Notes under the pieces: model-generated
Seen by the model: only the letters and a program-made list of their open reading frames with translations
What the model was told of the DNA's origin: nothing
The model's database searches: none
Origin: a virus
Strand: one strand, 5' to 3'
DNA length: 42,959 nucleotides
Virus record (IMG/VR): IMGVR_UViG_3300008117_000246
Span: 1-42,959 of that record
Made by a program: the position numbers and the translations under genes
Shown: one piece after another, positions 1-42,959 of the stretch
How positions within the stretch are numbered: position 1 is the stretch's first letter
Layout: the number at the start of each line of letters is the position of its first letter

Positions 1-300
1 AAATCCTTGGGAAATCTTCAATCTGTTGGTGGTTATTTGAATTTGTTTAATTCTAATATTAAATCCTTGGGAAATCTTCAATCTGTTGGTGGTTATTTGA
101 ATTTGTTTAATTCTAATATTAAATCCTTGGGAAATCTTCAATCTGTTGGTGGTTATTTGAATTTGTATAATACAAATATTGAATCCTTGGGAAATCTTCA
201 ATCTGTTGGTGGTGATTTGGATTTGCGTGAATCAAAAATCCAATCCTTGGGAAATCTTCAATCTGTTGGTGGTAATTTGTATTTGAATAGAACTCCATTA
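1..300 (+). repeat. Tandem 60-bp coding repeats
   Basis: Five head-to-tail 60-bp units. Bases 1-60 and 61-120 are identical; the next three differ mainly in the 3' third, which encodes the variable x-L-x-L-xxx-x-I strand. The constant part is ccttgggaaatcttcaatct. The same unit recurs at about 553-850, 2994-3110 and 3370-3420 inside the sister genes. It is in frame and coding, not a CRISPR. Confidence 0.95.
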
Positions 301-366
301 TCCAAAACAACAACTAAAGAAGAAATCCGGAACCAAGTTGAAGTTGGCGGTAATATATATATGTAA
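1..366 (+). CDS. Leucine-rich-repeat protein of the tagged family (5' end outside window)
   Basis: The frame is open from base 1, so the start and any N-terminal tag lie upstream. The visible part is five 20-residue repeats of the form SLGNLQSVGG-x-L-x-L-xxx-x-I, then a cap with TPLSKTTTKEEIRNQVEVGG ending in NIYM. The regular L-x-L spacing suggests a short leucine-rich or beta-helix solenoid, usually a binding surface. Each repeat is exactly 60 bp, and the first two units are identical at DNA level, a sign of recent expansion. The same cap ends the genes at 382, 2811 and 3193. The last codons and the following intergenic bases are repeated after the ADP-ribosyltransferase-like gene at 2795. 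Ligand unknown. Confidence 0.8.
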   Translation, partial: KSLGNLQSVGGYLNLFNSNIKSLGNLQSVGGYLNLFNSNIKSLGNLQSVGGYLNLYNTNIESLGNLQSVGGDLDLRESKIQSLGNLQSVGGNLYLNRTPLSKTTTKEEIRNQVEVGGNIYM

Positions 367-369
367 TGC

Positions 370-377
370 ATATTTAT
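370..377 (+). promoter_or_regulatory. ATATTTAT box four bases before the start codon
   Basis: ATATTTAT followed by AATT and then the ATG at 382. The same box and four-base gap occur before the starts at 2157, 2811, 3193 and 3511 (and as TGTATTTAT before 937). Probable phage promoter -10-like element; if so, the transcript would be almost leaderless. No Shine-Dalgarno is visible. Confidence 0.55.
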
Positions 378-381
378 AATT

Positions 382-921
382 ATGAAATATCTCATCACAG
401 AACGGCAACTCAAGTTAATCAAGGAGGACAACATCCGGAAAATTGATTTTGATATATTCAATAATGATTGGGCTTTATTACAAAAATTCCTGGAGCGTAG
501 AGGAAATCCGCCATATATCATTACAGGTTATTTGGATTTGTTTAATTCTAATATTAAATCCTTGGGAAATCTTCAATCTGTTGGAGGTAATTTGTATTTG
601 ATTAATACAAAAATTGAATCCTTGGGAAATCTTCAATCTGTTGGTGGTTTTTTGAATTTGTATAATACAAATATTCAATCCTTGGGAAATCTTCAATCTG
701 TTGGTGGTTATTTGGATTTGAGAGGTACAAAAATTGAATCCTTGGGAAATCTTCAATCTGTTGGTGGTAATTTGAATTTGAATAATACAAAAATTGAATC
801 CTTGGGAAATCTCCAATATGTTGAAGGTCAGTTGTATTTGAATAGAACTCCATTATCCAAAATAACAACGGAAAAAGAAATCCGGAACCAAGTTGAAGTT
901 GGTGGTGAGATTTATTTATAA
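382..921 (+). CDS. Tagged leucine-rich-repeat protein
   Basis: 179 aa. Residues 1-15 are the tag MKYLITERQLKLIKE, whose end I-K-E fits the (I/L)-x-E site of T4-type prohead proteases. Residues 17-50 form a shared adapter (FDIFNNDWALLQKFLERRGN then PPYIITG) that also opens the genes at 2811 and 3193 and, without the tag, the gene at 8088. Five 20-residue repeats follow, then the cap TPLSKITTEKEIRNQVEVGG. The start is fixed by the ATATTTAT-AATT-ATG arrangement. Inferred role: virion-internal or injected binding protein; the target is unknown. Confidence 0.8.
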   Translation: MKYLITERQLKLIKEDNIRKIDFDIFNNDWALLQKFLERRGNPPYIITGYLDLFNSNIKSLGNLQSVGGNLYLINTKIESLGNLQSVGGFLNLYNTNIQSLGNLQSVGGYLDLRGTKIESLGNLQSVGGNLNLNNTKIESLGNLQYVEGQLYLNRTPLSKITTEKEIRNQVEVGGEIYL

Positions 922-925
922 AATG

Positions 926-932
926 TATTTAT
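926..932 (+). promoter_or_regulatory. TATTTAT box before the gene at 937
   Basis: TATTTAT then CATT then ATG, the same four-base spacing as the other tagged genes; the full 8-mer is diverged in its first base (GTATTTAT). Confidence 0.5.
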
Positions 933-936
933 CATT

Positions 937-2115
937 ATGAAATATATTATCACAAAGCCCCAATTTAATTTGTTGGTTGAAGGGAAGCCAAAGTTAATTT
1001 CAGAAGGAAGGAGGGAAGAATTAACTAACAAATATGAGAGAAAATTCAAGGAATATCCTGAATACGCGGATTTTCTCCTCAAAAACCTACACCCAAACTC
1101 CAGTTCGGAAGAAATTGCTGACGCAATAAAACTAATTGAAGATTTTGATAAGTTTTCAAAAAACCTAACAAAAAAGGATATTAACCAATATGATAGTTTG
1201 GAAGAGCTTGATGGCGTAATAACCCCATATCTGGCGTCAAGAGACCCAGAATCAGACGCAGAAAAAATTTATGAGGACGACAGACTTCTTGTTGTAGTTC
1301 CAAAAAATGAGGAAGCATCTTGCAAATATGGCGCAAACACCAAATGGTGCGTCACCTCAAAAGGTTCCGGACAATTTGATAGATATACATCAGGAAATCA
1401 AATTTTATATTTCATAATTGATAAGAAAAACTCCACAAATAAAGAATATTCAAAAGTTGCCGTCCATATTGACAACAGAAAAAAATATACTTATTACGAC
1501 ACCAAGGATACGGTGATGAGTGATAGAGAAATTGGACTTCTGGAATACGCATTTCCTGAAATGATGAAAGCAATATCCGATCATTATACCAAATTAGCGG
1601 GTGAAAAATCGTATGTTATGTTAGACAAAGTGTTTGACAATAATATTTGGGGGGCTGAAAGTTTTGAATCAGAGTATATTGACACTAATTCTTTTTATTA
1701 TGAAATTATGGTAATGGGATTTAATCAGACGACCGAAGTTAATGAAGAAATACAAAAAGCAGCTGGAACGGTGCGTGTTTTTCTGGCTTCCGAACCATAC
1801 TATAGAACTCCCGTCGATCAATATAGTTTAACCATATATTATACTGAAACCAAACTGCCATATTTTGAGATTACAATTGAATTAGAACGGAAACTTGTTC
1901 CAGATATTATAAAAGATGGGCATGTGGTAGATTGTGAAATGGATGGTGATTCATTTAAAATTGCTTTCCTTAAAGAAGAAACTGCGAAGGATACGGCTAA
2001 GGTTATCAGGAAAACAATAGCATATACCTTGCAAGATAATTTATATAATAAAGTAAAATCGCGATTATCGGATATGGCCAAAGTTATATTCAGAGAAGAA
2101 GATGAGGATGATTGA
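937..2115 (+). CDS. Tagged WC-motif domain protein
   Basis: 392 aa. It opens with the tag MKYIITKPQFNLLVE (L-V-E); a second possible cleavage site, I-S-E, lies at residues 21-23. Residues about 110-190 hold a module with CKYGANTKWCVTS at 129-141, followed by a hydrophobic strand ending YFIIDKK. The same KYGAxTxWCxTS...YFI pattern is in the genes at 9763 and 29838. The C-terminal half (about 200-390) is not recognised. The WC-containing module occurs in many phage proteins without an assigned function as far as I know. The TATTTAT box four bases before the ATG supports this start. Putative capsid cargo. Confidence 0.8.
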   Translation: MKYIITKPQFNLLVEGKPKLISEGRREELTNKYERKFKEYPEYADFLLKNLHPNSSSEEIADAIKLIEDFDKFSKNLTKKDINQYDSLEELDGVITPYLASRDPESDAEKIYEDDRLLVVVPKNEEASCKYGANTKWCVTSKGSGQFDRYTSGNQILYFIIDKKNSTNKEYSKVAVHIDNRKKYTYYDTKDTVMSDREIGLLEYAFPEMMKAISDHYTKLAGEKSYVMLDKVFDNNIWGAESFESEYIDTNSFYYEIMVMGFNQTTEVNEEIQKAAGTVRVFLASEPYYRTPVDQYSLTIYYTETKLPYFEITIELERKLVPDIIKDGHVVDCEMDGDSFKIAFLKEETAKDTAKVIRKTIAYTLQDNLYNKVKSRLSDMAKVIFREEDEDD

Positions 2116-2144
2116 CGCTAATCACAAACTTTAATTAGTTCAAC

Positions 2145-2152
2145 ATATTTAT
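2145..2152 (+). promoter_or_regulatory. ATATTTAT box before the ART-like gene
   Basis: ATATTTAT, then TTGT, then ATG at 2157. It keeps the four-base gap although the flanking bases differ from the LRR genes, which argues for selection on the box and spacing rather than simple copying. Confidence 0.55.
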
Positions 2153-2156
2153 TTGT

Positions 2157-2795
2157 ATGATACTAAATGAAGAAATATCAAGGATTAAATCTATTATGGG
2201 TTTAATTGTTGAAGATGACGGAGAATTGCTTCAACCAAGAATTAAACCCGGTGTTGAAGACTTATTTAATTTGGTTCCAGAATTATCTGAAATTGGAACA
2301 CCGCAACAATATTCCGAATATCTTGATACAATATTTCCAGAAAGCGAAAATAAAGATATTTGGTTTCATGCCACAAATGTGGATCCCAGCATTATAGATA
2401 AGTTTAGATCCAGTCCATCTGGAACATATGGACCTGGCGTATATTTTCAATCGGAAAAAGGTTATTGGACAACAGAAAAGGTTGGTAAAAATACAATATA
2501 TGCAATAGTTAATGCAAACAAGTTGTTTAACTTTGACAAGTTTGGTGATGAAATGATTAGTAAATATAGAGACGAATATAATAGTCCCAGAAAAACATAT
2601 GAAACTCCAAGACCAACATTTGCATTACAAAAAGAATTAATGGATATGGGATACAATAGTTTATTTGATATTATGACTAAAACCAATAAATATCTGGTTA
2701 TGTTTCCATCATTTGAAGATCAAATCCACATATTGGGCAATCAGCAGGATATTGATATGTTTAGAGAATTTGTTGGCGGTAATATATATATGTAA
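2157..2795 (+). CDS. Tagged ADP-ribosyltransferase-like protein
   Basis: 212 aa. The first 19 residues (MILNEEISRIKSIMGLIVE) form a tag ending I-V-E. The body looks like a phage ADP-ribosyltransferase of the HYE type: WFHAT (His71) for NAD binding, GTYGPGVYF (residues 89-97) as the Tyr strand, then MGYNSLF and YLVMFPSFEDQIHIL near 183-193, the place where such enzymes carry the catalytic Glu/Gln strand. T4 Alt is a packaged ADP-ribosyltransferase that modifies host RNA polymerase, so a tagged one fits capsid delivery. Catalysis is inferred from motifs only. Its last codons (VGGNIYM) and the bases after them match the end of the LRR gene at 366. Confidence 0.65.
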   Translation: MILNEEISRIKSIMGLIVEDDGELLQPRIKPGVEDLFNLVPELSEIGTPQQYSEYLDTIFPESENKDIWFHATNVDPSIIDKFRSSPSGTYGPGVYFQSEKGYWTTEKVGKNTIYAIVNANKLFNFDKFGDEMISKYRDEYNSPRKTYETPRPTFALQKELMDMGYNSLFDIMTKTNKYLVMFPSFEDQIHILGNQQDIDMFREFVGGNIYM

Positions 2796-2798
2796 TGC

Positions 2799-2806
2799 AT
2801 ATTTAT
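2799..2806 (+). promoter_or_regulatory. ATATTTAT box before the frameshifted LRR gene
   Basis: ATATTTAT-AATT-ATG, with the surrounding sequence nearly identical to 366-400, showing that the promoter-like box and tag have been copied as one unit. Confidence 0.55.
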
Positions 2807-2810
2807 AATT

Positions 2811-3177
2811 ATGAAATATCTTATCACAGAACGGCAACTCAAGTTAATTAAGGAGGACAACATCCGGAAAATTGATTTTGATATATTCAATAATGATTGG
2901 GCTTTATTACAAAAATTCCTGGAGCGTAGAGGAAATCCACCTTATATTATTACAGGTGATTTGTTATTTGTATTTGACTGGTTCAAATATTGAATCCTTG
3001 GGAAATCTTCAATCTGTTGGTGGTAATTTGGATTTGAATAGTACAAAAATTGAATCCTTGGGAAATCTTCAATCTGTTGGTGGTAATTTGTATTTGAATA
3101 GAACTCCATTATCCAAAATAACAACGGAAAAAGAAATCCGGAACCAAGTTGAAGTTGGTGGAGGTATTTATCTTTAA
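2811..3177 (+). pseudogene. Tagged LRR gene broken by a 7-bp insertion
   Basis: The first 45 codons are almost identical to the gene at 382 (tag MKYLITERQLKLIKE plus adapter up to PPYIITG). The frame then ends early (GDLLFVFDWFKY, stop at 2991-2993). The expected continuation, LYLTGSNIESLGNLQSVGG plus one further repeat and the usual cap, runs in another frame to 3177. Around 2957-2974 the sequence reads gatttg-ttatttg-tatttgact; removing the extra 7 bp restores the frame. It is probably a slippage duplication. Either a pseudogene, a phase-variable gene or an assembly error. Confidence 0.75.
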
Positions 3178-3180
3178 TGC

Positions 3181-3188
3181 ATATTTAT
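3181..3188 (+). promoter_or_regulatory. ATATTTAT box before the gene at 3193
   Basis: ATATTTAT-AATT-ATG, identical layout to the boxes at 370 and 2799. Confidence 0.55.
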
Positions 3189-3192
3189 AATT

Positions 3193-3495
3193 ATGAAATA
3201 TCTTATCACAGAACGGCAACTCAAGTTAATTAAGGAGCAAGATGAAATCCTGGAATTGGATTTTGATTTTTTTAATAACAACTGGAATATTTTACAAAAA
3301 TTCCTGGAACGCAGAGGAAATCCTCCTTATATTATTACAGGTGATTTGGATTTGAGAAATACAAAAATTGAATCCTTGGGAAATCTTCAATCTGTTGATG
3401 GGGATTTGTATTTGACGAATACTCCATTATCCAAAACAACAACCGAAGAAGAAATCCGGAACCAAGTTGAAGTTGAAGGTGAAATTGTAATGTAA
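3193..3495 (+). CDS. Short tagged LRR protein
   Basis: 100 aa. Tag MKYLITERQLKLIKE, then a diverged adapter (residues 18-49, containing FNNNWNILQKFLERRGN and PPYIITG), one and a half 20-residue repeats, and the cap TPLSKTTTEEEIRNQVEVEG. This is the minimal working version of the family: tag, adapter, one repeat, cap. It sits in the same tandem array and has its own ATATTTAT box, so each member appears to be transcribed separately. Confidence 0.75.
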   Translation: MKYLITERQLKLIKEQDEILELDFDFFNNNWNILQKFLERRGNPPYIITGDLDLRNTKIESLGNLQSVDGDLYLTNTPLSKTTTEEEIRNQVEVEGEIVM

Positions 3496-3498
3496 TTA

Positions 3499-3506
3499 AT
3501 ATTTAT
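3499..3506 (+). promoter_or_regulatory. ATATTTAT box before the micro-gene at 3511
   Basis: ATATTTAT-AATT-ATG with the family spacing retained, although the gene behind it is only 39 codons long. Confidence 0.5.
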
Positions 3507-3510
3507 AATT

Positions 3511-3630
3511 ATGAAATATCTCATCACAGAACGCCAATTGCAGTTAATAAAGGAAGATGATATACATATATTGGGTAATGAAAATGATATTGAAGGTTTC
3601 AAAAACTTTGTCGGTAACCGATATTTTTAA
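3511..3630 (+). CDS. Micro-gene: tag fused to the tail of an ART-like protein
   Basis: 39 aa. Residues 1-15 are MKYLITERQLQLIKE, the LRR-family tag with one change. The rest (DDIHILGNENDIEGFKNFVG then NRYF) matches the last 25 residues of the ART-like protein at 2157 (DQIHILGNQQDIDMFREFVG). The catalytic region is absent. The gene therefore looks like a deletion or recombination product joining an LRR-type tag to the end of an ART paralogue. It may be a remnant; an expressed peptide is possible because start, box and frame are intact. Confidence 0.65.
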   Translation: MKYLITERQLQLIKEDDIHILGNENDIEGFKNFVGNRYF

Positions 3631-3674
3631 TTTAACATCTTTATTTTTTAACATTAGGATTTTATCATTTAGTT

Positions 3675-4085
3675 ATGAGTGATAAAGTTATTGTTGCAGC
3701 ATCTGGGTATTTCAACCCCTTACATAAGGGTCATGTAGAATACTTACAAAAAGCCAAAGACCTTGGTGATTATTTGGTTGTTATCATTAATAATGATAAA
3801 CAACGCGAACTCAAAGGCGCAAAAGAATTTATGAAGCAGGATGAACGAATGGCAATTGTTTCCGCTTTAAGGTGTGTTGATAAGGTTGTTTTATGTGTAG
3901 ATACTGATAGTTCTGTATCTAGAACCCTGAGAATAATTAAACCCAATATATTCGCGAAAGGTGGTGATCGTTACTCATCCGAAATTCCAGAATCAAAAGT
4001 CTGTGGTGAGTTGGGAATAAAGATTGTTGATGGGTTAGGTGATAAGATACAATCTTCCTCTTGGCTTCTCAGAGGTGAGAATTAA
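3675..4085 (+). CDS. Cytidylyltransferase-like nucleotidyltransferase (TagD/RfaE-C type)
   Basis: 136 aa, the usual size for the single-domain family that joins a nucleoside triphosphate to a phosphorylated alcohol or sugar (glycerol-3-phosphate or heptose-1-phosphate). The HxGH motif is seen in NPLHKGHVEYL (residues 15-25), and the N-terminal strand ends in SGYFNPLH. The usual C-terminal ISTTxI signature is replaced by KIQSSSWLL, so the substrate cannot be named. No tag and no perfect ATATTTAT box precede it. It could supply an activated precursor for surface or nucleotide-sugar chemistry. Confidence 0.8.
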   Translation: MSDKVIVAASGYFNPLHKGHVEYLQKAKDLGDYLVVIINNDKQRELKGAKEFMKQDERMAIVSALRCVDKVVLCVDTDSSVSRTLRIIKPNIFAKGGDRYSSEIPESKVCGELGIKIVDGLGDKIQSSSWLLRGEN

Positions 4086-4219
4086 CCAAGTTCTATAACT
4101 CTGAAATATTTCTCCCCAAGTTTAATCAGTTGTGGTTCTGATGTTGTTGAACTTATTTTGTGTGAAATTCTCACTAATTCACTTCCTTCCTCTGGTTTCC
4201 TGATGGATTGATTTTCCAT
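4082..4219 (-). CDS. Small hypothetical protein
   Basis: A 45-codon frame opposite the end of the nucleotidyltransferase gene, overlapping it by 4 bp. The predicted peptide starts MENQSIRKPEEGSELVRISH and ends GEKYFRVIELG. Composition is charged and ordinary, with no membrane segment or signal. It occupies the otherwise empty 4086-4219 stretch, which supports its being a gene. Function unknown. Confidence 0.5.
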   Translation of the reverse strand: MENQSIRKPEEGSELVRISHKISSTTSEPQLIKLGEKYFRVIELG

Positions 4220-4336
4220 AGAGATATTTTCTATAAATATAACAATTTTAAGTCAGATAAAAACTTAATATTTAGATAATATCGTATTTTTGATTATTCA
4301 ACAATAATTTTATAATTATTGGTAAATTAAAAACTA

Positions 4337-6592
4337 ATGATTAGAAAAATTTTATTTATTTTAATGTTTCCTGTTTGTCTTTTTTCACAGGATACGGTTA
4401 CTTGGAGTTTGAATTTACCTGAATTTACGGTGAAGTCAGTTGGAAAAAAGGAATCATCGGCTGCGGTTATCAATATGATTAAAAATAATGTCGTAGTTTC
4501 TGATGGATTATCATCTGAATTTGTTAAGAGAACCCCTGATAGAAATGTTAGTGACGCTCTGAAAAGGATAAATGGTGTCACAATTCAGAATGATAGATTT
4601 GTTTTGGTAAGAGGATTATCTGATAGATATAATTTGGCGATGTTGAATAAAACTTTGCTTCCTTCAACAGAACCTGATAGAAAGTCATTTTCATTTGATG
4701 TTATTCCATCTAATATGATTGATAACTTGGTGATTGTTAAATCGGCGACACCAAGTTTGCCAGGTGATTTTGGTGGAGGTATCGTTCAGATCACAACAAA
4801 GGAGGTTTCTGATAATTTCATGAATGTTGGTTTGAGTTCAAGTTATGGATTTATATCAACAGGACAACCTTTTAAGTTAATTTCCCCAAATTATTTTCCG
4901 TCCAACTTCCCATCAACTTATAAATTCAGAGTTGGTAGTTTGGGAGATAGAAGAGCATATTCAAGTTTGATGACTGATGGTAAAACCAGAGAATTTACCA
5001 CAATCCCCAACCTTGGTGGGAATGTTGCTTATGGATATGAAAAAGGAAATTGGTACTTTTTGCTTTCGGCATCGGCTAGAGAGAACAATACTTTGAATTA
5101 TATTGACAGACAAGATTATCAATCTTCAACAGAACTTGCTTATAAATACAAAGATACGATGTGTTCAAGTGTTTCAACGTTGAATGGACTTCTGAATATA
5201 ACATATTATGATAAGCACAAGTTTTCCTTGAAGTCTTTATTCAATAGACAGATTGAAAACACCTATTTAACACGAAATGGTGAGAACTATGACAATATTC
5301 AGGATGTTAGGAGTAATTCATCAAATACGATTGAAAAAACAATCTTGAATACTCAATTTGAAGGAAAGATTAACAATACTGACTTTATTTTGGGACATAA
5401 CTTGATGTTGAGAGACCAACCTGATTATAGAGTTAATCCAATTGTCCGTTCTTTGGGAACTGATGACAAATTTTCGATTGCTTGGAGGGATACTTACAGG
5501 TTTTGGTCGGTTATGAATGAAAATTCCTTAAATGGTGCCGTAAATCATACATATAAAGATTTCAAAGTTGGTGGTTTATATATCAAAAGAACAAGAACTT
5601 TCAAAGCAAGAGTTTTTAGATATGACGCACCTGATTTATTGAATGAAATAACGAACAACACGGACAGATATTCAACAGATTTTGATTTGATGGCTGGATA
5701 TGCTCAATATGATAAAGAATTTGGGAAAATTAAGGTTAATGGAGGGTTGAGAGTTGAATATAATTTGTTTGATGTTGCCACATCTGATTTCTCTGGCGAG
5801 AAAATAAATGTGGAAAGGGAATATTTGGACTTTTTGCCGTCATTTAACTTATCATATAACCTTGAAAAGATTAAAGTTCGGGCATCATCATCCAAAACTC
5901 TTGCTCGTCCAGAATTCAGGGAGGTTGCCAACTTCGCTTACTACGATTTTGTGAGAAATGCTCAAATTTTGGGAAATTCATCTCTTGAAAAGTCGGACAT
6001 ATACAATTTTGACTTAAAATTTGAATATTACCCCAAGTTTGGTGAGAACATATCGGTTGCTTTGTTCGGAAAGAAGTTTATCAAACCGATTGAGCAGATT
6101 GTTGCCGATGGTTCCGTTCCATCAAACCTTCTTTTAACATATACAAACCCAGATGATGCGGTTTTATATGGAATTGAACTTGAATTTAGAAAAAAATTAA
6201 ATTCATCCTTTGATGTATATACAAACGCAACATTATCCTCATCAAAAGTTGTCGTTAATGGTATTTCAAGGAGTCTGCAAGGACAATCTGGTTATATTTT
6301 GAACGGAGGGGTGAATTACAAGTTGGATAATAATGTTTTCAGTTTGTCATATAATAGAGTGGGTGATAGAATATCCGCAGTTGGGTTCCAAGGATACCCA
6401 AATATATATGAAAACTCACGAGACATATTTGATTTTGTATATTTGAGAAAGATTAATAAGGTCGAGGTTAAATTGGCGATAAATGATATACTAGCACAAC
6501 CATCAAAGTATTATCAAAAGGTAAATCACAGAGATTTAATAAACACAAATAATGAGCAATCAATCTCATTATCATTAAATGTAAAAATATGA
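4337..6592 (+). CDS. TonB-dependent outer-membrane receptor
   Basis: 751 aa. An N-terminal signal peptide (IRKILFILMFPVCLFS) is followed by a plug domain at about residues 50-160 with the hallmarks NVSDALKRINGVTIQNDRF, VRGLSDRYN, DVIPSNMIDNLVIVKSATP and PGDFGGGIVQI. The rest is a long stretch of alternating aromatic-rich strands ending in LSLNVKI, as in 22-strand barrels. Such receptors import siderophores, vitamins or glycans in Bacteroidota. It overlaps the lipoprotein gene by ATGA, so the two are translationally coupled. It is a host-type gene flanked by phage genes; possibly receptor replacement, superinfection exclusion or nutrient uptake. Confidence 0.9.
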   Translation: MIRKILFILMFPVCLFSQDTVTWSLNLPEFTVKSVGKKESSAAVINMIKNNVVVSDGLSSEFVKRTPDRNVSDALKRINGVTIQNDRFVLVRGLSDRYNLAMLNKTLLPSTEPDRKSFSFDVIPSNMIDNLVIVKSATPSLPGDFGGGIVQITTKEVSDNFMNVGLSSSYGFISTGQPFKLISPNYFPSNFPSTYKFRVGSLGDRRAYSSLMTDGKTREFTTIPNLGGNVAYGYEKGNWYFLLSASARENNTLNYIDRQDYQSSTELAYKYKDTMCSSVSTLNGLLNITYYDKHKFSLKSLFNRQIENTYLTRNGENYDNIQDVRSNSSNTIEKTILNTQFEGKINNTDFILGHNLMLRDQPDYRVNPIVRSLGTDDKFSIAWRDTYRFWSVMNENSLNGAVNHTYKDFKVGGLYIKRTRTFKARVFRYDAPDLLNEITNNTDRYSTDFDLMAGYAQYDKEFGKIKVNGGLRVEYNLFDVATSDFSGEKINVEREYLDFLPSFNLSYNLEKIKVRASSSKTLARPEFREVANFAYYDFVRNAQILGNSSLEKSDIYNFDLKFEYYPKFGENISVALFGKKFIKPIEQIVADGSVPSNLLLTYTNPDDAVLYGIELEFRKKLNSSFDVYTNATLSSSKVVVNGISRSLQGQSGYILNGGVNYKLDNNVFSLSYNRVGDRISAVGFQGYPNIYENSRDIFDFVYLRKINKVEVKLAINDILAQPSKYYQKVNHRDLINTNNEQSISLSLNVKI

Positions 6593-7800
6593 AAAAGTTT
6601 TTAACAATTTTGGCTGTTTCACTCCTATTTGTCAGCTGCGAAAAAAATTTGGGGGGAGAGGATGACGATGTAATTAATGTTCCGTCACAAACAACATTAA
6701 ATGGTGTCATAAACGCAACAACAACATTAACTTCCGATAAAACTTGGGTGTTAAAAGGTTATGTATATGTTACAGACGGAGCGTCTCTCATAATCCAACC
6801 AGGAACAAGGATTGTTTCCGATATTAGTGAAAAAGGTGCTCTATGTATCGAGAGAGGTTCAAAGATTATCGCCGAAGGAACCCAAGATAAACCCATCGTA
6901 TTTACATCAGGAAAACCGGATGGTGAAAAATCACCGGGAGATTGGGGTGGAATTATAATTTTGGGCAAAGCAAAAACAAATCGTTCATCAGAACCGACTA
7001 TTGAAGGGGGAATCGGTCGTCCTTATGGTGGAACGAATAATGAGGATAATAGTGGAATATTAAAATATGTCCGAATAGAATATGCCGGTGTGGCAGCACT
7101 ACCGAATTCAGAAATAAATGCCCTCACATTGGGTGGAGTTGGTTCAGGAACAACTATTGAGTATGTTCAAACCATTTATGCCAACGATGACGCATTTGAG
7201 TTCTTTGGTGGAACGGTTTCACCAAAATATCTATATGCTTTCGCCACAGCCGATGATGACTACGACTTTGATTTTGGTTATACTGGGACCTTAAATTATG
7301 GTATATCCAAAAGAGACCCACAATTTGTGGATACAGGTGATGCCGGCAACGGTGTTGAATGTGACAACGATGGTATTGGTTCATCCGCTGAACCATTCAC
7401 ACATCCAAAGTTGTATAATATGGTTCTGATTGGCGCAAATTCATCAACCGCTTTGAGTAATCATAATTTGGGGTTAAGATGGAGAAGAGCAACGCAATTC
7501 ACAATAGAAAACTCCAAAATAATAGGTCATATGAAAGGTGGATTCTCTATGGAGTCAAATGAAACCGCACAATCCTATAAAGATGGTGTTTCTAAGTTCA
7601 GAAACAACGTTGTGGGCGCTTTTGACCCGTCACTGAACTTCATATCCAAAGCGACTACAATAATGTCGTCAGCGGACGTTAAAACGAGGTGTTTATCCGA
7701 AGGAAACATAGAGAAAGTGTTTTCAGATAGTGAAATAAACGAACTATCAAAACCGATTTGGATTCAAAAGTGGGGGAGGTTCCCTCAGAAAGGTTTTTAA
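6589..7800 (+). CDS. Surface beta-helix lipoprotein partnered with the TonB receptor
   Basis: 403 aa. Lipoprotein signal MKKFLTILAVSLLFVSC with the lipobox at LFVSC; the residues after Cys17 (EKNLGGEDDD) are acidic, as in Bacteroidota lipoproteins exported to the cell surface. The body has right-handed beta-helix features: LIIQPGTRIV, GALCIERGSKIIAEGTQDKP, GDWGGIIILGKAK and IRYV-like strands, with an Asp-rich segment (DDDYDFDF) that could bind cation. Relatives of this lipoprotein are commonly encoded next to TonB receptors in Bacteroidota. It is not a SusD homologue by eye. Start fixed by the ATGA overlap with the receptor gene. Confidence 0.85.
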   Translation: MKKFLTILAVSLLFVSCEKNLGGEDDDVINVPSQTTLNGVINATTTLTSDKTWVLKGYVYVTDGASLIIQPGTRIVSDISEKGALCIERGSKIIAEGTQDKPIVFTSGKPDGEKSPGDWGGIIILGKAKTNRSSEPTIEGGIGRPYGGTNNEDNSGILKYVRIEYAGVAALPNSEINALTLGGVGSGTTIEYVQTIYANDDAFEFFGGTVSPKYLYAFATADDDYDFDFGYTGTLNYGISKRDPQFVDTGDAGNGVECDNDGIGSSAEPFTHPKLYNMVLIGANSSTALSNHNLGLRWRRATQFTIENSKIIGHMKGGFSMESNETAQSYKDGVSKFRNNVVGAFDPSLNFISKATTIMSSADVKTRCLSEGNIEKVFSDSEINELSKPIWIQKWGRFPQKGF

Positions 7801-7805
7801 TTTTG

Positions 7806-7836
7806 AAGCCCCGTTGAAGACCGGGGCTTTTTTATT
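7806..7836 (+). terminator. Intrinsic terminator after the receptor operon
   Basis: Hairpin with arms AGCCCCG and CGGGGCT and an eight-base loop, followed by six T. It ends the receptor-lipoprotein operon and lies at the 3' end of the converging small gene at 7837. Confidence 0.9.
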
Positions 7837-8004
7837 TTATTCCACAATTTGTTTTTCAATAAAATACATGGTTAGGTCATCTTCACCAACGCTCCGCTCT
7901 TTTTTTGTTTTATAATTTTCTGCGTCAGCCAAATTTGAAAAAATCTTATCAATCGTTTTACAAGCCAAATGTCCATATTGGCGCATAACAACAAAAACAT
8001 TCAT
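7837..8004 (-). CDS. Small hypothetical phage protein
   Basis: 55 codons. The peptide begins MNVFVVMRQYGHLACKTIDK, continues with SNLADAENY and SVGEDDLTMYFIEKQ, and ends IVE. The pattern 'viewing strand, then A-x-x-A-E-x-Y helix' is typical of small phage proteins with no known role. It converges on the receptor operon and uses the other side of the 7806 terminator. It is below the usual gene-length cut-off but fills the gap with good coding character. Confidence 0.55.
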   Translation of the reverse strand: MNVFVVMRQYGHLACKTIDKIFSNLADAENYKTKKERSVGEDDLTMYFIEKQIVE

Positions 8005-8087
8005 ACCCGGAGTAATTTATTTACAATAATAATTTTTTTGTAAATTAAGTAATTATTTAATTTTTTTTTTATTATTTTTTATACAAA

Positions 8088-8537
8088 ATGCTGATAATGG
8101 AGAATCCGCTGGAAATTAATTTTAATTATTTTGATAATGACTGGGATGCTTTACAAACATTTTTAAATAATAAAGGTAATCCCCCATATATAATAACAAC
8201 AAATTTGAACCTGAAAAGAAAGAAGGTAAATTCGTTTTATAGATTGTTAGGTGTAGAAAATAATTTGAATTTGGAACAAGCCAACATTGTATCATTAGGC
8301 CATTTAATATATGTAAAAGGCGACTTGAATCTAGAATTATCTAATATTCAAACACTATCCAATCTGGAGTATGTTTTAGGGTCAGTTGATCTATCCTCAA
8401 CATTTATTGAAGATCTCGGACATTTAAAGTTTGTTGGTAATAATTTGGATTTAAGGGGGTGTAGGTTTTACAATGCGCCAATTGATGAAATAAAAAGAAA
8501 AGTTAAGGTAATGGGTAAGATATTTATTGATTATTAA
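8088..8537 (+). CDS. Diverged LRR-family protein without tag
   Basis: 149 aa. Residues 9-38 (FNYFDNDWDALQTFLNNKGN then PPYIIT) match the adapter of the genes at 382-3495, followed by about four degenerate repeats of the L-x-L-xx-x-I-xxL form and a cap with IDEIKRKVKVMGKIFIDY that matches IRNQVEVGGNIYM of the array. The (I/L)-x-E tag is missing: the protein starts MLIMENPLEIN. It is therefore an older, tagless cousin, useful for separating what the tag does from what the repeat body does. DNA identity with the array is low. Confidence 0.75.
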   Translation: MLIMENPLEINFNYFDNDWDALQTFLNNKGNPPYIITTNLNLKRKKVNSFYRLLGVENNLNLEQANIVSLGHLIYVKGDLNLELSNIQTLSNLEYVLGSVDLSSTFIEDLGHLKFVGNNLDLRGCRFYNAPIDEIKRKVKVMGKIFIDY

Positions 8538-8545
8538 AACACATC

Positions 8546-8553
8546 ATATTTAT
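8546..8553 (+). promoter_or_regulatory. ATATTTAT box
   Basis: ATATTTAT, 19 bases before the ATG at 8573. This belongs to a second spacing class (about 8-20 bases), also seen before 8980, 12763, 13097, 14387, 15852, 20455, 23609, 28975 and 31340. Confidence 0.5.
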
Positions 8554-8572
8554 TGTAAATAAGTTATAAAAA

Positions 8573-8956
8573 ATGTCATACGAGGAGTTTATTAATTCAT
8601 ATGGTTTTAAACATGCGTCCAGACTTGTTATGCGACAGTTTCCGTGGATTAAAAAAATCACAATAGATAAAGATAATTATAACGAGTATAAGTATATTTA
8701 TTTCGTTGAATTACACATAGATCCTAATATTTTCAGTGAAACGGTTGAAAACGCTGGGATTCAAACACAAACTAAAAACTGGTTCTATCCATTTGCTAAT
8801 TTGAGTATCATATTTTCCAATATATCTGACAAAGAGGGTCAAATATATTCAGATGACATCGAAGATATCTTTGAGAAAGTAAAAAATACTGAAGCGATCC
8901 CTTCAAAAATTAATCTACAAAGAAAAGTTAAAGTTCATGGATATTATTTGATTTAA
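8573..8956 (+). CDS. Hypothetical protein with LRR-type C-terminal cap
   Basis: 127 aa, not recognised. The last 13 residues (LQRKVKVHGYYLI) resemble the cap of the neighbouring LRR-type gene (IKRKVKVMGKIFI), suggesting shared ancestry of the C-terminus. No signal peptide or membrane segment. It lies downstream of an ATATTTAT box and in line with the 8088-9738 group of plus-strand genes. Confidence 0.65.
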   Translation: MSYEEFINSYGFKHASRLVMRQFPWIKKITIDKDNYNEYKYIYFVELHIDPNIFSETVENAGIQTQTKNWFYPFANLSIIFSNISDKEGQIYSDDIEDIFEKVKNTEAIPSKINLQRKVKVHGYYLI

Positions 8957-8958
8957 AT

Positions 8959-8967
8959 AATATTTAT
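8959..8967 (+). promoter_or_regulatory. AATATTTAT box
   Basis: AATATTTAT, 12 bases before the ATG at 8980; second spacing class. Confidence 0.45.
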
Positions 8968-8979
8968 AGAAAAAAAAGA

Positions 8980-9351
8980 ATGGATATTAAAAATTTTTTA
9001 AACCAGAAATCCGATTATGTTAAGGTTGAAAGCGATAATAGGTTTTATTATATGCTCCAACAAATGCAATTTAACCGGTGGAAAATAACTGCGATTGTTT
9101 TAGGGTTATTTTTCTTCATTATTTTAGGAATAAACGCTGGTGTTTTTATCGGTGTTGAAATAAATGAAGATTGGAAAGAAATGCTTCTGATTTTACTCGG
9201 CGCATTTGTCGGAAACCTGAATAAAGTAGTTGATTATTGGTTCAACTCAGAGGATAGAGACAAAATGTTAATACAAAAAGTGGATGAAGAAGATGGTTTA
9301 AGTTCATCAGATGTTACGTCTATTTCAAGTGAAGAAGAAATACAACAATAA
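8980..9351 (+). CDS. Small membrane protein with two hydrophobic segments
   Basis: 123 aa. Hydrophobic stretches at residues 38-60 (ITAIVLGLFFFIILGINAGV) and about 68-84 (MLLILLGAFVGNLN), then a soluble, acidic, Ser-rich tail (SSSDVTSISSEEE). Two membrane spans with a charged tail are compatible with a phage holin or a membrane-anchored accessory protein, but nothing in the sequence decides. No lysis endolysin gene is next to it; the nearest muralytic candidate is at 18588. Confidence 0.6.
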   Translation: MDIKNFLNQKSDYVKVESDNRFYYMLQQMQFNRWKITAIVLGLFFFIILGINAGVFIGVEINEDWKEMLLILLGAFVGNLNKVVDYWFNSEDRDKMLIQKVDEEDGLSSSDVTSISSEEEIQQ

Positions 9352-9369
9352 AAATTATATAATTGTAAA

Positions 9370-9738
9370 ATGAAGAAAATAGTTAGATTAACAGAATCGG
9401 ATATAACTAGAATTGTTAAAAGAGTTTTATCCGAGCAGGATTATTCCGAAAATCAATTGGAGACATCATTTGATGGAACCCTAAAACAGCCACTTTCTCT
9501 TGAAGTTTTTGACAAAACTGGAAAAAATATTAAAAAGGTTCAAGTTTATAAAGTTTTTAACGATCAAGGAAAGTATTTTGCGGTTTATAAAGGCCCCAAG
9601 ACTGGGAAAGATGTTTATAGGTATTATATAACTTGCGAATCATTAGAATTACATGACAATATTGATAAGCAGAGTTATAAAAACGATCAATTTGTTTTAG
9701 CGATGCGAAAAAGATTTTGCGGTTCATTCAAAAGATAA
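9370..9738 (+). CDS. Tagged small protein
   Basis: 122 aa. It opens with the classic form of the tag, MKKIVRLTESDITRIVKRVL followed by S-E-Q, so the proposed cut is after L-S-E at residue 22. The remainder (about 100 aa, with two Cys near 89 and 116) is unrecognised; it contains a KVQVYKVFND strand pair. Upstream there is no perfect ATATTTAT box, only an A/T-rich TATATAATTG. A terminator follows at once. Likely capsid cargo by its tag. Confidence 0.7.
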   Translation: MKKIVRLTESDITRIVKRVLSEQDYSENQLETSFDGTLKQPLSLEVFDKTGKNIKKVQVYKVFNDQGKYFAVYKGPKTGKDVYRYYITCESLELHDNIDKQSYKNDQFVLAMRKRFCGSFKR

Positions 9739-9740
9739 AA

Positions 9741-9765
9741 AAAAGCCCTTACGGGCTTTTTTTTA
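9741..9765 (+). terminator. Bidirectional terminator
   Basis: Perfect hairpin AAAAGCCC / GGGCTTTT with loop TTAC and T-runs on both strands. It serves the converging genes ending at 9738 (+) and 9763 (-). Confidence 0.9.
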
Positions 9766-11580
9766 TTCTAGGGGTTCTATATCCCAAATTCCATCACCTA
9801 TTTCCATACCTCTATCTAAAACTGAACTAGGTATTAGAGTGTCTTTATTTCCGACATTATTAATTAAGAACAAATTTTTCAGATTTCCAATACATTCTGG
9901 CAACTTTTTCAAGTTGGGGTTATTATTAACTCCAATAATTGTTATTTCTGTTAATTGACACATGAAATCTGGGAAATTATTGATACAATTATCAAAATAC
10001 ACGACTCTTAGATTTTTGAATCTAAGAATAGAATTTGGAATTTCAAAAAGTAACTGATTATTTCCTCTATTAACAATTCTTAACTCAGTTAATGAGTCAG
10101 GAAGAAATTGAAATAACTCTTCAAACCCATAAAGAGAGATAAATTTACCCACTTCTGATGCGGTTAAATTATCAACATGTAATTTATTGTCAGGTATTGA
10201 TATTTTACCAGCAAAAGTTGATTTTAATTTTTCTTTAATATTCTTGAACGAAGGTAAATTAATTAATGCTATGTCAGCATCATTTAATGCTGCTAATGAT
10301 TTAGTTGAGATAGAATCAATTTTTTTTGCGGTATAGTAATCAAGAACTTTTTTATCTGAATTACTTATTTGATTGGCGGTCAAGTCAAATCCCAAACTTA
10401 TATATTTTTTTTGTAATTCTGGTGTTAAATTAGCATACTGAGGGTCGCTCAAACGGTTTCCGCTAATTTCAATCCAAAATTCCACATCATCTAAATTACC
10501 ACCAAAATCTTGAATTGGATTATCTCCCACAGGTTTATTCCTAATACGGTTATATCTTTCTTTTTCTTCTGGTGATAATGGTTTTGGAACAAAAAGATTT
10601 TTCAAATCAGCAACCCAAGGTAATTTTTTAATAATTTCATCCCATGGTAATGCTTCATGACCGCTATATCTACCTGAGTTGGTGCCATCAGCCAATCTCA
10701 TTTTTCCATCTGGTTGAACCAATATTACCGCAGCAAAATTTACATCTTTAAATTCAATATTTTCATTAATTACATAATATAATGTCAAATTGTTATTAAA
10801 TCTGTAATTATAGAACAAATTACCTGCTCCGTCCCTTGATGTGCACCAAGATCTACCATTTCTTAACATTATACACTGGTCTTTCGTTTTAGGCTGGAAT
10901 ATTTTTACTCCACCTTTATCATATACCAGTTCGATATTTTCCATTTCTTTTTTCGGAATATTTAAAATATCTTCATCGCTTCTCAGTCCATCAACCAAGT
11001 GTTCAATATCTTCAACAGACATATCTAGAATTAATCCGGTGTCATCCGGTATTCTATTATAAACATTAAAAAGGTTATTTATGTATTCTTCCGCCGCATC
11101 TTTTGAAAATCCAGGTTGCGCTAAAAACTTAGGTAAAAGTTGCTTTTTCATTACCGCTTCAAAGTTCTTTTCCAAAAACTCCGTCAAATCCAAGAAATCG
11201 TATTGTGATAAGTCTTTTTTGTTATCTGGCAAGAATCTTTGAATATCTAAAAACTTTCTAATCATGGTTTTTAGATCATTATTACTAACACCTTCACTTT
11301 TTTTCTTGAAGATGGAAAAATATTTTTTAATGTCCGACTTTATTTTTTTGCTATTAACAACATTTTTTAATTGAGCGTAATTATATTTTTCAACATTTTT
11401 CATTTCAACCGGCAAAGATTCTTTTATCCTGTCGAAACCATCAATATATGACAAAATTACATCATCGGTGTCCTTAGTTTCCTGTTTAAATTTCGCTAAT
11501 AGTTTTTGAACTAACTTATCCGAAAATTCTTTTATCAATATTTCCCTAACCTGAGTGTTAAGTGCGTTAATTAAATTCAT
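9763..11580 (-). CDS. WC-motif domain protein with C-terminal leucine-rich repeats
   Basis: 605 aa. The N-terminus contains REILIKEF (residues 12-19), so an (I/L)-x-E site (I-K-E) is present near the usual tag position, although the upstream residues do not look like the ITE-type tag. The WC module lies at about 215-300: CIMLRNGRSWCTSRDG and then LTLYYVINENI. The C-terminal part (about 500-590) has plant-like LRRs such as IPNSILRFKNLRVVYFDN and LKKLPECIGNLKNLFLINN. It thus joins in one chain the two bodies that are separate in the 382-937 genes. On the minus strand, an ATATTTAT box lies 19 bases before the ATG. Confidence 0.75.
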   Translation of the reverse strand: MNLINALNTQVREILIKEFSDKLVQKLLAKFKQETKDTDDVILSYIDGFDRIKESLPVEMKNVEKYNYAQLKNVVNSKKIKSDIKKYFSIFKKKSEGVSNNDLKTMIRKFLDIQRFLPDNKKDLSQYDFLDLTEFLEKNFEAVMKKQLLPKFLAQPGFSKDAAEEYINNLFNVYNRIPDDTGLILDMSVEDIEHLVDGLRSDEDILNIPKKEMENIELVYDKGGVKIFQPKTKDQCIMLRNGRSWCTSRDGAGNLFYNYRFNNNLTLYYVINENIEFKDVNFAAVILVQPDGKMRLADGTNSGRYSGHEALPWDEIIKKLPWVADLKNLFVPKPLSPEEKERYNRIRNKPVGDNPIQDFGGNLDDVEFWIEISGNRLSDPQYANLTPELQKKYISLGFDLTANQISNSDKKVLDYYTAKKIDSISTKSLAALNDADIALINLPSFKNIKEKLKSTFAGKISIPDNKLHVDNLTASEVGKFISLYGFEELFQFLPDSLTELRIVNRGNNQLLFEIPNSILRFKNLRVVYFDNCINNFPDFMCQLTEITIIGVNNNPNLKKLPECIGNLKNLFLINNVGNKDTLIPSSVLDRGMEIGDGIWDIEPLE

Positions 11581-11599
11581 CGTGTAAATATTTTATTAT

Positions 11600-11607
11600 A
11601 TAAATAT
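11600..11607 (-). promoter_or_regulatory. ATATTTAT box (minus strand)
   Basis: Reads ATATTTAT on the minus strand about 19 bases upstream of the ATG of the 605-aa WC/LRR protein (plus strand ATAAATAT). The rest of the 11581-11723 gap shows no gene. Confidence 0.45.
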
Positions 11608-11723
11608 AGGTAAATATTGTAATATATCTCAAATAACCTGATGTTATAACCTCACCAATCAAATAAAATTTTAATTGATATTGCGCTCAAAACATATTAT
11701 CATTTTAATTCAAAATAAATAAA

Positions 11724-12731
11724 ATGATAGATTACGCGGATATTATTGTTGATTTACAAGCCGGAGATACCGGAAAAGGAAAAATAGCAAACCATTTGAT
11801 GTCAAAGTCCAAAAAATACACTCATGTTGTTAGATATAATGGCGGAGGTAATGCTGGACACACATTTTACTACGAAGGAAAAAAAATAATCACCCATTAC
11901 ATCCCAATCGGAGTTATTTATAAAATAAAATCGATAATTGGACCCGGTTGTGTTGTTAATCCAACAAAATTGTTTGAAGAGATTAACGACCTGGAAACCA
12001 TCGGATTCCCAGTTCGGGATTATCTCAAGATTGACAAAAGAGTTCATATCGTTCAGGACGAATATGTTGAAGAAGATATGTCTGACAGTCAAATTGGGAC
12101 CACAAAAACTGGAAACGGGCCAACTTATCGCAACAAATACAATAGGACAGGTTTGAGAGCAGAAAATTGCGATGAATTGAAAGATTTTATTGTGGATACT
12201 TACGATGAGTTCCATGGAAAGAATAAGGTGAAGATTTTATTTGAAGGAGCCCAGGGGTTCGAATTGGATATTGATTGGGGGGATTACCCTTTTGTCACCT
12301 CATCACACTGCACAGCAGGAAGCGCGTTAATGAATGGTGTGCCACCTCAAAAAGTCCGTGAGGTGTATGGTGTTGCCAAAGCGTATCGGACTTATGTTGG
12401 GGCAAAATCATTTGAACCAAATAACCCAATTTTTGAAGAGATTAGAGAAAAATTCGGTGAATTTGGGGCAACAACTGGACGTCCAAGACAAATTAATTGG
12501 TTAGATCTGGACACACTTATAAAAGCGACAAATATTAATGGTGCGACAATTGTTATTTTTAATAAATTTGACGTTCTAAAAAGCATTAATACTTTTGAAT
12601 TAATTTATAAAGGAGAAAACAAAAAATTTGATAATGAAGCGGAATTTGTTTTTTTCATCAAAAAAAAGATAAATAAATTTTGTCCTACCGTTAATAAAAT
12701 TGTGTTTAGTGAATCACCATATAGCATTTAA
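11724..12731 (+). CDS. Adenylosuccinate synthetase family enzyme (PurA/PurZ-like)
   Basis: 335 aa, the short archaeal/phage form (bacterial PurA is about 430 aa). The family joins aspartate to IMP (PurA) or to dGMP (PurZ) using a nucleoside triphosphate. Seen here: phosphate loop GDTGKGK (14-20) with the catalytic Asp15 kept, RYNGGGNAGHT (37-47) with His46, IGTTKTGNGPTYRNK, EFGATTGRPRQINWLD, and the base-reading motif NKFDVL. The C-terminus is abbreviated (SESPYSI instead of STGPxRxxTI). The retained Asp speaks for PurA or a PurZ0-like enzyme rather than classical PurZ. Substrate not decidable by eye. It lies 0.7 kb before a stand-alone tRNA-synthetase-like gene. Confidence 0.85.
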   Translation: MIDYADIIVDLQAGDTGKGKIANHLMSKSKKYTHVVRYNGGGNAGHTFYYEGKKIITHYIPIGVIYKIKSIIGPGCVVNPTKLFEEINDLETIGFPVRDYLKIDKRVHIVQDEYVEEDMSDSQIGTTKTGNGPTYRNKYNRTGLRAENCDELKDFIVDTYDEFHGKNKVKILFEGAQGFELDIDWGDYPFVTSSHCTAGSALMNGVPPQKVREVYGVAKAYRTYVGAKSFEPNNPIFEEIREKFGEFGATTGRPRQINWLDLDTLIKATNINGATIVIFNKFDVLKSINTFELIYKGENKKFDNEAEFVFFIKKKINKFCPTVNKIVFSESPYSI

Positions 12732-12735
12732 CCGT

Positions 12736-12743
12736 ATATTTAT
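12736..12743 (+). promoter_or_regulatory. ATATTTAT box
   Basis: ATATTTAT, 19 bases before the ATG at 12763, directly after the purA-like stop codon; implies the downstream small gene is transcribed on its own. Confidence 0.45.
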
Positions 12744-12762
12744 CGGTAATAAAAAGTTTTGA

Positions 12763-13053
12763 ATGGATTTATTCAAATTACATCAGATAATTGAGAAAAT
12801 TTTGCCGGTGATAACTAAACCACCATATGATAATGTGCGTTTTAGAATCCAAAATTATAAGGGCTTATACGAAATGAGTTTTGTTTTCGAATTACCGGAA
12901 GAATTATATGATATTATAAAGAAAAAAGATGAAAATTCTAATATTGAGGAAGTAAATGCACGTTTCGAAGCATATAGACTCCTGAAGACAATTAATAATT
13001 ACTTGAATACTAGGATAGTTATTAATGATATACGGTTTGAGAAAAAACGTTAA
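12763..13053 (+). CDS. Hypothetical protein
   Basis: 96 aa, mixed alpha/beta character, no signal or membrane segment, not recognised. It begins MDLFKLHQIIEKILPVITKP. The position between the PurA-like and synthetase-like genes could reflect function, but its own ATATTTAT box suggests separate control. Confidence 0.65.
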   Translation: MDLFKLHQIIEKILPVITKPPYDNVRFRIQNYKGLYEMSFVFELPEELYDIIKKKDENSNIEEVNARFEAYRLLKTINNYLNTRIVINDIRFEKKR

Positions 13054-13076
13054 GGTAAAAACTTTTTGATGTAATA

Positions 13077-13084
13077 ATATTTAT
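13077..13084 (+). promoter_or_regulatory. ATATTTAT box
   Basis: ATATTTAT, 12 bases before the ATG of the micro-gene at 13097; this supports that gene being real. Confidence 0.45.
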
Positions 13085-13096
13085 CTTCAAAAAGAC

Positions 13097-13216
13097 ATGG
13101 CAAAGAACAAAAAACCAAAAAAACCACCTATGAGTAGAAAATCTATACTCAAAAAAATGAAATTAATGAAATCCAATATGGAGGTAATTAAAAAATTACA
13201 AAGTCAGAATAATTAA
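13097..13216 (+). CDS. Very small basic protein
   Basis: 39 codons; peptide starts MAKNKKPKKPPMSRKSILKK and ends KLQSQNN. About a third of the residues are Lys or Arg, with four Met. Such peptides usually bind nucleic acid. Preceded by an ATATTTAT box 12 bases upstream of the ATG. It resembles in style the other tiny basic gene at 22870. Confidence 0.5.
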   Translation: MAKNKKPKKPPMSRKSILKKMKLMKSNMEVIKKLQSQNN

Positions 13217-13262
13217 AAAATTATTAGAATTTTTAACATATGATTTTTCCATAAAAATTACT

Positions 13263-13376
13263 ATATTTATTTCTGATGTTAAAATTAAAGAAATATAAGA
13301 TGAGAAATTGCTCTTTCAACCAAGAGCAAAAGATTATTTAATTTATTTAACCCTTCCGAAAGAAGGGTTTTTTTTT
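13263..13376 (+). ncRNA. Candidate small RNA or leader with its own box, hairpin and terminator
   Basis: Within 115 bases there is an ATATTTAT box (13263-13270), a perfect 8-bp hairpin TTGCTCTT-TCAACC-AAGAGCAA (13308-13329) and an intrinsic terminator (13349-13376), with no normal gene. A 13-codon frame (13300-13341) starts just before the hairpin, so a leader peptide is the alternative reading. It lies upstream of the synthetase-like gene, so it could act as an attenuator for that gene. Confidence 0.4.
13349..13376 (+). terminator. Intrinsic terminator
   Basis: Arms AACCCTTC and GAAGGGTT with loop CGAAA, followed by nine T. Located 29 bases before the ATG at 13405, so it separates that gene from upstream transcription unless regulated. 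Confidence 0.85.
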
Positions 13377-13404
13377 ATATATAAACTAAACCTAAATACA
13401 ATTT

Positions 13405-14247
13405 ATGAAAAACACAAAAATTTATCATGAACTAGTGCAGAAGATGAGAGAGTTCTTTCTCTCAAAAAATTTTATTGAAGTTCCAACTCAAAGTAGATTA
13501 TCTATTTTAGCAGCTTGTGAAAATCCTCATTCAGTTAAAACATTTGAATATGGTGGTGAAATTTGGCCGTTGCCACAAACCGGACAAATGTGGTTGGAAT
13601 ATGAATTATTGAAAAATCCAGAATGGGATGGTGTATTTTGTATCTCAACATCTTATCGGGAAGAAAAAAATCCAATTCCGGGTCGCCATGAGTTAATATT
13701 CCCGATGTTTGAGTTTGAAAGCAAAGGTGGGATGGATAAGTTATTACAACTTGAATCCGAGTTATTGGAGCATTTGGGATTTGACGAGCCAATAGAAGTT
13801 AATTATGATGACGTTTGCGAGGAATATGGGGGTGTATCAATATTGGAAGATGAGCATGAAAGTAAAATGTGGAAAGAGAAAGGAAGTGTAGTTTCTCTCC
13901 AATATTTTCCAAGAAGAACAAATCCTTTCTGGAATATGAAAAATAAAGATGGCGTTATTTTCAATAAAGTTGATGTTATTTTGTATGGTCAGGAAACTAT
14001 TGGAAGCGCAGAAAGAAGTTGTGATGTTGAAAAAATGCGTGAAATGTTCTATAGCATAGAAGATGGAAAATATTGCGCAAAATTGTTTGAACTATTCGGT
14101 AAAGATAGAGTTGAAAAAGAACTTAATGACTTTTTATCGCATAAATTCTTCCCAAGATTTGGTGGTGGAATTGGAATGACCAGAATGGCAAGAGCGTATG
14201 AATTATTAAAACAAGAAAAAGATGAATTAGTATTCTCAGACAACTAA
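13405..14247 (+). CDS. Stand-alone class II Asp/Asn-tRNA-synthetase-like catalytic core
   Basis: 280 aa, only the catalytic domain: there is no N-terminal OB-fold anticodon-binding domain, which the true AspRS/AsnRS (430-590 aa) has. Motif 2 is recognisable in YREEKNPIPGRHELIFPMFE (residues 80-100) and motif 3 in FGGGIGMTRMARAYELL (about 250-268). Stand-alone cores of this family include asparagine synthetase AsnA-type enzymes and synthetase paralogues that amidate or aminoacylate non-tRNA targets. The ADP/AMP chemistry on Asp or Asn is inferred. The near neighbour, a PurA-like enzyme, also uses aspartate. No phage system with both is known to me. Confidence 0.8.
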   Translation: MKNTKIYHELVQKMREFFLSKNFIEVPTQSRLSILAACENPHSVKTFEYGGEIWPLPQTGQMWLEYELLKNPEWDGVFCISTSYREEKNPIPGRHELIFPMFEFESKGGMDKLLQLESELLEHLGFDEPIEVNYDDVCEEYGGVSILEDEHESKMWKEKGSVVSLQYFPRRTNPFWNMKNKDGVIFNKVDVILYGQETIGSAERSCDVEKMREMFYSIEDGKYCAKLFELFGKDRVEKELNDFLSHKFFPRFGGGIGMTRMARAYELLKQEKDELVFSDN

Positions 14248-14270
14248 TTAATTGATTTTCAATACTTTAC

Positions 14271-14309
14271 ATCCACAGAAGGAAATGTATTTCCATCTGT
14301 GGATTTTTA
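14271..14309 (+). terminator. Strong intrinsic terminator
   Basis: Long hairpin: ATCCACAGA / TCTGTGGAT outer stem and GGAAA / TTTCC inner stem around a TGTA loop, followed by TTTTTAT. Ends the synthetase-like gene. Confidence 0.85.
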
Positions 14310-14331
14310 TTTACATATATTTTAATTTTAT

Positions 14332-14339
14332 TATATTTG
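14332..14339 (+). promoter_or_regulatory. Possible host-type promoter -7 element (TATATTTG) plus phage box at 14371
   Basis: TATATTTG fits the Bacteroidota -7 consensus TAnnTTTG. An ATATTTAT box follows at 14371-14378, eight bases before the ATG at 14387, so this gene may have both early and late control. Confidence 0.4.
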
Positions 14340-14386
14340 CCTACTTATAGTCTGAATAACACGTTTTAAGATATTTATTATAAAAA

Positions 14387-14647
14387 ATGAATATGGATAA
14401 AATTATGAACTTTTTGGGCTCTTTGTTGGTTTTGGCGCTTGCTGTCGGCATTTTTTTGATGTTGATGGATAAAGAAATGCCAGACTCAAACAGAGAATTG
14501 TTGATTTCGTTTGTATCAGTTTTATTCGGTGCCATGGCAACTTCTCTTGGAAAAATTACTGGTAATGAATCCGACACTATTGGAGAATTAACCAGAAAAA
14601 ATAAAGAACTTGAAGAAAAAATCAAAAACTTAACGCCTAATGAATAA
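14387..14647 (+). CDS. Small membrane protein with coiled-coil tail
   Basis: 86 aa (an alternative ATG lies two codons downstream). A first hydrophobic segment at residues 6-25 (IMNFLGSLLVLALAVGIFLM), a second weaker one near 38-55 (LLISFVSVLFGAMATSLG), then a charged heptad-like tail (ELTRKNKELEEKIKNL). Overlaps the next gene by 8 bp. The pair of tiny membrane proteins is compatible with a lysis module (holin or spanin-like), but no signature proves it. Confidence 0.6.
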   Translation: MNMDKIMNFLGSLLVLALAVGIFLMLMDKEMPDSNRELLISFVSVLFGAMATSLGKITGNESDTIGELTRKNKELEEKIKNLTPNE

Positions 14648-14930
14648 GAGAGAATCAATAGTATTTATTGTTGGGACGTTATTAGTGCTGATTTTCATAG
14701 GAACTTTATTTTACAACATCACAAAACCTAAAAATCCCAAAAACACCGAAACACAAATTTGCGACGACTCAACATTTATGAATAAGTTGGGTAAATTGGA
14801 GAATAATGATTCAATCATTATTATGAATCAAAAGAAAATCGACCGAAAACTTGATAATGTGCGAACCATCAAAGTTTTCAAAGTGAAAAAAATTCAAAAT
14901 GACACCGTAACATTAAAACCCCTTGAATAA
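14640..14930 (+). CDS. Small single-span membrane protein
   Basis: 96 aa. One N-terminal hydrophobic segment (residues 6-24, IVFIVGTLLVLIFIGTLFY) followed by a soluble domain of about 70 aa with a repeated ND-x-I pattern, probably outside the cytoplasm. Translation is coupled to the preceding membrane protein by an 8-bp overlap. Its stop codon lies within the loop and arm of the following terminator. Confidence 0.6.
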   Translation: MNKRESIVFIVGTLLVLIFIGTLFYNITKPKNPKNTETQICDDSTFMNKLGKLENNDSIIIMNQKKIDRKLDNVRTIKVFKVKKIQNDTVTLKPLE

Positions 14931-14940
14931 GGGGTTTTTT
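14915..14940 (+). terminator. Bidirectional terminator overlapping the stop codon
   Basis: Perfect 10-bp stem AAAACCCCTT / AAGGGGTTTT with loop GAAT. The 5' arm encodes the last residues (KPLE) of the gene at 14640 and the 3' side borders the stop of the minus-strand gene at 14939. Confidence 0.9.
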
Positions 14941-15493
14941 ATTTGTCTTCGTTTAGATTATGAACTTTTAATATGTTTATAGCAAAGTTGATTAGTATTT
15001 CAGGTGTGGCATCGTATTTCATTATGCTTGCCATCCTTGAAATGAAATGAATGTTGTCTTTGATATAACCTTTATTTGTGTCAATTCGGTCCAGAACATA
15101 AAAATTCAAATTATCGGATAGTTTGGCATCGAAAATCAAGTTTGTTTCCAGATAAGCGCATTTTTCAGGGAGAATTATATCCTCAATTGTTAAGTTAAAA
15201 TCAAATCCATATTTTTCAGCATCTTTTTTTGTCTTATTCCAAATATATTGTTCTGGCGATAATATTTTAGATTGTTTTGGTTTTTCAGTTTTTTGGGTTT
15301 TTATTGTTTCCCAATATGAAAAATCATTATTTGATATTTGTTCGTTAATAAATTTTTGTTCGTCGTTCATTTCTTCACCGGCAGGAGGTAAAATACCTCT
15401 TTTCCTTAAAGCAGCTCGGACTTTTTCTCTACGCTTTTGCTCATACCTCTTATCTGGATTATTTTTTCTCCAATCTGCTGAATCAACCGACAT
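14939..15493 (-). CDS. HNH-like phage endonuclease
   Basis: 184 aa. The C-terminal half carries the signature of a phage HNH-type family: LPEKCAYLE, then VLDRIDTNKGYIKDNIHFIS and RMASIMKYDATPEILINFA. The LDRIDxxKGYxxxNxxxIS core is the likely metal-binding nuclease site; the usual Cys-Pro-Tyr-Leu is Cys-Ala-Tyr-Leu here. The first 90 residues are Lys/Glu-rich and resemble a DNA-binding or linker region with no clear domain. Likely a free-standing homing or resolving nuclease. Confidence 0.65.
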   Translation of the reverse strand: MSVDSADWRKNNPDKRYEQKRREKVRAALRKRGILPPAGEEMNDEQKFINEQISNNDFSYWETIKTQKTEKPKQSKILSPEQYIWNKTKKDAEKYGFDFNLTIEDIILPEKCAYLETNLIFDAKLSDNLNFYVLDRIDTNKGYIKDNIHFISRMASIMKYDATPEILINFAINILKVHNLNEDK

Positions 15494-15562
15494 TTATATT
15501 ATTTATAATAAATAATACCAAAAATTATTGAAAACCGCACAACTTATTTGTAATTTTTATAA

Positions 15563-15817
15563 ATGGCACCAGAAATTTTATCAAATTTTTTTAGAGTCGG
15601 TGAATTAAGAGTAGCCGGGCATTTTATGGTCGCCGATGTGCTACCAATCAATAATGAATACTTATTTGGTTGTGAAAACAAAATAATTGCGCTTAGTAAG
15701 CATAATGATAAGCATATTTTGGCTTACAAAAATAACGAAATGACTAAGTTTTTGCTATATTGTGGAATTTCTGATGAGGAATTATTGGAATATGTGATTT
15801 TGGAACAGAACAAATAA
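15563..15817 (+). CDS. Hypothetical protein
   Basis: 84 aa, not recognised. Mixed alpha/beta composition, one Cys at about 35 and one near 71, no signal peptide. The start follows an A/T-rich stretch without a Shine-Dalgarno, as everywhere in the window. Confidence 0.6.
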   Translation: MAPEILSNFFRVGELRVAGHFMVADVLPINNEYLFGCENKIIALSKHNDKHILAYKNNEMTKFLLYCGISDEELLEYVILEQNK

Positions 15818-15827
15818 CTATGTTATA

Positions 15828-15835
15828 ATATTTAT
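15828..15835 (+). promoter_or_regulatory. ATATTTAT box
   Basis: ATATTTAT, 16 bases before the ATG at 15852. Confidence 0.45.
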
Positions 15836-15851
15836 TAAAAAAAAACAAACT

Positions 15852-16772
15852 ATGAATTCGAGTTTTTCCAAAAAAAGACACATATTTGAAGCTAATCAAA
15901 GATTGGAACAAAGATTTTTACATGAACAAACAGCAACTGAAGATCCTACTCAAACAGGATTTAGGGCTGATAGAGGACAATTACCAAAAACACAGCCGGC
16001 GGCACAACCAGCATATGAGGATCCTACACAAACAGGATTTAGGGCTGATAGAGGACAATTACCAAAAACACAACCAGCGGCACAACCAGCAGTAAATAAT
16101 GCAAACCCTTATTATGATGAAAAAACCGGCAAAGTAGTGCAAATTGGAACACAAAGAACTGACACGTTAAAAGCAACCCATCAATTACCAGGTGATCGAT
16201 CTTACCAATACGGTAAAGACTTTAATGGTAATTGGTTTGCCCTCCGTTTATCGGATAAAAAATGGATTGATTTGAAAAATAATCCTGGTGCAATAGATAA
16301 ATTAAATAAATCCGCAATTACAATCGGCTCTCAACCGGCAAATAAAAACAAACAAATAAACAAATCTACTCAAACTGGAACAGATACGACCACATCAGCT
16401 AAACAAGCATCAGATGGGGGTGCAGTAAACACTAACCAACCAAATAATAATACAACTGCGCCAGCTGTTGATAATTCAAAACTTTTCATGACTAAAAATA
16501 TGATTGATAAAGAATTGAGTGATTTTAACACTGACGAAAAATATGTTGCAGGTCTTATTTCCCAATTAAATCAACAAGAATTTGATGCACTTATCAAGTC
16601 ATATGGCGGCCTACAAGGCATGACTACTAAGTTCTTCAACGCCTTTAAAGGTGTTCAGGATAGAGTAATGTTAGACCAAGCTTTACGTAAATTTGGATAT
16701 AAGTTTGATTTTACAAATGTTCGTGGTAATAAAGGAAAAATTAACAAAATACTAATGATTACGAAAACATAA
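15852..16772 (+). CDS. Tagged, repeat-linker protein
   Basis: 306 aa. N-terminus MNSSFSKKRHIFEANQRLEQ then RFLHEQ, a variant tag whose last element L-H-E (residue 25) fits the prohead cleavage rule. Residues 28-80 hold two near-identical 27-residue repeats (EDPTQTGFRADRGQLPKTQP plus AAQPA), followed by a Gln/Asn/Thr-rich linker. The last ~90 residues (LFMTKNMIDKELSDFNTDEK onward) form a compact helical domain with FNTDEKYVAGLI and LIKSYGGLQGM. The long low-complexity linker suggests a flexible tether. Virion cargo is inferred from the tag. Confidence 0.7.
   Translation: MNSSFSKKRHIFEANQRLEQRFLHEQTATEDPTQTGFRADRGQLPKTQPAAQPAYEDPTQTGFRADRGQLPKTQPAAQPAVNNANPYYDEKTGKVVQIGTQRTDTLKATHQLPGDRSYQYGKDFNGNWFALRLSDKKWIDLKNNPGAIDKLNKSAITIGSQPANKNKQINKSTQTGTDTTTSAKQASDGGAVNTNQPNNNTTAPAVDNSKLFMTKNMIDKELSDFNTDEKYVAGLISQLNQQEFDALIKSYGGLQGMTTKFFNAFKGVQDRVMLDQALRKFGYKFDFTNVRGNKGKINKILMITKT
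15937..16095 (+). repeat. Two tandem 81-bp coding repeats
   Basis: Two copies of a unit encoding EDPTQTGFRADRGQLPKTQP and AAQPA, nearly identical at DNA level, indicating recent duplication inside the linker. Confidence 0.85.
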
Positions 16773-16776
16773 CATT

Positions 16777-17397
16777 ATGAAAAAAATTATTTTTTTATTT
16801 TTGGTAATATTATCAACTACGATAAGTATAACTTGTTCTAAGGATGAACTTGAAACAACTGATGACTTAAATGCGCAATCATTACCCAGCGCAGTTGTTG
16901 AATCAAGAGCGGCGACCAATACTTCAAGTTTAATATTTTATAGGTCGTCATTAACCACGGACAATTATTTAGTTAATTCGGTGCCAAGAACGCATGTTAT
17001 TTACAACAAAGCAAAAATACGGGAAATACAATTCACCGCGACAAGTGTAGGATTGGCGAATATAGGTGGTGTCATTTGTAAGCATTATAAACTAAGAATA
17101 ATATATACCGACAACACAACTGATTCTTTTGAAGCGTATTCAAAGTCTGATGTGGATAAATTTAATTATGTTCCAACAACAGCGGGTTTATTAACACCAC
17201 AGCACACAGGTAAAAAAATAAGAATTGTTTCAACAAATACATTAACGCAATCCAATTCATATTATAATTTTTGGTTAGATAAAAACACAACATGGATAAT
17301 CTGGAACATATATAAAGATAATCAGTTGGTTCAACAAAGATATTTGGAATCACTTGATAAAAATGCCGCACAATTTTTGCCACAGCATGCTCATTAA
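16777..17397 (+). CDS. Lipoprotein, probably surface-exposed
   Basis: 206 aa. Signal KKIIFLFLVILSTTISITC with Cys21 as the lipidation site; the following SKDELETTDD is acidic, matching the export signal that sends flavobacterial lipoproteins to the outer face. The mature part has alternating beta strands and no recognised domain. It starts 4 bp after the tagged gene at 15852, so the two are co-transcribed. A phage lipoprotein could alter the infected cell's surface, for example to block re-infection. Confidence 0.75.
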   Translation: MKKIIFLFLVILSTTISITCSKDELETTDDLNAQSLPSAVVESRAATNTSSLIFYRSSLTTDNYLVNSVPRTHVIYNKAKIREIQFTATSVGLANIGGVICKHYKLRIIYTDNTTDSFEAYSKSDVDKFNYVPTTAGLLTPQHTGKKIRIVSTNTLTQSNSYYNFWLDKNTTWIIWNIYKDNQLVQQRYLESLDKNAAQFLPQHAH

Positions 17398-17435
17398 TTG
17401 ACGTTCCAATTTTTATTTTTTATTTTTAAACAAAA

Positions 17436-18062
17436 ATGGATTTAATTTTTGATGTTGGTGCCAATATTGGTGATATGACAAATATATTCAAAAATAACGC
17501 CAAAAAGGTTGTTGCTTTTGAACCAAATCCCCAGTTATCAAATCAACTACGTTATAGATTTAATATGGATAATGTGGTTATTGACCCTAGGGGTATTTCT
17601 GACGATATTGGGATAAAAAATTTTAATATATCTGCCGCACACACAATATCCACACTTTCCGACGATTGGGTGACGAATTCTAGGTTTTCAGATCTGAATG
17701 CTTGGGATTTGGTTCTTGAAATTGAAACAATAACATTAGATAAAGCGATTGATGAATATGGTGTCCCAGATTATATTAAAATAGATATTGAAGGTTATGA
17801 ATATGAAGTTTTAACTTCTTTCACAAAACTTTTGAATCACACAATTATATCTTTTGAGTGGGCGGAAGAACAAAAATCAAAACTAATTGAAATAATTAAT
17901 CACTTGCATCATTTGGGTTATAATAAATTTTATCGTGCTGAAAACGATATTGTATTGTTTGATAAAGATATTGATTGGGTGAATTATGATGAATTTAAGT
18001 TTGCTGATGATTTAAATCCTAACAGGAAAGAAAAATGGGGAATGGTTTATGTTAAAGTTTGA
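17436..18062 (+). CDS. FkbM-family SAM-dependent methyltransferase
   Basis: 208 aa, typical for the family. S-adenosylmethionine loop at residues 4-13 (FDVGANIGDM), the acidic strand end VVAFEPNPQ (27-35) and the family signature IKIDIEGYEYEVL (about 110-122). Members O-methylate sugars or small molecules; in phages they are often linked to surface or DNA modification. The acceptor here is unknown. Confidence 0.88.
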   Translation: MDLIFDVGANIGDMTNIFKNNAKKVVAFEPNPQLSNQLRYRFNMDNVVIDPRGISDDIGIKNFNISAAHTISTLSDDWVTNSRFSDLNAWDLVLEIETITLDKAIDEYGVPDYIKIDIEGYEYEVLTSFTKLLNHTIISFEWAEEQKSKLIEIINHLHHLGYNKFYRAENDIVLFDKDIDWVNYDEFKFADDLNPNRKEKWGMVYVKV

Positions 18063-18103
18063 CAGAGTAATATATATTTACTATTTTTATAAAAAAATTG
18101 ATA

Positions 18104-18538
18104 ATGACAAAAGTTAAAATTTCAACAGACAAAGGTGATATGATCGCCGAACTTTATGATGAAGATACACCAATTACCGTGGAAAATTTTCTCGGCTTGG
18201 TTGATAAGAAGTTCTATGATGGTTTGAATTTCCATAGGGTAATTCCTGGGTTTGTGATCCAAGGAGGATGTCCAAATAAAAATGGAACCGGTGGCCCGGG
18301 TTATAATATAAAATGCGAGGTGGATGCCAAGAATAGGCAATTTCACGATCGTGGAGTGCTGTCTATGGCTCACGCAGGAAGAGACACTGGCGGTTCCCAG
18401 TTTTTTATCTGCCACAATAGACAAAATACACAACATCTGGATAGAAACCATACTTGTTTTGGAAGAGTTGTTGAAGGATTGGACTTGGTAGAACAAATAG
18501 CGCAAGGTGATAACATTATTTCAATAGAAAGAGTATAA
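18104..18538 (+). CDS. Cyclophilin-type peptidyl-prolyl isomerase
   Basis: 144 aa from the ATG at 18104 (a TTG two codons upstream is the other option). Complete single-domain PpiB-like cyclophilin: catalytic FHRVIPGFVIQGG (with the active-site Arg), GPGYNIKCE, then MAHAGRDTGGSQFFI, HLDRNHTCFGRVVEG. No signal peptide, so cytoplasmic. It speeds proline isomerisation in protein folding; in a phage it could help fold virion proteins. Confidence 0.95.
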   Translation: MTKVKISTDKGDMIAELYDEDTPITVENFLGLVDKKFYDGLNFHRVIPGFVIQGGCPNKNGTGGPGYNIKCEVDAKNRQFHDRGVLSMAHAGRDTGGSQFFICHNRQNTQHLDRNHTCFGRVVEGLDLVEQIAQGDNIISIERV

Positions 18539-18542
18539 AAAT

Positions 18543-18567
18543 AAACCCTCAGATGAGGGTTTTTTTA
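18543..18567 (+). terminator. Intrinsic terminator
   Basis: Stem AAACCCTC / GAGGGTTT with loop AGAT and a T-run, right after the cyclophilin stop. Confidence 0.9.
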
Positions 18568-18575
18568 TTTCTAGT

Positions 18576-18583
18576 ATATTTAT
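18576..18583 (+). promoter_or_regulatory. ATATTTAT box that decides the start at 18588
   Basis: ATATTTAT, then GGGT, then ATG at 18588. The upstream ATG at 18582 lies inside the box, so the four-base spacing of the other tagged genes points to the second ATG as the true start. Confidence 0.55.
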
Positions 18584-18587
18584 GGGT

Positions 18588-19250
18588 ATGAAGAAGAAAA
18601 ATATTATAATAACCGAACAGCAGCTCAATAGTTTAATACTAGGCGATTTGTTTAAAAATTTAACCTCCAAGGAAATGCAAAATAAAATCTTGGATATAAT
18701 AAAAAAACAAATTCCAGTGGGAGGGGAACAGAATATAGATTTTGAGGATATAGACTTAGAAGATATAGATTCCGAAGAATTGAAGACAATAAGATCAACA
18801 CCAAAAAAATCTACAAAACCACAGGTCGGAATGTTAAATAAAGATTTCTATGAAAAATTACTCCAAAGACTTGGGGCTCCGATTACAGATGAAAATTTGA
18901 AATTTCTTTATGCATGGAGACAATCAGAGGGCGACGGCGGAAAATATAATCCATTTAACACAACTTTGAAAAAACCAGGTTCTACATTTTTTAATTATTT
19001 GAACAGTAAAAAAACTATGGGGGTTCAAAACTACCCAAGCGAAGAAGTTGGAATTCAAGCAACAGTGGATACTTTGAAACATAATAGATATAACTGTATA
19101 ACTGATGGGTTAAAACAAGACATCGGTGCCGCAGAAATTGCTTCTAGATGTGCTAGTGCTTTGAAAACATGGGGAACTGGCGATCTTATTGCTAAGGTTG
19201 TTGCTGGTTATGATCGTGGGGCAAGTATTAAAGTAAAAGATCTGGCGTAA
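18588..19250 (+). CDS. Tagged lysozyme-like (muralytic) protein
   Basis: 220 aa. The N-terminus MKKKNIIITEQQLNSLILGD has the ITE-type tag, but the usual (I/L)-x-E end is not clear. An acidic linker (DFEDIDLEDIDSEELK) follows at about 45-60. The C-terminal 130 residues look like a lysozyme-superfamily domain: FLYAWRQSEGDGGKYNPFNT, with the Glu of SEG as candidate catalytic residue, then VGIQATVDTLKHNRYNCI. This fold occurs in phage tail and virion peptidoglycan hydrolases. It would fit local cell-wall opening during entry. Enzymatic activity is inferred. Confidence 0.65.
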   Translation: MKKKNIIITEQQLNSLILGDLFKNLTSKEMQNKILDIIKKQIPVGGEQNIDFEDIDLEDIDSEELKTIRSTPKKSTKPQVGMLNKDFYEKLLQRLGAPITDENLKFLYAWRQSEGDGGKYNPFNTTLKKPGSTFFNYLNSKKTMGVQNYPSEEVGIQATVDTLKHNRYNCITDGLKQDIGAAEIASRCASALKTWGTGDLIAKVVAGYDRGASIKVKDLA

Positions 19251-19586
19251 TTACACAGCAAATGATTCACCGCATCCACAAACCCTAGTTGCTTGTGGAT
19301 TTATCCATTCAAATCCCTTACCGTTTAACCCATCGGAATAGTTCAACTCAGTCCCAACTAGATATAATAGACATTTCTTTTCAATTAAAACTGTAAGTTT
19401 TGAGTCTATATTGATAATCTCATCATTTTCTTTGATTTGGTCATCAAATTCCATGAAATATGAAAATCCGCTACATCCACCACCTTTCACACCTACTCGT
19501 AAGTTGAATTTATCAGGATCAAGAGTTTCTTCAATTCTTAATGCCAACAAATGTTCTAATGCTTTTTCAGTTATAGTTATCATCAA
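19251..19586 (-). CDS. A-type iron-sulfur carrier (HesB/IscA/ErpA family)
   Basis: 111 aa, full length. It carries the three conserved cysteines: GGGCSGFSY (Cys near 38) and CGCGESF close to the C-terminus. These proteins hold and pass on [Fe-S] clusters. It overlaps the preceding minus-strand gene by 4 bp (ATGA), so it is the second gene of that operon. HesB/IscA genes are known auxiliary metabolic genes of some aquatic phages. A client in this window is not obvious. Confidence 0.92.
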   Translation of the reverse strand: MMITITEKALEHLLALRIEETLDPDKFNLRVGVKGGGCSGFSYFMEFDDQIKENDEIINIDSKLTVLIEKKCLLYLVGTELNYSDGLNGKGFEWINPQATRVCGCGESFAV

Positions 19587-20416
19587 AATACAATTCCTAA
19601 TCCAAACCCCATGTGTTCTCTAAATGGGTTATAGTCAAATTTAACGGAAACGTTTTTAATATCAAATAACAATCCCACCTTTCCCGTGAAATAATTTTCT
19701 TTATAGTTTGGAAATGAATATTTTCCATTATTTGACAAAATAAATAATTCATCAAAATATTGAAAATTATTTATTTCCCATCCGTATCCTGGCATAAGAT
19801 AGAAACCAACTAACCCTGTTTTCATACCGGCACCAACATAAAAAGCACCACCTTTGGTAATATCATCTAATTTCCGGTCATTCCATGGCAATACTTCATC
19901 CATGGTTAATCCCGGAATGAAACTAGATTGGTCTATTGTTAATATAGAGCAATATTCAGCGACAAAAAAGGTTTTATTGCCGACAGTAACCCATCCGCCG
20001 AGTTGATTGTCGGTATTAAAACTCAAACCTAATCTCCAGTGAGTTTTTTCGCCTTTTACAGTTTTTTCTTGACCATCAGCCATGCGGTATATTCTACTTG
20101 GTTGTCTTAATCCAAACCTGTCATAATAAAATGATGGTGTATAACCAACAAATCCGGAAACAGGTGCTCCCCACATTCTCCATCGCCAGTCGTTATTATT
20201 GCGATAAATATTATTATTAAATAATTGAGTGTTTGGTTCAAATATTTGTTTTTGCTGGCTGTAATATTGGTCTCTTTTAACGATTTTTTGTTGGCTTTCA
20301 GTTGTTTGTGTGGTTATTGTTGGACCACCTCTTTTAATTCTTAATTTATCCTCTCTTTCTGTTTGGGAATAACCAAAAATAGGAATTAAAAATAAAAGAA
20401 TTAAAAAATGTTTCAT
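19583..20416 (-). CDS. Exported outer-membrane-like protein
   Basis: 277 aa. Signal peptide KHFLILLFLIPIFGYSQ, then an Arg/Gln-rich, poorly ordered segment (to about residue 75), followed by alternating amphipathic strands rich in Tyr/Trp/Gly that end in HMGFGLGIVF, a terminal aromatic as in small outer-membrane barrels. Family not recognised. It lies upstream of and overlaps the Fe-S carrier gene. Confidence 0.6.
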   Translation of the reverse strand: MKHFLILLFLIPIFGYSQTEREDKLRIKRGGPTITTQTTESQQKIVKRDQYYSQQKQIFEPNTQLFNNNIYRNNNDWRWRMWGAPVSGFVGYTPSFYYDRFGLRQPSRIYRMADGQEKTVKGEKTHWRLGLSFNTDNQLGGWVTVGNKTFFVAEYCSILTIDQSSFIPGLTMDEVLPWNDRKLDDITKGGAFYVGAGMKTGLVGFYLMPGYGWEINNFQYFDELFILSNNGKYSFPNYKENYFTGKVGLLFDIKNVSVKFDYNPFREHMGFGLGIVF

Positions 20417-20430
20417 ATTTGTATTTTTTT

Positions 20431-20446
20431 ATATTTATAAATATAT
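20431..20446. promoter_or_regulatory. Divergent promoter-like palindrome
   Basis: ATATTTATAAATATAT reads as ATATTTAT on both strands. It sits between the divergent genes starting at 20416 (-) and 20455 (+), 14-20 bases from each ATG, and could fire in both directions. Confidence 0.5.
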
Positions 20447-20454
20447 TGAAGTAT

Positions 20455-20724
20455 ATGTCAAAAATTATAATAAGGGAATCTGATCTTGTCAGAATAATTG
20501 AAACTGCCATGGATCTGGATAGATATGTCCAACCAACTGAATATGACACAGATAATGGTAATAAAGATATAGAACAATCTACCGAAGAAATAGTTTCCAA
20601 GTTGAAAGAGTTATTATATATGTTTAAGACTGGAAAAAAAACCACTACAACTGTTTCTGGTGATTTGTATGGTGTTTTGGACCAAATAAATGATTTATAT
20701 GATAAGATTAAATTTGAAGACTAA
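20455..20724 (+). CDS. Small tagged protein
   Basis: 89 aa from the ATG at 20455 (a longer frame from 20419 would begin in the promoter and lose the tag at its N-terminus). MSKIIIRESDLVRIIE is a clear tag ending I-I-E. The remainder is acidic and helical (IEQSTEEIVSKLKELLYMFK, QINDLYDKIKFED) with no known domain. Confidence 0.65.
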   Translation: MSKIIIRESDLVRIIETAMDLDRYVQPTEYDTDNGNKDIEQSTEEIVSKLKELLYMFKTGKKTTTTVSGDLYGVLDQINDLYDKIKFED

Positions 20725-20766
20725 TTTACAATAAACATTATTTAACTATTTTATAAAAAAATTAAA

Positions 20767-20961
20767 ATGCAACATTTATCTAATGACCAAAAAGCTCAAA
20801 TATACAACGATCTTTTGTTTAAATACCAAAGACTGCAAGAAGAGGTGCGAAGAATCAAAGCTGGAAACTTTGACCTTTCAGAAAATGAGCAAAAAAAGGT
20901 AAATCATCTTGAATCCCAGATGAAACAGCTTTATCAACAAACTGAAAGATTGTATCGGTAA
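20767..20961 (+). CDS. Small coiled-coil protein
   Basis: 64 aa, almost all helix-forming, with heptad-like hydrophobic spacing (LLFKYQRLQEEVRRI and VNHLESQMKQLYQQTERL). No signal. It ends one base before the end of the converging nuclease gene. Function unknown. Confidence 0.6.
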   Translation: MQHLSNDQKAQIYNDLLFKYQRLQEEVRRIKAGNFDLSENEQKKVNHLESQMKQLYQQTERLYR

Positions 20962-21603
20962 TTATTTAAATTTTAACCCGGTTAAACTTTCAATTTTAGA
21001 TAATTGAACTTTATTATCAATAATCCCGTCTGCTTTGGATTTGTTATTTTCAAATAAATAAGCTTCCCATTTATTGGTTTTCTTAATATGAATTACTTTC
21101 CAGCACTGCGTTGGGACCGATACATCTTTTATCTTCTTTATTTCTCCAAGGTTTCCAGACCAAACATGAACAGAATCGTTTCTTTCCGCCAATTCTCTCG
21201 TTAAAGTTTCTAATGTAAGCCAATCACCGGCGTTTAGGGCGTGTTGTTGTGGTGATATATTGCTGAAAAAGAATGTTTCTTCTAATATGTTTTTTGTTAA
21301 GCATAAATTGTCAGCTGCTGGACACATATGACCACGGTCATATCCGCTATTTAGATAGTCGTCATTAAACTTTGTATCCCAAGACAACTTTGGGTCCGGC
21401 TTGAATGAGTTCTCTCGTTTATGGGGCTCTTTACAAGTTATTTTACTTTTTGTGACCCACCATTCAACCATTATTGGATAATTCTTGGATTTGCTGAATG
21501 TTGTTGTAAAATTTGAATGTTTTATTATAACCAAATCAGGGTTGGTTTGTTGAAAACAAGGAAATAATAGAAACAAATATAAAAAACTAATTTTACCTAA
21601 CAT
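20962..21603 (-). CDS. Exported DNA/RNA non-specific endonuclease (DRGH type)
   Basis: 213 aa from the ATG at 21603; a longer frame starts within the palindrome at 21617-21658. N-terminal hydrophobic segment LGKISFLYLFLLFPC, either a signal peptide or a lipoprotein signal (Cys after LFP). The catalytic motif of the beta-beta-alpha-Me nucleases is present as YDRGHMCPAAD (about residues 85-95), followed by FFFSNISPQ, as in NucA/EndoG. These enzymes cut DNA and RNA using Mg. An exported phage nuclease could attack competing DNA or scavenge nucleotides. Confidence 0.88.
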   Translation of the reverse strand: MLGKISFLYLFLLFPCFQQTNPDLVIIKHSNFTTTFSKSKNYPIMVEWWVTKSKITCKEPHKRENSFKPDPKLSWDTKFNDDYLNSGYDRGHMCPAADNLCLTKNILEETFFFSNISPQQHALNAGDWLTLETLTRELAERNDSVHVWSGNLGEIKKIKDVSVPTQCWKVIHIKKTNKWEAYLFENNKSKADGIIDNKVQLSKIESLTGLKFK

Positions 21604-21616
21604 AATTAACAATTTG

Positions 21617-21658
21617 AGATATTTAATAATGAGATAATGTCTCAATCATTAAATATCA
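21617..21658. promoter_or_regulatory. Imperfect palindrome between divergent genes
   Basis: GATATTTAAT (21618-21627) and its inverse ATTAAATATC (21648-21657) flank TGAGA/TCTCA, giving a nearly continuous 17-18 bp inverted repeat. It covers the control region of the nuclease gene (-) and the tagged gene at 21665 (+). Candidate operator or paired promoters. Confidence 0.45.
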
Positions 21659-21664
21659 AAAGTT

Positions 21665-22159
21665 ATGGGAAAACGATTTATAGTTACGGAAAACGAAAAA
21701 AAACAAATACACAAGTTGTATTTTTTGAATGAAGAGCCAAAAGATGACAGAAAATTTTGTCATGGCGGCAATGTAAAAACATTAGAGGAAATTATTGGCG
21801 ATGATGAATTTGAAGATTATATTGAAGGGGTTACGTTAAGGAAAAACGGAATTAATGGTTTGGCTGACCGATTGGAGTTGCTTAAAACATTAAGACTACA
21901 CCCAAAAATTGATGATGGTGGAGAACATCTTGCTTTTTCAATAATGAATGATTTGAAAGCATATAAGCCATACAATTATTTTGACGAAACTAAGAAAGAA
22001 TGTAATCGCGTTATGGATAAGATAATTGAGTTATACAAAGAGAATGAACATGGCGAGGAATTGGTTAAGGATATTGAAAAAGTTTATGGTATGAACCATT
22101 TAGCCCCTAGGGCAAAAGAATTCTTGAAACATGGCTTAAGTATGATCAGAGGGAAATGA
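21665..22159 (+). CDS. Tagged helical protein
   Basis: 164 aa. Tag MGKRFIVTENEKKQIHKLYF then LNE, the 'ITE-x-EKK-x-I-x-x-x-Y' form, ending L-N-E at residue 23. The remainder is helix-rich (LADRLELLKTLRLHP, CNRVMDKIIELYKENEHGEE), with His and Cys residues but no motif I recognise. Directly downstream of the palindrome at 21617 and followed by a terminator, so it is a single-gene unit. Confidence 0.7.
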   Translation: MGKRFIVTENEKKQIHKLYFLNEEPKDDRKFCHGGNVKTLEEIIGDDEFEDYIEGVTLRKNGINGLADRLELLKTLRLHPKIDDGGEHLAFSIMNDLKAYKPYNYFDETKKECNRVMDKIIELYKENEHGEELVKDIEKVYGMNHLAPRAKEFLKHGLSMIRGK

Positions 22160-22187
22160 AGTTCCTGAACTATTTTTATATAAATTG

Positions 22188-22209
22188 AATGTCCCGAAAG
22201 GGACATTTT
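22188..22209 (+). terminator. Intrinsic terminator with GAAA tetraloop
   Basis: AATGTCCC / GGGACATT with a GAAA loop and TTTT tail. Confidence 0.88.
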
Positions 22210-22246
22210 AATTAAATAAAATACTTATTAAAAATAAATTTTTATT

Positions 22247-22549
22247 ATGCAGGGAGATTCGATTTGGACGGTATTGATTACAACAATCACAGTTTTAACT
22301 TCAGCAAGTGCTTGGAGGTACTATGAAAAAAGGGCAATCAAGCGTGAAAAAGATGATGAGTTCATAAGAAGGGACTACAGTGAAAGAATAGCAAAATTGG
22401 AAGCGTTACTAACTCAAAGCAGCAAAGAAAAAGATGAAATGCGCCAAACAATATTACATCTAACTGAACAAGTTGCAGCATTAGCAATCAAGGTTGAGTT
22501 CCTTCAAAAAGAAAATAGTGAATTACATAGTAAGTTGTTAAAGCAGTAA
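22247..22549 (+). CDS. Small membrane-anchored coiled-coil protein
   Basis: 100 aa. A short hydrophobic N-terminus (IWTVLITTITVLTSASAW, residues 6-23) is followed by a long charged coiled coil to the end (AKLEALLTQSSKEKDEMRQ, VEFLQKENSELHSKLL). The layout is that of an inner-membrane spanin or a tethered coiled coil. It ends immediately next to the end of the converging gene at 22550. Confidence 0.6.
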   Translation: MQGDSIWTVLITTITVLTSASAWRYYEKRAIKREKDDEFIRRDYSERIAKLEALLTQSSKEKDEMRQTILHLTEQVAALAIKVEFLQKENSELHSKLLKQ

Positions 22550-22837
22550 TTAAACATCTATTTTGATGGTAAAACTAAATTGTATGTCTCTGGAAAAAAA
22601 ATAAATTGCGGCATTATACAAAAAATTTTCAGCAACTTCTGGATATAAGCTAAACTCATCTACAATATCTCCTACTGTTAATGTGGAATCAATCAACAAA
22701 CTTTTTGTTGTTGTTATGTAATTAATATCTTTTACCTTTAACTTTGTCCCAACACCATAAAACCCTTCCATCCCACCTTTATTATAATCATTAACGTGGG
22801 TTTCAATTAATCGAAATAGTCGTTGCTTTCTATCCAT
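22550..22837 (-). CDS. Hypothetical protein
   Basis: 95 aa, no recognised domain, starts MDRKQRLFRLIETHVNDYN. The 3' end abuts the converging coiled-coil gene with no gap, as usual in this compact genome. Confidence 0.6.
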   Translation of the reverse strand: MDRKQRLFRLIETHVNDYNKGGMEGFYGVGTKLKVKDINYITTTKSLLIDSTLTVGDIVDEFSLYPEVAENFLYNAAIYFFSRDIQFSFTIKIDV

Positions 22838-22869
22838 GATAGAAATATAATAAAAAATACGCTAGATTG

Positions 22870-23004
22870 CTATTTTTTACCTTGCCCTCTATAATTTCTT
22901 TCGCTTCTATCGTGCTTATTATAAGACTTATGAGCTTTTCCAGTTCTTTTTTTACCAAAAGAAACCTTTCTTGATTCGGAATTTGTTTTACTTCCCTTTG
23001 CCAT
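22870..23004 (-). CDS. Tiny basic protein
   Basis: 44 codons; MAKGSKTNSESRKVSFGKKR, then TGKAHKSYNK and HDRSERNYRGQGKK. Very rich in Lys/Arg/Ser, a composition typical of small nucleic-acid-binding or ribosome-like phage peptides. A GTATTTAT box (minus strand of 23021-23028) lies 16 bases before the ATG. Confidence 0.55.
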   Translation of the reverse strand: MAKGSKTNSESRKVSFGKKRTGKAHKSYNKHDRSERNYRGQGKK

Positions 23005-23058
23005 ATACTTTTTGTTTCTTATAAATACTTATATTTGTCATTTCAAAATAATCAATAA

Positions 23059-23322
23059 ATGAGTAAAGTTTTAACAGCAGAAATTGAAATTTCCCAAAAT
23101 TTTCTAAATCACTTGATACGGCATTATCCGTATATTGAGGTCGATTTTCATTTTGGTAAAACATTAAAGTTTTTATGCGTTGATGATAAGAATTATAATT
23201 TGGAATTCAATAAAAAGTATTTGGTTAATAAAATATTTAATCTGGAAGCAGATAATTGGAAAACTCTTGGAGTTCCAACTTTAAGAAAAACAATAAAAAA
23301 ATTTATTGATGGTTGGAGATAA
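23059..23322 (+). CDS. Hypothetical protein
   Basis: 87 aa, starts MSKVLTAEIEISQNFLNHLI. No domain recognised; small alpha/beta protein without signal peptide. Divergent from the tiny basic gene at 22870. Confidence 0.6.
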   Translation: MSKVLTAEIEISQNFLNHLIRHYPYIEVDFHFGKTLKFLCVDDKNYNLEFNKKYLVNKIFNLEADNWKTLGVPTLRKTIKKFIDGWR

Positions 23323-23326
23323 AAAA

Positions 23327-23358
23327 TTTGATTGGTTCAGTTATTTGATCTATCTTTG
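23327..23358 (+). promoter_or_regulatory. Host-type (Bacteroidota) promoter
   Basis: TTTG (23327-23330), 20 bases, TATCTTTG (23351-23358): a full match to the Bacteroidota -33/-7 promoter (TTTG, 19-21 bases, TAnnTTTG). The tRNA-like gene begins 56 bases downstream, so the tRNA should be made by unmodified host RNA polymerase. Confidence 0.75.
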
Positions 23359-23413
23359 TAAAGAGTTTGAAACTTATAGGTGATGAAAGATACTCGGTAT
23401 TCAAATTCAATTT

Positions 23414-23487
23414 GGTTGAGGTAGCTCAGAAGGTAGAGCAACGGAATGAAAATACGTGTGCCAGTGGTTCAACTCCACTCCCAACCA
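23414..23487 (+). tRNA. tRNA-Phe(GAA)-like gene, slightly degenerate
   Basis: Cloverleaf by hand: acceptor GGTTG(A)GG with CCCAACC, needing a bulged A at 23419; TA linker; D stem GCTC/GAGC; anticodon arm ACGGA-ATGAAAA-TACGT with anticodon GAA (23448-23450), U33 present, and one G-A mismatch; five-base variable loop; T arm AGTGG-TTCAACT-CCACT; discriminator A. CCA is not encoded (CGA follows). The defects suggest a decaying gene, an unusual tRNA, or a sequencing insertion. Its own host-type promoter lies upstream. Confidence 0.7.
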
Positions 23488-23557
23488 CGATTCGGTATTT
23501 TTTACGCTATGACAGAACTACTGTTTCAAACCAGACCTCTAACTCATGAAAACGCAG

Positions 23558-23588
23558 GGAATAAAGTGATGACTTTATTCCTTTTTTA
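23558..23588 (+). terminator. Intrinsic terminator after the tRNA region
   Basis: Perfect 9-bp stem GGAATAAAG / CTTTATTCC, loop TGATGA, then T-run. The 23488-23557 stretch between the tRNA and this hairpin holds no gene I can support. Confidence 0.9.
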
Positions 23589-23591
23589 TTT

Positions 23592-23599
23592 ATATTTAT
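23592..23599 (+). promoter_or_regulatory. ATATTTAT box
   Basis: ATATTTAT, nine bases before the ATG of the structural protein at 23609. Confidence 0.5.
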
Positions 23600-23608
23600 T
23601 AAATAAAA

Positions 23609-24406
23609 ATGCCAACGTCTCATCTATTTGCTTATAATACTGGAACCACTTTAAGTGGAACAGTTCAAGTTGGTGATTTAGCAATTAGTCAGGATAATTT
23701 AGATTACGGAAATGTATATTCGGCATTAACTTGGTGGAATGGACCTGACGAGGACTTAGGTTATGTAATTGCTCATACAACACCTGACGGAACACAACCA
23801 AATCAAGGAATGGTGCCAGCATATTTAGGATTTTGGCGTTCCAAGGAATTAACAGAAAATTCTTTTGTTTCCTTGGCAAGTTGGGTGGCGCAAGGATCGC
23901 AATATTTTATAAATGGAGACCAAGCTAAACTATGGCTTAATGGGGAAGGATATTGGACTAATTTTACATCTGGCTCAACAGTAGTATTTTATTCTGGAGA
24001 AACATACGAACAATTATGGGTTTCCGGTATGACAGTTACTGCCACAAGCACAAATTACAATTTTTATTCTTATGAACCAACATACTTGGGGGTTTCGTTT
24101 GATGTTGGAGGAACTGCACTGATAACGGATACCTGGCAGACCTATGGATTTTACGACTTTACAGGTTATCAAACTTTGAGTTGTGACATATCATTAGCTG
24201 GATTTGGAGGCGGTTTGCAAGTTACGTTAATTTTGACAAACGGCATTACCTATTTATCGAGTGTGACAACTGATCTTGGCAGTCAAACATTAAATTTGGA
24301 TATATCAACATGGAGTGGTATTGGTCAAATTCAGATTGAGATTTCTGGTTCCGGAAATGGATTTTGGGCGGATTTACAAATCTTTTCCGTTTATTTGCAA
24401 AATTAA
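23609..24406 (+). CDS. Virion structural protein, probably tail-fibre-like
   Basis: 265 aa. N-terminus MPTSHLFAYNTGTTLSGTVQ, with VQVGDLAIS and TWWNGPDEDLGYVIAHTTPD, a style typical of structural proteins of flavobacterial phages. The C-terminal ~100 residues form a Gly/Thr/Ser-rich jelly-roll-like strand pattern (TYLGVSFDVGGTALITDTWQ, IQIEISGSGNGFWADLQIF), suggesting a carbohydrate- or receptor-binding tip. No tag, as expected for an external protein. Preceded by an ATATTTAT box, which supports that box being a late promoter. Confidence 0.7.
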   Translation: MPTSHLFAYNTGTTLSGTVQVGDLAISQDNLDYGNVYSALTWWNGPDEDLGYVIAHTTPDGTQPNQGMVPAYLGFWRSKELTENSFVSLASWVAQGSQYFINGDQAKLWLNGEGYWTNFTSGSTVVFYSGETYEQLWVSGMTVTATSTNYNFYSYEPTYLGVSFDVGGTALITDTWQTYGFYDFTGYQTLSCDISLAGFGGGLQVTLILTNGITYLSSVTTDLGSQTLNLDISTWSGIGQIQIEISGSGNGFWADLQIFSVYLQN

Positions 24407-24420
24407 ACTACTTATTAGTT

Positions 24421-24428
24421 ATATTTAT
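24421..24428 (+). promoter_or_regulatory. ATATTTAT box
   Basis: ATATTTAT, five bases before the ATG at 24434. Confidence 0.5.
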
Positions 24429-24433
24429 ATGGC

Positions 24434-25408
24434 ATGAAGGATTTAATAAAAAAGGTTTTGGGGGAATCAATAAAAAAGATTAATGAAGCGGAAGAAGTAA
24501 AATATTCACCATGTGAAACAGAATTTGGTGGATCGTCAATCCAGAAGGAATTTTGTCGAGCAGTGGCAACAAAATTCAATAGAGCACCACACCGAGGTAA
24601 GTTCAAAAAAGTGTTTTTTGACTTTATTGGGAGAAATAAAGAAGACTTAATTTTTAAGGTGGAAGATATAACTCAATCAAGTAAAATGTATCAAGAAAGA
24701 TACAGGGAAGTTATAGAGATTGCTGAAAAACTTAATGATAATTGCCAAAGCAATAAAATAACATCAATGGTTGATGAAATTTTCGATACCTCAATAAAAA
24801 AAGGTGTTTTGTATTATCTACAAAATGACGGCGAATATTCTCTCTACAATAAATTTGATAGTTCCTACGCACCACAAGCAGTCTTAATTACAAAATGGAT
24901 GAATACTGACAGACAACCTTCTTTGTTTTCCGAGTATAAAGGTAAAATGGGGGTTAAGGAAATGAGACTGTTAGCAGATGAATTGTCAAATCAAGTATTA
25001 AACGACAATCAGCTTTGGGAAACAATTCTTCCTGAAATAATGGGTAAAATGTTCCTTCGTTCTAATTTAGTGAATAATAGTGGCGCTGAATTTCTTAAAA
25101 TAGTTGATAATGTTTTGAAACAAAATCAAGATTATGGCGCAGCACTTGAAAACGAATTTATTAGCCAACTGCAAAGTTTAGGTTATGAAGTTTTACCAAC
25201 ATCTGAACAATATGGTTTTGTTGATATGTTTTTAGGAATTGATTTTATATTTTGGTCAGAAAAATTAAATGTTTGGATTCCGGCACAAATTAAACGCACC
25301 TTGAGCTCAAGTAGCCAACTAGATAAACTAGGTTGTAGATATTACCTCAAAGGAACAAAAGCAAAGTTTGGAAATCAAAACCAATACATTAGCAATTCAC
25401 CATTTTAA
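24434..25408 (+). CDS. Tagged nuclease-like protein, copy 1
   Basis: 324 aa. The N-terminus MKDLIKKVLGESIKKINEAE has two possible cleavage sites, L-G-E and I-N-E. The C-terminal part looks like a PD-(D/E)xK-type nuclease core: helix ALENEFISQL (Glu near 235), strand GFVDMFLGIDFIFW with Asp near 270, and PAQIKR (Q-x-K near 285). It is a paralogue of the next gene, sharing the PC-x-x-x-FG, FCR and YGFVD-FLGIDF segments. Inferred: packaged nuclease attacking host or rival DNA. Cleavage activity is unproven. Confidence 0.6.
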   Translation: MKDLIKKVLGESIKKINEAEEVKYSPCETEFGGSSIQKEFCRAVATKFNRAPHRGKFKKVFFDFIGRNKEDLIFKVEDITQSSKMYQERYREVIEIAEKLNDNCQSNKITSMVDEIFDTSIKKGVLYYLQNDGEYSLYNKFDSSYAPQAVLITKWMNTDRQPSLFSEYKGKMGVKEMRLLADELSNQVLNDNQLWETILPEIMGKMFLRSNLVNNSGAEFLKIVDNVLKQNQDYGAALENEFISQLQSLGYEVLPTSEQYGFVDMFLGIDFIFWSEKLNVWIPAQIKRTLSSSSQLDKLGCRYYLKGTKAKFGNQNQYISNSPF

Positions 25409-25412
25409 TCTT

Positions 25413-26480
25413 ATGAGAAAATTTATCCTTGATATATTAAAAAATCATGTTGGTGTTATAAGCGAGCAGGATGAATATAAAGCAAAAAGCACAATAGATC
25501 CATGCGGTGACGTTTTTGGTAGTGACAGAATAAAATTGAGTTTTTGCCGCAGTATTATATTCAACATGAAATCGGATAGAAAAATTAGAGATGTTTTTAC
25601 CGAAGAATTAAAGAAATATTTGTTGAAAATTGAACCCGGAAACGCAAAATTTTGGTTGAATGTTGTAAGAGTTTCAGAGGACAGCGACATTTATAAAAAA
25701 GGATTCAAAGAAATTGAAAAAACTAATGAATTGCTAAAATCAAACTGTCCTTATGTGTTACAAAGATTTAAGCAAAACTTTGACACTTATTTATCAAGAG
25801 AATCTGGTTTATATCTACAAGAGAAAGAGGATTATTCGCTTTTTAACAGATTGGCTGAGTCTTATGTTGGTGCTGGCGTTACATTAACAAAATACTTGGA
25901 TATTTCCGGATTTTTTAATAATTTGAAACCAATTCCAGATATTTTGGAAGAGTTCAAAGATGCTCCCGGCATAAATGATAGGAATTTATGGGATTTTGTG
26001 TCAAAGGAATGGTTAAATTATTTGTATAATACAAAAAACCCTGTTAGAAACATATGGGTTCAGGGTAAATTACCAAAATTACAATACATTTCATTAAACA
26101 ATTTATTCAATAGGTTGTTTAAAGAGCAGGATTATGAATATACAATCAAATTATCAGAGGAATTGATTTCTGCGGTTAAGAAAGCATTACATTTAATAAA
26201 ATCGCAAGGTGATGCTGTTGAAAAAATCTTTGAAAAAGAAATGGTGTCAAAAAAATTAGAATATATTGATACTGGCGAAAATTTTGGATTTGTTGATAGA
26301 TTTTTAGGTATAGATTTTCTTTATTATTCACCAAAATACGATATTTGGGTTCCGGTTCAGGTTAAGACTGTGATGCCGAAAGGAAAGAATAGAATTGATG
26401 GATTAGGATGTAGAATGATAAGAAAAGCCGCTCTGGACAAGGATGGTAGTTTGAAAACGGAGATTATTGTAACAGATTAA
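25413..26480 (+). CDS. Tagged nuclease-like protein, copy 2
   Basis: 355 aa from the ATG at 25413 (a longer frame from 25368 would overlap copy 1 and bury the tag). Tag MRKFILDILKNHVGVISE (I-S-E, residue 18). It matches copy 1 in DPCGDVFGSDRIKLSFCR and in GFVDRFLGIDFLYYSPKYDI then WVPVQVKT, so the candidate Asp and Q-x-K are kept. The middle parts differ strongly, suggesting old duplication followed by divergence of target or immunity surfaces. Starts 4 bp after copy 1. Confidence 0.65.
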   Translation: MRKFILDILKNHVGVISEQDEYKAKSTIDPCGDVFGSDRIKLSFCRSIIFNMKSDRKIRDVFTEELKKYLLKIEPGNAKFWLNVVRVSEDSDIYKKGFKEIEKTNELLKSNCPYVLQRFKQNFDTYLSRESGLYLQEKEDYSLFNRLAESYVGAGVTLTKYLDISGFFNNLKPIPDILEEFKDAPGINDRNLWDFVSKEWLNYLYNTKNPVRNIWVQGKLPKLQYISLNNLFNRLFKEQDYEYTIKLSEELISAVKKALHLIKSQGDAVEKIFEKEMVSKKLEYIDTGENFGFVDRFLGIDFLYYSPKYDIWVPVQVKTVMPKGKNRIDGLGCRMIRKAALDKDGSLKTEIIVTD

Positions 26481-26488
26481 ATATAAAT

Positions 26489-26719
26489 ATGGCGACAAGA
26501 GTGGAACAAAAAGGACAGATAGTACCAAATAAATGGGAAGTGACGTATGAAGATGAGGATAGTATCTCAATTTGGAGATATAACACGTCAAAATCGTCTT
26601 CCGGGCCATTTGAGGTTGAATATAAATGGAAAAAAACATTTAATCCGTGGGATCAAAAGAAAAAAACCCTGGGTGATTTAGTGAAAGAAGAAAAGAAAAA
26701 AAGGTCAGTTAGAAACTGA
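26489..26719 (+). CDS. Small hypothetical protein
   Basis: 76 aa, beta-rich then Lys-rich (TRVEQKGQIVPNKWEV, WKKTFNPWDQKKKTLGDLVK). Unrecognised. Its last codons (KKRSVRN) lie in the following terminator hairpin. It follows the copy-2 nuclease-like gene by 8 bp. Confidence 0.6.
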   Translation: MATRVEQKGQIVPNKWEVTYEDEDSISIWRYNTSKSSSGPFEVEYKWKKTFNPWDQKKKTLGDLVKEEKKKRSVRN

Positions 26720-26730
26720 CCTTTTTTTTA
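26697..26730 (+). terminator. Bidirectional terminator that encodes both C-termini
   Basis: GGTCAGTT (26703-26710), AGA loop, AACTGACC (26714-26721), flanked by A- and T-runs. Read on the plus strand it encodes KKRSVRN-stop of the gene at 26489; on the minus strand KKRSVSN-stop of the gene at 26705. Confidence 0.9.
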
Positions 26731-26986
26731 AGTATCCCGCAATTTTTTCAAGTTTTTCCGCATCAGTATGTTTGAATATGAAAGTATCAAACGCCCCATA
26801 CTTTGATTGATGTCCAAAGATATATTTGATGGCGTATAAAATTCTGGAATACCACGGCATAGGTTTAAGATGAACCTCAAAATACACCACCGGATGATTA
26901 TCATCGTCATCAAAAAAAACTAACATTAAATGTTCGGGTGAATTACATTCACAAAGCAGCAAATCCACGTCATTTGTGTTATACAT
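26705..26986 (-). CDS. Hypothetical phage protein
   Basis: 93 aa from the ATG at 26986, which overlaps the end of the phosphoesterase gene by 8 bp; a longer frame starts at 27019. Sequence begins MYNTNDVDLLLCECNSPEHL and contains FFDDDD and VYFEVHL, WYSRILYAIKYIFGHQSKYG. A conserved-looking small phage protein with two Cys but no known function. Its C-terminus is encoded in the shared terminator. Confidence 0.6.
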   Translation of the reverse strand: MYNTNDVDLLLCECNSPEHLMLVFFDDDDNHPVVYFEVHLKPMPWYSRILYAIKYIFGHQSKYGAFDTFIFKHTDAEKLEKIAGYLKKRSVSN

Positions 26987-27647
26987 AATCAAATTTTTTG
27001 GTTTCCAAATCATAATCAATCATAACTGGTTTGTTTTTTGGCTTATAACTTTCGCCCAAAACGGCTGCGTTTATATATTCCACACCATCGATGGTTTTTT
27101 GCCCGTATGAGCCATGTATGTGGCCAAAAACGTGAATTTTCGGTGAAACTTGTGTCACTTTTGTCTGAAGTAGTTCGCAACCCACATTCAAATTATTTGG
27201 CGCCACATCCAGAATACCCCAGGGTGGGCCGTGGGTTACCAAAACATCCAAATTTTCCGGAATGCGATCCCATGTTTCCTCCAATTCTTTCCCCATTCGA
27301 GGAAGATTAAATGCCCAATCAAAGAATTCAGGTTGCCAAGGACTACCATAGATTTTCAAACCATCTATTTCAACCATAGAATCAAAAAGATAATGAACAT
27401 TTTTATCTCTGAATATTTCGGGTATTTCTGTCATTACCTCAAATCCCCAATCGTGATTTCCTGCGATAAATACCTTATGGGTATAATCAACATCTGAAAA
27501 CCAATTTAAGAAATCATATATTTCTGTTGATTTACCGATGTTAGATACATCACCAGCATGTATGAGGACATCTCCTGAATCTAACAGGTTATCGTAATGG
27601 GAGTGTAGTCCGTGTGTGTCGCTAATAAATGTTATTCTCTTTTTCAT
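26979..27647 (-). CDS. Calcineurin-like metallophosphoesterase
   Basis: 222 aa from the ATG at 27647 (MKKRITFISDTHG). All five metal-binding blocks are visible: SDTHG, HAGDVSNIG, AGNHDWG, THGPPWG and FGHIHG. Such enzymes hydrolyse phosphomono- or diesters, in phages often nucleotides or RNA ends (as T4-like and lambda phosphatases do). Part of the 28874-26705 minus-strand operon. It could remove 2',3'-cyclic or 3' phosphates together with the RNA-repair block further right; that is inference. Confidence 0.92.
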   Translation of the reverse strand: MKKRITFISDTHGLHSHYDNLLDSGDVLIHAGDVSNIGKSTEIYDFLNWFSDVDYTHKVFIAGNHDWGFEVMTEIPEIFRDKNVHYLFDSMVEIDGLKIYGSPWQPEFFDWAFNLPRMGKELEETWDRIPENLDVLVTHGPPWGILDVAPNNLNVGCELLQTKVTQVSPKIHVFGHIHGSYGQKTIDGVEYINAAVLGESYKPKNKPVMIDYDLETKKFDYV

Positions 27648-27768
27648 CTCGCTTGCGGTCAATTTGATTTAATCTTGGAATTATAATATCTGATGGTTTT
27701 AGTTTGTAAGCCCACAAATATGACTTAATAATTCCAATTGTCAAAATAAATAAAATAAAATATATCAT
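27622..27768 (-). CDS. Tiny membrane protein
   Basis: 48 codons, beginning MIYFILFILTIGIIKSYLWA (one membrane span), then a basic tail (KLKPSDIIIPRLNQIDRKRD). Overlaps the start of the phosphoesterase gene by 26 bp, a typical coupled arrangement, and fills the gap 27648-27780. Confidence 0.45.
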   Translation of the reverse strand: MIYFILFILTIGIIKSYLWAYKLKPSDIIIPRLNQIDRKRDEKENNIY

Positions 27769-27780
27769 AAAGTTTGTTTT

Positions 27781-28377
27781 TTAATCCCACCACCCACGCA
27801 TGCCGGTTCCGTTGAATTGATCATAAAAATCAATATTGGGGTCAAAGGTTTTATAATCTTGATCTCCTTTCAGGATGCTCCAAAGTTCAGCCCAATATTC
27901 TTCCTCAATTTCGCGTGCCCTTTCAAATATTTTTGTGGTTTTTTCTTGATCTTCATCTGGTGACAAATCAAGTAACTCGTAATAATCTGAGTCTTCAATT
28001 TTTTTGAACTCAAAGTTTGATTTAGGTAACTCACCAAGTTCGGCTTCCGCAAGATCAACAAAATCATCATTCTTAAAGTGCGTCAGAATTTCAACACATC
28101 TTCTTATCATTGTGACCTTTTTCATTCTTGAATAATCAACCTCAATGCCCTTGGTCTCCAGATTATCCGCCATATTCATCAAAGAATATCTCAACATTTC
28201 ATATGTGAAATGTGGGTCCCACCACCTAAATCCATATAATGGTTTTCTGAAATACCACATATTTCTGATGAATTGAGGTATATTATACCTTATGGTTTCA
28301 TAAGTGAGATAAATCGGATGGTTATACCACCAAATGCTATCAAAATAATCTCTAACTTTTTCAATAAGGTTTTTCAT
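27781..28377 (-). CDS. Hypothetical protein
   Basis: 198 aa. Trp/Tyr-rich start (YFDSIWWYNHPIYLTYETIR, WYFRKPLYGFRWWDPHFTYE) and an acidic helical C-terminal half (ERAREIEEEYWAELWSILKG). The pattern recurs in large phages but I know no function. Member of the minus-strand operon promoted from 28897. Confidence 0.6.
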   Translation of the reverse strand: MKNLIEKVRDYFDSIWWYNHPIYLTYETIRYNIPQFIRNMWYFRKPLYGFRWWDPHFTYEMLRYSLMNMADNLETKGIEVDYSRMKKVTMIRRCVEILTHFKNDDFVDLAEAELGELPKSNFEFKKIEDSDYYELLDLSPDEDQEKTTKIFERAREIEEEYWAELWSILKGDQDYKTFDPNIDFYDQFNGTGMRGWWD

Positions 28378-28378
28378 A

Positions 28379-28585
28379 TTATGTGAATTTATTAATTTTA
28401 GAAAGAATTCGTCTATATATATCTCTGCTGGCAGTTAAACGTTCGGCATCAATAACTTTATTATGTTTTTTTATCCATAAATCATAACAATTCAGGGCTC
28501 CATCAACATGCTGCATATTTTGGCATGATTCAACAACTCGCAAAATCCATTTGTAATCACGGTCAAAAATTTCTTGTTTGTTCAT
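28379..28585 (-). CDS. Small hypothetical protein
   Basis: 68 aa, helical (EIFDRDYKWILRVVESCQNM, YDLWIKKHNKVIDAERL). One base separates it from the next gene; same operon. Unrecognised. Confidence 0.55.
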   Translation of the reverse strand: MNKQEIFDRDYKWILRVVESCQNMQHVDGALNCYDLWIKKHNKVIDAERLTASRDIYRRILSKINKFT

Positions 28586-28586
28586 A

Positions 28587-28874
28587 TCAAATTAAATTTA
28601 AAACATAAAAAATCGCAGCTTCGTATGCTTCTGTCGGATTCTCGTTACCCCTACCGTAATAATGATCATCGTAGTATATGCAGCTACCATATCGATAATC
28701 CGGAGATTGTTCCGGATCAATATATCTGTCAACACTAATCCAAATGTTGTGGTTTTCATATATCCACATTACTACTTCAGCAATGGTAGGATAACTACTT
28801 TCAAAATCGGGTAATATTCTAAACCCTTTTTCCTTCAGCAATTTTGCTGTTTCTACATTAACTGGTGTGTTCAT
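28587..28874 (-). CDS. Hypothetical protein
   Basis: 95 aa, begins MNTPVNVETAKLLKEKGFRI and contains SYPTIAEVVMWIYENHNIWI and ENPTEAYEAAIFYVLNLI. The 'AKLLKEKGF..PTxAEVxxWL..W...P.EAYxxAI' pattern is common in small phage proteins of unknown role. First gene after the host-type promoter at 28897. Confidence 0.65.
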   Translation of the reverse strand: MNTPVNVETAKLLKEKGFRILPDFESSYPTIAEVVMWIYENHNIWISVDRYIDPEQSPDYRYGSCIYYDDHYYGRGNENPTEAYEAAIFYVLNLI

Positions 28875-28896
28875 GGTGTCTGTGTTTTTGATGGGA

Positions 28897-28904
28897 CAAA
28901 GATA
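28897..28904 (-). promoter_or_regulatory. Host-type promoter -7 element
   Basis: Minus strand reads TATCTTTG, the Bacteroidota TAnnTTTG consensus, 22 bases before the ATG at 28874. It should start the operon 28874 to 26705. This contrasts with the ATATTTAT boxes of the plus-strand genes. Confidence 0.6.
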
Positions 28905-28952
28905 AGTAATATAATTGATTAAAACTAATTGTTGATTATTTTATTTTTGATA

Positions 28953-28960
28953 ATATTTAT
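28953..28960 (+). promoter_or_regulatory. ATATTTAT box
   Basis: ATATTTAT, 14 bases before the ATG at 28975. Confidence 0.5.
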
Positions 28961-28974
28961 GTTAAACCCTTGCT

Positions 28975-29601
28975 ATGAATAATTTAAGAAAAATAATCCG
29001 GGAAGCATTAGAAACTCATTTAGATAAAACTTTAATACTAAAAGAAGATACCCAAGTTTCAGACTCCCTCAAATACCATATTGAAAATAACCTGTCTCTA
29101 ACTGACAACATTTATAGAGTTTATTCAGAAGCATACTTTAACCTCGTTAATGAAGTTAGACAACTATGGGAATCCGGACTGATTAACTTAAACGAAGAAG
29201 ATACACTAATGGTTGAATCCGACCTCGGAAAAAAAGTCAAAATAAATGGAGAAATCGTCTATTTGGACGCACCATTCATTTATGAAGAAGAAACCGAACA
29301 AGATATTATCGAAGAAGCAAAACATAGAGGAAAAAATGTTAAACTGAATAAACCATTTAGAACACCAGGAGGTCCAAAAAAGTTTGCAGTATATGTTAAA
29401 ACTCCTGGAGGTGGGGTAAAAAAAGTTACGTTTGGGGATCCAAAATTAAAAGTTAGAAACCGGAATAAAGGAGCCGCAAAATCTTTCAGAGCACGTCATA
29501 AATGCGACCAGAAGAAAGATAGAACAACTGCCGGATATTGGAGTTGCTCAGTCGGACGTTATGCGAAACAATTAGGTCTGTCTAGTAGTAATAGTTGGTA
29601 A
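28975..29601 (+). CDS. Tagged protein with a recurrent phage C-terminal module
   Basis: 208 aa. Short tag MNNLRKIIREAL (I-R-E at residues 8-10); further L-K-E and L-N-E sites occur at 22-24 and 72-74, so multiple trimming is possible. The C-terminal ~90 residues (LNKPFRTPGGPKKFAVYVKT, VTFGDPKLKV, KSFRARHKCD, GYWSCSVGRYAKQLG) form a compact basic module that recurs in many marine phage proteins; its Cys/His pair suggests metal binding. Function unknown. Coupled to the cupin-like gene (stop and start overlap in TAATG). Confidence 0.7.
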   Translation: MNNLRKIIREALETHLDKTLILKEDTQVSDSLKYHIENNLSLTDNIYRVYSEAYFNLVNEVRQLWESGLINLNEEDTLMVESDLGKKVKINGEIVYLDAPFIYEEETEQDIIEEAKHRGKNVKLNKPFRTPGGPKKFAVYVKTPGGGVKKVTFGDPKLKVRNRNKGAAKSFRARHKCDQKKDRTTAGYWSCSVGRYAKQLGLSSSNSW

Positions 29602-29858
29602 TGTTCCCATTTCACCAAGAAACAGAAGGTAATATTATAAAAAGAACTTTTTCACCAGATGTTGAATCGGATGAACTTGTTTGGCATCAAGACCTAAATG
29701 ATAGGGTTGTCACGATAATTGAGTCCGGCGGTTGGCAATTTCAAAGAGAAGATGAACTACCAATAAAATTAATGAATGAGCAAGTTTTATTCATACCCAA
29801 AAACTCTTGGCATAAACTTGTAGTCCATATTGAAGAATTAAATTCCATCAATTCTTAA
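29601..29858 (+). CDS. Small cupin-like protein
   Basis: 85 aa, starting MFPFHQETEGN at 29601 on the stop codon of the preceding gene. Cupin-like strand pattern: ELVWHQDLNDRVVTIIESGG, WQFQREDELPIKLMNEQVLF then IPKNSWHKLVVHIEE, with His residues at the usual metal positions (WHxD and WHK). Such proteins may bind metal or a small acid; the substrate is unknown. Its end overlaps the converging WC-domain gene by 21 bp. Confidence 0.65.
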   Translation: MFPFHQETEGNIIKRTFSPDVESDELVWHQDLNDRVVTIIESGGWQFQREDELPIKLMNEQVLFIPKNSWHKLVVHIEELNSINS

Positions 29859-30890
29859 TACAGTATTTTCATCTATTGGCATTGAAATATTGGAATTATT
29901 TAACAGATACGGAAACGGGGTTGTTACGGTATTTGCGTCCGTCGGAATTGTCATGTTGGAATTATACCTATCGAAATACTCGGTATAATTTTCATTTTGG
30001 ACTACATCATCTTCTGACACTGATCTTGCTTCTTGCGGCAAACTAAGTGTCGTTCGGAGCAAATGTCTAATTTTATGCGATTCTTCATGCATTTTACTTT
30101 TCAAATCAATCGGGCATAAATCAGCATTAGTTTCCTTTGAAGAAAAAATTCTCTTGATGATTGGAATCAAATATTCATCCAAATTAGAAACCAAGAAATC
30201 AACCCTATCATCTGCTGCGCTCCAAAAACTACATGATTCCTCAAATGTCAAGGGTTTATAACCACCAACTTTCAAACCAGTTTTTTTATTGATAAAATAA
30301 ACTAATATCCCTTCTCTCCAATATCTTTGGAATGTTTCAATATCTCTTTCAGAAGTAGTGCACCATCTTGTTGTTGCGCCATATTTTTTGGATGCTTCAT
30401 GAGTCAAAGGACGAATAATTAGCCAAGAATCATCCTCATATTCCTTATGTATTGATTTAGACAATTCAATACTAAAATTTTTCATTTCAGCCAAACTTAC
30501 CGCATTCTCAATTTCATTATAATCTTTGTATGAAGTTATGTCGGTGTTCTCAATTAGTTTTCGTTCATTTAAATCCATAAATTTTTTGAACGTTGATAAT
30601 TCATACACTTTGAAAATTGACATAAAGTGGTTAACTAAAAAAACTTCATTAGTTGAAAATAAATTGGGGTTAAACCCCATGTTTTCTAATTCATCACTAT
30701 GTTCCAATAAAGTTTGTTCTGGTTCAGACAAATTATCCATAACAGAACGGAAATCAAAACTTTTTTTGAATATTTTACAAAATAACGGTAAATATTTGTT
30801 AGTCCCACTTGTATCAAATTTTTTTAATACATCTAGAAGACTCATATCCAAATAAGGATATTGTTCTTTTATTCCATCAATTTTAGACAT
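29838..30890 (-). CDS. WC-motif domain protein without clear tag
   Basis: 350 aa. The WC module is at about 155-205: KKYGATTRWCTTSERDIETF, then ILVYFINKKTGLKV. It is the third copy in the window after 937 and 9763. The first 150 residues are helical and unlike the others, and the C-terminal 100 residues are Asn/Thr-rich. The N-terminus MSKIDGIKEQYPYLDMSLLD has only an I-K-E at 7-9. The box on its strand is degenerate (AAATATATT). Confidence 0.65.
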   Translation of the reverse strand: MSKIDGIKEQYPYLDMSLLDVLKKFDTSGTNKYLPLFCKIFKKSFDFRSVMDNLSEPEQTLLEHSDELENMGFNPNLFSTNEVFLVNHFMSIFKVYELSTFKKFMDLNERKLIENTDITSYKDYNEIENAVSLAEMKNFSIELSKSIHKEYEDDSWLIIRPLTHEASKKYGATTRWCTTSERDIETFQRYWREGILVYFINKKTGLKVGGYKPLTFEESCSFWSAADDRVDFLVSNLDEYLIPIIKRIFSSKETNADLCPIDLKSKMHEESHKIRHLLRTTLSLPQEARSVSEDDVVQNENYTEYFDRYNSNMTIPTDANTVTTPFPYLLNNSNISMPIDENTVLRIDGI

Positions 30891-30901
30891 AATATATTTT
30901 T

Positions 30902-31300
30902 TTAAATTTTAACCCATTTTTCTGAGGAATCCAAAATAAATGATGCGATAAACTTTTGATTCCATTCTTTTGGTGATACTAATGATAAAAATAAACTTTC
31001 ATTTTTCCTAATGTAAAGGTGATAAGTTTGCCCGATAATAGGTATAAATGAATATTCGGAATTATATACCAAATCATTCCAGTTTATTTCATCCGCTAGT
31101 TTTTTGGCTTCTGCTACTAATTCATCATATCTAGTTTTGAACTGATGATTAACTTTCACCATAGATGCGTTTTTCCAACTACTCACATCATCAATCTTGA
31201 TCGCTGGTGCTGAATTGTTTGTTCCGTATGGTAATATATTGGATATATAACCTTTTTCTTCGTCCCAAACTACTAAATCTGGTTTTTTATTCTCGCTCAT
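30902..31300 (-). CDS. DUF2452-like phage protein
   Basis: 132 aa. The core VKVNHQFKTRYDELVAEAKK, WNDLVYNSEYSFIPIIGQTY and HLYIRKNESLFLSLVSPKEW resembles the small family known as DUF2452 in phages and bacteria. Function unknown. The site TATAAATA (minus strand of 31315-31322) lies upstream and is shared in reverse with the gene at 31340. Confidence 0.7.
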   Translation of the reverse strand: MSENKKPDLVVWDEEKGYISNILPYGTNNSAPAIKIDDVSSWKNASMVKVNHQFKTRYDELVAEAKKLADEINWNDLVYNSEYSFIPIIGQTYHLYIRKNESLFLSLVSPKEWNQKFIASFILDSSEKWVKI

Positions 31301-31314
31301 TATATTTTTAATGT

Positions 31315-31322
31315 ATATTTAT
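31315..31322. promoter_or_regulatory. Shared promoter-like box between divergent genes
   Basis: ATATTTAT on the plus strand, 17 bases before the ATG at 31340; on the minus strand the overlapping bases read TATAAATA, the T4 late-promoter consensus, 15-25 bases before the ATG at 31300. Confidence 0.5.
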
Positions 31323-31339
31323 AATGATAATAAAATGCT

Positions 31340-32314
31340 ATGGTAAATCCAAAATTAATTGACGTAATAAACAAAAGATTAAAAAATAAAACTTTTGATA
31401 TTGAATTTTTTAACATACCATTCGAAATAAAGGTCGAAATTACGGGACAAAAAGAGATGATTAGCGTCGGTGAATTGAAGGATTATCTAACATATACGGT
31501 TTTTATTCAACCCCATGTTTCCGAAGACTACAATAATATAATAAACAGGGTATTCAAAGATAAAGTCACTAATGTTGTATCATACAATATGAACAGTTTA
31601 TCATTTGGAATAAATAATGGTGTAAATGAAATTTTACATAATATTATTATATATTACAAAGATGATTTAGGTTCAATATTAACTAAAATTGTGAATGAGC
31701 AAGTAAAAGATCAAATAACAGAGTCATTTTTGATTGAAGGAAAATATGATGGAATTACAAGAAAATTAGTAAAAGACATTATAAAGGTTTTTAAGTCCGA
31801 GGATTCTGGAAGTTTTACATTACCAGAATATTTTGAAGCCGAAATGACTTACGATTTTGGCGGTGCCGCAGCAGGTTTGACTCTCGAACTCGAGTTAGAA
31901 GAAAATTCTGATCTGGATGAATTTGAGGTTGATGGGGAATATTATCGTGATGAAAATACAATATCAATCAAAATTGATTATAATCCAGAAAAAAAACTTT
32001 TATCAATACAAAAACTTATTGGAGAATTAAATGAAACTATTAGACATGAAATAGAGCACATGTCTCAAAAACATAGGGGATATAAATACCGCCAGGAACC
32101 GGAGGAACCATTAAAATATTATACTCAAAAAAGAGAGATTGAAGCCCAGGTTGCTGGATTCCGACGAAGGGCAAAACAAGAAAGAAGACCTGTTGAAGAT
32201 ATAATGCGAGAATGGTTCAAAAAATATGAGAAGCGACATAGACTATCTCCCGACCAAATAGAAAAAGTTATTAAAAAATTATTAAGACAATTTCCTCAAA
32301 ATTCTTCTAATTAG
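31340..32314 (+). CDS. Zinc metallopeptidase-like protein (HEIEH)
   Basis: 324 aa. The zincin motif is in ETIRHEIEHMSQKHRGYKY (His-Glu-x-x-His near residue 235), preceded by IDYNPEKKLLSIQKLIGELN, and followed by the helical EIEAQVAGFRRRAKQE, where a third ligand Glu is plausible. The N-terminal 120 residues are a separate domain. At the junction (residues 126-134) the chain reads ITESFLIEG, which looks exactly like a tag with an L-I-E cut site, so maturation could release the peptidase. Ends in a 33-bp overlap with the converging gene. Confidence 0.7.
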   Translation: MVNPKLIDVINKRLKNKTFDIEFFNIPFEIKVEITGQKEMISVGELKDYLTYTVFIQPHVSEDYNNIINRVFKDKVTNVVSYNMNSLSFGINNGVNEILHNIIIYYKDDLGSILTKIVNEQVKDQITESFLIEGKYDGITRKLVKDIIKVFKSEDSGSFTLPEYFEAEMTYDFGGAAAGLTLELELEENSDLDEFEVDGEYYRDENTISIKIDYNPEKKLLSIQKLIGELNETIRHEIEHMSQKHRGYKYRQEPEEPLKYYTQKREIEAQVAGFRRRAKQERRPVEDIMREWFKKYEKRHRLSPDQIEKVIKKLLRQFPQNSSN

Positions 32315-32902
32315 TTGATATAGAATATCACTACTTACCAACACAGCACCGGATGCCAATATCCTGGCACTTATCATTTTGGCGGTTTCTGTAACATCAG
32401 ATACATCACTAACGTAATTTTGTAAGTCAGATATAATTGGTATTAAAAAACTATATCTTATTAAACCAGATATGTTGTTAATACTAATATTTAACGATAA
32501 TAAGAAGTTTATGAATGATTTTTTTAAATCTTGACCTTTTCTTAAAACGGTCATAAATTGTTTCTCAATTCCTTCTTCTTTTATTTTAGTATAAACTTTT
32601 GAAAATAATTCTTCATTATCAAAAAACAAGGTTGTGATTATACCGATTAGAATTAATGATGCTTGATCGTCCGTGACAGATAAATCACTTGTTTTAATAA
32701 AATTATCCAAAGGTGCTACTAACCCACCAACAGCGGTTCCCCAGGTTAAAAGCAACTTCAAATCAATCCCAAATTTTCTTTTTGCGTCCGAGTATATTTT
32801 TTTAGAAAACGACTCAAGCTCCGATATATTTTTCTCGATTATATCAGTATCTTTGTTTTCAACTAAATAATTGAATTGCGATTCAGTAATTAAAAAATCC
32901 AT
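32282..32902 (-). CDS. Tagged membrane protein
   Basis: 206 aa. Tag MDFLITESQFNYLVE (L-V-E, residue 15). The rest is helical with hydrophobic segments near 50-68 (LLLTWGTAVGGLVAP), 85-95 (LILIGIITTLFF), 150-165 (LIRYSFLIPIISDL) and 178-200 (ISARILASGAVLVSSDILYQ). A packaged protein able to insert into membranes would fit a DNA-entry or channel role; this is speculative. Confidence 0.65.
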   Translation of the reverse strand: MDFLITESQFNYLVENKDTDIIEKNISELESFSKKIYSDAKRKFGIDLKLLLTWGTAVGGLVAPLDNFIKTSDLSVTDDQASLILIGIITTLFFDNEELFSKVYTKIKEEGIEKQFMTVLRKGQDLKKSFINFLLSLNISINNISGLIRYSFLIPIISDLQNYVSDVSDVTETAKMISARILASGAVLVSSDILYQLIRRILRKLS

Positions 32903-32907
32903 ATCAA

Positions 32908-32915
32908 ATAAATAT
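32908..32915 (-). promoter_or_regulatory. ATATTTAT box (minus strand)
   Basis: Minus strand ATATTTAT, five bases before the ATG at 32902; the short-spacing class, again before a tagged gene. Confidence 0.5.
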
Positions 32916-32929
32916 CAGCATATCAACAA

Positions 32930-33154
32930 ATGAAAGATTGGAATCCAAAACTTGAGATCGGCGATAGGGTAATATTATATTATATGGATGTTCATCATGA
33001 TATTATCCCTTTGACGAAAGGAACGGTTACAAGTATTCAAGAAGACCCGTTTAACGATAAAAATGATTGGATATACTTGGTTAATTGGGATTCTGGTGAG
33101 ACCGTTTCGTTATTGGGTTGTGTTGATTTATGGCTTAAAGATGATGCTGATTAA
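32930..33154 (+). CDS. Small SH3-like barrel protein
   Basis: 74 aa: WNPKLEIGDRVILYYMD, LTKGTVTSIQEDPFND, WIYLVNWDSGETVSLLGCVD. The 'GDRV..L....G..GTV......Y.V.WD.G....L' pattern is typical of small SH3-like phage proteins. Function unknown. Its stop codon lies in a palindrome shared with the converging gene. Confidence 0.6.
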   Translation: MKDWNPKLEIGDRVILYYMDVHHDIIPLTKGTVTSIQEDPFNDKNDWIYLVNWDSGETVSLLGCVDLWLKDDAD

Positions 33155-33172
33155 CTTATTAAGTTAATCAGC
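33146..33172. terminator. Palindrome spanning both convergent stop codons
   Basis: Perfect 12-bp inverted repeat GCTGATTAACTT-ATT-AAGTTAATCAGC. The stop codons of both genes (33154 + and 33151 -) lie inside it. No T-run, so termination may be by hairpin alone. Confidence 0.6.
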
Positions 33173-33471
33173 CAATAAGATAATTTATATCCGGTAAAAG
33201 CGCCAAGCGCTGACGGAACAGGGAATACTATCATCTTTCCCAGGTCAGTAACATATTTGGGGCGATTTACAATTTTTCCCATGAAAATATAGTAAATGAA
33301 ATAACCTAGTAATACTGCTAGGTCAGTTTCTGTGGCGATAAAAACAACCAAGATTGCCCCGAGGAAACCAAAGGTGAAATTATCTCTAATTCCTTCCCAT
33401 ACTTCCTGTGGAGTGGCGTTTCTCCATTCTTTAACTATTTTTTGATATTGTAATCTGTATCTTCTTGTCAT
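33151..33471 (-). CDS. Small membrane protein
   Basis: 106 aa. Three hydrophobic segments: about 31-47 (FGFLGAILVVFIATE), 50-64 (LAVLLGYFIYYIFMG) and 85-100 (GAFTGYKLSYWLINL). A basic N-terminus (TRRYRLQYQKIVKEWRN) suggests a cytoplasmic start. Unknown function. Confidence 0.6.
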   Translation of the reverse strand: MTRRYRLQYQKIVKEWRNATPQEVWEGIRDNFTFGFLGAILVVFIATETDLAVLLGYFIYYIFMGKIVNRPKYVTDLGKMIVFPVPSALGAFTGYKLSYWLINLIS

Positions 33472-33474
33472 ATT

Positions 33475-33702
33475 TTATTCTTCTTCTAACCCGTCTAATA
33501 ATGTCACATCCCAATCCGTCATATCTTCGTCATATTCAGGAAATGGGTATTTGCTATGATAATAAGAATCACCATCAAAATATTCAAATATTTCTGAATG
33601 ACCCTCAACTATTAAATGTTCTTTCCGCAATTTAATCATTACTATCTTGAACCCAAATAATCCTGCGAGCCACTTAATAATTCTTGCCGGTATTCTTCTC
33701 AT
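33475..33702 (-). CDS. Small hypothetical protein, paralogue of 35195
   Basis: 75 aa. N-terminus MRRIPARIIKWLAGLFGFKI is closely like that of the protein at 35195 (MRRLHVKFIKWLSNKFGYKI), followed in both by I-M-[IL]-K and EG. The C-terminal halves differ (this one is acidic). An amphipathic N-terminal helix; membrane association is possible. Confidence 0.6.
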   Translation of the reverse strand: MRRIPARIIKWLAGLFGFKIVMIKLRKEHLIVEGHSEIFEYFDGDSYYHSKYPFPEYDEDMTDWDVTLLDGLEEE

Positions 33703-33707
33703 TTTAT

Positions 33708-35015
33708 TTAATTTGATAATGGGAAATATATTTTTGGATGAGATTTATAATTCTCAACTGTAAAATCTTCGGGTCTCCAATATTGAGGTTTTTCAAGTAT
33801 TGATGGATCCTTATGATGTAGTTTTAATGTCGGTAGTGGAAATGGTTCTCTGGTTCTTTTTGGTGTTGGTTCGTAATATGGATCTTCATAATTTGGTAAA
33901 TTGTTGGGATCAAAGAATTTTTCCATTCCAGTTTCATAATTGTTTGCAAACCAAAGGTCATATCTTTCTTCTTCCGTTAAATCCCTACCAATTTGCTCCT
34001 TGACACCTTCTATTTGATTAAGATATATGTGGCAGTCACCCAGATTTCCAATAAGTTCATCAGGAACCATATTAACCTCTTTCGCAATAATCTCCAATAA
34101 CAACCCATAAGATGCGATATTGAACGGGAGACCGAGTGGGGTGTCGATCGATCTTTGATTCCACATTAAAGAGATTGCTCTGGTTGGGCATTTTGGTCTC
34201 ATAATAAAATGAATATCACTTCCCGAAATCTCAAACCATATATTTTCTTTTTCATCATAAGAAAAATATCTTCCTTTATCATCCTTTTTCCATTTATTTT
34301 GTCTTTCAATATTATTGTAATAATGTTCTATTATTTCACTATCACTCAACTCTCTTGTATAAACTTGAAATCCGTAATGACAAGGAGGTAACACCATTTG
34401 GTCTAATTCACCTACATTCCAAGCCCAAACCATCAATCTTCTACTATCAGGATTTGTTTTAAGGTCATTGATTAGATTTTTAATTTGATCTATTTGTTCT
34501 GGTATCCATGCCGTATGTGCGTTAAACTCTTCGGATTTATCAACTAATTTACCTTTCCAACTTCTCCACTGCTTTCCATAAATTGGTCCTAATTCACCCC
34601 ACGTCTTTGCAAACTCATCATTATTTTTAATGTTTTCAACAAACTCTTCTTTTGTGAATAATCGTTTATCAGGATGTAAATCTAGTCTTGTGTATAGTTC
34701 AAAATTTATTGGATCTATTGGATTTCCCCAGTGCGTTACATATCGTTGGTAAGCGTCTCCATCCCAGATATGACAACCATTTTTCAAGAGATATTTTATA
34801 TTTGTATCACCACGAAGAAACCATAAAAGTTCGGTCACCATCGGCTTAAACGCCATTTTCTTTGTAGTTAATAATGGAAATCCTTCACTCATTTTATGAC
34901 GAATTTGTCTTCCGAAGACAGATATTGTTCCGGTTCCAGTCCGGTCACTTTTTGTAACACCGTTTTCAAGAATATCTTGCAATAACTCGGTATATTGTTT
35001 GTCTATATTATTCAT
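33708..35015 (-). CDS. thyA: Thymidylate synthase, enlarged
   Basis: 435 aa against about 264 for E. coli ThyA; it makes dTMP from dUMP using methylene-tetrahydrofolate. Seen: SDRTGTGT, LLTTKKMAFKPMVTELLWFL, WGELGPIYGKQW, the Arg pair SRR, catalytic Cys212 in LPPCHYGFQV, QRSIDTPLGLPFNIASYGLL, NLGDCHIYLN. Extra segments: about 30 aa after DAYQRY, some 45 aa after YTREL (residues ~221-265) and about 50 aa near 345-400. The core motifs are intact, so it should be active. Second gene of a coupled pair with the zinc-ribbon frame (overlapping start). Confidence 0.95.
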   Translation of the reverse strand: MNNIDKQYTELLQDILENGVTKSDRTGTGTISVFGRQIRHKMSEGFPLLTTKKMAFKPMVTELLWFLRGDTNIKYLLKNGCHIWDGDAYQRYVTHWGNPIDPINFELYTRLDLHPDKRLFTKEEFVENIKNNDEFAKTWGELGPIYGKQWRSWKGKLVDKSEEFNAHTAWIPEQIDQIKNLINDLKTNPDSRRLMVWAWNVGELDQMVLPPCHYGFQVYTRELSDSEIIEHYYNNIERQNKWKKDDKGRYFSYDEKENIWFEISGSDIHFIMRPKCPTRAISLMWNQRSIDTPLGLPFNIASYGLLLEIIAKEVNMVPDELIGNLGDCHIYLNQIEGVKEQIGRDLTEEERYDLWFANNYETGMEKFFDPNNLPNYEDPYYEPTPKRTREPFPLPTLKLHHKDPSILEKPQYWRPEDFTVENYKSHPKIYFPLSN

Positions 35016-35208
35016 TATTTGTAAAATCTAATTTTTCATAACTTATTGTGTCACTTTCAGTGGTTGTCCATTTCTCGCCGCAATCGTCACATTCATAATA
35101 ATAAAACTCAATAATTTGTTTGTCAAATTTAGGTGTTGTAAATTCACGAGGTTCGTGTTTAATAACGGAAACACCACCACAGGGACAACTAACTTTATCT
35201 ACTATTAC
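35008..35208 (-). CDS. Zinc-ribbon protein with no ATG start
   Basis: An open frame with clear coding character: SCPCGGVSV, IKHEPREFTTPKFDKQIIEF, YYYECDDCGEKWTTTESD, ending FTNNE. Two Cys pairs (CPC and CDDC) make a zinc ribbon of the kind common in small phage proteins. No ATG, GTG or TTG lies upstream in this frame before the end of the previous gene (35195), so either a non-standard start or a frame error exists. Its end overlaps the thyA start. The start coordinate is approximate. Confidence 0.5.
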   Translation of the reverse strand, partial: VIVDKVSCPCGGVSVIKHEPREFTTPKFDKQIIEFYYYECDDCGEKWTTTESDTISYEKLDFTNNE

Positions 35209-35374
35209 GTTTAATCGGTTCTTTTTTGAAGAAATACCCAGATATATCTACATAAGGTAACACTTCTCTATCACCTTCAATGGTGGTTGAGCCATTTTTA
35301 GCCTTTAACATTATAATTTTGTATCCAAACTTATTGGATAACCATTTGATAAATTTTACGTGTAATCTTCTCAT
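35195..35374 (-). CDS. Small hypothetical protein, paralogue of 33475
   Basis: 59 aa from the ATG at 35374 (MRRLHVKFIKWLSNKFGYKI), chosen because it aligns with the start of the protein at 33475; a longer frame begins at 35413. Contains IIMLKAKNGSTTIEGDREVL and VDISGYFFKK. Unknown function. Confidence 0.6.
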   Translation of the reverse strand: MRRLHVKFIKWLSNKFGYKIIMLKAKNGSTTIEGDREVLPYVDISGYFFKKEPIKRNSR

Positions 35375-35394
35375 AATTTGTTTTTTTTTTAATT

Positions 35395-36105
35395 TTAATT
35401 TTTTACCGACCACCTTTTGGCAAACTCTTCATCTGTCTTCATACGCTCCATAAATTGTTCTTTTGGGAAAGGTATGGCATATAAGTCATACTTGCCACCA
35501 ATATCTTCTAAAACGGTTCCAGTAACAAATCTATATTCACAATCTCCCTTATATTCCATTTCCTCAACAACTCTATTTTTTGTCACAGTTTTAACATAAT
35601 TTTGATATCTAATATCATCACCAGATTCGAGTATTTTATCTAATGCGGGCTGTACTTGTCCTTCAGGTGTTTTTTCCATATACTCTCTCATTTCATCTAT
35701 TTCTGATTGTGGAACTGAATTAAACGGGTTTAAGTTTGTAAACGGAGGTTTAAGTCTAGGTCCCAATTTTATATCCGGATTAAGTGTCGTTGTTGTCCCT
35801 ACGGTTGATGGATATTTTTTTGGATTTGGTACCATTTTATTTCCCATAACACAAAAACACATTCCAGAACCACCATTTTCCTTACTACATGAACAAACCG
35901 TATGATATGGAACCATATCGGGAACTTCAGTATTTATGGGGACATTAATTTTTATTTCTGAAGGGTCATTATTATAATTAATTGACTCTAATGCCGATTT
36001 AATTAACCTCAAAGGAGCATGTAATACTTCGGATGGATTGTTAATCATTTCACCATCAATAACTCCCCTAACATAAGAAATAAATTCGTCTTTAGTCATA
36101 ATCAT
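35395..36105 (-). CDS. Hypothetical protein
   Basis: 236 aa. A central Cys cluster (YHTVCSCSKENGGSGMCFCV, about residues 68-86) could bind metal. The linker is Pro/Asn-rich. The C-terminus (EQFMERMKTDEEFAKRW) resembles, over about 16 residues, a helix inside ThyA (EEFVENIKNNDEFAKTW). No known domain. Start ambiguous between two ATGs at 36105 and 36099. Confidence 0.6.
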   Translation of the reverse strand: MIMTKDEFISYVRGVIDGEMINNPSEVLHAPLRLIKSALESINYNNDPSEIKINVPINTEVPDMVPYHTVCSCSKENGGSGMCFCVMGNKMVPNPKKYPSTVGTTTTLNPDIKLGPRLKPPFTNLNPFNSVPQSEIDEMREYMEKTPEGQVQPALDKILESGDDIRYQNYVKTVTKNRVVEEMEYKGDCEYRFVTGTVLEDIGGKYDLYAIPFPKEQFMERMKTDEEFAKRWSVKN

Positions 36106-36118
36106 TATTTTTTATTGT

Positions 36119-36349
36119 TTATTCTTCCTCATATCCCTCATCAAGTAAATTCTCAAGTCTGGTTTCAATATAATCTTTTAGTTCATCCGCTGATTTTAGA
36201 TAATTTTCCCTTAACAGGTGAAACTTATCATCATCAATTTCTTCAAAAGAAGAATAATGTTTGAAGCAATAATGAAAACCTTCGTTTTTCATCTTTGAGA
36301 TGAGATATTCAAATTTTTCGATTAAATCATAATTCATATTATTCATCAT
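36119..36349 (-). CDS. Small hypothetical protein
   Basis: 76 aa, acidic and helical (EKFEYLISKMKNEGFHYCFK, LKDYIETRLENLLDEGYEEE). Starts inside the end of the methylglyoxal-synthase gene (11-bp overlap). Unrecognised. Confidence 0.6.
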   Translation of the reverse strand: MMNNMNYDLIEKFEYLISKMKNEGFHYCFKHYSSFEEIDDDKFHLLRENYLKSADELKDYIETRLENLLDEGYEEE

Positions 36350-36719
36350 TTAATTCTTTTATTAGTAATTCTGCGGTTGCCACATTTGTCGCCAAGGGAA
36401 CATTATGAACATTGCATATTCGGAGGAGCATGCTGACATCAACCTGGTGAGGATGAACATCAAGCGGATCTACAAGGAAAATGACACATTTCAATTTACC
36501 TTCAACCGCCATGGTTGCAATTTGGGCATCACCACCTTTCGGTCCTGATTCCAATAATGTAACGGTCAAACCTTCCGCTTTGATTAAACTTCCAGTTGTT
36601 CCCGTGGCGACAATCTTGTGTTTCTTCAATAATACCAAATTGTTCATAACGAGTGAAACCATATTTGGTTTTTTACCGTCATGAGCAATCAATGCAATAA
36701 ACTTATCTTCTATCATCAT
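36339..36719 (-). CDS. mgsA: Methylglyoxal synthase
   Basis: 126 aa from the ATG at 36719; E. coli MgsA has 152. The enzyme turns dihydroxyacetone phosphate into methylglyoxal and phosphate. Conserved: FIALIAHDGKK (His-Asp of the phosphate site), ATGTTGSLI, SGPKGGDAQI (catalytic Asp), VDPLDVHPHQVDVSMLLR (His and Asp kept) and VPLATNVATAELLI. The C-terminal extension of cellular enzymes is missing. Packed in a run of overlapping genes. A longer frame starts at 36737. It could be a toxic or overflow switch in the infected cell's glycolysis. Confidence 0.9.
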   Translation of the reverse strand: MMIEDKFIALIAHDGKKPNMVSLVMNNLVLLKKHKIVATGTTGSLIKAEGLTVTLLESGPKGGDAQIATMAVEGKLKCVIFLVDPLDVHPHQVDVSMLLRICNVHNVPLATNVATAELLIKELNDE

Positions 36720-36882
36720 CCAACTTGTTTTTTTCAATATTGAATGCTTTGTTTATTGCATCATAAAAATGCAAGGTTTTATCAACATCCATTAACTTTA
36801 ATGTTGTATCCAAAACTTGTTTCCTGATCCCCAATTCATGGGCGAAAGTCAGGAGTTCCTCAATAAGTTCTTCGTTTGTCAT
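36703..36882 (-). CDS. Small hypothetical protein
   Basis: 59 aa from the ATG at 36882, which overlaps the previous stop as ATGA. Helical (TNEELIEELLTFAHELG, LKLMDVDKTLHFYDAINKAF). Unrecognised; translationally coupled on both sides. Confidence 0.6.
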   Translation of the reverse strand: MTNEELIEELLTFAHELGIRKQVLDTTLKLMDVDKTLHFYDAINKAFNIEKNKLDDDRR

Positions 36883-37124
36883 AATAATCCGGCTTGATGT
36901 TTCCAATCTTCTTCCATATGATTTCTGGAAGCATTATATTTACCAAAATCACCCCACATTTCCAAAAGTTCCTCAAATGTGTTTTTTAATTGACCATACT
37001 TTTGCAAATTATGGGTTTTCCCCATTTGATACGCAATTTCCATGCAATCAATAACTTTTTCTCGGTCAAGAAAGGTTAGTTGTGGTATTTGTTCTTCAAA
37101 TATATTCAAAAATTGTTCTCTCAT
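36879..37124 (-). CDS. Small hypothetical protein
   Basis: 81 aa, helical (EQFLNIFEEQIPQLTFLDRE, VIDCMEIAYQMGKTHNLQKY). Overlaps the RNA-ligase end by 4 bp (ATGA). Unrecognised. Confidence 0.6.
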   Translation of the reverse strand: MREQFLNIFEEQIPQLTFLDREKVIDCMEIAYQMGKTHNLQKYGQLKNTFEELLEMWGDFGKYNASRNHMEEDWKHQAGLL

Positions 37125-38188
37125 GATTCATTATTTTTCATCCATAAAGGTTTAGTGTATTTGGGTTTTACCAGAGTCCAAAGATAGTCAGAATAATCCT
37201 TTTTGTCAAACATCCTGAATAATATTGGTTGCATCCATTTTTCTTGTGATAGAACCCATTCAGCATATTCTTTTCTGTTGGTTACAGGTTCTTTATCTCC
37301 GTATTTACCATACATATGATAGTCAAAAGTTTTACCAACCCTCTCCTCAACCCTATATTTGTGATATTTCAAATCCGAGATAGTGTCTTTTACCCATTTA
37401 TCAAACTCATCGGGAACCCTATCTAATAACTCGGTTATATCCTTACCATCTTTAAGGTATTCCCATATATCAACATTTGAAAAGTTGGTTAATATCCTGT
37501 GTAACCTAACATATTCTTCACCTTTAACTTTAACCCGGAAACCATTCTTGAATTTAACAACATAACCCTCTTTATCATTAGATATTAAGAACTTCAAAGT
37601 GGTATAATCGTTTATTCCGTCATATAATTTGGTCCTTACGAAGTTGTTGTTTTCAACATTATATATGTCTTCTTCAACCCAGTCTATGGTATTTACAACT
37701 GAAAGAAGAACCAGATTATCTTCCGGATACTCAACGACTATTCTATTTGATGGACCTATTAGTTCAAACACATAAACATATTTCTCATTAAGAAGATCAT
37801 AAGAATAAACTTTCTCAAATATCTTTTTTGCGAGATTTGCTTGATCTGATGAAAATGAACCCTTTGATGCGAATATCCATTCATCGTTATATCTGAACAA
37901 TATGATTAAAGAACCATCCATTTTATCATAAACCTTGAATGACTCTTGTGGTAAATCACCAGGAGTATGTTCTTCTATGTTGAAGAATTTATTGAATGAT
38001 TTTGCCACCACATTTCCGTCTGCGTCAAGTATTAACGCTCGGCATGACCTAGTTATATTGTCCCACAATCCTTTATATTGAGTCTCACGTGAGTAATTAT
38101 ATATGGATATGGGTAAGGTAGGGTGATTGGTTTTTTCTATCAAACCATCATTCACGTATTTCTCTAATATTTCAGGATTATATTTCAT
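37121..38188 (-). CDS. RNA ligase of the T4 Rnl1-like group
   Basis: 355 aa (T4 Rnl1 has 374). Nucleotidyltransferase motif I is KMDGSLI (Lys near residue 88 takes AMP); upstream are TRSCRALILDADGNVVAKSF and KFFNIEEH, downstream ASKGSFSSD (motif Ia/III region), YVFELIGPSNRIVVEYPEDN (IIIa) and EGYVVKFKNGFRVKVK (IV and V). It joins 5'-phosphate and 3'-OH RNA ends with ATP. In T4 it repairs tRNA cut by host anticodon nuclease. It sits in an overlapping operon with nucleotide and RNA end-processing genes. Confidence 0.92.
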   Translation of the reverse strand: MKYNPEILEKYVNDGLIEKTNHPTLPISIYNYSRETQYKGLWDNITRSCRALILDADGNVVAKSFNKFFNIEEHTPGDLPQESFKVYDKMDGSLIILFRYNDEWIFASKGSFSSDQANLAKKIFEKVYSYDLLNEKYVYVFELIGPSNRIVVEYPEDNLVLLSVVNTIDWVEEDIYNVENNNFVRTKLYDGINDYTTLKFLISNDKEGYVVKFKNGFRVKVKGEEYVRLHRILTNFSNVDIWEYLKDGKDITELLDRVPDEFDKWVKDTISDLKYHKYRVEERVGKTFDYHMYGKYGDKEPVTNRKEYAEWVLSQEKWMQPILFRMFDKKDYSDYLWTLVKPKYTKPLWMKNNES

Positions 38189-38412
38189 TAGTTAAAATTT
38201 ACATTATTTTCGTTTAAAAATTGGTATAATCTTTCTCTGCAATCATCATAAGCGTCATATGAGTCTTTGCTCATAGTATCAGGAGCATATTTGGTTTGAC
38301 TCCTTAACCACTGATCAAATTCCCATATTGCGTAATGTAGATCATTAGCACTTGCTGCTTTTTTAAAATCATCTTGATCCTCAGGTAAATTAAATTCTAG
38401 TATTGCTTTCAT
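38188..38412 (-). CDS. Small hypothetical protein
   Basis: 74 aa: MKAILEFNLPEDQDDFKKAA, LHYAIWEFDQWLRSQTKY, AYDDCRERLYQFL. A pattern seen in many phages (small 'LPED...F..A..' protein) with no known role. Overlaps both neighbours by 1-4 bp. Confidence 0.65.
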   Translation of the reverse strand: MKAILEFNLPEDQDDFKKAASANDLHYAIWEFDQWLRSQTKYAPDTMSKDSYDAYDDCRERLYQFLNENNVNFN

Positions 38413-39272
38413 TTTGGTCTTTGTTTTTTATTCCACGGAATACTTCCTAATTTTCTTCCCGGCTTATCAAATAAAACTGGTAAGATTTCTTTTGATGAAT
38501 TATAATATTTCCAATTGAACCCCCCAGAACTTTTAACTTTACCTCTCGCACAATTTTCAATCGCACCCCGGCTTATATTCAATTCTATTGATGCCGCAAA
38601 TATACATCGCCATTCTTTAATAAACTCACCATTTAATGAAAATTGTAAAATTTTTTTTGCATTTTCACTACAGATTATATTTGTTTTTTTTCCCTTATTC
38701 CAAGGAGTACCACCATTCTTTCTACCTGGTTTTTTATGGGTTATTGGTCTGATGATTTTATCTGATTTATGATATTTCCAATTGAACCCACCCGAACTCT
38801 TAGTTTCCCCTCTCGCACAATTTTCAATAGACGAAGCATTCAATTTACAAGATAATGCCGCATGTCTAACTGACTCGAATGTTTCTATATAATTTCCATA
38901 CATGTCGTATTGGGAAATTTCTTTTCTTTTCTTAGGGTTTTCTTTAACTCTGTTAAACACATCATACCTTAATCTTTCATATATCCTAGATGAAGTTGCG
39001 TGTCTTTTTTGATTACCAAACCCATTTATCATACACCACATAGCAAAATACATTTTATTCTCGTAAATAGTTTTACGATATATTTCAATCAATAGTCTAT
39101 GGCAAAGATAATGCTCTTTTGGTGTTAATAAAACTAAATTATCTTTTTCATTATTACCTCCAATACTTTTAGGGATGATATGATGATTTTCGAATAATGT
39201 TAATTTATTTTTTTTACGATTTTCTGATTTTGCGTTATTGATTATTGAATAATATAATTTTTCATAGTTCAT
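38409..39272 (-). CDS. HNH homing endonuclease with NUMOD repeats
   Basis: 287 aa. The HNH core is near the N-terminus: FENHHIIPKSIGGNN, KDNLVLLTPKEHYLCHRLL. Two DNA-binding modules of NUMOD type follow (SQYDMYGNYIETFESVRHAA with CARGETKSSGGFNWKYH, and QFSLNGEFIKEWRCIFAASI with CARGKVKSSGGFNWKYY), each ending in a PGRKxGxxPWNK segment. Free-standing mobile nuclease, with its own flanking gap at 39273-39352; inserted between a small gene and the cREC gene. Confidence 0.9.
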   Translation of the reverse strand: MNYEKLYYSIINNAKSENRKKNKLTLFENHHIIPKSIGGNNEKDNLVLLTPKEHYLCHRLLIEIYRKTIYENKMYFAMWCMINGFGNQKRHATSSRIYERLRYDVFNRVKENPKKRKEISQYDMYGNYIETFESVRHAALSCKLNASSIENCARGETKSSGGFNWKYHKSDKIIRPITHKKPGRKNGGTPWNKGKKTNIICSENAKKILQFSLNGEFIKEWRCIFAASIELNISRGAIENCARGKVKSSGGFNWKYYNSSKEILPVLFDKPGRKLGSIPWNKKQRPK

Positions 39273-39352
39273 GACATTTATTTTTCAAATAAATATCACC
39301 TAACATAAATTATTTTTAATTGAACCCTACAATAATTGTATAACCAATACAA

Positions 39353-39769
39353 TTAGTTTGATATTGTGAAGGGGACAATCCATCTCATATTGTTATTTTG
39401 GGGTAAACGATGAGTATGCATATAATTCCAAATTATCCCACAAATATTTCCAGCGCCTACTCCATTTGCTGAATGAACACGAATATCAACAACTGGGCTT
39501 CCATCTAACCACTGATCAACGAGCCATTTTGCACAATCATAACCGGTTTTTTCTGTTATGTTGTCATAATTGATGGTGTAGTTATGATAAGTATTTCCAT
39601 ACCATTCGGACATGGCGGAATAACCCAAATCATGGTCTAATGAAATTAGTTCGATATTATCTAATCCAATCTCTGTAACTTTACTTACAAACTCATCGTA
39701 ATTTCTAACCACCACCCAGTCTTTATCTACCGGAGTGCGGACATCATCAAGATATATTTTATATTTCAT
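39353..39769 (-). CDS. Cyclic-phosphate-processing receiver (cREC) domain protein
   Basis: 138 aa from the ATG at 39769. The pattern KIYLDDVRTPVDKDW, VVVRNYDEFVSKV, ISLDHDLG, TGYDCAKWLVD and IRVHSANGVGAGNI fits the receiver-like family predicted to process 2',3'-cyclic phosphates. The conserved acidic pair (LDD and LDHD) and HSAN are present. The family is linked by genome context to RNA repair; here it lies between two RNA ligase genes and near an end-healing kinase, which supports that role. Activity is predicted, not shown. Confidence 0.8.
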   Translation of the reverse strand: MKYKIYLDDVRTPVDKDWVVVRNYDEFVSKVTEIGLDNIELISLDHDLGYSAMSEWYGNTYHNYTINYDNITEKTGYDCAKWLVDQWLDGSPVVDIRVHSANGVGAGNICGIIWNYMHTHRLPQNNNMRWIVPFTISN

Positions 39770-39770
39770 T

Positions 39771-39968
39771 TTATATTTTTTTTCCAAGATAAATAATCAA
39801 AAAAAGTAATGACATCGTTGCTAAATATAAAAACAAAAACGCTTGAATATGACCGAATATTGTTTTATTCGGTTTAATTGCAAATTCAATAAGGAAAAGA
39901 ATTGGCATAATAACCATTTGTGCTCTTAAACCCTCGTTTCGATAAAATTGTTTTATTTCCTCTAACAT
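39771..39968 (-). CDS. Small membrane protein
   Basis: 65 aa with two hydrophobic spans (MVIMPILFLIEFAI, residues 18-31; IQAFLFLYLATMSLLFLIIY, 43-62). Ends one base before the start of the cREC gene. Unrecognised. Confidence 0.6.
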   Translation of the reverse strand: MLEEIKQFYRNEGLRAQMVIMPILFLIEFAIKPNKTIFGHIQAFLFLYLATMSLLFLIIYLGKKI

Positions 39969-39983
39969 ATTTTTAATTTATCA

Positions 39984-39991
39984 CAAAGATA
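39984..39991 (-). promoter_or_regulatory. Host-type promoter -7 element
   Basis: Minus strand TATCTTTG, matching TAnnTTTG, 15 bases before the ATG at 39968. Probably starts the 39968-to-33475 unit. The -33 position has TTTT rather than TTTG. Confidence 0.6.
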
Positions 39992-40013
39992 TGGTTTAAT
40001 TTTCATATAAAAA

Positions 40014-40045
40014 AAATCCCCAGGGTTAATTCTGAGGATTTTTTT
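40014..40045 (-). terminator. Intrinsic terminator
   Basis: On the minus strand AATCCTCAG / CTGGGGATT with one mismatch around AATTAACC, then eight T. Ends the 42959-to-40047 unit just before the host-type promoter at 39984. Confidence 0.75.
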
Positions 40046-40046
40046 G

Positions 40047-40259
40047 TTAATAAATTTCTCCACCACTTTCTTCCGATGGATCGCCCAACCTCTTATAAAT
40101 AAAATAAGCACCGATCGTTAGGATTGTAATTGCTGAAAAGACATACCCAACCATATTCAGGATGAATTCGGGACTGGTGATAAATCTGAAACAAAAATAT
40201 CCGATAAACAGGGATAATGTTACGAGAGAGACAATTTTGATTAATGATAAATTTGGCAT
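40047..40259 (-). CDS. Small membrane protein
   Basis: 70 aa, two hydrophobic spans (IVSLVTLSLFIGYFCFRF and MVGYVFSAITILTIGAYFIY) and an acidic tail (GDPSEESGGEIY). Unrecognised. Confidence 0.6.
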   Translation of the reverse strand: MPNLSLIKIVSLVTLSLFIGYFCFRFITSPEFILNMVGYVFSAITILTIGAYFIYKRLGDPSEESGGEIY

Positions 40260-40267
40260 AGGTTTAA

Positions 40268-41034
40268 TTATTTTTCGTTTAATAAAAATTTGTTTGAAAT
40301 AACTTTGAATGAAATGGTTCTATCATGGCTTCGGATGACGACACCTTCTCTATCAAATTCTGGATTGAGTTGTGATTTTCCATCAGCATATTTTAGCAAT
40401 TCATCAATTGTTGATGAGAACTTAAAATCCTGGCTTAATACTGGAACCATAGGTATTATCCGGAGTTTCTAATAATTCAAGATTTCGTGAGCAAACACCA
40501 AATTCGCCATTTCGGAAGTAAAATGTTGCGGATGAACCATCAAGTTTTTCTGTAACATAATACGTCTTATTTGGGTGGAATAGGTGTAATACACCAAATT
40601 CGTTAGCAAGATTTTGAACCCTTTCTTCGTCTGTTTTATGGAGAAAATGCGGGAATAAACCTTTTGCTTTACCTACCAAGGATGCTGGAATTGGTGGTTC
40701 ATATTTTTTGATACTCAAAACCTCGGTTACGTCCATACCAGGATACAAATCTCTACCTCCTGGTAATACAGATGTTGGTAATACCAATCCCTGTGAAACC
40801 CCCTTCTTCTCCGTTTGATAACTTTTTATAAGATGATTTACGCAAGAATTCAAATTCAGGTAAAATCGGTAAAAATGAGTCAATCTCGCAATAAATACAA
40901 AGATCGCCAATCTTGAACTCGCCCTTTTTTGTAACAACATTCCACCCATCAACGGAAACAACTTCAATAGCGTCAGCGTTTGGTATTGGTTGGATGTTGG
41001 TGATTTTTCTAATTGAAGCAAGTTTTCTTTCCAT
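40268..41034 (-). pseudogene. Broken RNA ligase of the DraRnl/Rnl5-like group
   Basis: Three frames hold consecutive parts of one enzyme. Part A (41034 to about 40770): N-terminal OB-like domain with RKLASIRKITNIQPIPNADA, DGWNVVTKKGEF, IGDLCIYCEIDSFLP. Part B (about 40800 to 40450): SQGLVLPTSVLPGGRD, FLHKTDEERVQNL, motif I EKLDGSS, CSRN, LETPDNTY. Part C (40450 to 40268): PVLSQDFKFSS, YADGKSQLN, motif IV REGVVIRS, motif V SFKVISNKFL. Compared with intact relatives, a short piece is missing at A/B and, by the usual spacing of motifs, a larger one (roughly 80-100 aa) at B/C, where the frames join at TPDNTY/VPVL. Looks like a decaying gene. Confidence 0.8.
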
Positions 41035-41237
41035 TATTTATCAATTCGCATGTTTGTGTTAGAAATTGGGCATCTAAAAACTGGATAATTTTTATCGAAT
41101 TCATCTTTTTGGATTACCTCAAAAAATCCGTCTTGAACTTTCACGGTTGGGACGTTTTTCCATACTTGGTCTAATTTACCATCTGATGTGTGGAGCGTCG
41201 CTTCTTTTAATGTTGTGTTAAATGTTAATAATTGCAT
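41034..41237 (-). CDS. Small hypothetical protein
   Basis: 67 aa, beta-rich (LTFNTTLKEATLHTSDGKLD, VPTVKVQDGFFEVIQ, PVFRCPISNTNMRI). Overlaps the start of the broken ligase by one base. Unrecognised. Confidence 0.6.
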   Translation of the reverse strand: MQLLTFNTTLKEATLHTSDGKLDQVWKNVPTVKVQDGFFEVIQKDEFDKNYPVFRCPISNTNMRIDK

Positions 41238-41247
41238 TGTTATTGTT

Positions 41248-41643
41248 TTATAAATTTATTTGAAAACGATTAATCATTTTATTTATTGTCTCATCCGAGA
41301 CATTATGAACGGAATTATTTCCATGTCTATTTTCTACTACTACGCTGAAAACTCTATATCCATATTTTTCGGCCAAGTCAAAATAAGGTTTCATTTCCCA
41401 TTCGGTTGTGAATGTATTTGAAACAGCAATTTTGGGATAAAGTTCATCGCTTTCCATATAAGTTTCCACAATTTTTTGGCACCATAAATGAGCATCCTTC
41501 AATTTTGTTGGGTCAAACTTATATTCATCCCCCGACATGAAATATTTGTCAGCTTCGCATACCAAAAAATCAGGGACAAGTTCTTTGGCAAACGTGCTTT
41601 TGCCAGAGCCAGGAATTCCACGAACAATATATAAGGTTTTCAT
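41248..41643 (-). CDS. P-loop kinase of the polynucleotide-kinase type
   Basis: 131 aa. Walker A GIPGSGKSTFAKEL (residues 9-22), then VCEADKYFM, the FDPTKLKDAHLWCQ helix, VSNTFTTEWEMKPYFDLAEK and DETINKMINRFQ with the lid Arg. It is the size of small phage and bacterial 5'-kinases related to NEDD4-binding-protein-2-like and T4 Pnkp kinase domains. In context it could phosphorylate 5'-OH RNA ends for the ligases. The substrate is inferred. Confidence 0.85.
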   Translation of the reverse strand: MKTLYIVRGIPGSGKSTFAKELVPDFLVCEADKYFMSGDEYKFDPTKLKDAHLWCQKIVETYMESDELYPKIAVSNTFTTEWEMKPYFDLAEKYGYRVFSVVVENRHGNNSVHNVSDETINKMINRFQINL

Positions 41644-41834
41644 ATTACAAAATAAATTGAATGTTCAGATAATAAACTTTTAATTTTCAAATCTGTTGTT
41701 ACGCCATTATCAGTGAATGAATATATAAATTTGCCGTATTGACCGAAAATCAATTTATGAGCGTCTTTCCACTCATTAAGTTTTTCTAATTGACCCGGTG
41801 TTAATTCCACCTCAAATTTAATCTTATTCTCCAT
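41640..41834 (-). CDS. Small hypothetical protein
   Basis: 64 aa (FEVELTPGQLEKLNEWKDAH, FGQYGKFIYSFTDNGVTTDL). Phage-style small protein. Overlaps the kinase start (ATGA) and the previous gene end. Function unknown. Confidence 0.6.
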   Translation of the reverse strand: MENKIKFEVELTPGQLEKLNEWKDAHKLIFGQYGKFIYSFTDNGVTTDLKIKSLLSEHSIYFVI

Positions 41835-42504
41835 ATGCTAATCTATTTAATATTGATTTTTGTTCTTCTGGCATCTTCCATGAGTATCTTTTTAAGATTT
41901 CACGATAAACTTTTTTCCATCCTTTTGAATCTTGGTTATTTAATACAAGTTTATTGCGGGACAAATATAGGTAAATTTCATGAACGGAATGAAAACCATG
42001 AAAACTTTCTTCACTTTTTTTGAACGCATCAATCGCGCTTACAACATCCTTTTTTATCAGAAAATCAAAACCATTTGCTTCCCATTCTGTGGCCAATTCA
42101 ATATTGTGCGAACCAACCAAACCACCCTCATGTTTTTTCATTTTATTTTGAATCTCAATAAGTTCTTTTGATACATCTTTATTACTTGCCAGCAACTGCG
42201 CTTCTTTTATTTTCAACGTTTGGAACTCCATATAAGATTCAACAATTGTATTTCTATATTCAATCCACCTAACTCTCAACCTATCAGTTGGCGTGACAGT
42301 CGCAAAATAATCGGCAAGTTTATATCTTTCCTCAATATTATTTGCTTTCAATATCACATCAACGTAATCGCTATACAATTTCATCTCGTTGATACCGGTT
42401 TCCCTTTCCCGGAAACCAGTATCAATAATGAGTGTAACCACAACAATAGCAACGCTGCTAATGAACCACTTAAATAATTCTATATATTGGTCGAACCTAT
42501 CCAT
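41824..42504 (-). CDS. Membrane-anchored helical protein
   Basis: 226 aa. One hydrophobic segment at residues 11-27 (FKWFISSVAIVVVTLIID) and then a helical soluble domain with tetratricopeptide-like spacing in the last third (LATEWEANGFDFLIKKDVVS, AIDAFKKSEESFHGFHSVHE). Unrecognised. Confidence 0.6.
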   Translation of the reverse strand: MDRFDQYIELFKWFISSVAIVVVTLIIDTGFRERETGINEMKLYSDYVDVILKANNIEERYKLADYFATVTPTDRLRVRWIEYRNTIVESYMEFQTLKIKEAQLLASNKDVSKELIEIQNKMKKHEGGLVGSHNIELATEWEANGFDFLIKKDVVSAIDAFKKSEESFHGFHSVHEIYLYLSRNKLVLNNQDSKGWKKVYREILKRYSWKMPEEQKSILNRLAYGE

Positions 42505-42505
42505 A

Positions 42506-42959
42506 TTACTTTGAATTTAATAATCTTTCAACATGATGGTCATCCGGCATCTCCGATAAGTTCTCCCGGTTTCTCAACAGGGGAATAACTTCCGTAAGAA
42601 GATTATAAGGACGAAACTGCGGATGACCATCCATTCCAACATCCATTCTTTTACCTTTACCGAACCTCATGTGTGTCGGCAAGTGGCAGTGCCCGTGTAA
42701 ATGGAAAACACCTTTATTCAACCCATCCCAAGAACTAATTGGGTAGTGCATAAGTTGAAACTTATAATGCTTGAACTCCAAGGTTTCATAGTGGGACACA
42801 CTCAAAAACAAATCCCGACAATTTTCACGATTATTCACCATATGATGATCATGATTGCCCAGTATCAAGTGAATATTCTTACAAATCAACCTATCATAGA
42901 AGTCTTTTATTCTATCAAATCCACCAAATGACCAATCCCCAAGGTGAATTAACACATCA
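42506..42959 (-). CDS. Metallophosphoesterase (5' end outside window)
   Basis: The frame is open to the window edge (preceding codon reads DV, as in DDVLIHLGD), so the first metal-binding block (D-x-H) lies beyond base 42959. Visible blocks: LIHLGDWSFGG, LILGNHDHH, LMHYPISSWDG and LHGHCHLP. Second calcineurin-like enzyme of the window, only distantly like the one at 26979. It begins the minus-strand run that holds the kinase and the broken ligase, so a phosphatase role on RNA ends is possible. Confidence 0.85.
   Translation of the reverse strand, partial: DVLIHLGDWSFGGFDRIKDFYDRLICKNIHLILGNHDHHMVNNRENCRDLFLSVSHYETLEFKHYKFQLMHYPISSWDGLNKGVFHLHGHCHLPTHMRFGKGKRMDVGMDGHPQFRPYNLLTEVIPLLRNRENLSEMPDDHHVERLLNSK

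Follow-up and report, generated by a model that had tools for sequence, protein, structure and literature searches.

In bacteriophage T4, the prohead protease gp21 cleaves at the motif L/I-X-E and takes off the 65-residue propeptide of the capsid protein gp23 (PMC9026906); the same text suggests that bodies are swapped behind the tag in T4-like phages, and reports that the propeptides of phiKZ contain several cleavage sites. Of the T4 internal proteins, IPI inhibits the GmrSD restriction system and IPIII is required on strain ECOR17 (PMC9391042). The T4 genes ipII and ipIII are identical over their first 30 coding bases, and only 10 of the next 30 agree. Here we compare with these systems a gene array occupying positions 1-3630 of a 42,959-nucleotide viral fragment (IMG/VR record IMGVR_UViG_3300008117_000246), referred to below as the window.

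The array is richer than the original prediction had it; besides one truncated LRR gene it contains three with a tag (one of them frameshifted), a gene for a 'WC'-motif protein, an ART-like gene and a remnant (Table 1). The frameshift in LRR gene 3 is consistent with a 7-bp duplication. The predicted cleavage sites in the array tags are LIKE|D, LLVE|G and LIVE|D. In the remnant, the tag is fused to a tail that matches the tail of the ART-like gene with a local DNA score of 73, the maximum after shuffling being 37.5. The locus is not invariant among relatives; syntenic relatives differ in LRR copy number and in the neighbouring genes. The tag is separable from the body, because an LRR paralogue elsewhere in the window has the same N-cap and no tag.

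Table 1. Features of the array and of tagged and related genes elsewhere in the window; a bar marks the predicted cleavage site.
Position	Strand	Feature	Remarks
1-366	+	LRR gene 1, 5' end truncated by contig start	C-terminal end EVGGNIYM
343-534	+	Shared junction block, copy 1: LRR1 tail, box, tag, LRR2 N-cap	186/192 vs 2772-2963
382-921	+	LRR gene 2, 179 aa: tag A MKYLITERQLKLIKE|D at 382-426, N-cap, 5 repeats, C-cap	AlphaFold pLDDT 93, tag less confident
937-2115	+	'WC'-motif protein, diverged tag MKYIITKPQFNLLVE|G	Homologues with other tags or none
2157-2795	+	ART-like gene, tag D MILNEEISRIKSIMGLIVE|D; final codons LRR-type	ART call from motif only
2772-2963	+	Shared junction block, copy 2: ART tail, box, tag, LRR3 N-cap	
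2811-3177	+	LRR gene 3, tag A, frameshift in first repeat	5' part LRR2-like, then LRR4-like
3193-3495	+	LRR gene 4, 100 aa, tag A	About 1 repeat between caps
3511-3630	+	Remnant ORF: tag A joined to ART-like C-terminal tail (DDIHILGNENDIEGFKNFVGNRYF)	
8088-8537	+	LRR paralogue without tag	N-cap same as array LRRs
9370-9738	+	Unrelated body after tag B MKKIVRLTESDITRIVKRVLSE|Q	
21665-22159	+	Unrelated body after tag E MGKRFIVTENEKKQIHKLYFLNE	Body's relatives have tag B or E
24434-25408	+	Body after C-type tag MKDLIKKVLGESIKKINE	By eye, without HMM
25413-26480	+	Body after tag-like N-terminus MRKFILDILKNHVGVISE	By eye, without HMM
28975-29601	+	Conserved gene, C-type tag MNNLRKIIREALE	
32282-32902	-	Unrelated body after tag A MDFLITESQFNYLVE|N	

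Tags of 15-30 residues, belonging to several families, stand on unrelated bodies in large Bacteroidetes-type myophages. Among 2531 ORFs, the tag HMMs matched the N-termini of 131 (A), 236 (B), 47 (D) and 55 (E) proteins, with 0-2 matches in internal segments. The 457 tagged proteins fall into 284 body clusters, of which 19 carry more than one tag family; within the array, as originally predicted, bodies change behind a constant N-terminal tag. When 111 unrelated tagged proteins were aligned, a consensus emerged over the first ~22 columns (MKKxIxLTExxLxxIxxxxxxE) and nowhere else. The same propeptide-like tag on unrelated bodies is a trait of T4-type internal proteins, as is, at the sequence level, a short N-terminal tag with an L/I-x-E site. 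Two [LIVMF]xE sites, one early and one late, occur in 79/131 A, 224/236 B, 43/47 D and 45/55 E tags, against shuffled means of 25, 47, 11 and 13, respectively. For tag A as a whole the late site is weak, with [LIVF]xE in residues 9-34 of 87/131 proteins compared with 51/115 in an internal stretch, and raw [LI]xE counts over all proteins show only mild N-terminal enrichment; the signal sits in the tag families. Pfam names after the tags include lysozyme, VanY, M23, SLT, acetyltransferase and, below Pfam's cut-off, ART-PolyVal. The lysozymes and peptidases among the bodies may simply be endolysins of the usual kind. The tag strings, which as short queries make a weak test, had no relevant match in the literature searched and no tblastn match in isolated phages.

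Most of the large tagged contigs also encode a candidate enzyme for cleaving the tags. A gp21-type prohead protease (PF03420, S77) is present in 18 of the 20 large contigs with tag B; the PF07068 major capsid protein, present in 18/18, has INE|A where T4 gp23 is cut (LTE|A). A cultured relative, Flavobacterium phage immuto, is annotated with an S77 protease and a gp23 capsid protein, and two of its ORFs, unrelated to each other, begin with MKKQILSEQF[RK]RMQ[KF]LAGIITES. A bS21 match was found in 16 of 26 records examined, all 16 among the 20 large tagged contigs. In the 43-kb window, itself a fragment, neither a prohead protease nor a recognised capsid gene was found, and its place in the clade therefore rests on synteny and shared tags; relatives from other samples have the same gene plan.

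Taken together, we give a probability of roughly 0.7 to the reading that the array tags are capsid-targeting propeptides like those of the T4 internal proteins, set on an enlarged, recombining cargo repertoire of LRRs, lysozymes, peptidases, acetyltransferases and an ART. According to this model, the array would be the cargo locus of a large T4-type Bacteroidetes phage, each gene being bipartite, with a short N-terminal propeptide and an independent body. As the head is being built, the tag would pull the protein into the prohead core, where the phage's gp21-like S77 protease would cleave after [LI]-x-E in the tag or at its end. The freed body would remain in the head, be injected with the DNA and act on the new host. 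Homologous and short-homology recombination would meanwhile duplicate, delete and exchange bodies behind the tag, since unrelated bodies follow tag DNA that is almost the same and adjacent LRR genes have caps in common. We infer packaging, tag cleavage, injection and action of the bodies from this pattern. The original prediction of a delivery signal is supported, the tag most likely being a packaging signal.

Alternatively, the tags might serve in the infected cell as modular localisation or docking peptides, binding for example a phage or host hub protein, with [LI]xE as part of the binding helix, and this role would account for their spread over many bodies. Short, charged and amphipathic-looking tags would suit such a role, as would the helix predicted at residues 7-15 of tag A. 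The mass spectrometry (MS) data of phage PA5oct also lean this way, in that MS-detected proteins show no enrichment of N-terminal [LI]xE (15/93 vs 52/249) and M[KR]+[LI]xE occurs in 5/93 of them compared with 8/249 (p=0.26; p=0.02 only with a tuned pattern). A PA5oct homologue of the WC domain, with the N-terminus MKLFEVFTLYE, is a virion protein by MS, but because of this lack of enrichment the support from PA5oct for packaging amounts to one homologue and not a rule. A docking role would leave unexplained why [LI]xE sites are kept in all the unlike tag families, why the clade has a gp21-type protease together with a matching capsid site, and why the T4 internal proteins have the same design; we consider it rather unlikely.

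Traces of recombination lie at the junctions between genes. As originally predicted, the junction between LRR genes 1 and 2 and that between the ART-like gene and LRR gene 3 are nearly identical despite the unrelated genes upstream. In a pairwise DNA comparison within the window, 186 of 192 positions are the same between 343-534 and 2772-2963 (ungapped, offset 2429), the six mismatches lying at 393, 420, 510, 513, 519 and 529; among 400,000 random 192-bp pairs from other parts of the window, the highest identity was 46%. The left edge is sharp, identity ending abruptly upstream of 343. The VGGNIYM-stop end codons and the box TGCATATTTATAATT that follows are the same in both copies, in agreement with the shared gene ends noted before. 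These observations support the junctions as recombination scars. The description of the recombination as recent is fair for 343-509, with 2 mismatches in 167 bp; for dating it, no strain-level relatives were found, and exact peptide and junction-pattern searches for relatives were negative for the LRR and ART queries in the form used, for a 605-aa protein and for the junction DNA. Two other elements of the predicted cassette fared differently. The 60-bp units at 1-60 and 61-120 are indeed identical, but they encode 20-residue LRR repeats inside the gene and are therefore not junction repeats. The supposed promoter box is not special to the cassette, as 21 of 59 starts have T[AT]TTTAT no more than 25 bp away, compared with 1.7 at random; the box is genome-wide, and we rejected it as a cassette-specific element.

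The junction similarity might also have arisen simply because LRR genes were duplicated in tandem and underwent gene conversion locally; the tag would then have no special role, and the ART-like gene would be a chance insertion. Most array members are LRR paralogues, whose repeats and caps alone give a substrate for recombination, and a relative (L016) has tandem LRR arrays. The same tags are nevertheless found on hundreds of non-LRR bodies, the remnant fuses a tag to a non-LRR tail, and the tag matches persist once LRR genes are removed, making this explanation highly improbable. It is equally hard to believe that collapsed or expanded repeats in the assembly created the array and its junctions, for although the contig starts within an LRR gene, in identical units of 60 bp, and one relative (G002) likewise ends near an LRR gene, the junction copies differ at six sites and then run into different repeat sets, and the gene plan recurs in other samples. 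Because the contig begins inside a 60-bp repeat, the copy number at the array edge may be an assembly effect.

The LRR proteins are regular solenoids of 20-residue units, with ~1-10 units per protein in relatives. The AlphaFold model (pLDDT 93) is confident from about residue 20 and less so over the tag. LRR structures top the PDB comparison, weakly, and the match to 8z5u indicates fold class only; no LRR relatives were found in bacterial genomes. Homologues of the WC body begin with tag A, tag B, C-type tags, a very short N-terminus or none. The identity of the ART-like gene stands as far as its motif, WFHAT...GPGVYF; it had no Pfam, PHROG or PDB match and its single-sequence fold model has a pLDDT of 33, so that neither a family model nor a fold places it among the ADP-ribosyltransferases. 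A relative has a tagged ART-PolyVal protein (below Pfam's cut-off), which has only the tag in common with the window gene.

One may speculate further that these phages have a general protein-injection system, in which interchangeable packaging tags of several families make any body head cargo and each genome supplies dozens of injected effectors. The LRR arrays would then be fast-evolving binders whose framework is invariant, whose positions 11, 13, 15, 16 and 18 vary and which have 1-10 repeats, diversifying by repeat and cassette recombination against host defences. This extension is tentative and, on balance, doubtful. Provided that the tags are packaging propeptides, one could read off directly from sequence which effectors are injected by a large, mostly uncultured group of phages, and any protein with such an N-terminus would be a candidate first-strike protein at host entry. 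In view of the roles of T4 IPI and IPIII (PMC9391042), such a list would double as a catalogue of candidate anti-defence proteins.

Among known systems, polymorphic toxins (Rhs/CDI) likewise combine a constant delivery part with exchangeable effector bodies. Their delivery region is a large, conserved, secreted N-terminus accompanied by a cognate immunity gene, whereas the constant part here is 15-30 residues (~15 aa in the array), delivery would be via the virion, and Pfam scans showed no Rhs/YD repeats or immunity genes. The original likening to toxin or antigen switching is not supported, as neither an expression site nor silent cassettes nor immunity genes were found. The bS21-encoding Bacteroidetes phages of lakes (PMC9723584) are similarly large myophages, in which bS21 is encoded close to the prohead protease, on the other strand; a term search of that paper gave no mention of internal proteins or leucine repeats, and our window, a fragment, is without bS21. 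Giant phages of the phiKZ type (phiKZ, SPN3US), with their ejection proteins and inner body, are also large and package many head proteins whose propeptides are trimmed after E. They differ in their motif (S/A-X-E) and lineage, and the available part of PMC9026906 describes for them no tag that unrelated bodies share. Closest are IPI, IPII, IPIII and Alt of T4 (Straboviridae), which share with our array and its clade a short N-terminal propeptide ending in [LI]xE, near-identical DNA ahead of unrelated bodies (ipII/ipIII), a gp21-family protease with a gp23-type capsid protein bearing a matching site, an ADP-ribosyltransferase in the cargo (here by motif), and a duplicated tag-bearing fragment beside the parent gene (alt.-1/alt.-2 in the annotation of NC_000866). 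In a comparison by eye, our tags resemble T4 MKTYQEFIAE and MELITE in layout, and no significant similarity was apparent. T4 differs in having one or two tag families instead of several, shorter tags (ours often have two sites), and no known LRR paralogue arrays; the clade described here has hundreds of bodies. If our reading is correct, a T4 trick is used here on hundreds of different proteins in a large, mostly uncultured phage group, with body-swapping behind the tag at a far larger scale than suggested for T4-like phages (PMC9026906).

The genes at the start of the window, whose IMG/VR record is a fragment of 42,959 bp, have recombined at their junctions. As originally noticed, the LRR1/LRR2 and ART/LRR3 junctions are nearly identical, with six mismatched sites across 343-534 (offset 2429) and 165 of 167 positions matching over 343-509, and the left edge of this identity is sharp, at 343, within the final codons of two unrelated genes. 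LRR3 appears to be a mosaic, since the last four differences fall where it passes from resembling LRR2 to resembling LRR4. In the remnant, the 5' part is an LRR-type tag (84% over 19 aa against LRR2) and the tail resembles the C-terminus of the ART-like gene, ADP-ribosyltransferase-like by motif (67% identity over 21 aa; the DNA alignment scores 73, where shuffled sequences reach 37.5 at most). The remnant ends in FVGNRYF and the present-day ART-like gene in the LRR-type codons FVGGNIYM; we infer that the original end of the latter was probably replaced via a crossover at a short shared stretch. The 60-bp units, previously taken for junction repeats, turned out to be LRR repeats within genes, and the copy number of LRR1 is unsafe because the contig edge falls inside a repeat.

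Genes of the array and a tagless paralogue (positions in the window)
Feature	Position	Strand	Remark
LRR1	1-366	+	5' truncated at contig start
LRR2	382-921	+	
392-aa protein	937-2115	+	conserved WC motif
ART-like gene	2157-2795	+	
LRR3	2811-3177	+	frameshifted
LRR4	3193-3495	+	
Remnant	3511-3630	+	39 codons
LRR paralogue	8088-8537		tagless, with N-cap

The tag MKYLITERQLKLIKE is common to LRR genes 2-4, as is an N-cap that ends in GNPPYIITG; all four array LRR genes carry 20-residue repeats and a C-cap with a terminal IYM/IYL-type motif. The repeat frame is near-invariant and the variable positions are 11, 13, 15, 16 and 18, a pattern suggestive of a binding face. Six contigs besides the window encode this tagged family: G003, G004 and L012 have one gene each (adjoining a baseplate-type gene in L012), G010 has two, G002 has three, one of them tagless, and G005 (L016) has at least four in tandem. 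The 18-38 kb part of the window is collinear with G002, where it runs in the opposite direction; G005, G010 and G024 share shorter blocks with the window. The LRR/WC/ART order was found in none of these relatives; the locus is thus not invariant, which would have spoken against the original reading, but the relatives compared are different phages and not strains. The upstream box T[AT]TTTAT, also proposed to be the promoter of the cassette, lies within 25 bp of 21 of the 59 ORF starts in the window, often at -11 or about -20 to -26, against 1.7 expected. It is likely a promoter element, but this genome-wide occurrence makes it a general expression signal and not a cassette-specific one.

Other genes of the window include a TonB-dependent outer-membrane receptor (PF14905, PF07715), an unusual phage cargo, and after it a gene whose N-terminus is lipoprotein-like and which has a 37% relative in G010 (both within 4337-7800); adenylosuccinate synthetase (PF00709) with a class II tRNA-synthetase-like gene (11724-14247); and a DNA/RNA non-specific endonuclease (PF01223; 20962-21603) with a hydrophobic N-terminus and 52% identity in syntenic G002. 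ORF 15852-16772, with a tag-like N-terminus ending in LHE, contains a 78-bp tandem repeat (15926-16091) encoding PTQTGFRADRGQLPKTQPA repeats. The gene at 40268-41034 is split over frames and looks broken by a frameshift, its relative in locus L015 (2079-3170) being one intact 363-aa ORF.

Tag and body are modular, and their exchange is two-way. HMMs of tag families A, B, D and E, searched against 2531 ORFs from the window and 181 loci, gave 131, 236 (best-family assignment), 47 and 55 N-terminal matches, against 0, 2, 1 and 0 to internal 45-residue control segments; the tag B counts are not frequencies, since part of the set was retrieved via tag B (tags A, D and E were not used in that fetch). 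Clustered by body, the 457 tagged proteins with a length of 80 aa or more fall into 284 groups, 19 of which include more than one tag family, and the consensus of 111 aligned unrelated tagged proteins is confined to the tag. Tagged genes form islands. The WC body is paired with tag A, tag B, C-type tags, very short N-termini or no tag. A KYGA.T.WC-like motif occurs in three window proteins (937-2115, 9763-11580, 29838-30890); the domain has no Pfam match, is frequent in large phages and has several paralogues in G010 and SCTP-2.

In a Pfam survey of 111 tagged cluster representatives, the majority of bodies had no Pfam name. Those named were lysozyme (3), VanY (2), M23, SLT, LysM, GNAT acetyltransferase models, alpha/beta hydrolase and ART-PolyVal (scoring below the Pfam curated cut-off), and replication and capsid genes were absent among these listed families. 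Most named PHROGs are endolysins and peptidases.

The tags are best read as capsid-targeting propeptides, with a probability of roughly 0.72. T4 internal proteins are described as being directed into the core by propeptides of 10-19 residues, which gp21 cleaves off at L/I-X-E, and as injected together with the DNA; T4 gp23 loses 65 residues, and phiKZ propeptides also have several cleavage sites (PMC9026906). The first 30 coding bases of T4 ipII and ipIII are identical, with divergence after them. In our tags, [LIVMF]xE sites are found at early as well as late positions, much more often than in shuffled tags; the counts are not independent within families of related members, but unlike tag families agree in having them, and the late site is weaker in tag A. 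An S77 protease (gp21-like) is encoded in 18 of 20 large tag-B contigs, and all 18 encode a gp23-type capsid protein with INE|A (bar, predicted cut site) aligned at the T4 LTE|A column. Upstream of it lie LKE, LYE and IKE|D sites, the last being also the end of the window LRR tag. The window, as a fragment, holds neither a protease gene nor a recognised capsid gene. Confidence in the LRR structure model is high from about residue 20 onward and lower across the tag, as a leader that can be removed would lead one to expect. In jumbo phage PA5oct, a homologue with the WC domain (N-terminus MKLFEVFTLYE) was found in virions by MS; a general PA5oct test did not show enrichment. For the clade's tagged proteins, packaging in the head is a prediction only.

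A bS21 match was found in 16 of the 26 records checked, all large tagged contigs, a feature in common with Bacteroidetes phages encoding bS21 (PMC9723584). The closest isolates by baseplate protein include Flavobacterium phage immuto (NC_055915.1; 27% identity), in which two unrelated ORFs (L206:25061-25456 and L208:11675-12139) share the N-terminus MKKQILSEQF[RK]RMQ[KF]LAGIITES, a tag of immuto's own. This isolated flavophage is a good laboratory test case. On the capsid-targeting reading, the tagged set greatly enlarges the internal-protein design of T4 and is not a system of a new kind.

Follow-up and report, generated by a model that had tools for sequence, protein, structure and literature searches.

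Layout of a TonB-dependent receptor-lipoprotein gene pair in a phage genome

The window, by which we mean the whole 42,959-nucleotide stretch analyzed here (IMG/VR virus record IMGVR_UViG_3300008117_000246, positions 1 to 42,959), carries a gene coding for a TonB-dependent receptor (TBDR) that is immediately followed by, and overlaps, a gene coding for a lipoprotein (Table 1). Both reading frames are open and start with an ATG, the overlap consists of the tetranucleotide ATGA, and the pair is followed by a terminator-like hairpin, all of which agrees with an initial sequence-only reading of this DNA that had described two intact, overlapping genes ending in a terminator. The ATGA overlap probably serves the translational coupling of the lipoprotein to the TBDR. 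The same reading had noted phage-style genes around the pair, and the window indeed codes for a thymidylate synthase, a member of the T4-type RNA ligase/tail fiber attachment family (phrog_562), an HNH/NUMOD endonuclease, and an adenylosuccinate synthetase-like protein. No near-identical phage was recovered from GenBank when the initial 25 kb of the window served as the query.

Table 1. Positions of the features of the receptor-lipoprotein locus in the window
Feature	Position	Strand	Remarks
Pho box-like direct repeat TTAATATTTAGATAATA	4265..4281	+	Two TAAY units 11 bp apart
Bacteroidota-type promoter element TAATTATTG (TAnnTWTTG)	4313..4321	+	Starts exactly 48 nt past the first base of the repeat
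TonB-dependent receptor (TBDR)	4337..6592	+	PF07715 + PF14905; 751 aa; short form, which lacks the N-terminal carboxypeptidase-regulatory-like domain
Plug domain, TBDR residues 58-146	4508..4774	+	PF07715, E 1e-7
C-terminal part of the TBDR beta-barrel, residues 408-747	5558..6577	+	PF14905, E 1.3e-25; predicted long strands (low-confidence model)
ATGA overlap of the TBDR and lipoprotein genes	6589..6592	+	-4 gap, common to 63/66 phage loci in which both starts could be set
Lipoprotein, 403 aa	6589..7800	+	Lipobox Cys17 at 6637-6639; predicted right-handed parallel beta-helix, ~residues 31-380
Intrinsic-terminator-like hairpin GAAGCCCCGTTGAAGACCGGGGCTTT, then T-rich tail	7805..7830	+	9-pair stem

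Domain composition of the receptor and the lipoprotein

Pfam matches to the Plug and OMP_b-brl_3 domains bear out the assignment of the first protein as a TBDR; its match to TIGR01782 lies under the cutoff of that family. The window TBDR shares 58 to 66% identity with nine phage homologs. Phage TBDRs come in two forms of ~750 and ~825 aa, the longer of which possesses an N-terminal PF13715 domain (e.g., locus L044, which combines PF07715, PF13715, and PF14905) that is missing from the window copy. The short and long states, when mapped on the lipoprotein tree described below, require at least five changes, which indicates that the PF13715 domain has been gained or lost repeatedly. A sequence search of the PDB matched the TBDR in its plug region only (colicin I receptor), and the AlphaFold model of this protein has low confidence and is too weak for interpretation.

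The second protein displays an LFVSC lipobox with the cysteine at position 17, in line with its earlier description as a lipoprotein partner, and shares 71 to 78% identity with eight diverse phage homologs. No Pfam or NCBIfam family matches it, and a sequence search of the PDB recovered nothing meaningful. Its AlphaFold model (mean pLDDT 73.9, pTM 0.79) found right-handed parallel beta-helices as the best, though weak, matches in Foldseek, and structural alignment of the model to right-handed beta-helix proteins gave VIA Z scores of up to 22.9. The fold of the lipoprotein in this model is a right-handed parallel beta-helix; a shared fold alone assigns no function to the protein. The alignment of the phage lipoproteins revealed the invariant stretches NDDAFEFFGG, DDD(F/Y)DFDFGY, GDAGNGVECDNDG, and RxRRATQF, which we propose as candidate ligand sites.

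The joint coding of a TonB-dependent barrel and a surface lipoprotein is reminiscent of the SusCD importers of Bacteroidota, but the phage lipoprotein is a predicted beta-helix without SusD domains. Identity with SusCD was rejected given that there is no SusD-family match in either Pfam or NCBIfam and that a beta-helix takes the place of the helical SusD fold.

Recurrence in phages and purifying selection

The sequence-only reading held that outer membrane import pairs are rare in phages; for this pair that is wrong. A search with the window lipoprotein detected its gene on at least 127 IMG/VR viral contigs, of which we kept the best 80 (72 to 78% identity), and a search of viral contigs with the TBDR gave 11 matches. 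We compared 92 loci, namely, the window's own (L001) and 91 from viral contigs, some of which are overlapping views of one contig. A TBDR match is present in 88 of these 92 loci and a lipoprotein match in 91; where a lipoprotein locus lacks the TBDR match (four cases), the lipoprotein starts within ~110 bp of a contig end. The order TBDR followed by lipoprotein is seen in nearly all retrieved viral loci. The possibility that the pair is found only in host chromosomes, which had been raised as a potential refutation of a phage role, was tested and did not hold. Hallmarks of T4-type phages were detected on several of the 40 contigs tested, with a T4-type terminase on 14 and a gp23-type capsid on 13, and the hallmark-bearing contigs include ones of 326, 171, and 162 kb. 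The genes that flank the pair differ widely between phages.

Given that homologous pairs reside in bacterial chromosomes, host contamination or chimeric assembly might have misjoined a bacterial operon to phage contigs. The pair, however, is carried by many independent contigs with diverse phage neighbors, T4-type hallmarks lie on the same contigs, and the phage lipoproteins form a clade to themselves. We consider such an artifact extremely improbable, and for the family it is refuted by recurrence across viral contigs; the pair is located in genuine phage genomes. Both of its genes are under strong purifying selection, with median dN/dS values of 0.10 over 66 TBDR pairs and 0.11 over 305 lipoprotein pairs. 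The notion that the pair is neutral hitchhiking cargo retained by chance is contradicted by this selection on both genes, as well as by the conservation of the overlap and of the promoter spacing across divergent phages, and its probability is vanishingly small.

A Pho box-like repeat upstream of the receptor gene

Upstream of the pair, the window matches TTAAYNNNNNNWTAAYA exactly at one place only, the direct repeat at 4265..4281, in which only two TAAY units are clear. Its 48-nt spacing from the Bacteroidota-type promoter element is common to many phage homologs. Across 45 deduplicated regions upstream of phage TBDRs, the repeat TTAAY-N6-WTAAYA occurs exactly in 22, versus 0.22 expected from shuffles, and with at most one mismatch in 37, versus 5.6 expected; no box within one mismatch was found in the 140 bp upstream of the other eight. 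Several of the boxless phage TBDRs sit directly 3' of another phage gene. Pairs of TAAY units 11 bp apart number 107 per 100 upstream regions of phage TBDRs and 264 per 100 of host TBDRs, versus 6 and 18 in control upstream regions, and the host regions have extra spacing peaks at 22 and 33. The composite of the box and the promoter element at the 48-nt spacing was recovered in 14 of 41 viral records, versus none for the reversed control pattern, and all 15 of its distinct occurrences in the viral loci (3.1 Mb, both strands counted) lie before a TBDR.

We rejected the repeat as a general phage promoter: an exact box precedes 8 of 950 other phage ORFs versus 22 of 45 TBDRs, and each of the 13 ORFs with three or more TAAY units, of 996 phage ORFs, is the TBDR of the pair.

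In the Aquirufa genome (2.5 Mb), the three-unit array occurs at three places in all: before the pair, ~150 bp upstream of a match to the phosphate permease PiT, and before a gene for a PlcP-like phosphoesterase. In three other hosts, the three-unit pattern gave 1, 0, and 2 matches versus 1, 1, and 0 for the control; the pattern is informative in Aquirufa and not generally. One of the matches, in Pedobacter, adjoins a sigma/anti-sigma pair. The pattern TTAAY...WTAAY followed after 30 to 34 nt by TANNTWTTG has no match in the Aquirufa genome because the Aquirufa box has more units and a different spacing. Elsewhere in the bacterial loci, the array also precedes genes for a PlcP-like metallophosphoesterase, a polyphosphate kinase, and porin-like proteins, along with some genes annotated without a function. 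For the phosphate-responsive PhoP of Riemerella, a member of Bacteroidota, DAP-seq yielded the motif core TTTAACA (PMC9603813). We infer that the repeat is a Bacteroidota Pho box and its phage copy a putative regulator site, which in the window has the same position and spacing as in its relatives.

This promoter bears on two roles that the sequence-only reading had entertained, namely, that the pair replaces the host's receptor or that it blocks rival phages. In either case, the phage TBDR and lipoprotein would displace or mask a host receptor used by other phages, resulting in superinfection exclusion. TBDRs are common phage receptors, and the products of the pair are outer membrane proteins, as such a role would require. 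Neither proposal, however, predicts a phosphate starvation promoter, and both are unsupported: the promoter is made of a repeat that also precedes host phosphate genes, and there is no reason to tie exclusion to Pi starvation. Moreover, the dN/dS of ~0.1 across phage lineages does not reflect the fast change expected of a decoy. Hence, as the primary role of the pair, receptor replacement or exclusion strikes us as very unlikely, but either may arise as a side effect.

Cellular relatives and their phosphate context

Bacterial versions of the pair repeatedly adjoin genes for a PiT phosphate permease (PF01384) and a PhoU-like DUF47 protein, as well as those for a histidine kinase and an OmpR-type response regulator. 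The neighbors of the Aquirufa pair code for a PitA-like transporter, an alkaline phosphatase, a phosphonatase-like hydrolase, a phosphonate degradation HD oxygenase, and a TIGR03364 oxidoreductase. In Flavobacterium johnsoniae, the phoBR cluster includes Fjoh_0545, a TonB-dependent transporter (TBDT) with PF07715, PF13715, and PF14905, and Fjoh_0546, a lipoprotein with a pectin-lyase fold (IPR011050), and a strong induction of both was reported upon Pi depletion but not when N or Fe was limiting (Lidbury et al. 2020, PMC8115612). These contexts, along with this published regulation, strongly indicate that the cellular homologs act in phosphorus acquisition. We did not find a PiT gene on 20 viral contigs, so the phage would rely on inner membrane uptake by the host.

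Our comparison of the phage pair with Fjoh_0545 and Fjoh_0546 (PUSIV TBDT/lipoprotein FII) draws on their domains, the order of the genes, and their context rather than on direct alignment. As in PUSIV, a receptor combining Plug and OMP_b-brl_3 (PF07715 and PF14905, both present in the window TBDR) is followed by an outer membrane lipoprotein of the pectin-lyase fold, to which the adjacent window protein corresponds with its Cys17 lipobox and its modeled beta-helix (Z up to 22.9). The two also share a phosphate gene context, with a putative Pho-type regulation in the case of the phage pair. Unlike PUSIV, the phage pair is phage encoded, its genes overlap by 4 nt, and the N-terminal PF13715 domain is variable, being restricted to the long form of the receptor and missing from the window copy. 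Compared with the collected host relatives, the phage proteins are also shorter (lipoprotein, ~400 versus ~450 aa; TBDR, 750 to 825 versus ~930 aa).

The beta-helix is a fold typical of many polysaccharide-active enzymes, and carbohydrate import was the guess offered for the SusC-like TBDR noted in the megaphages Mar_Mega_1 and LR745206 (Michniewski 2021, PMC9723777). The nutrient taken up by the phage pair could be a carbohydrate or, alternatively, iron/siderophore. The lipoprotein, however, is not SusD-like by Pfam, the host neighbors include phosphate genes, and the F. johnsoniae counterpart answers Pi depletion rather than N or Fe (PMC8115612), all of which makes a nutrient other than phosphorus unlikely. 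A phosphorylated glycan as the substrate would reconcile the phosphorus and carbohydrate readings. The 634-kb megaphage LR745206 resembles the phages studied here in being a large phage with a TBDR adjoined by a related lipoprotein (41% identity). In this case, however, the lipoprotein gene comes before that of the TBDR, the TBDR identity is 27%, and its pair is far from the phage clade of the window. No Pho box array was found at the LR745206 pair.

Origin of the phage clade

The closest bacterial relatives of the phage lipoprotein are from Aquirufa (72 to 75% identity), followed by those from Chitinophagaceae and Sphingobacteriaceae (~40 to 64%). Among 395 sampled Bacteroidota species genomes, lipoprotein identities above 60% are confined to Aquirufa, and in a 200-genome sample of the family of Aquirufa, only three genomes exceed 70%. 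In a tree of 166 lipoproteins, all 59 phage sequences form one clade (SH-aLRT 98), the sister group of which comprises three Aquirufa-like genomes (SH-aLRT 100). The phage clade would most simply trace to one exchange between a phage and an Aquirufa-like bacterium, in either direction, the phage clade and Aquirufa being sister groups and Aquirufa-like carriers being few.

A predicted phosphorus acquisition system at the outer membrane

On the basis of these observations, we consider it likely that the pair is a phage-borne phosphorus acquisition operon under the control of the host Pho regulator. Of the roles proposed by the sequence-only reading, the nutritional one, in which the pair feeds the infected cell, is therefore well supported, and the nutrient can be specified as phosphorus under a Pho-type promoter. 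In a Pi-starved Bacteroidota cell infected by such a phage, the phosphorylated host regulator of the PhoB/PhoP type would bind the box at 4265-4281 and activate the promoter at 4313. A single mRNA, ending at the 7805-7830 hairpin, would then give rise to both proteins, with the lipoprotein probably being translated via the ATGA coupling. The TBDR is predicted to reach the outer membrane, where it would be energized by the host TonB-ExbBD, and the beta-helix lipoprotein might capture or present the substrate on the cell surface beside it. The most probable substrate is phosphate as such or an organic compound that contains it. Periplasmic and inner membrane systems of the host could complete the uptake, thereby supplying phosphorus for phage DNA. 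T4-like phages of Bacteroidota would then own a long-lived, phage-specific importer wired to the Pi starvation regulator of the host, which would offer an infected, starving cell a virus-made route of uptake at the outer membrane. In the strongest form of this reading, which we regard as unlikely, the importer would also alter the phage receptor profile of the cell, combining nutrient gain with exclusion.

The proposed control of the pair has a precedent in cyanophages, where both phage-borne P genes and control of phage genes by the host PhoBR are established (PMC10976474). Like pstS and other Pho box-controlled cyanophage genes, the pair would constitute a phosphorus gene system answering to a host Pho regulator. 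Cyanophage PstS is the periplasmic binding protein of an ABC transporter, whereas the phage pair is predicted to perform a TonB-dependent step at the outer membrane of Bacteroidota hosts. A survey of P genes in terrestrial phages reported transport, mineralization, and regulatory genes, and TonB does not come up in the main text of that survey (PMC10987575). A partial literature search found no report of a Pho box-driven TBDR/lipoprotein pair in phages.

The known phosphorus genes of phages that answer to a host Pho system come mainly from marine cyanophages, and they act inside the outer membrane. The pair described here points to large T4-like phages of Bacteroidota following the same phosphorus strategy, at the outer membrane itself, and suggests a concrete function for a type of receptor for which, in megaphages, sugar import had been the guess. 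The motif TTAAY-N6-WTAAY followed after 32 nt by TAnnTATTG can be used to seek further Pho-regulated genes in such phages. We predict that phosphate limitation would shape infection in communities with such phages.

Genomic context and nucleotide-related genes

In Aquirufa antheringensis, the homologous pair of TonB-dependent receptor and lipoprotein genes is surrounded by a cluster of phosphorus genes, which code for a PitA-like transporter, an alkaline phosphatase, a phosphonatase-like hydrolase, an HD oxygenase, a TIGR03364 oxidoreductase, and MFS transporters. The window contains LRR-like genes; repeat copies in the first two share 80 to 95% identity with one another, and the second is apparently split into short ORFs. 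The small cytidylyltransferase-like gene is also found in related phages (L028, L033, and L045), several kilobases upstream of the pair.

Genomic features in the window and in the Aquirufa locus
Feature	Position	Remarks
LRR-like gene	window 1-965	near-identical direct repeats, unit roughly 60 bp
LRR-like gene region	window 2772-3563	near-identical direct repeats, unit roughly 60 bp
Small cytidylyltransferase-like gene	window 3675-4085	5' of the pair
LRR-like protein	window 8088-8537	related to the two LRR-like entries above
Adenylosuccinate synthetase-like protein	window 11724-12731	335 aa; phrog_1211
Class II tRNA synthetase-related protein	window 13405-14247	280 aa; PF00152; phrog_29758, E 2e-100
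Thymidylate synthase	window 33708-35015	435 aa; Pfam match in three separate stretches
NUMOD1/HNH homing-endonuclease-like gene	window 38409-39272	
Phosphorus gene cluster surrounding the pair	L158 (A. antheringensis) 2595-17156	

The tRNA synthetase-related protein falls short of full synthetase length, and the phrog that it matches is a family of unknown function. A T4-type RNA ligase gene lies near the homing-endonuclease-like gene. The thymidylate synthase contains additional internal segments. The adenylosuccinate synthetase-like protein belongs to a family named after the PurZ-type enzyme; because its P-loop (GDTGKGK) retains the PurA-type Asp, it may be PurA-like and not a marker of a Z-DNA genome.
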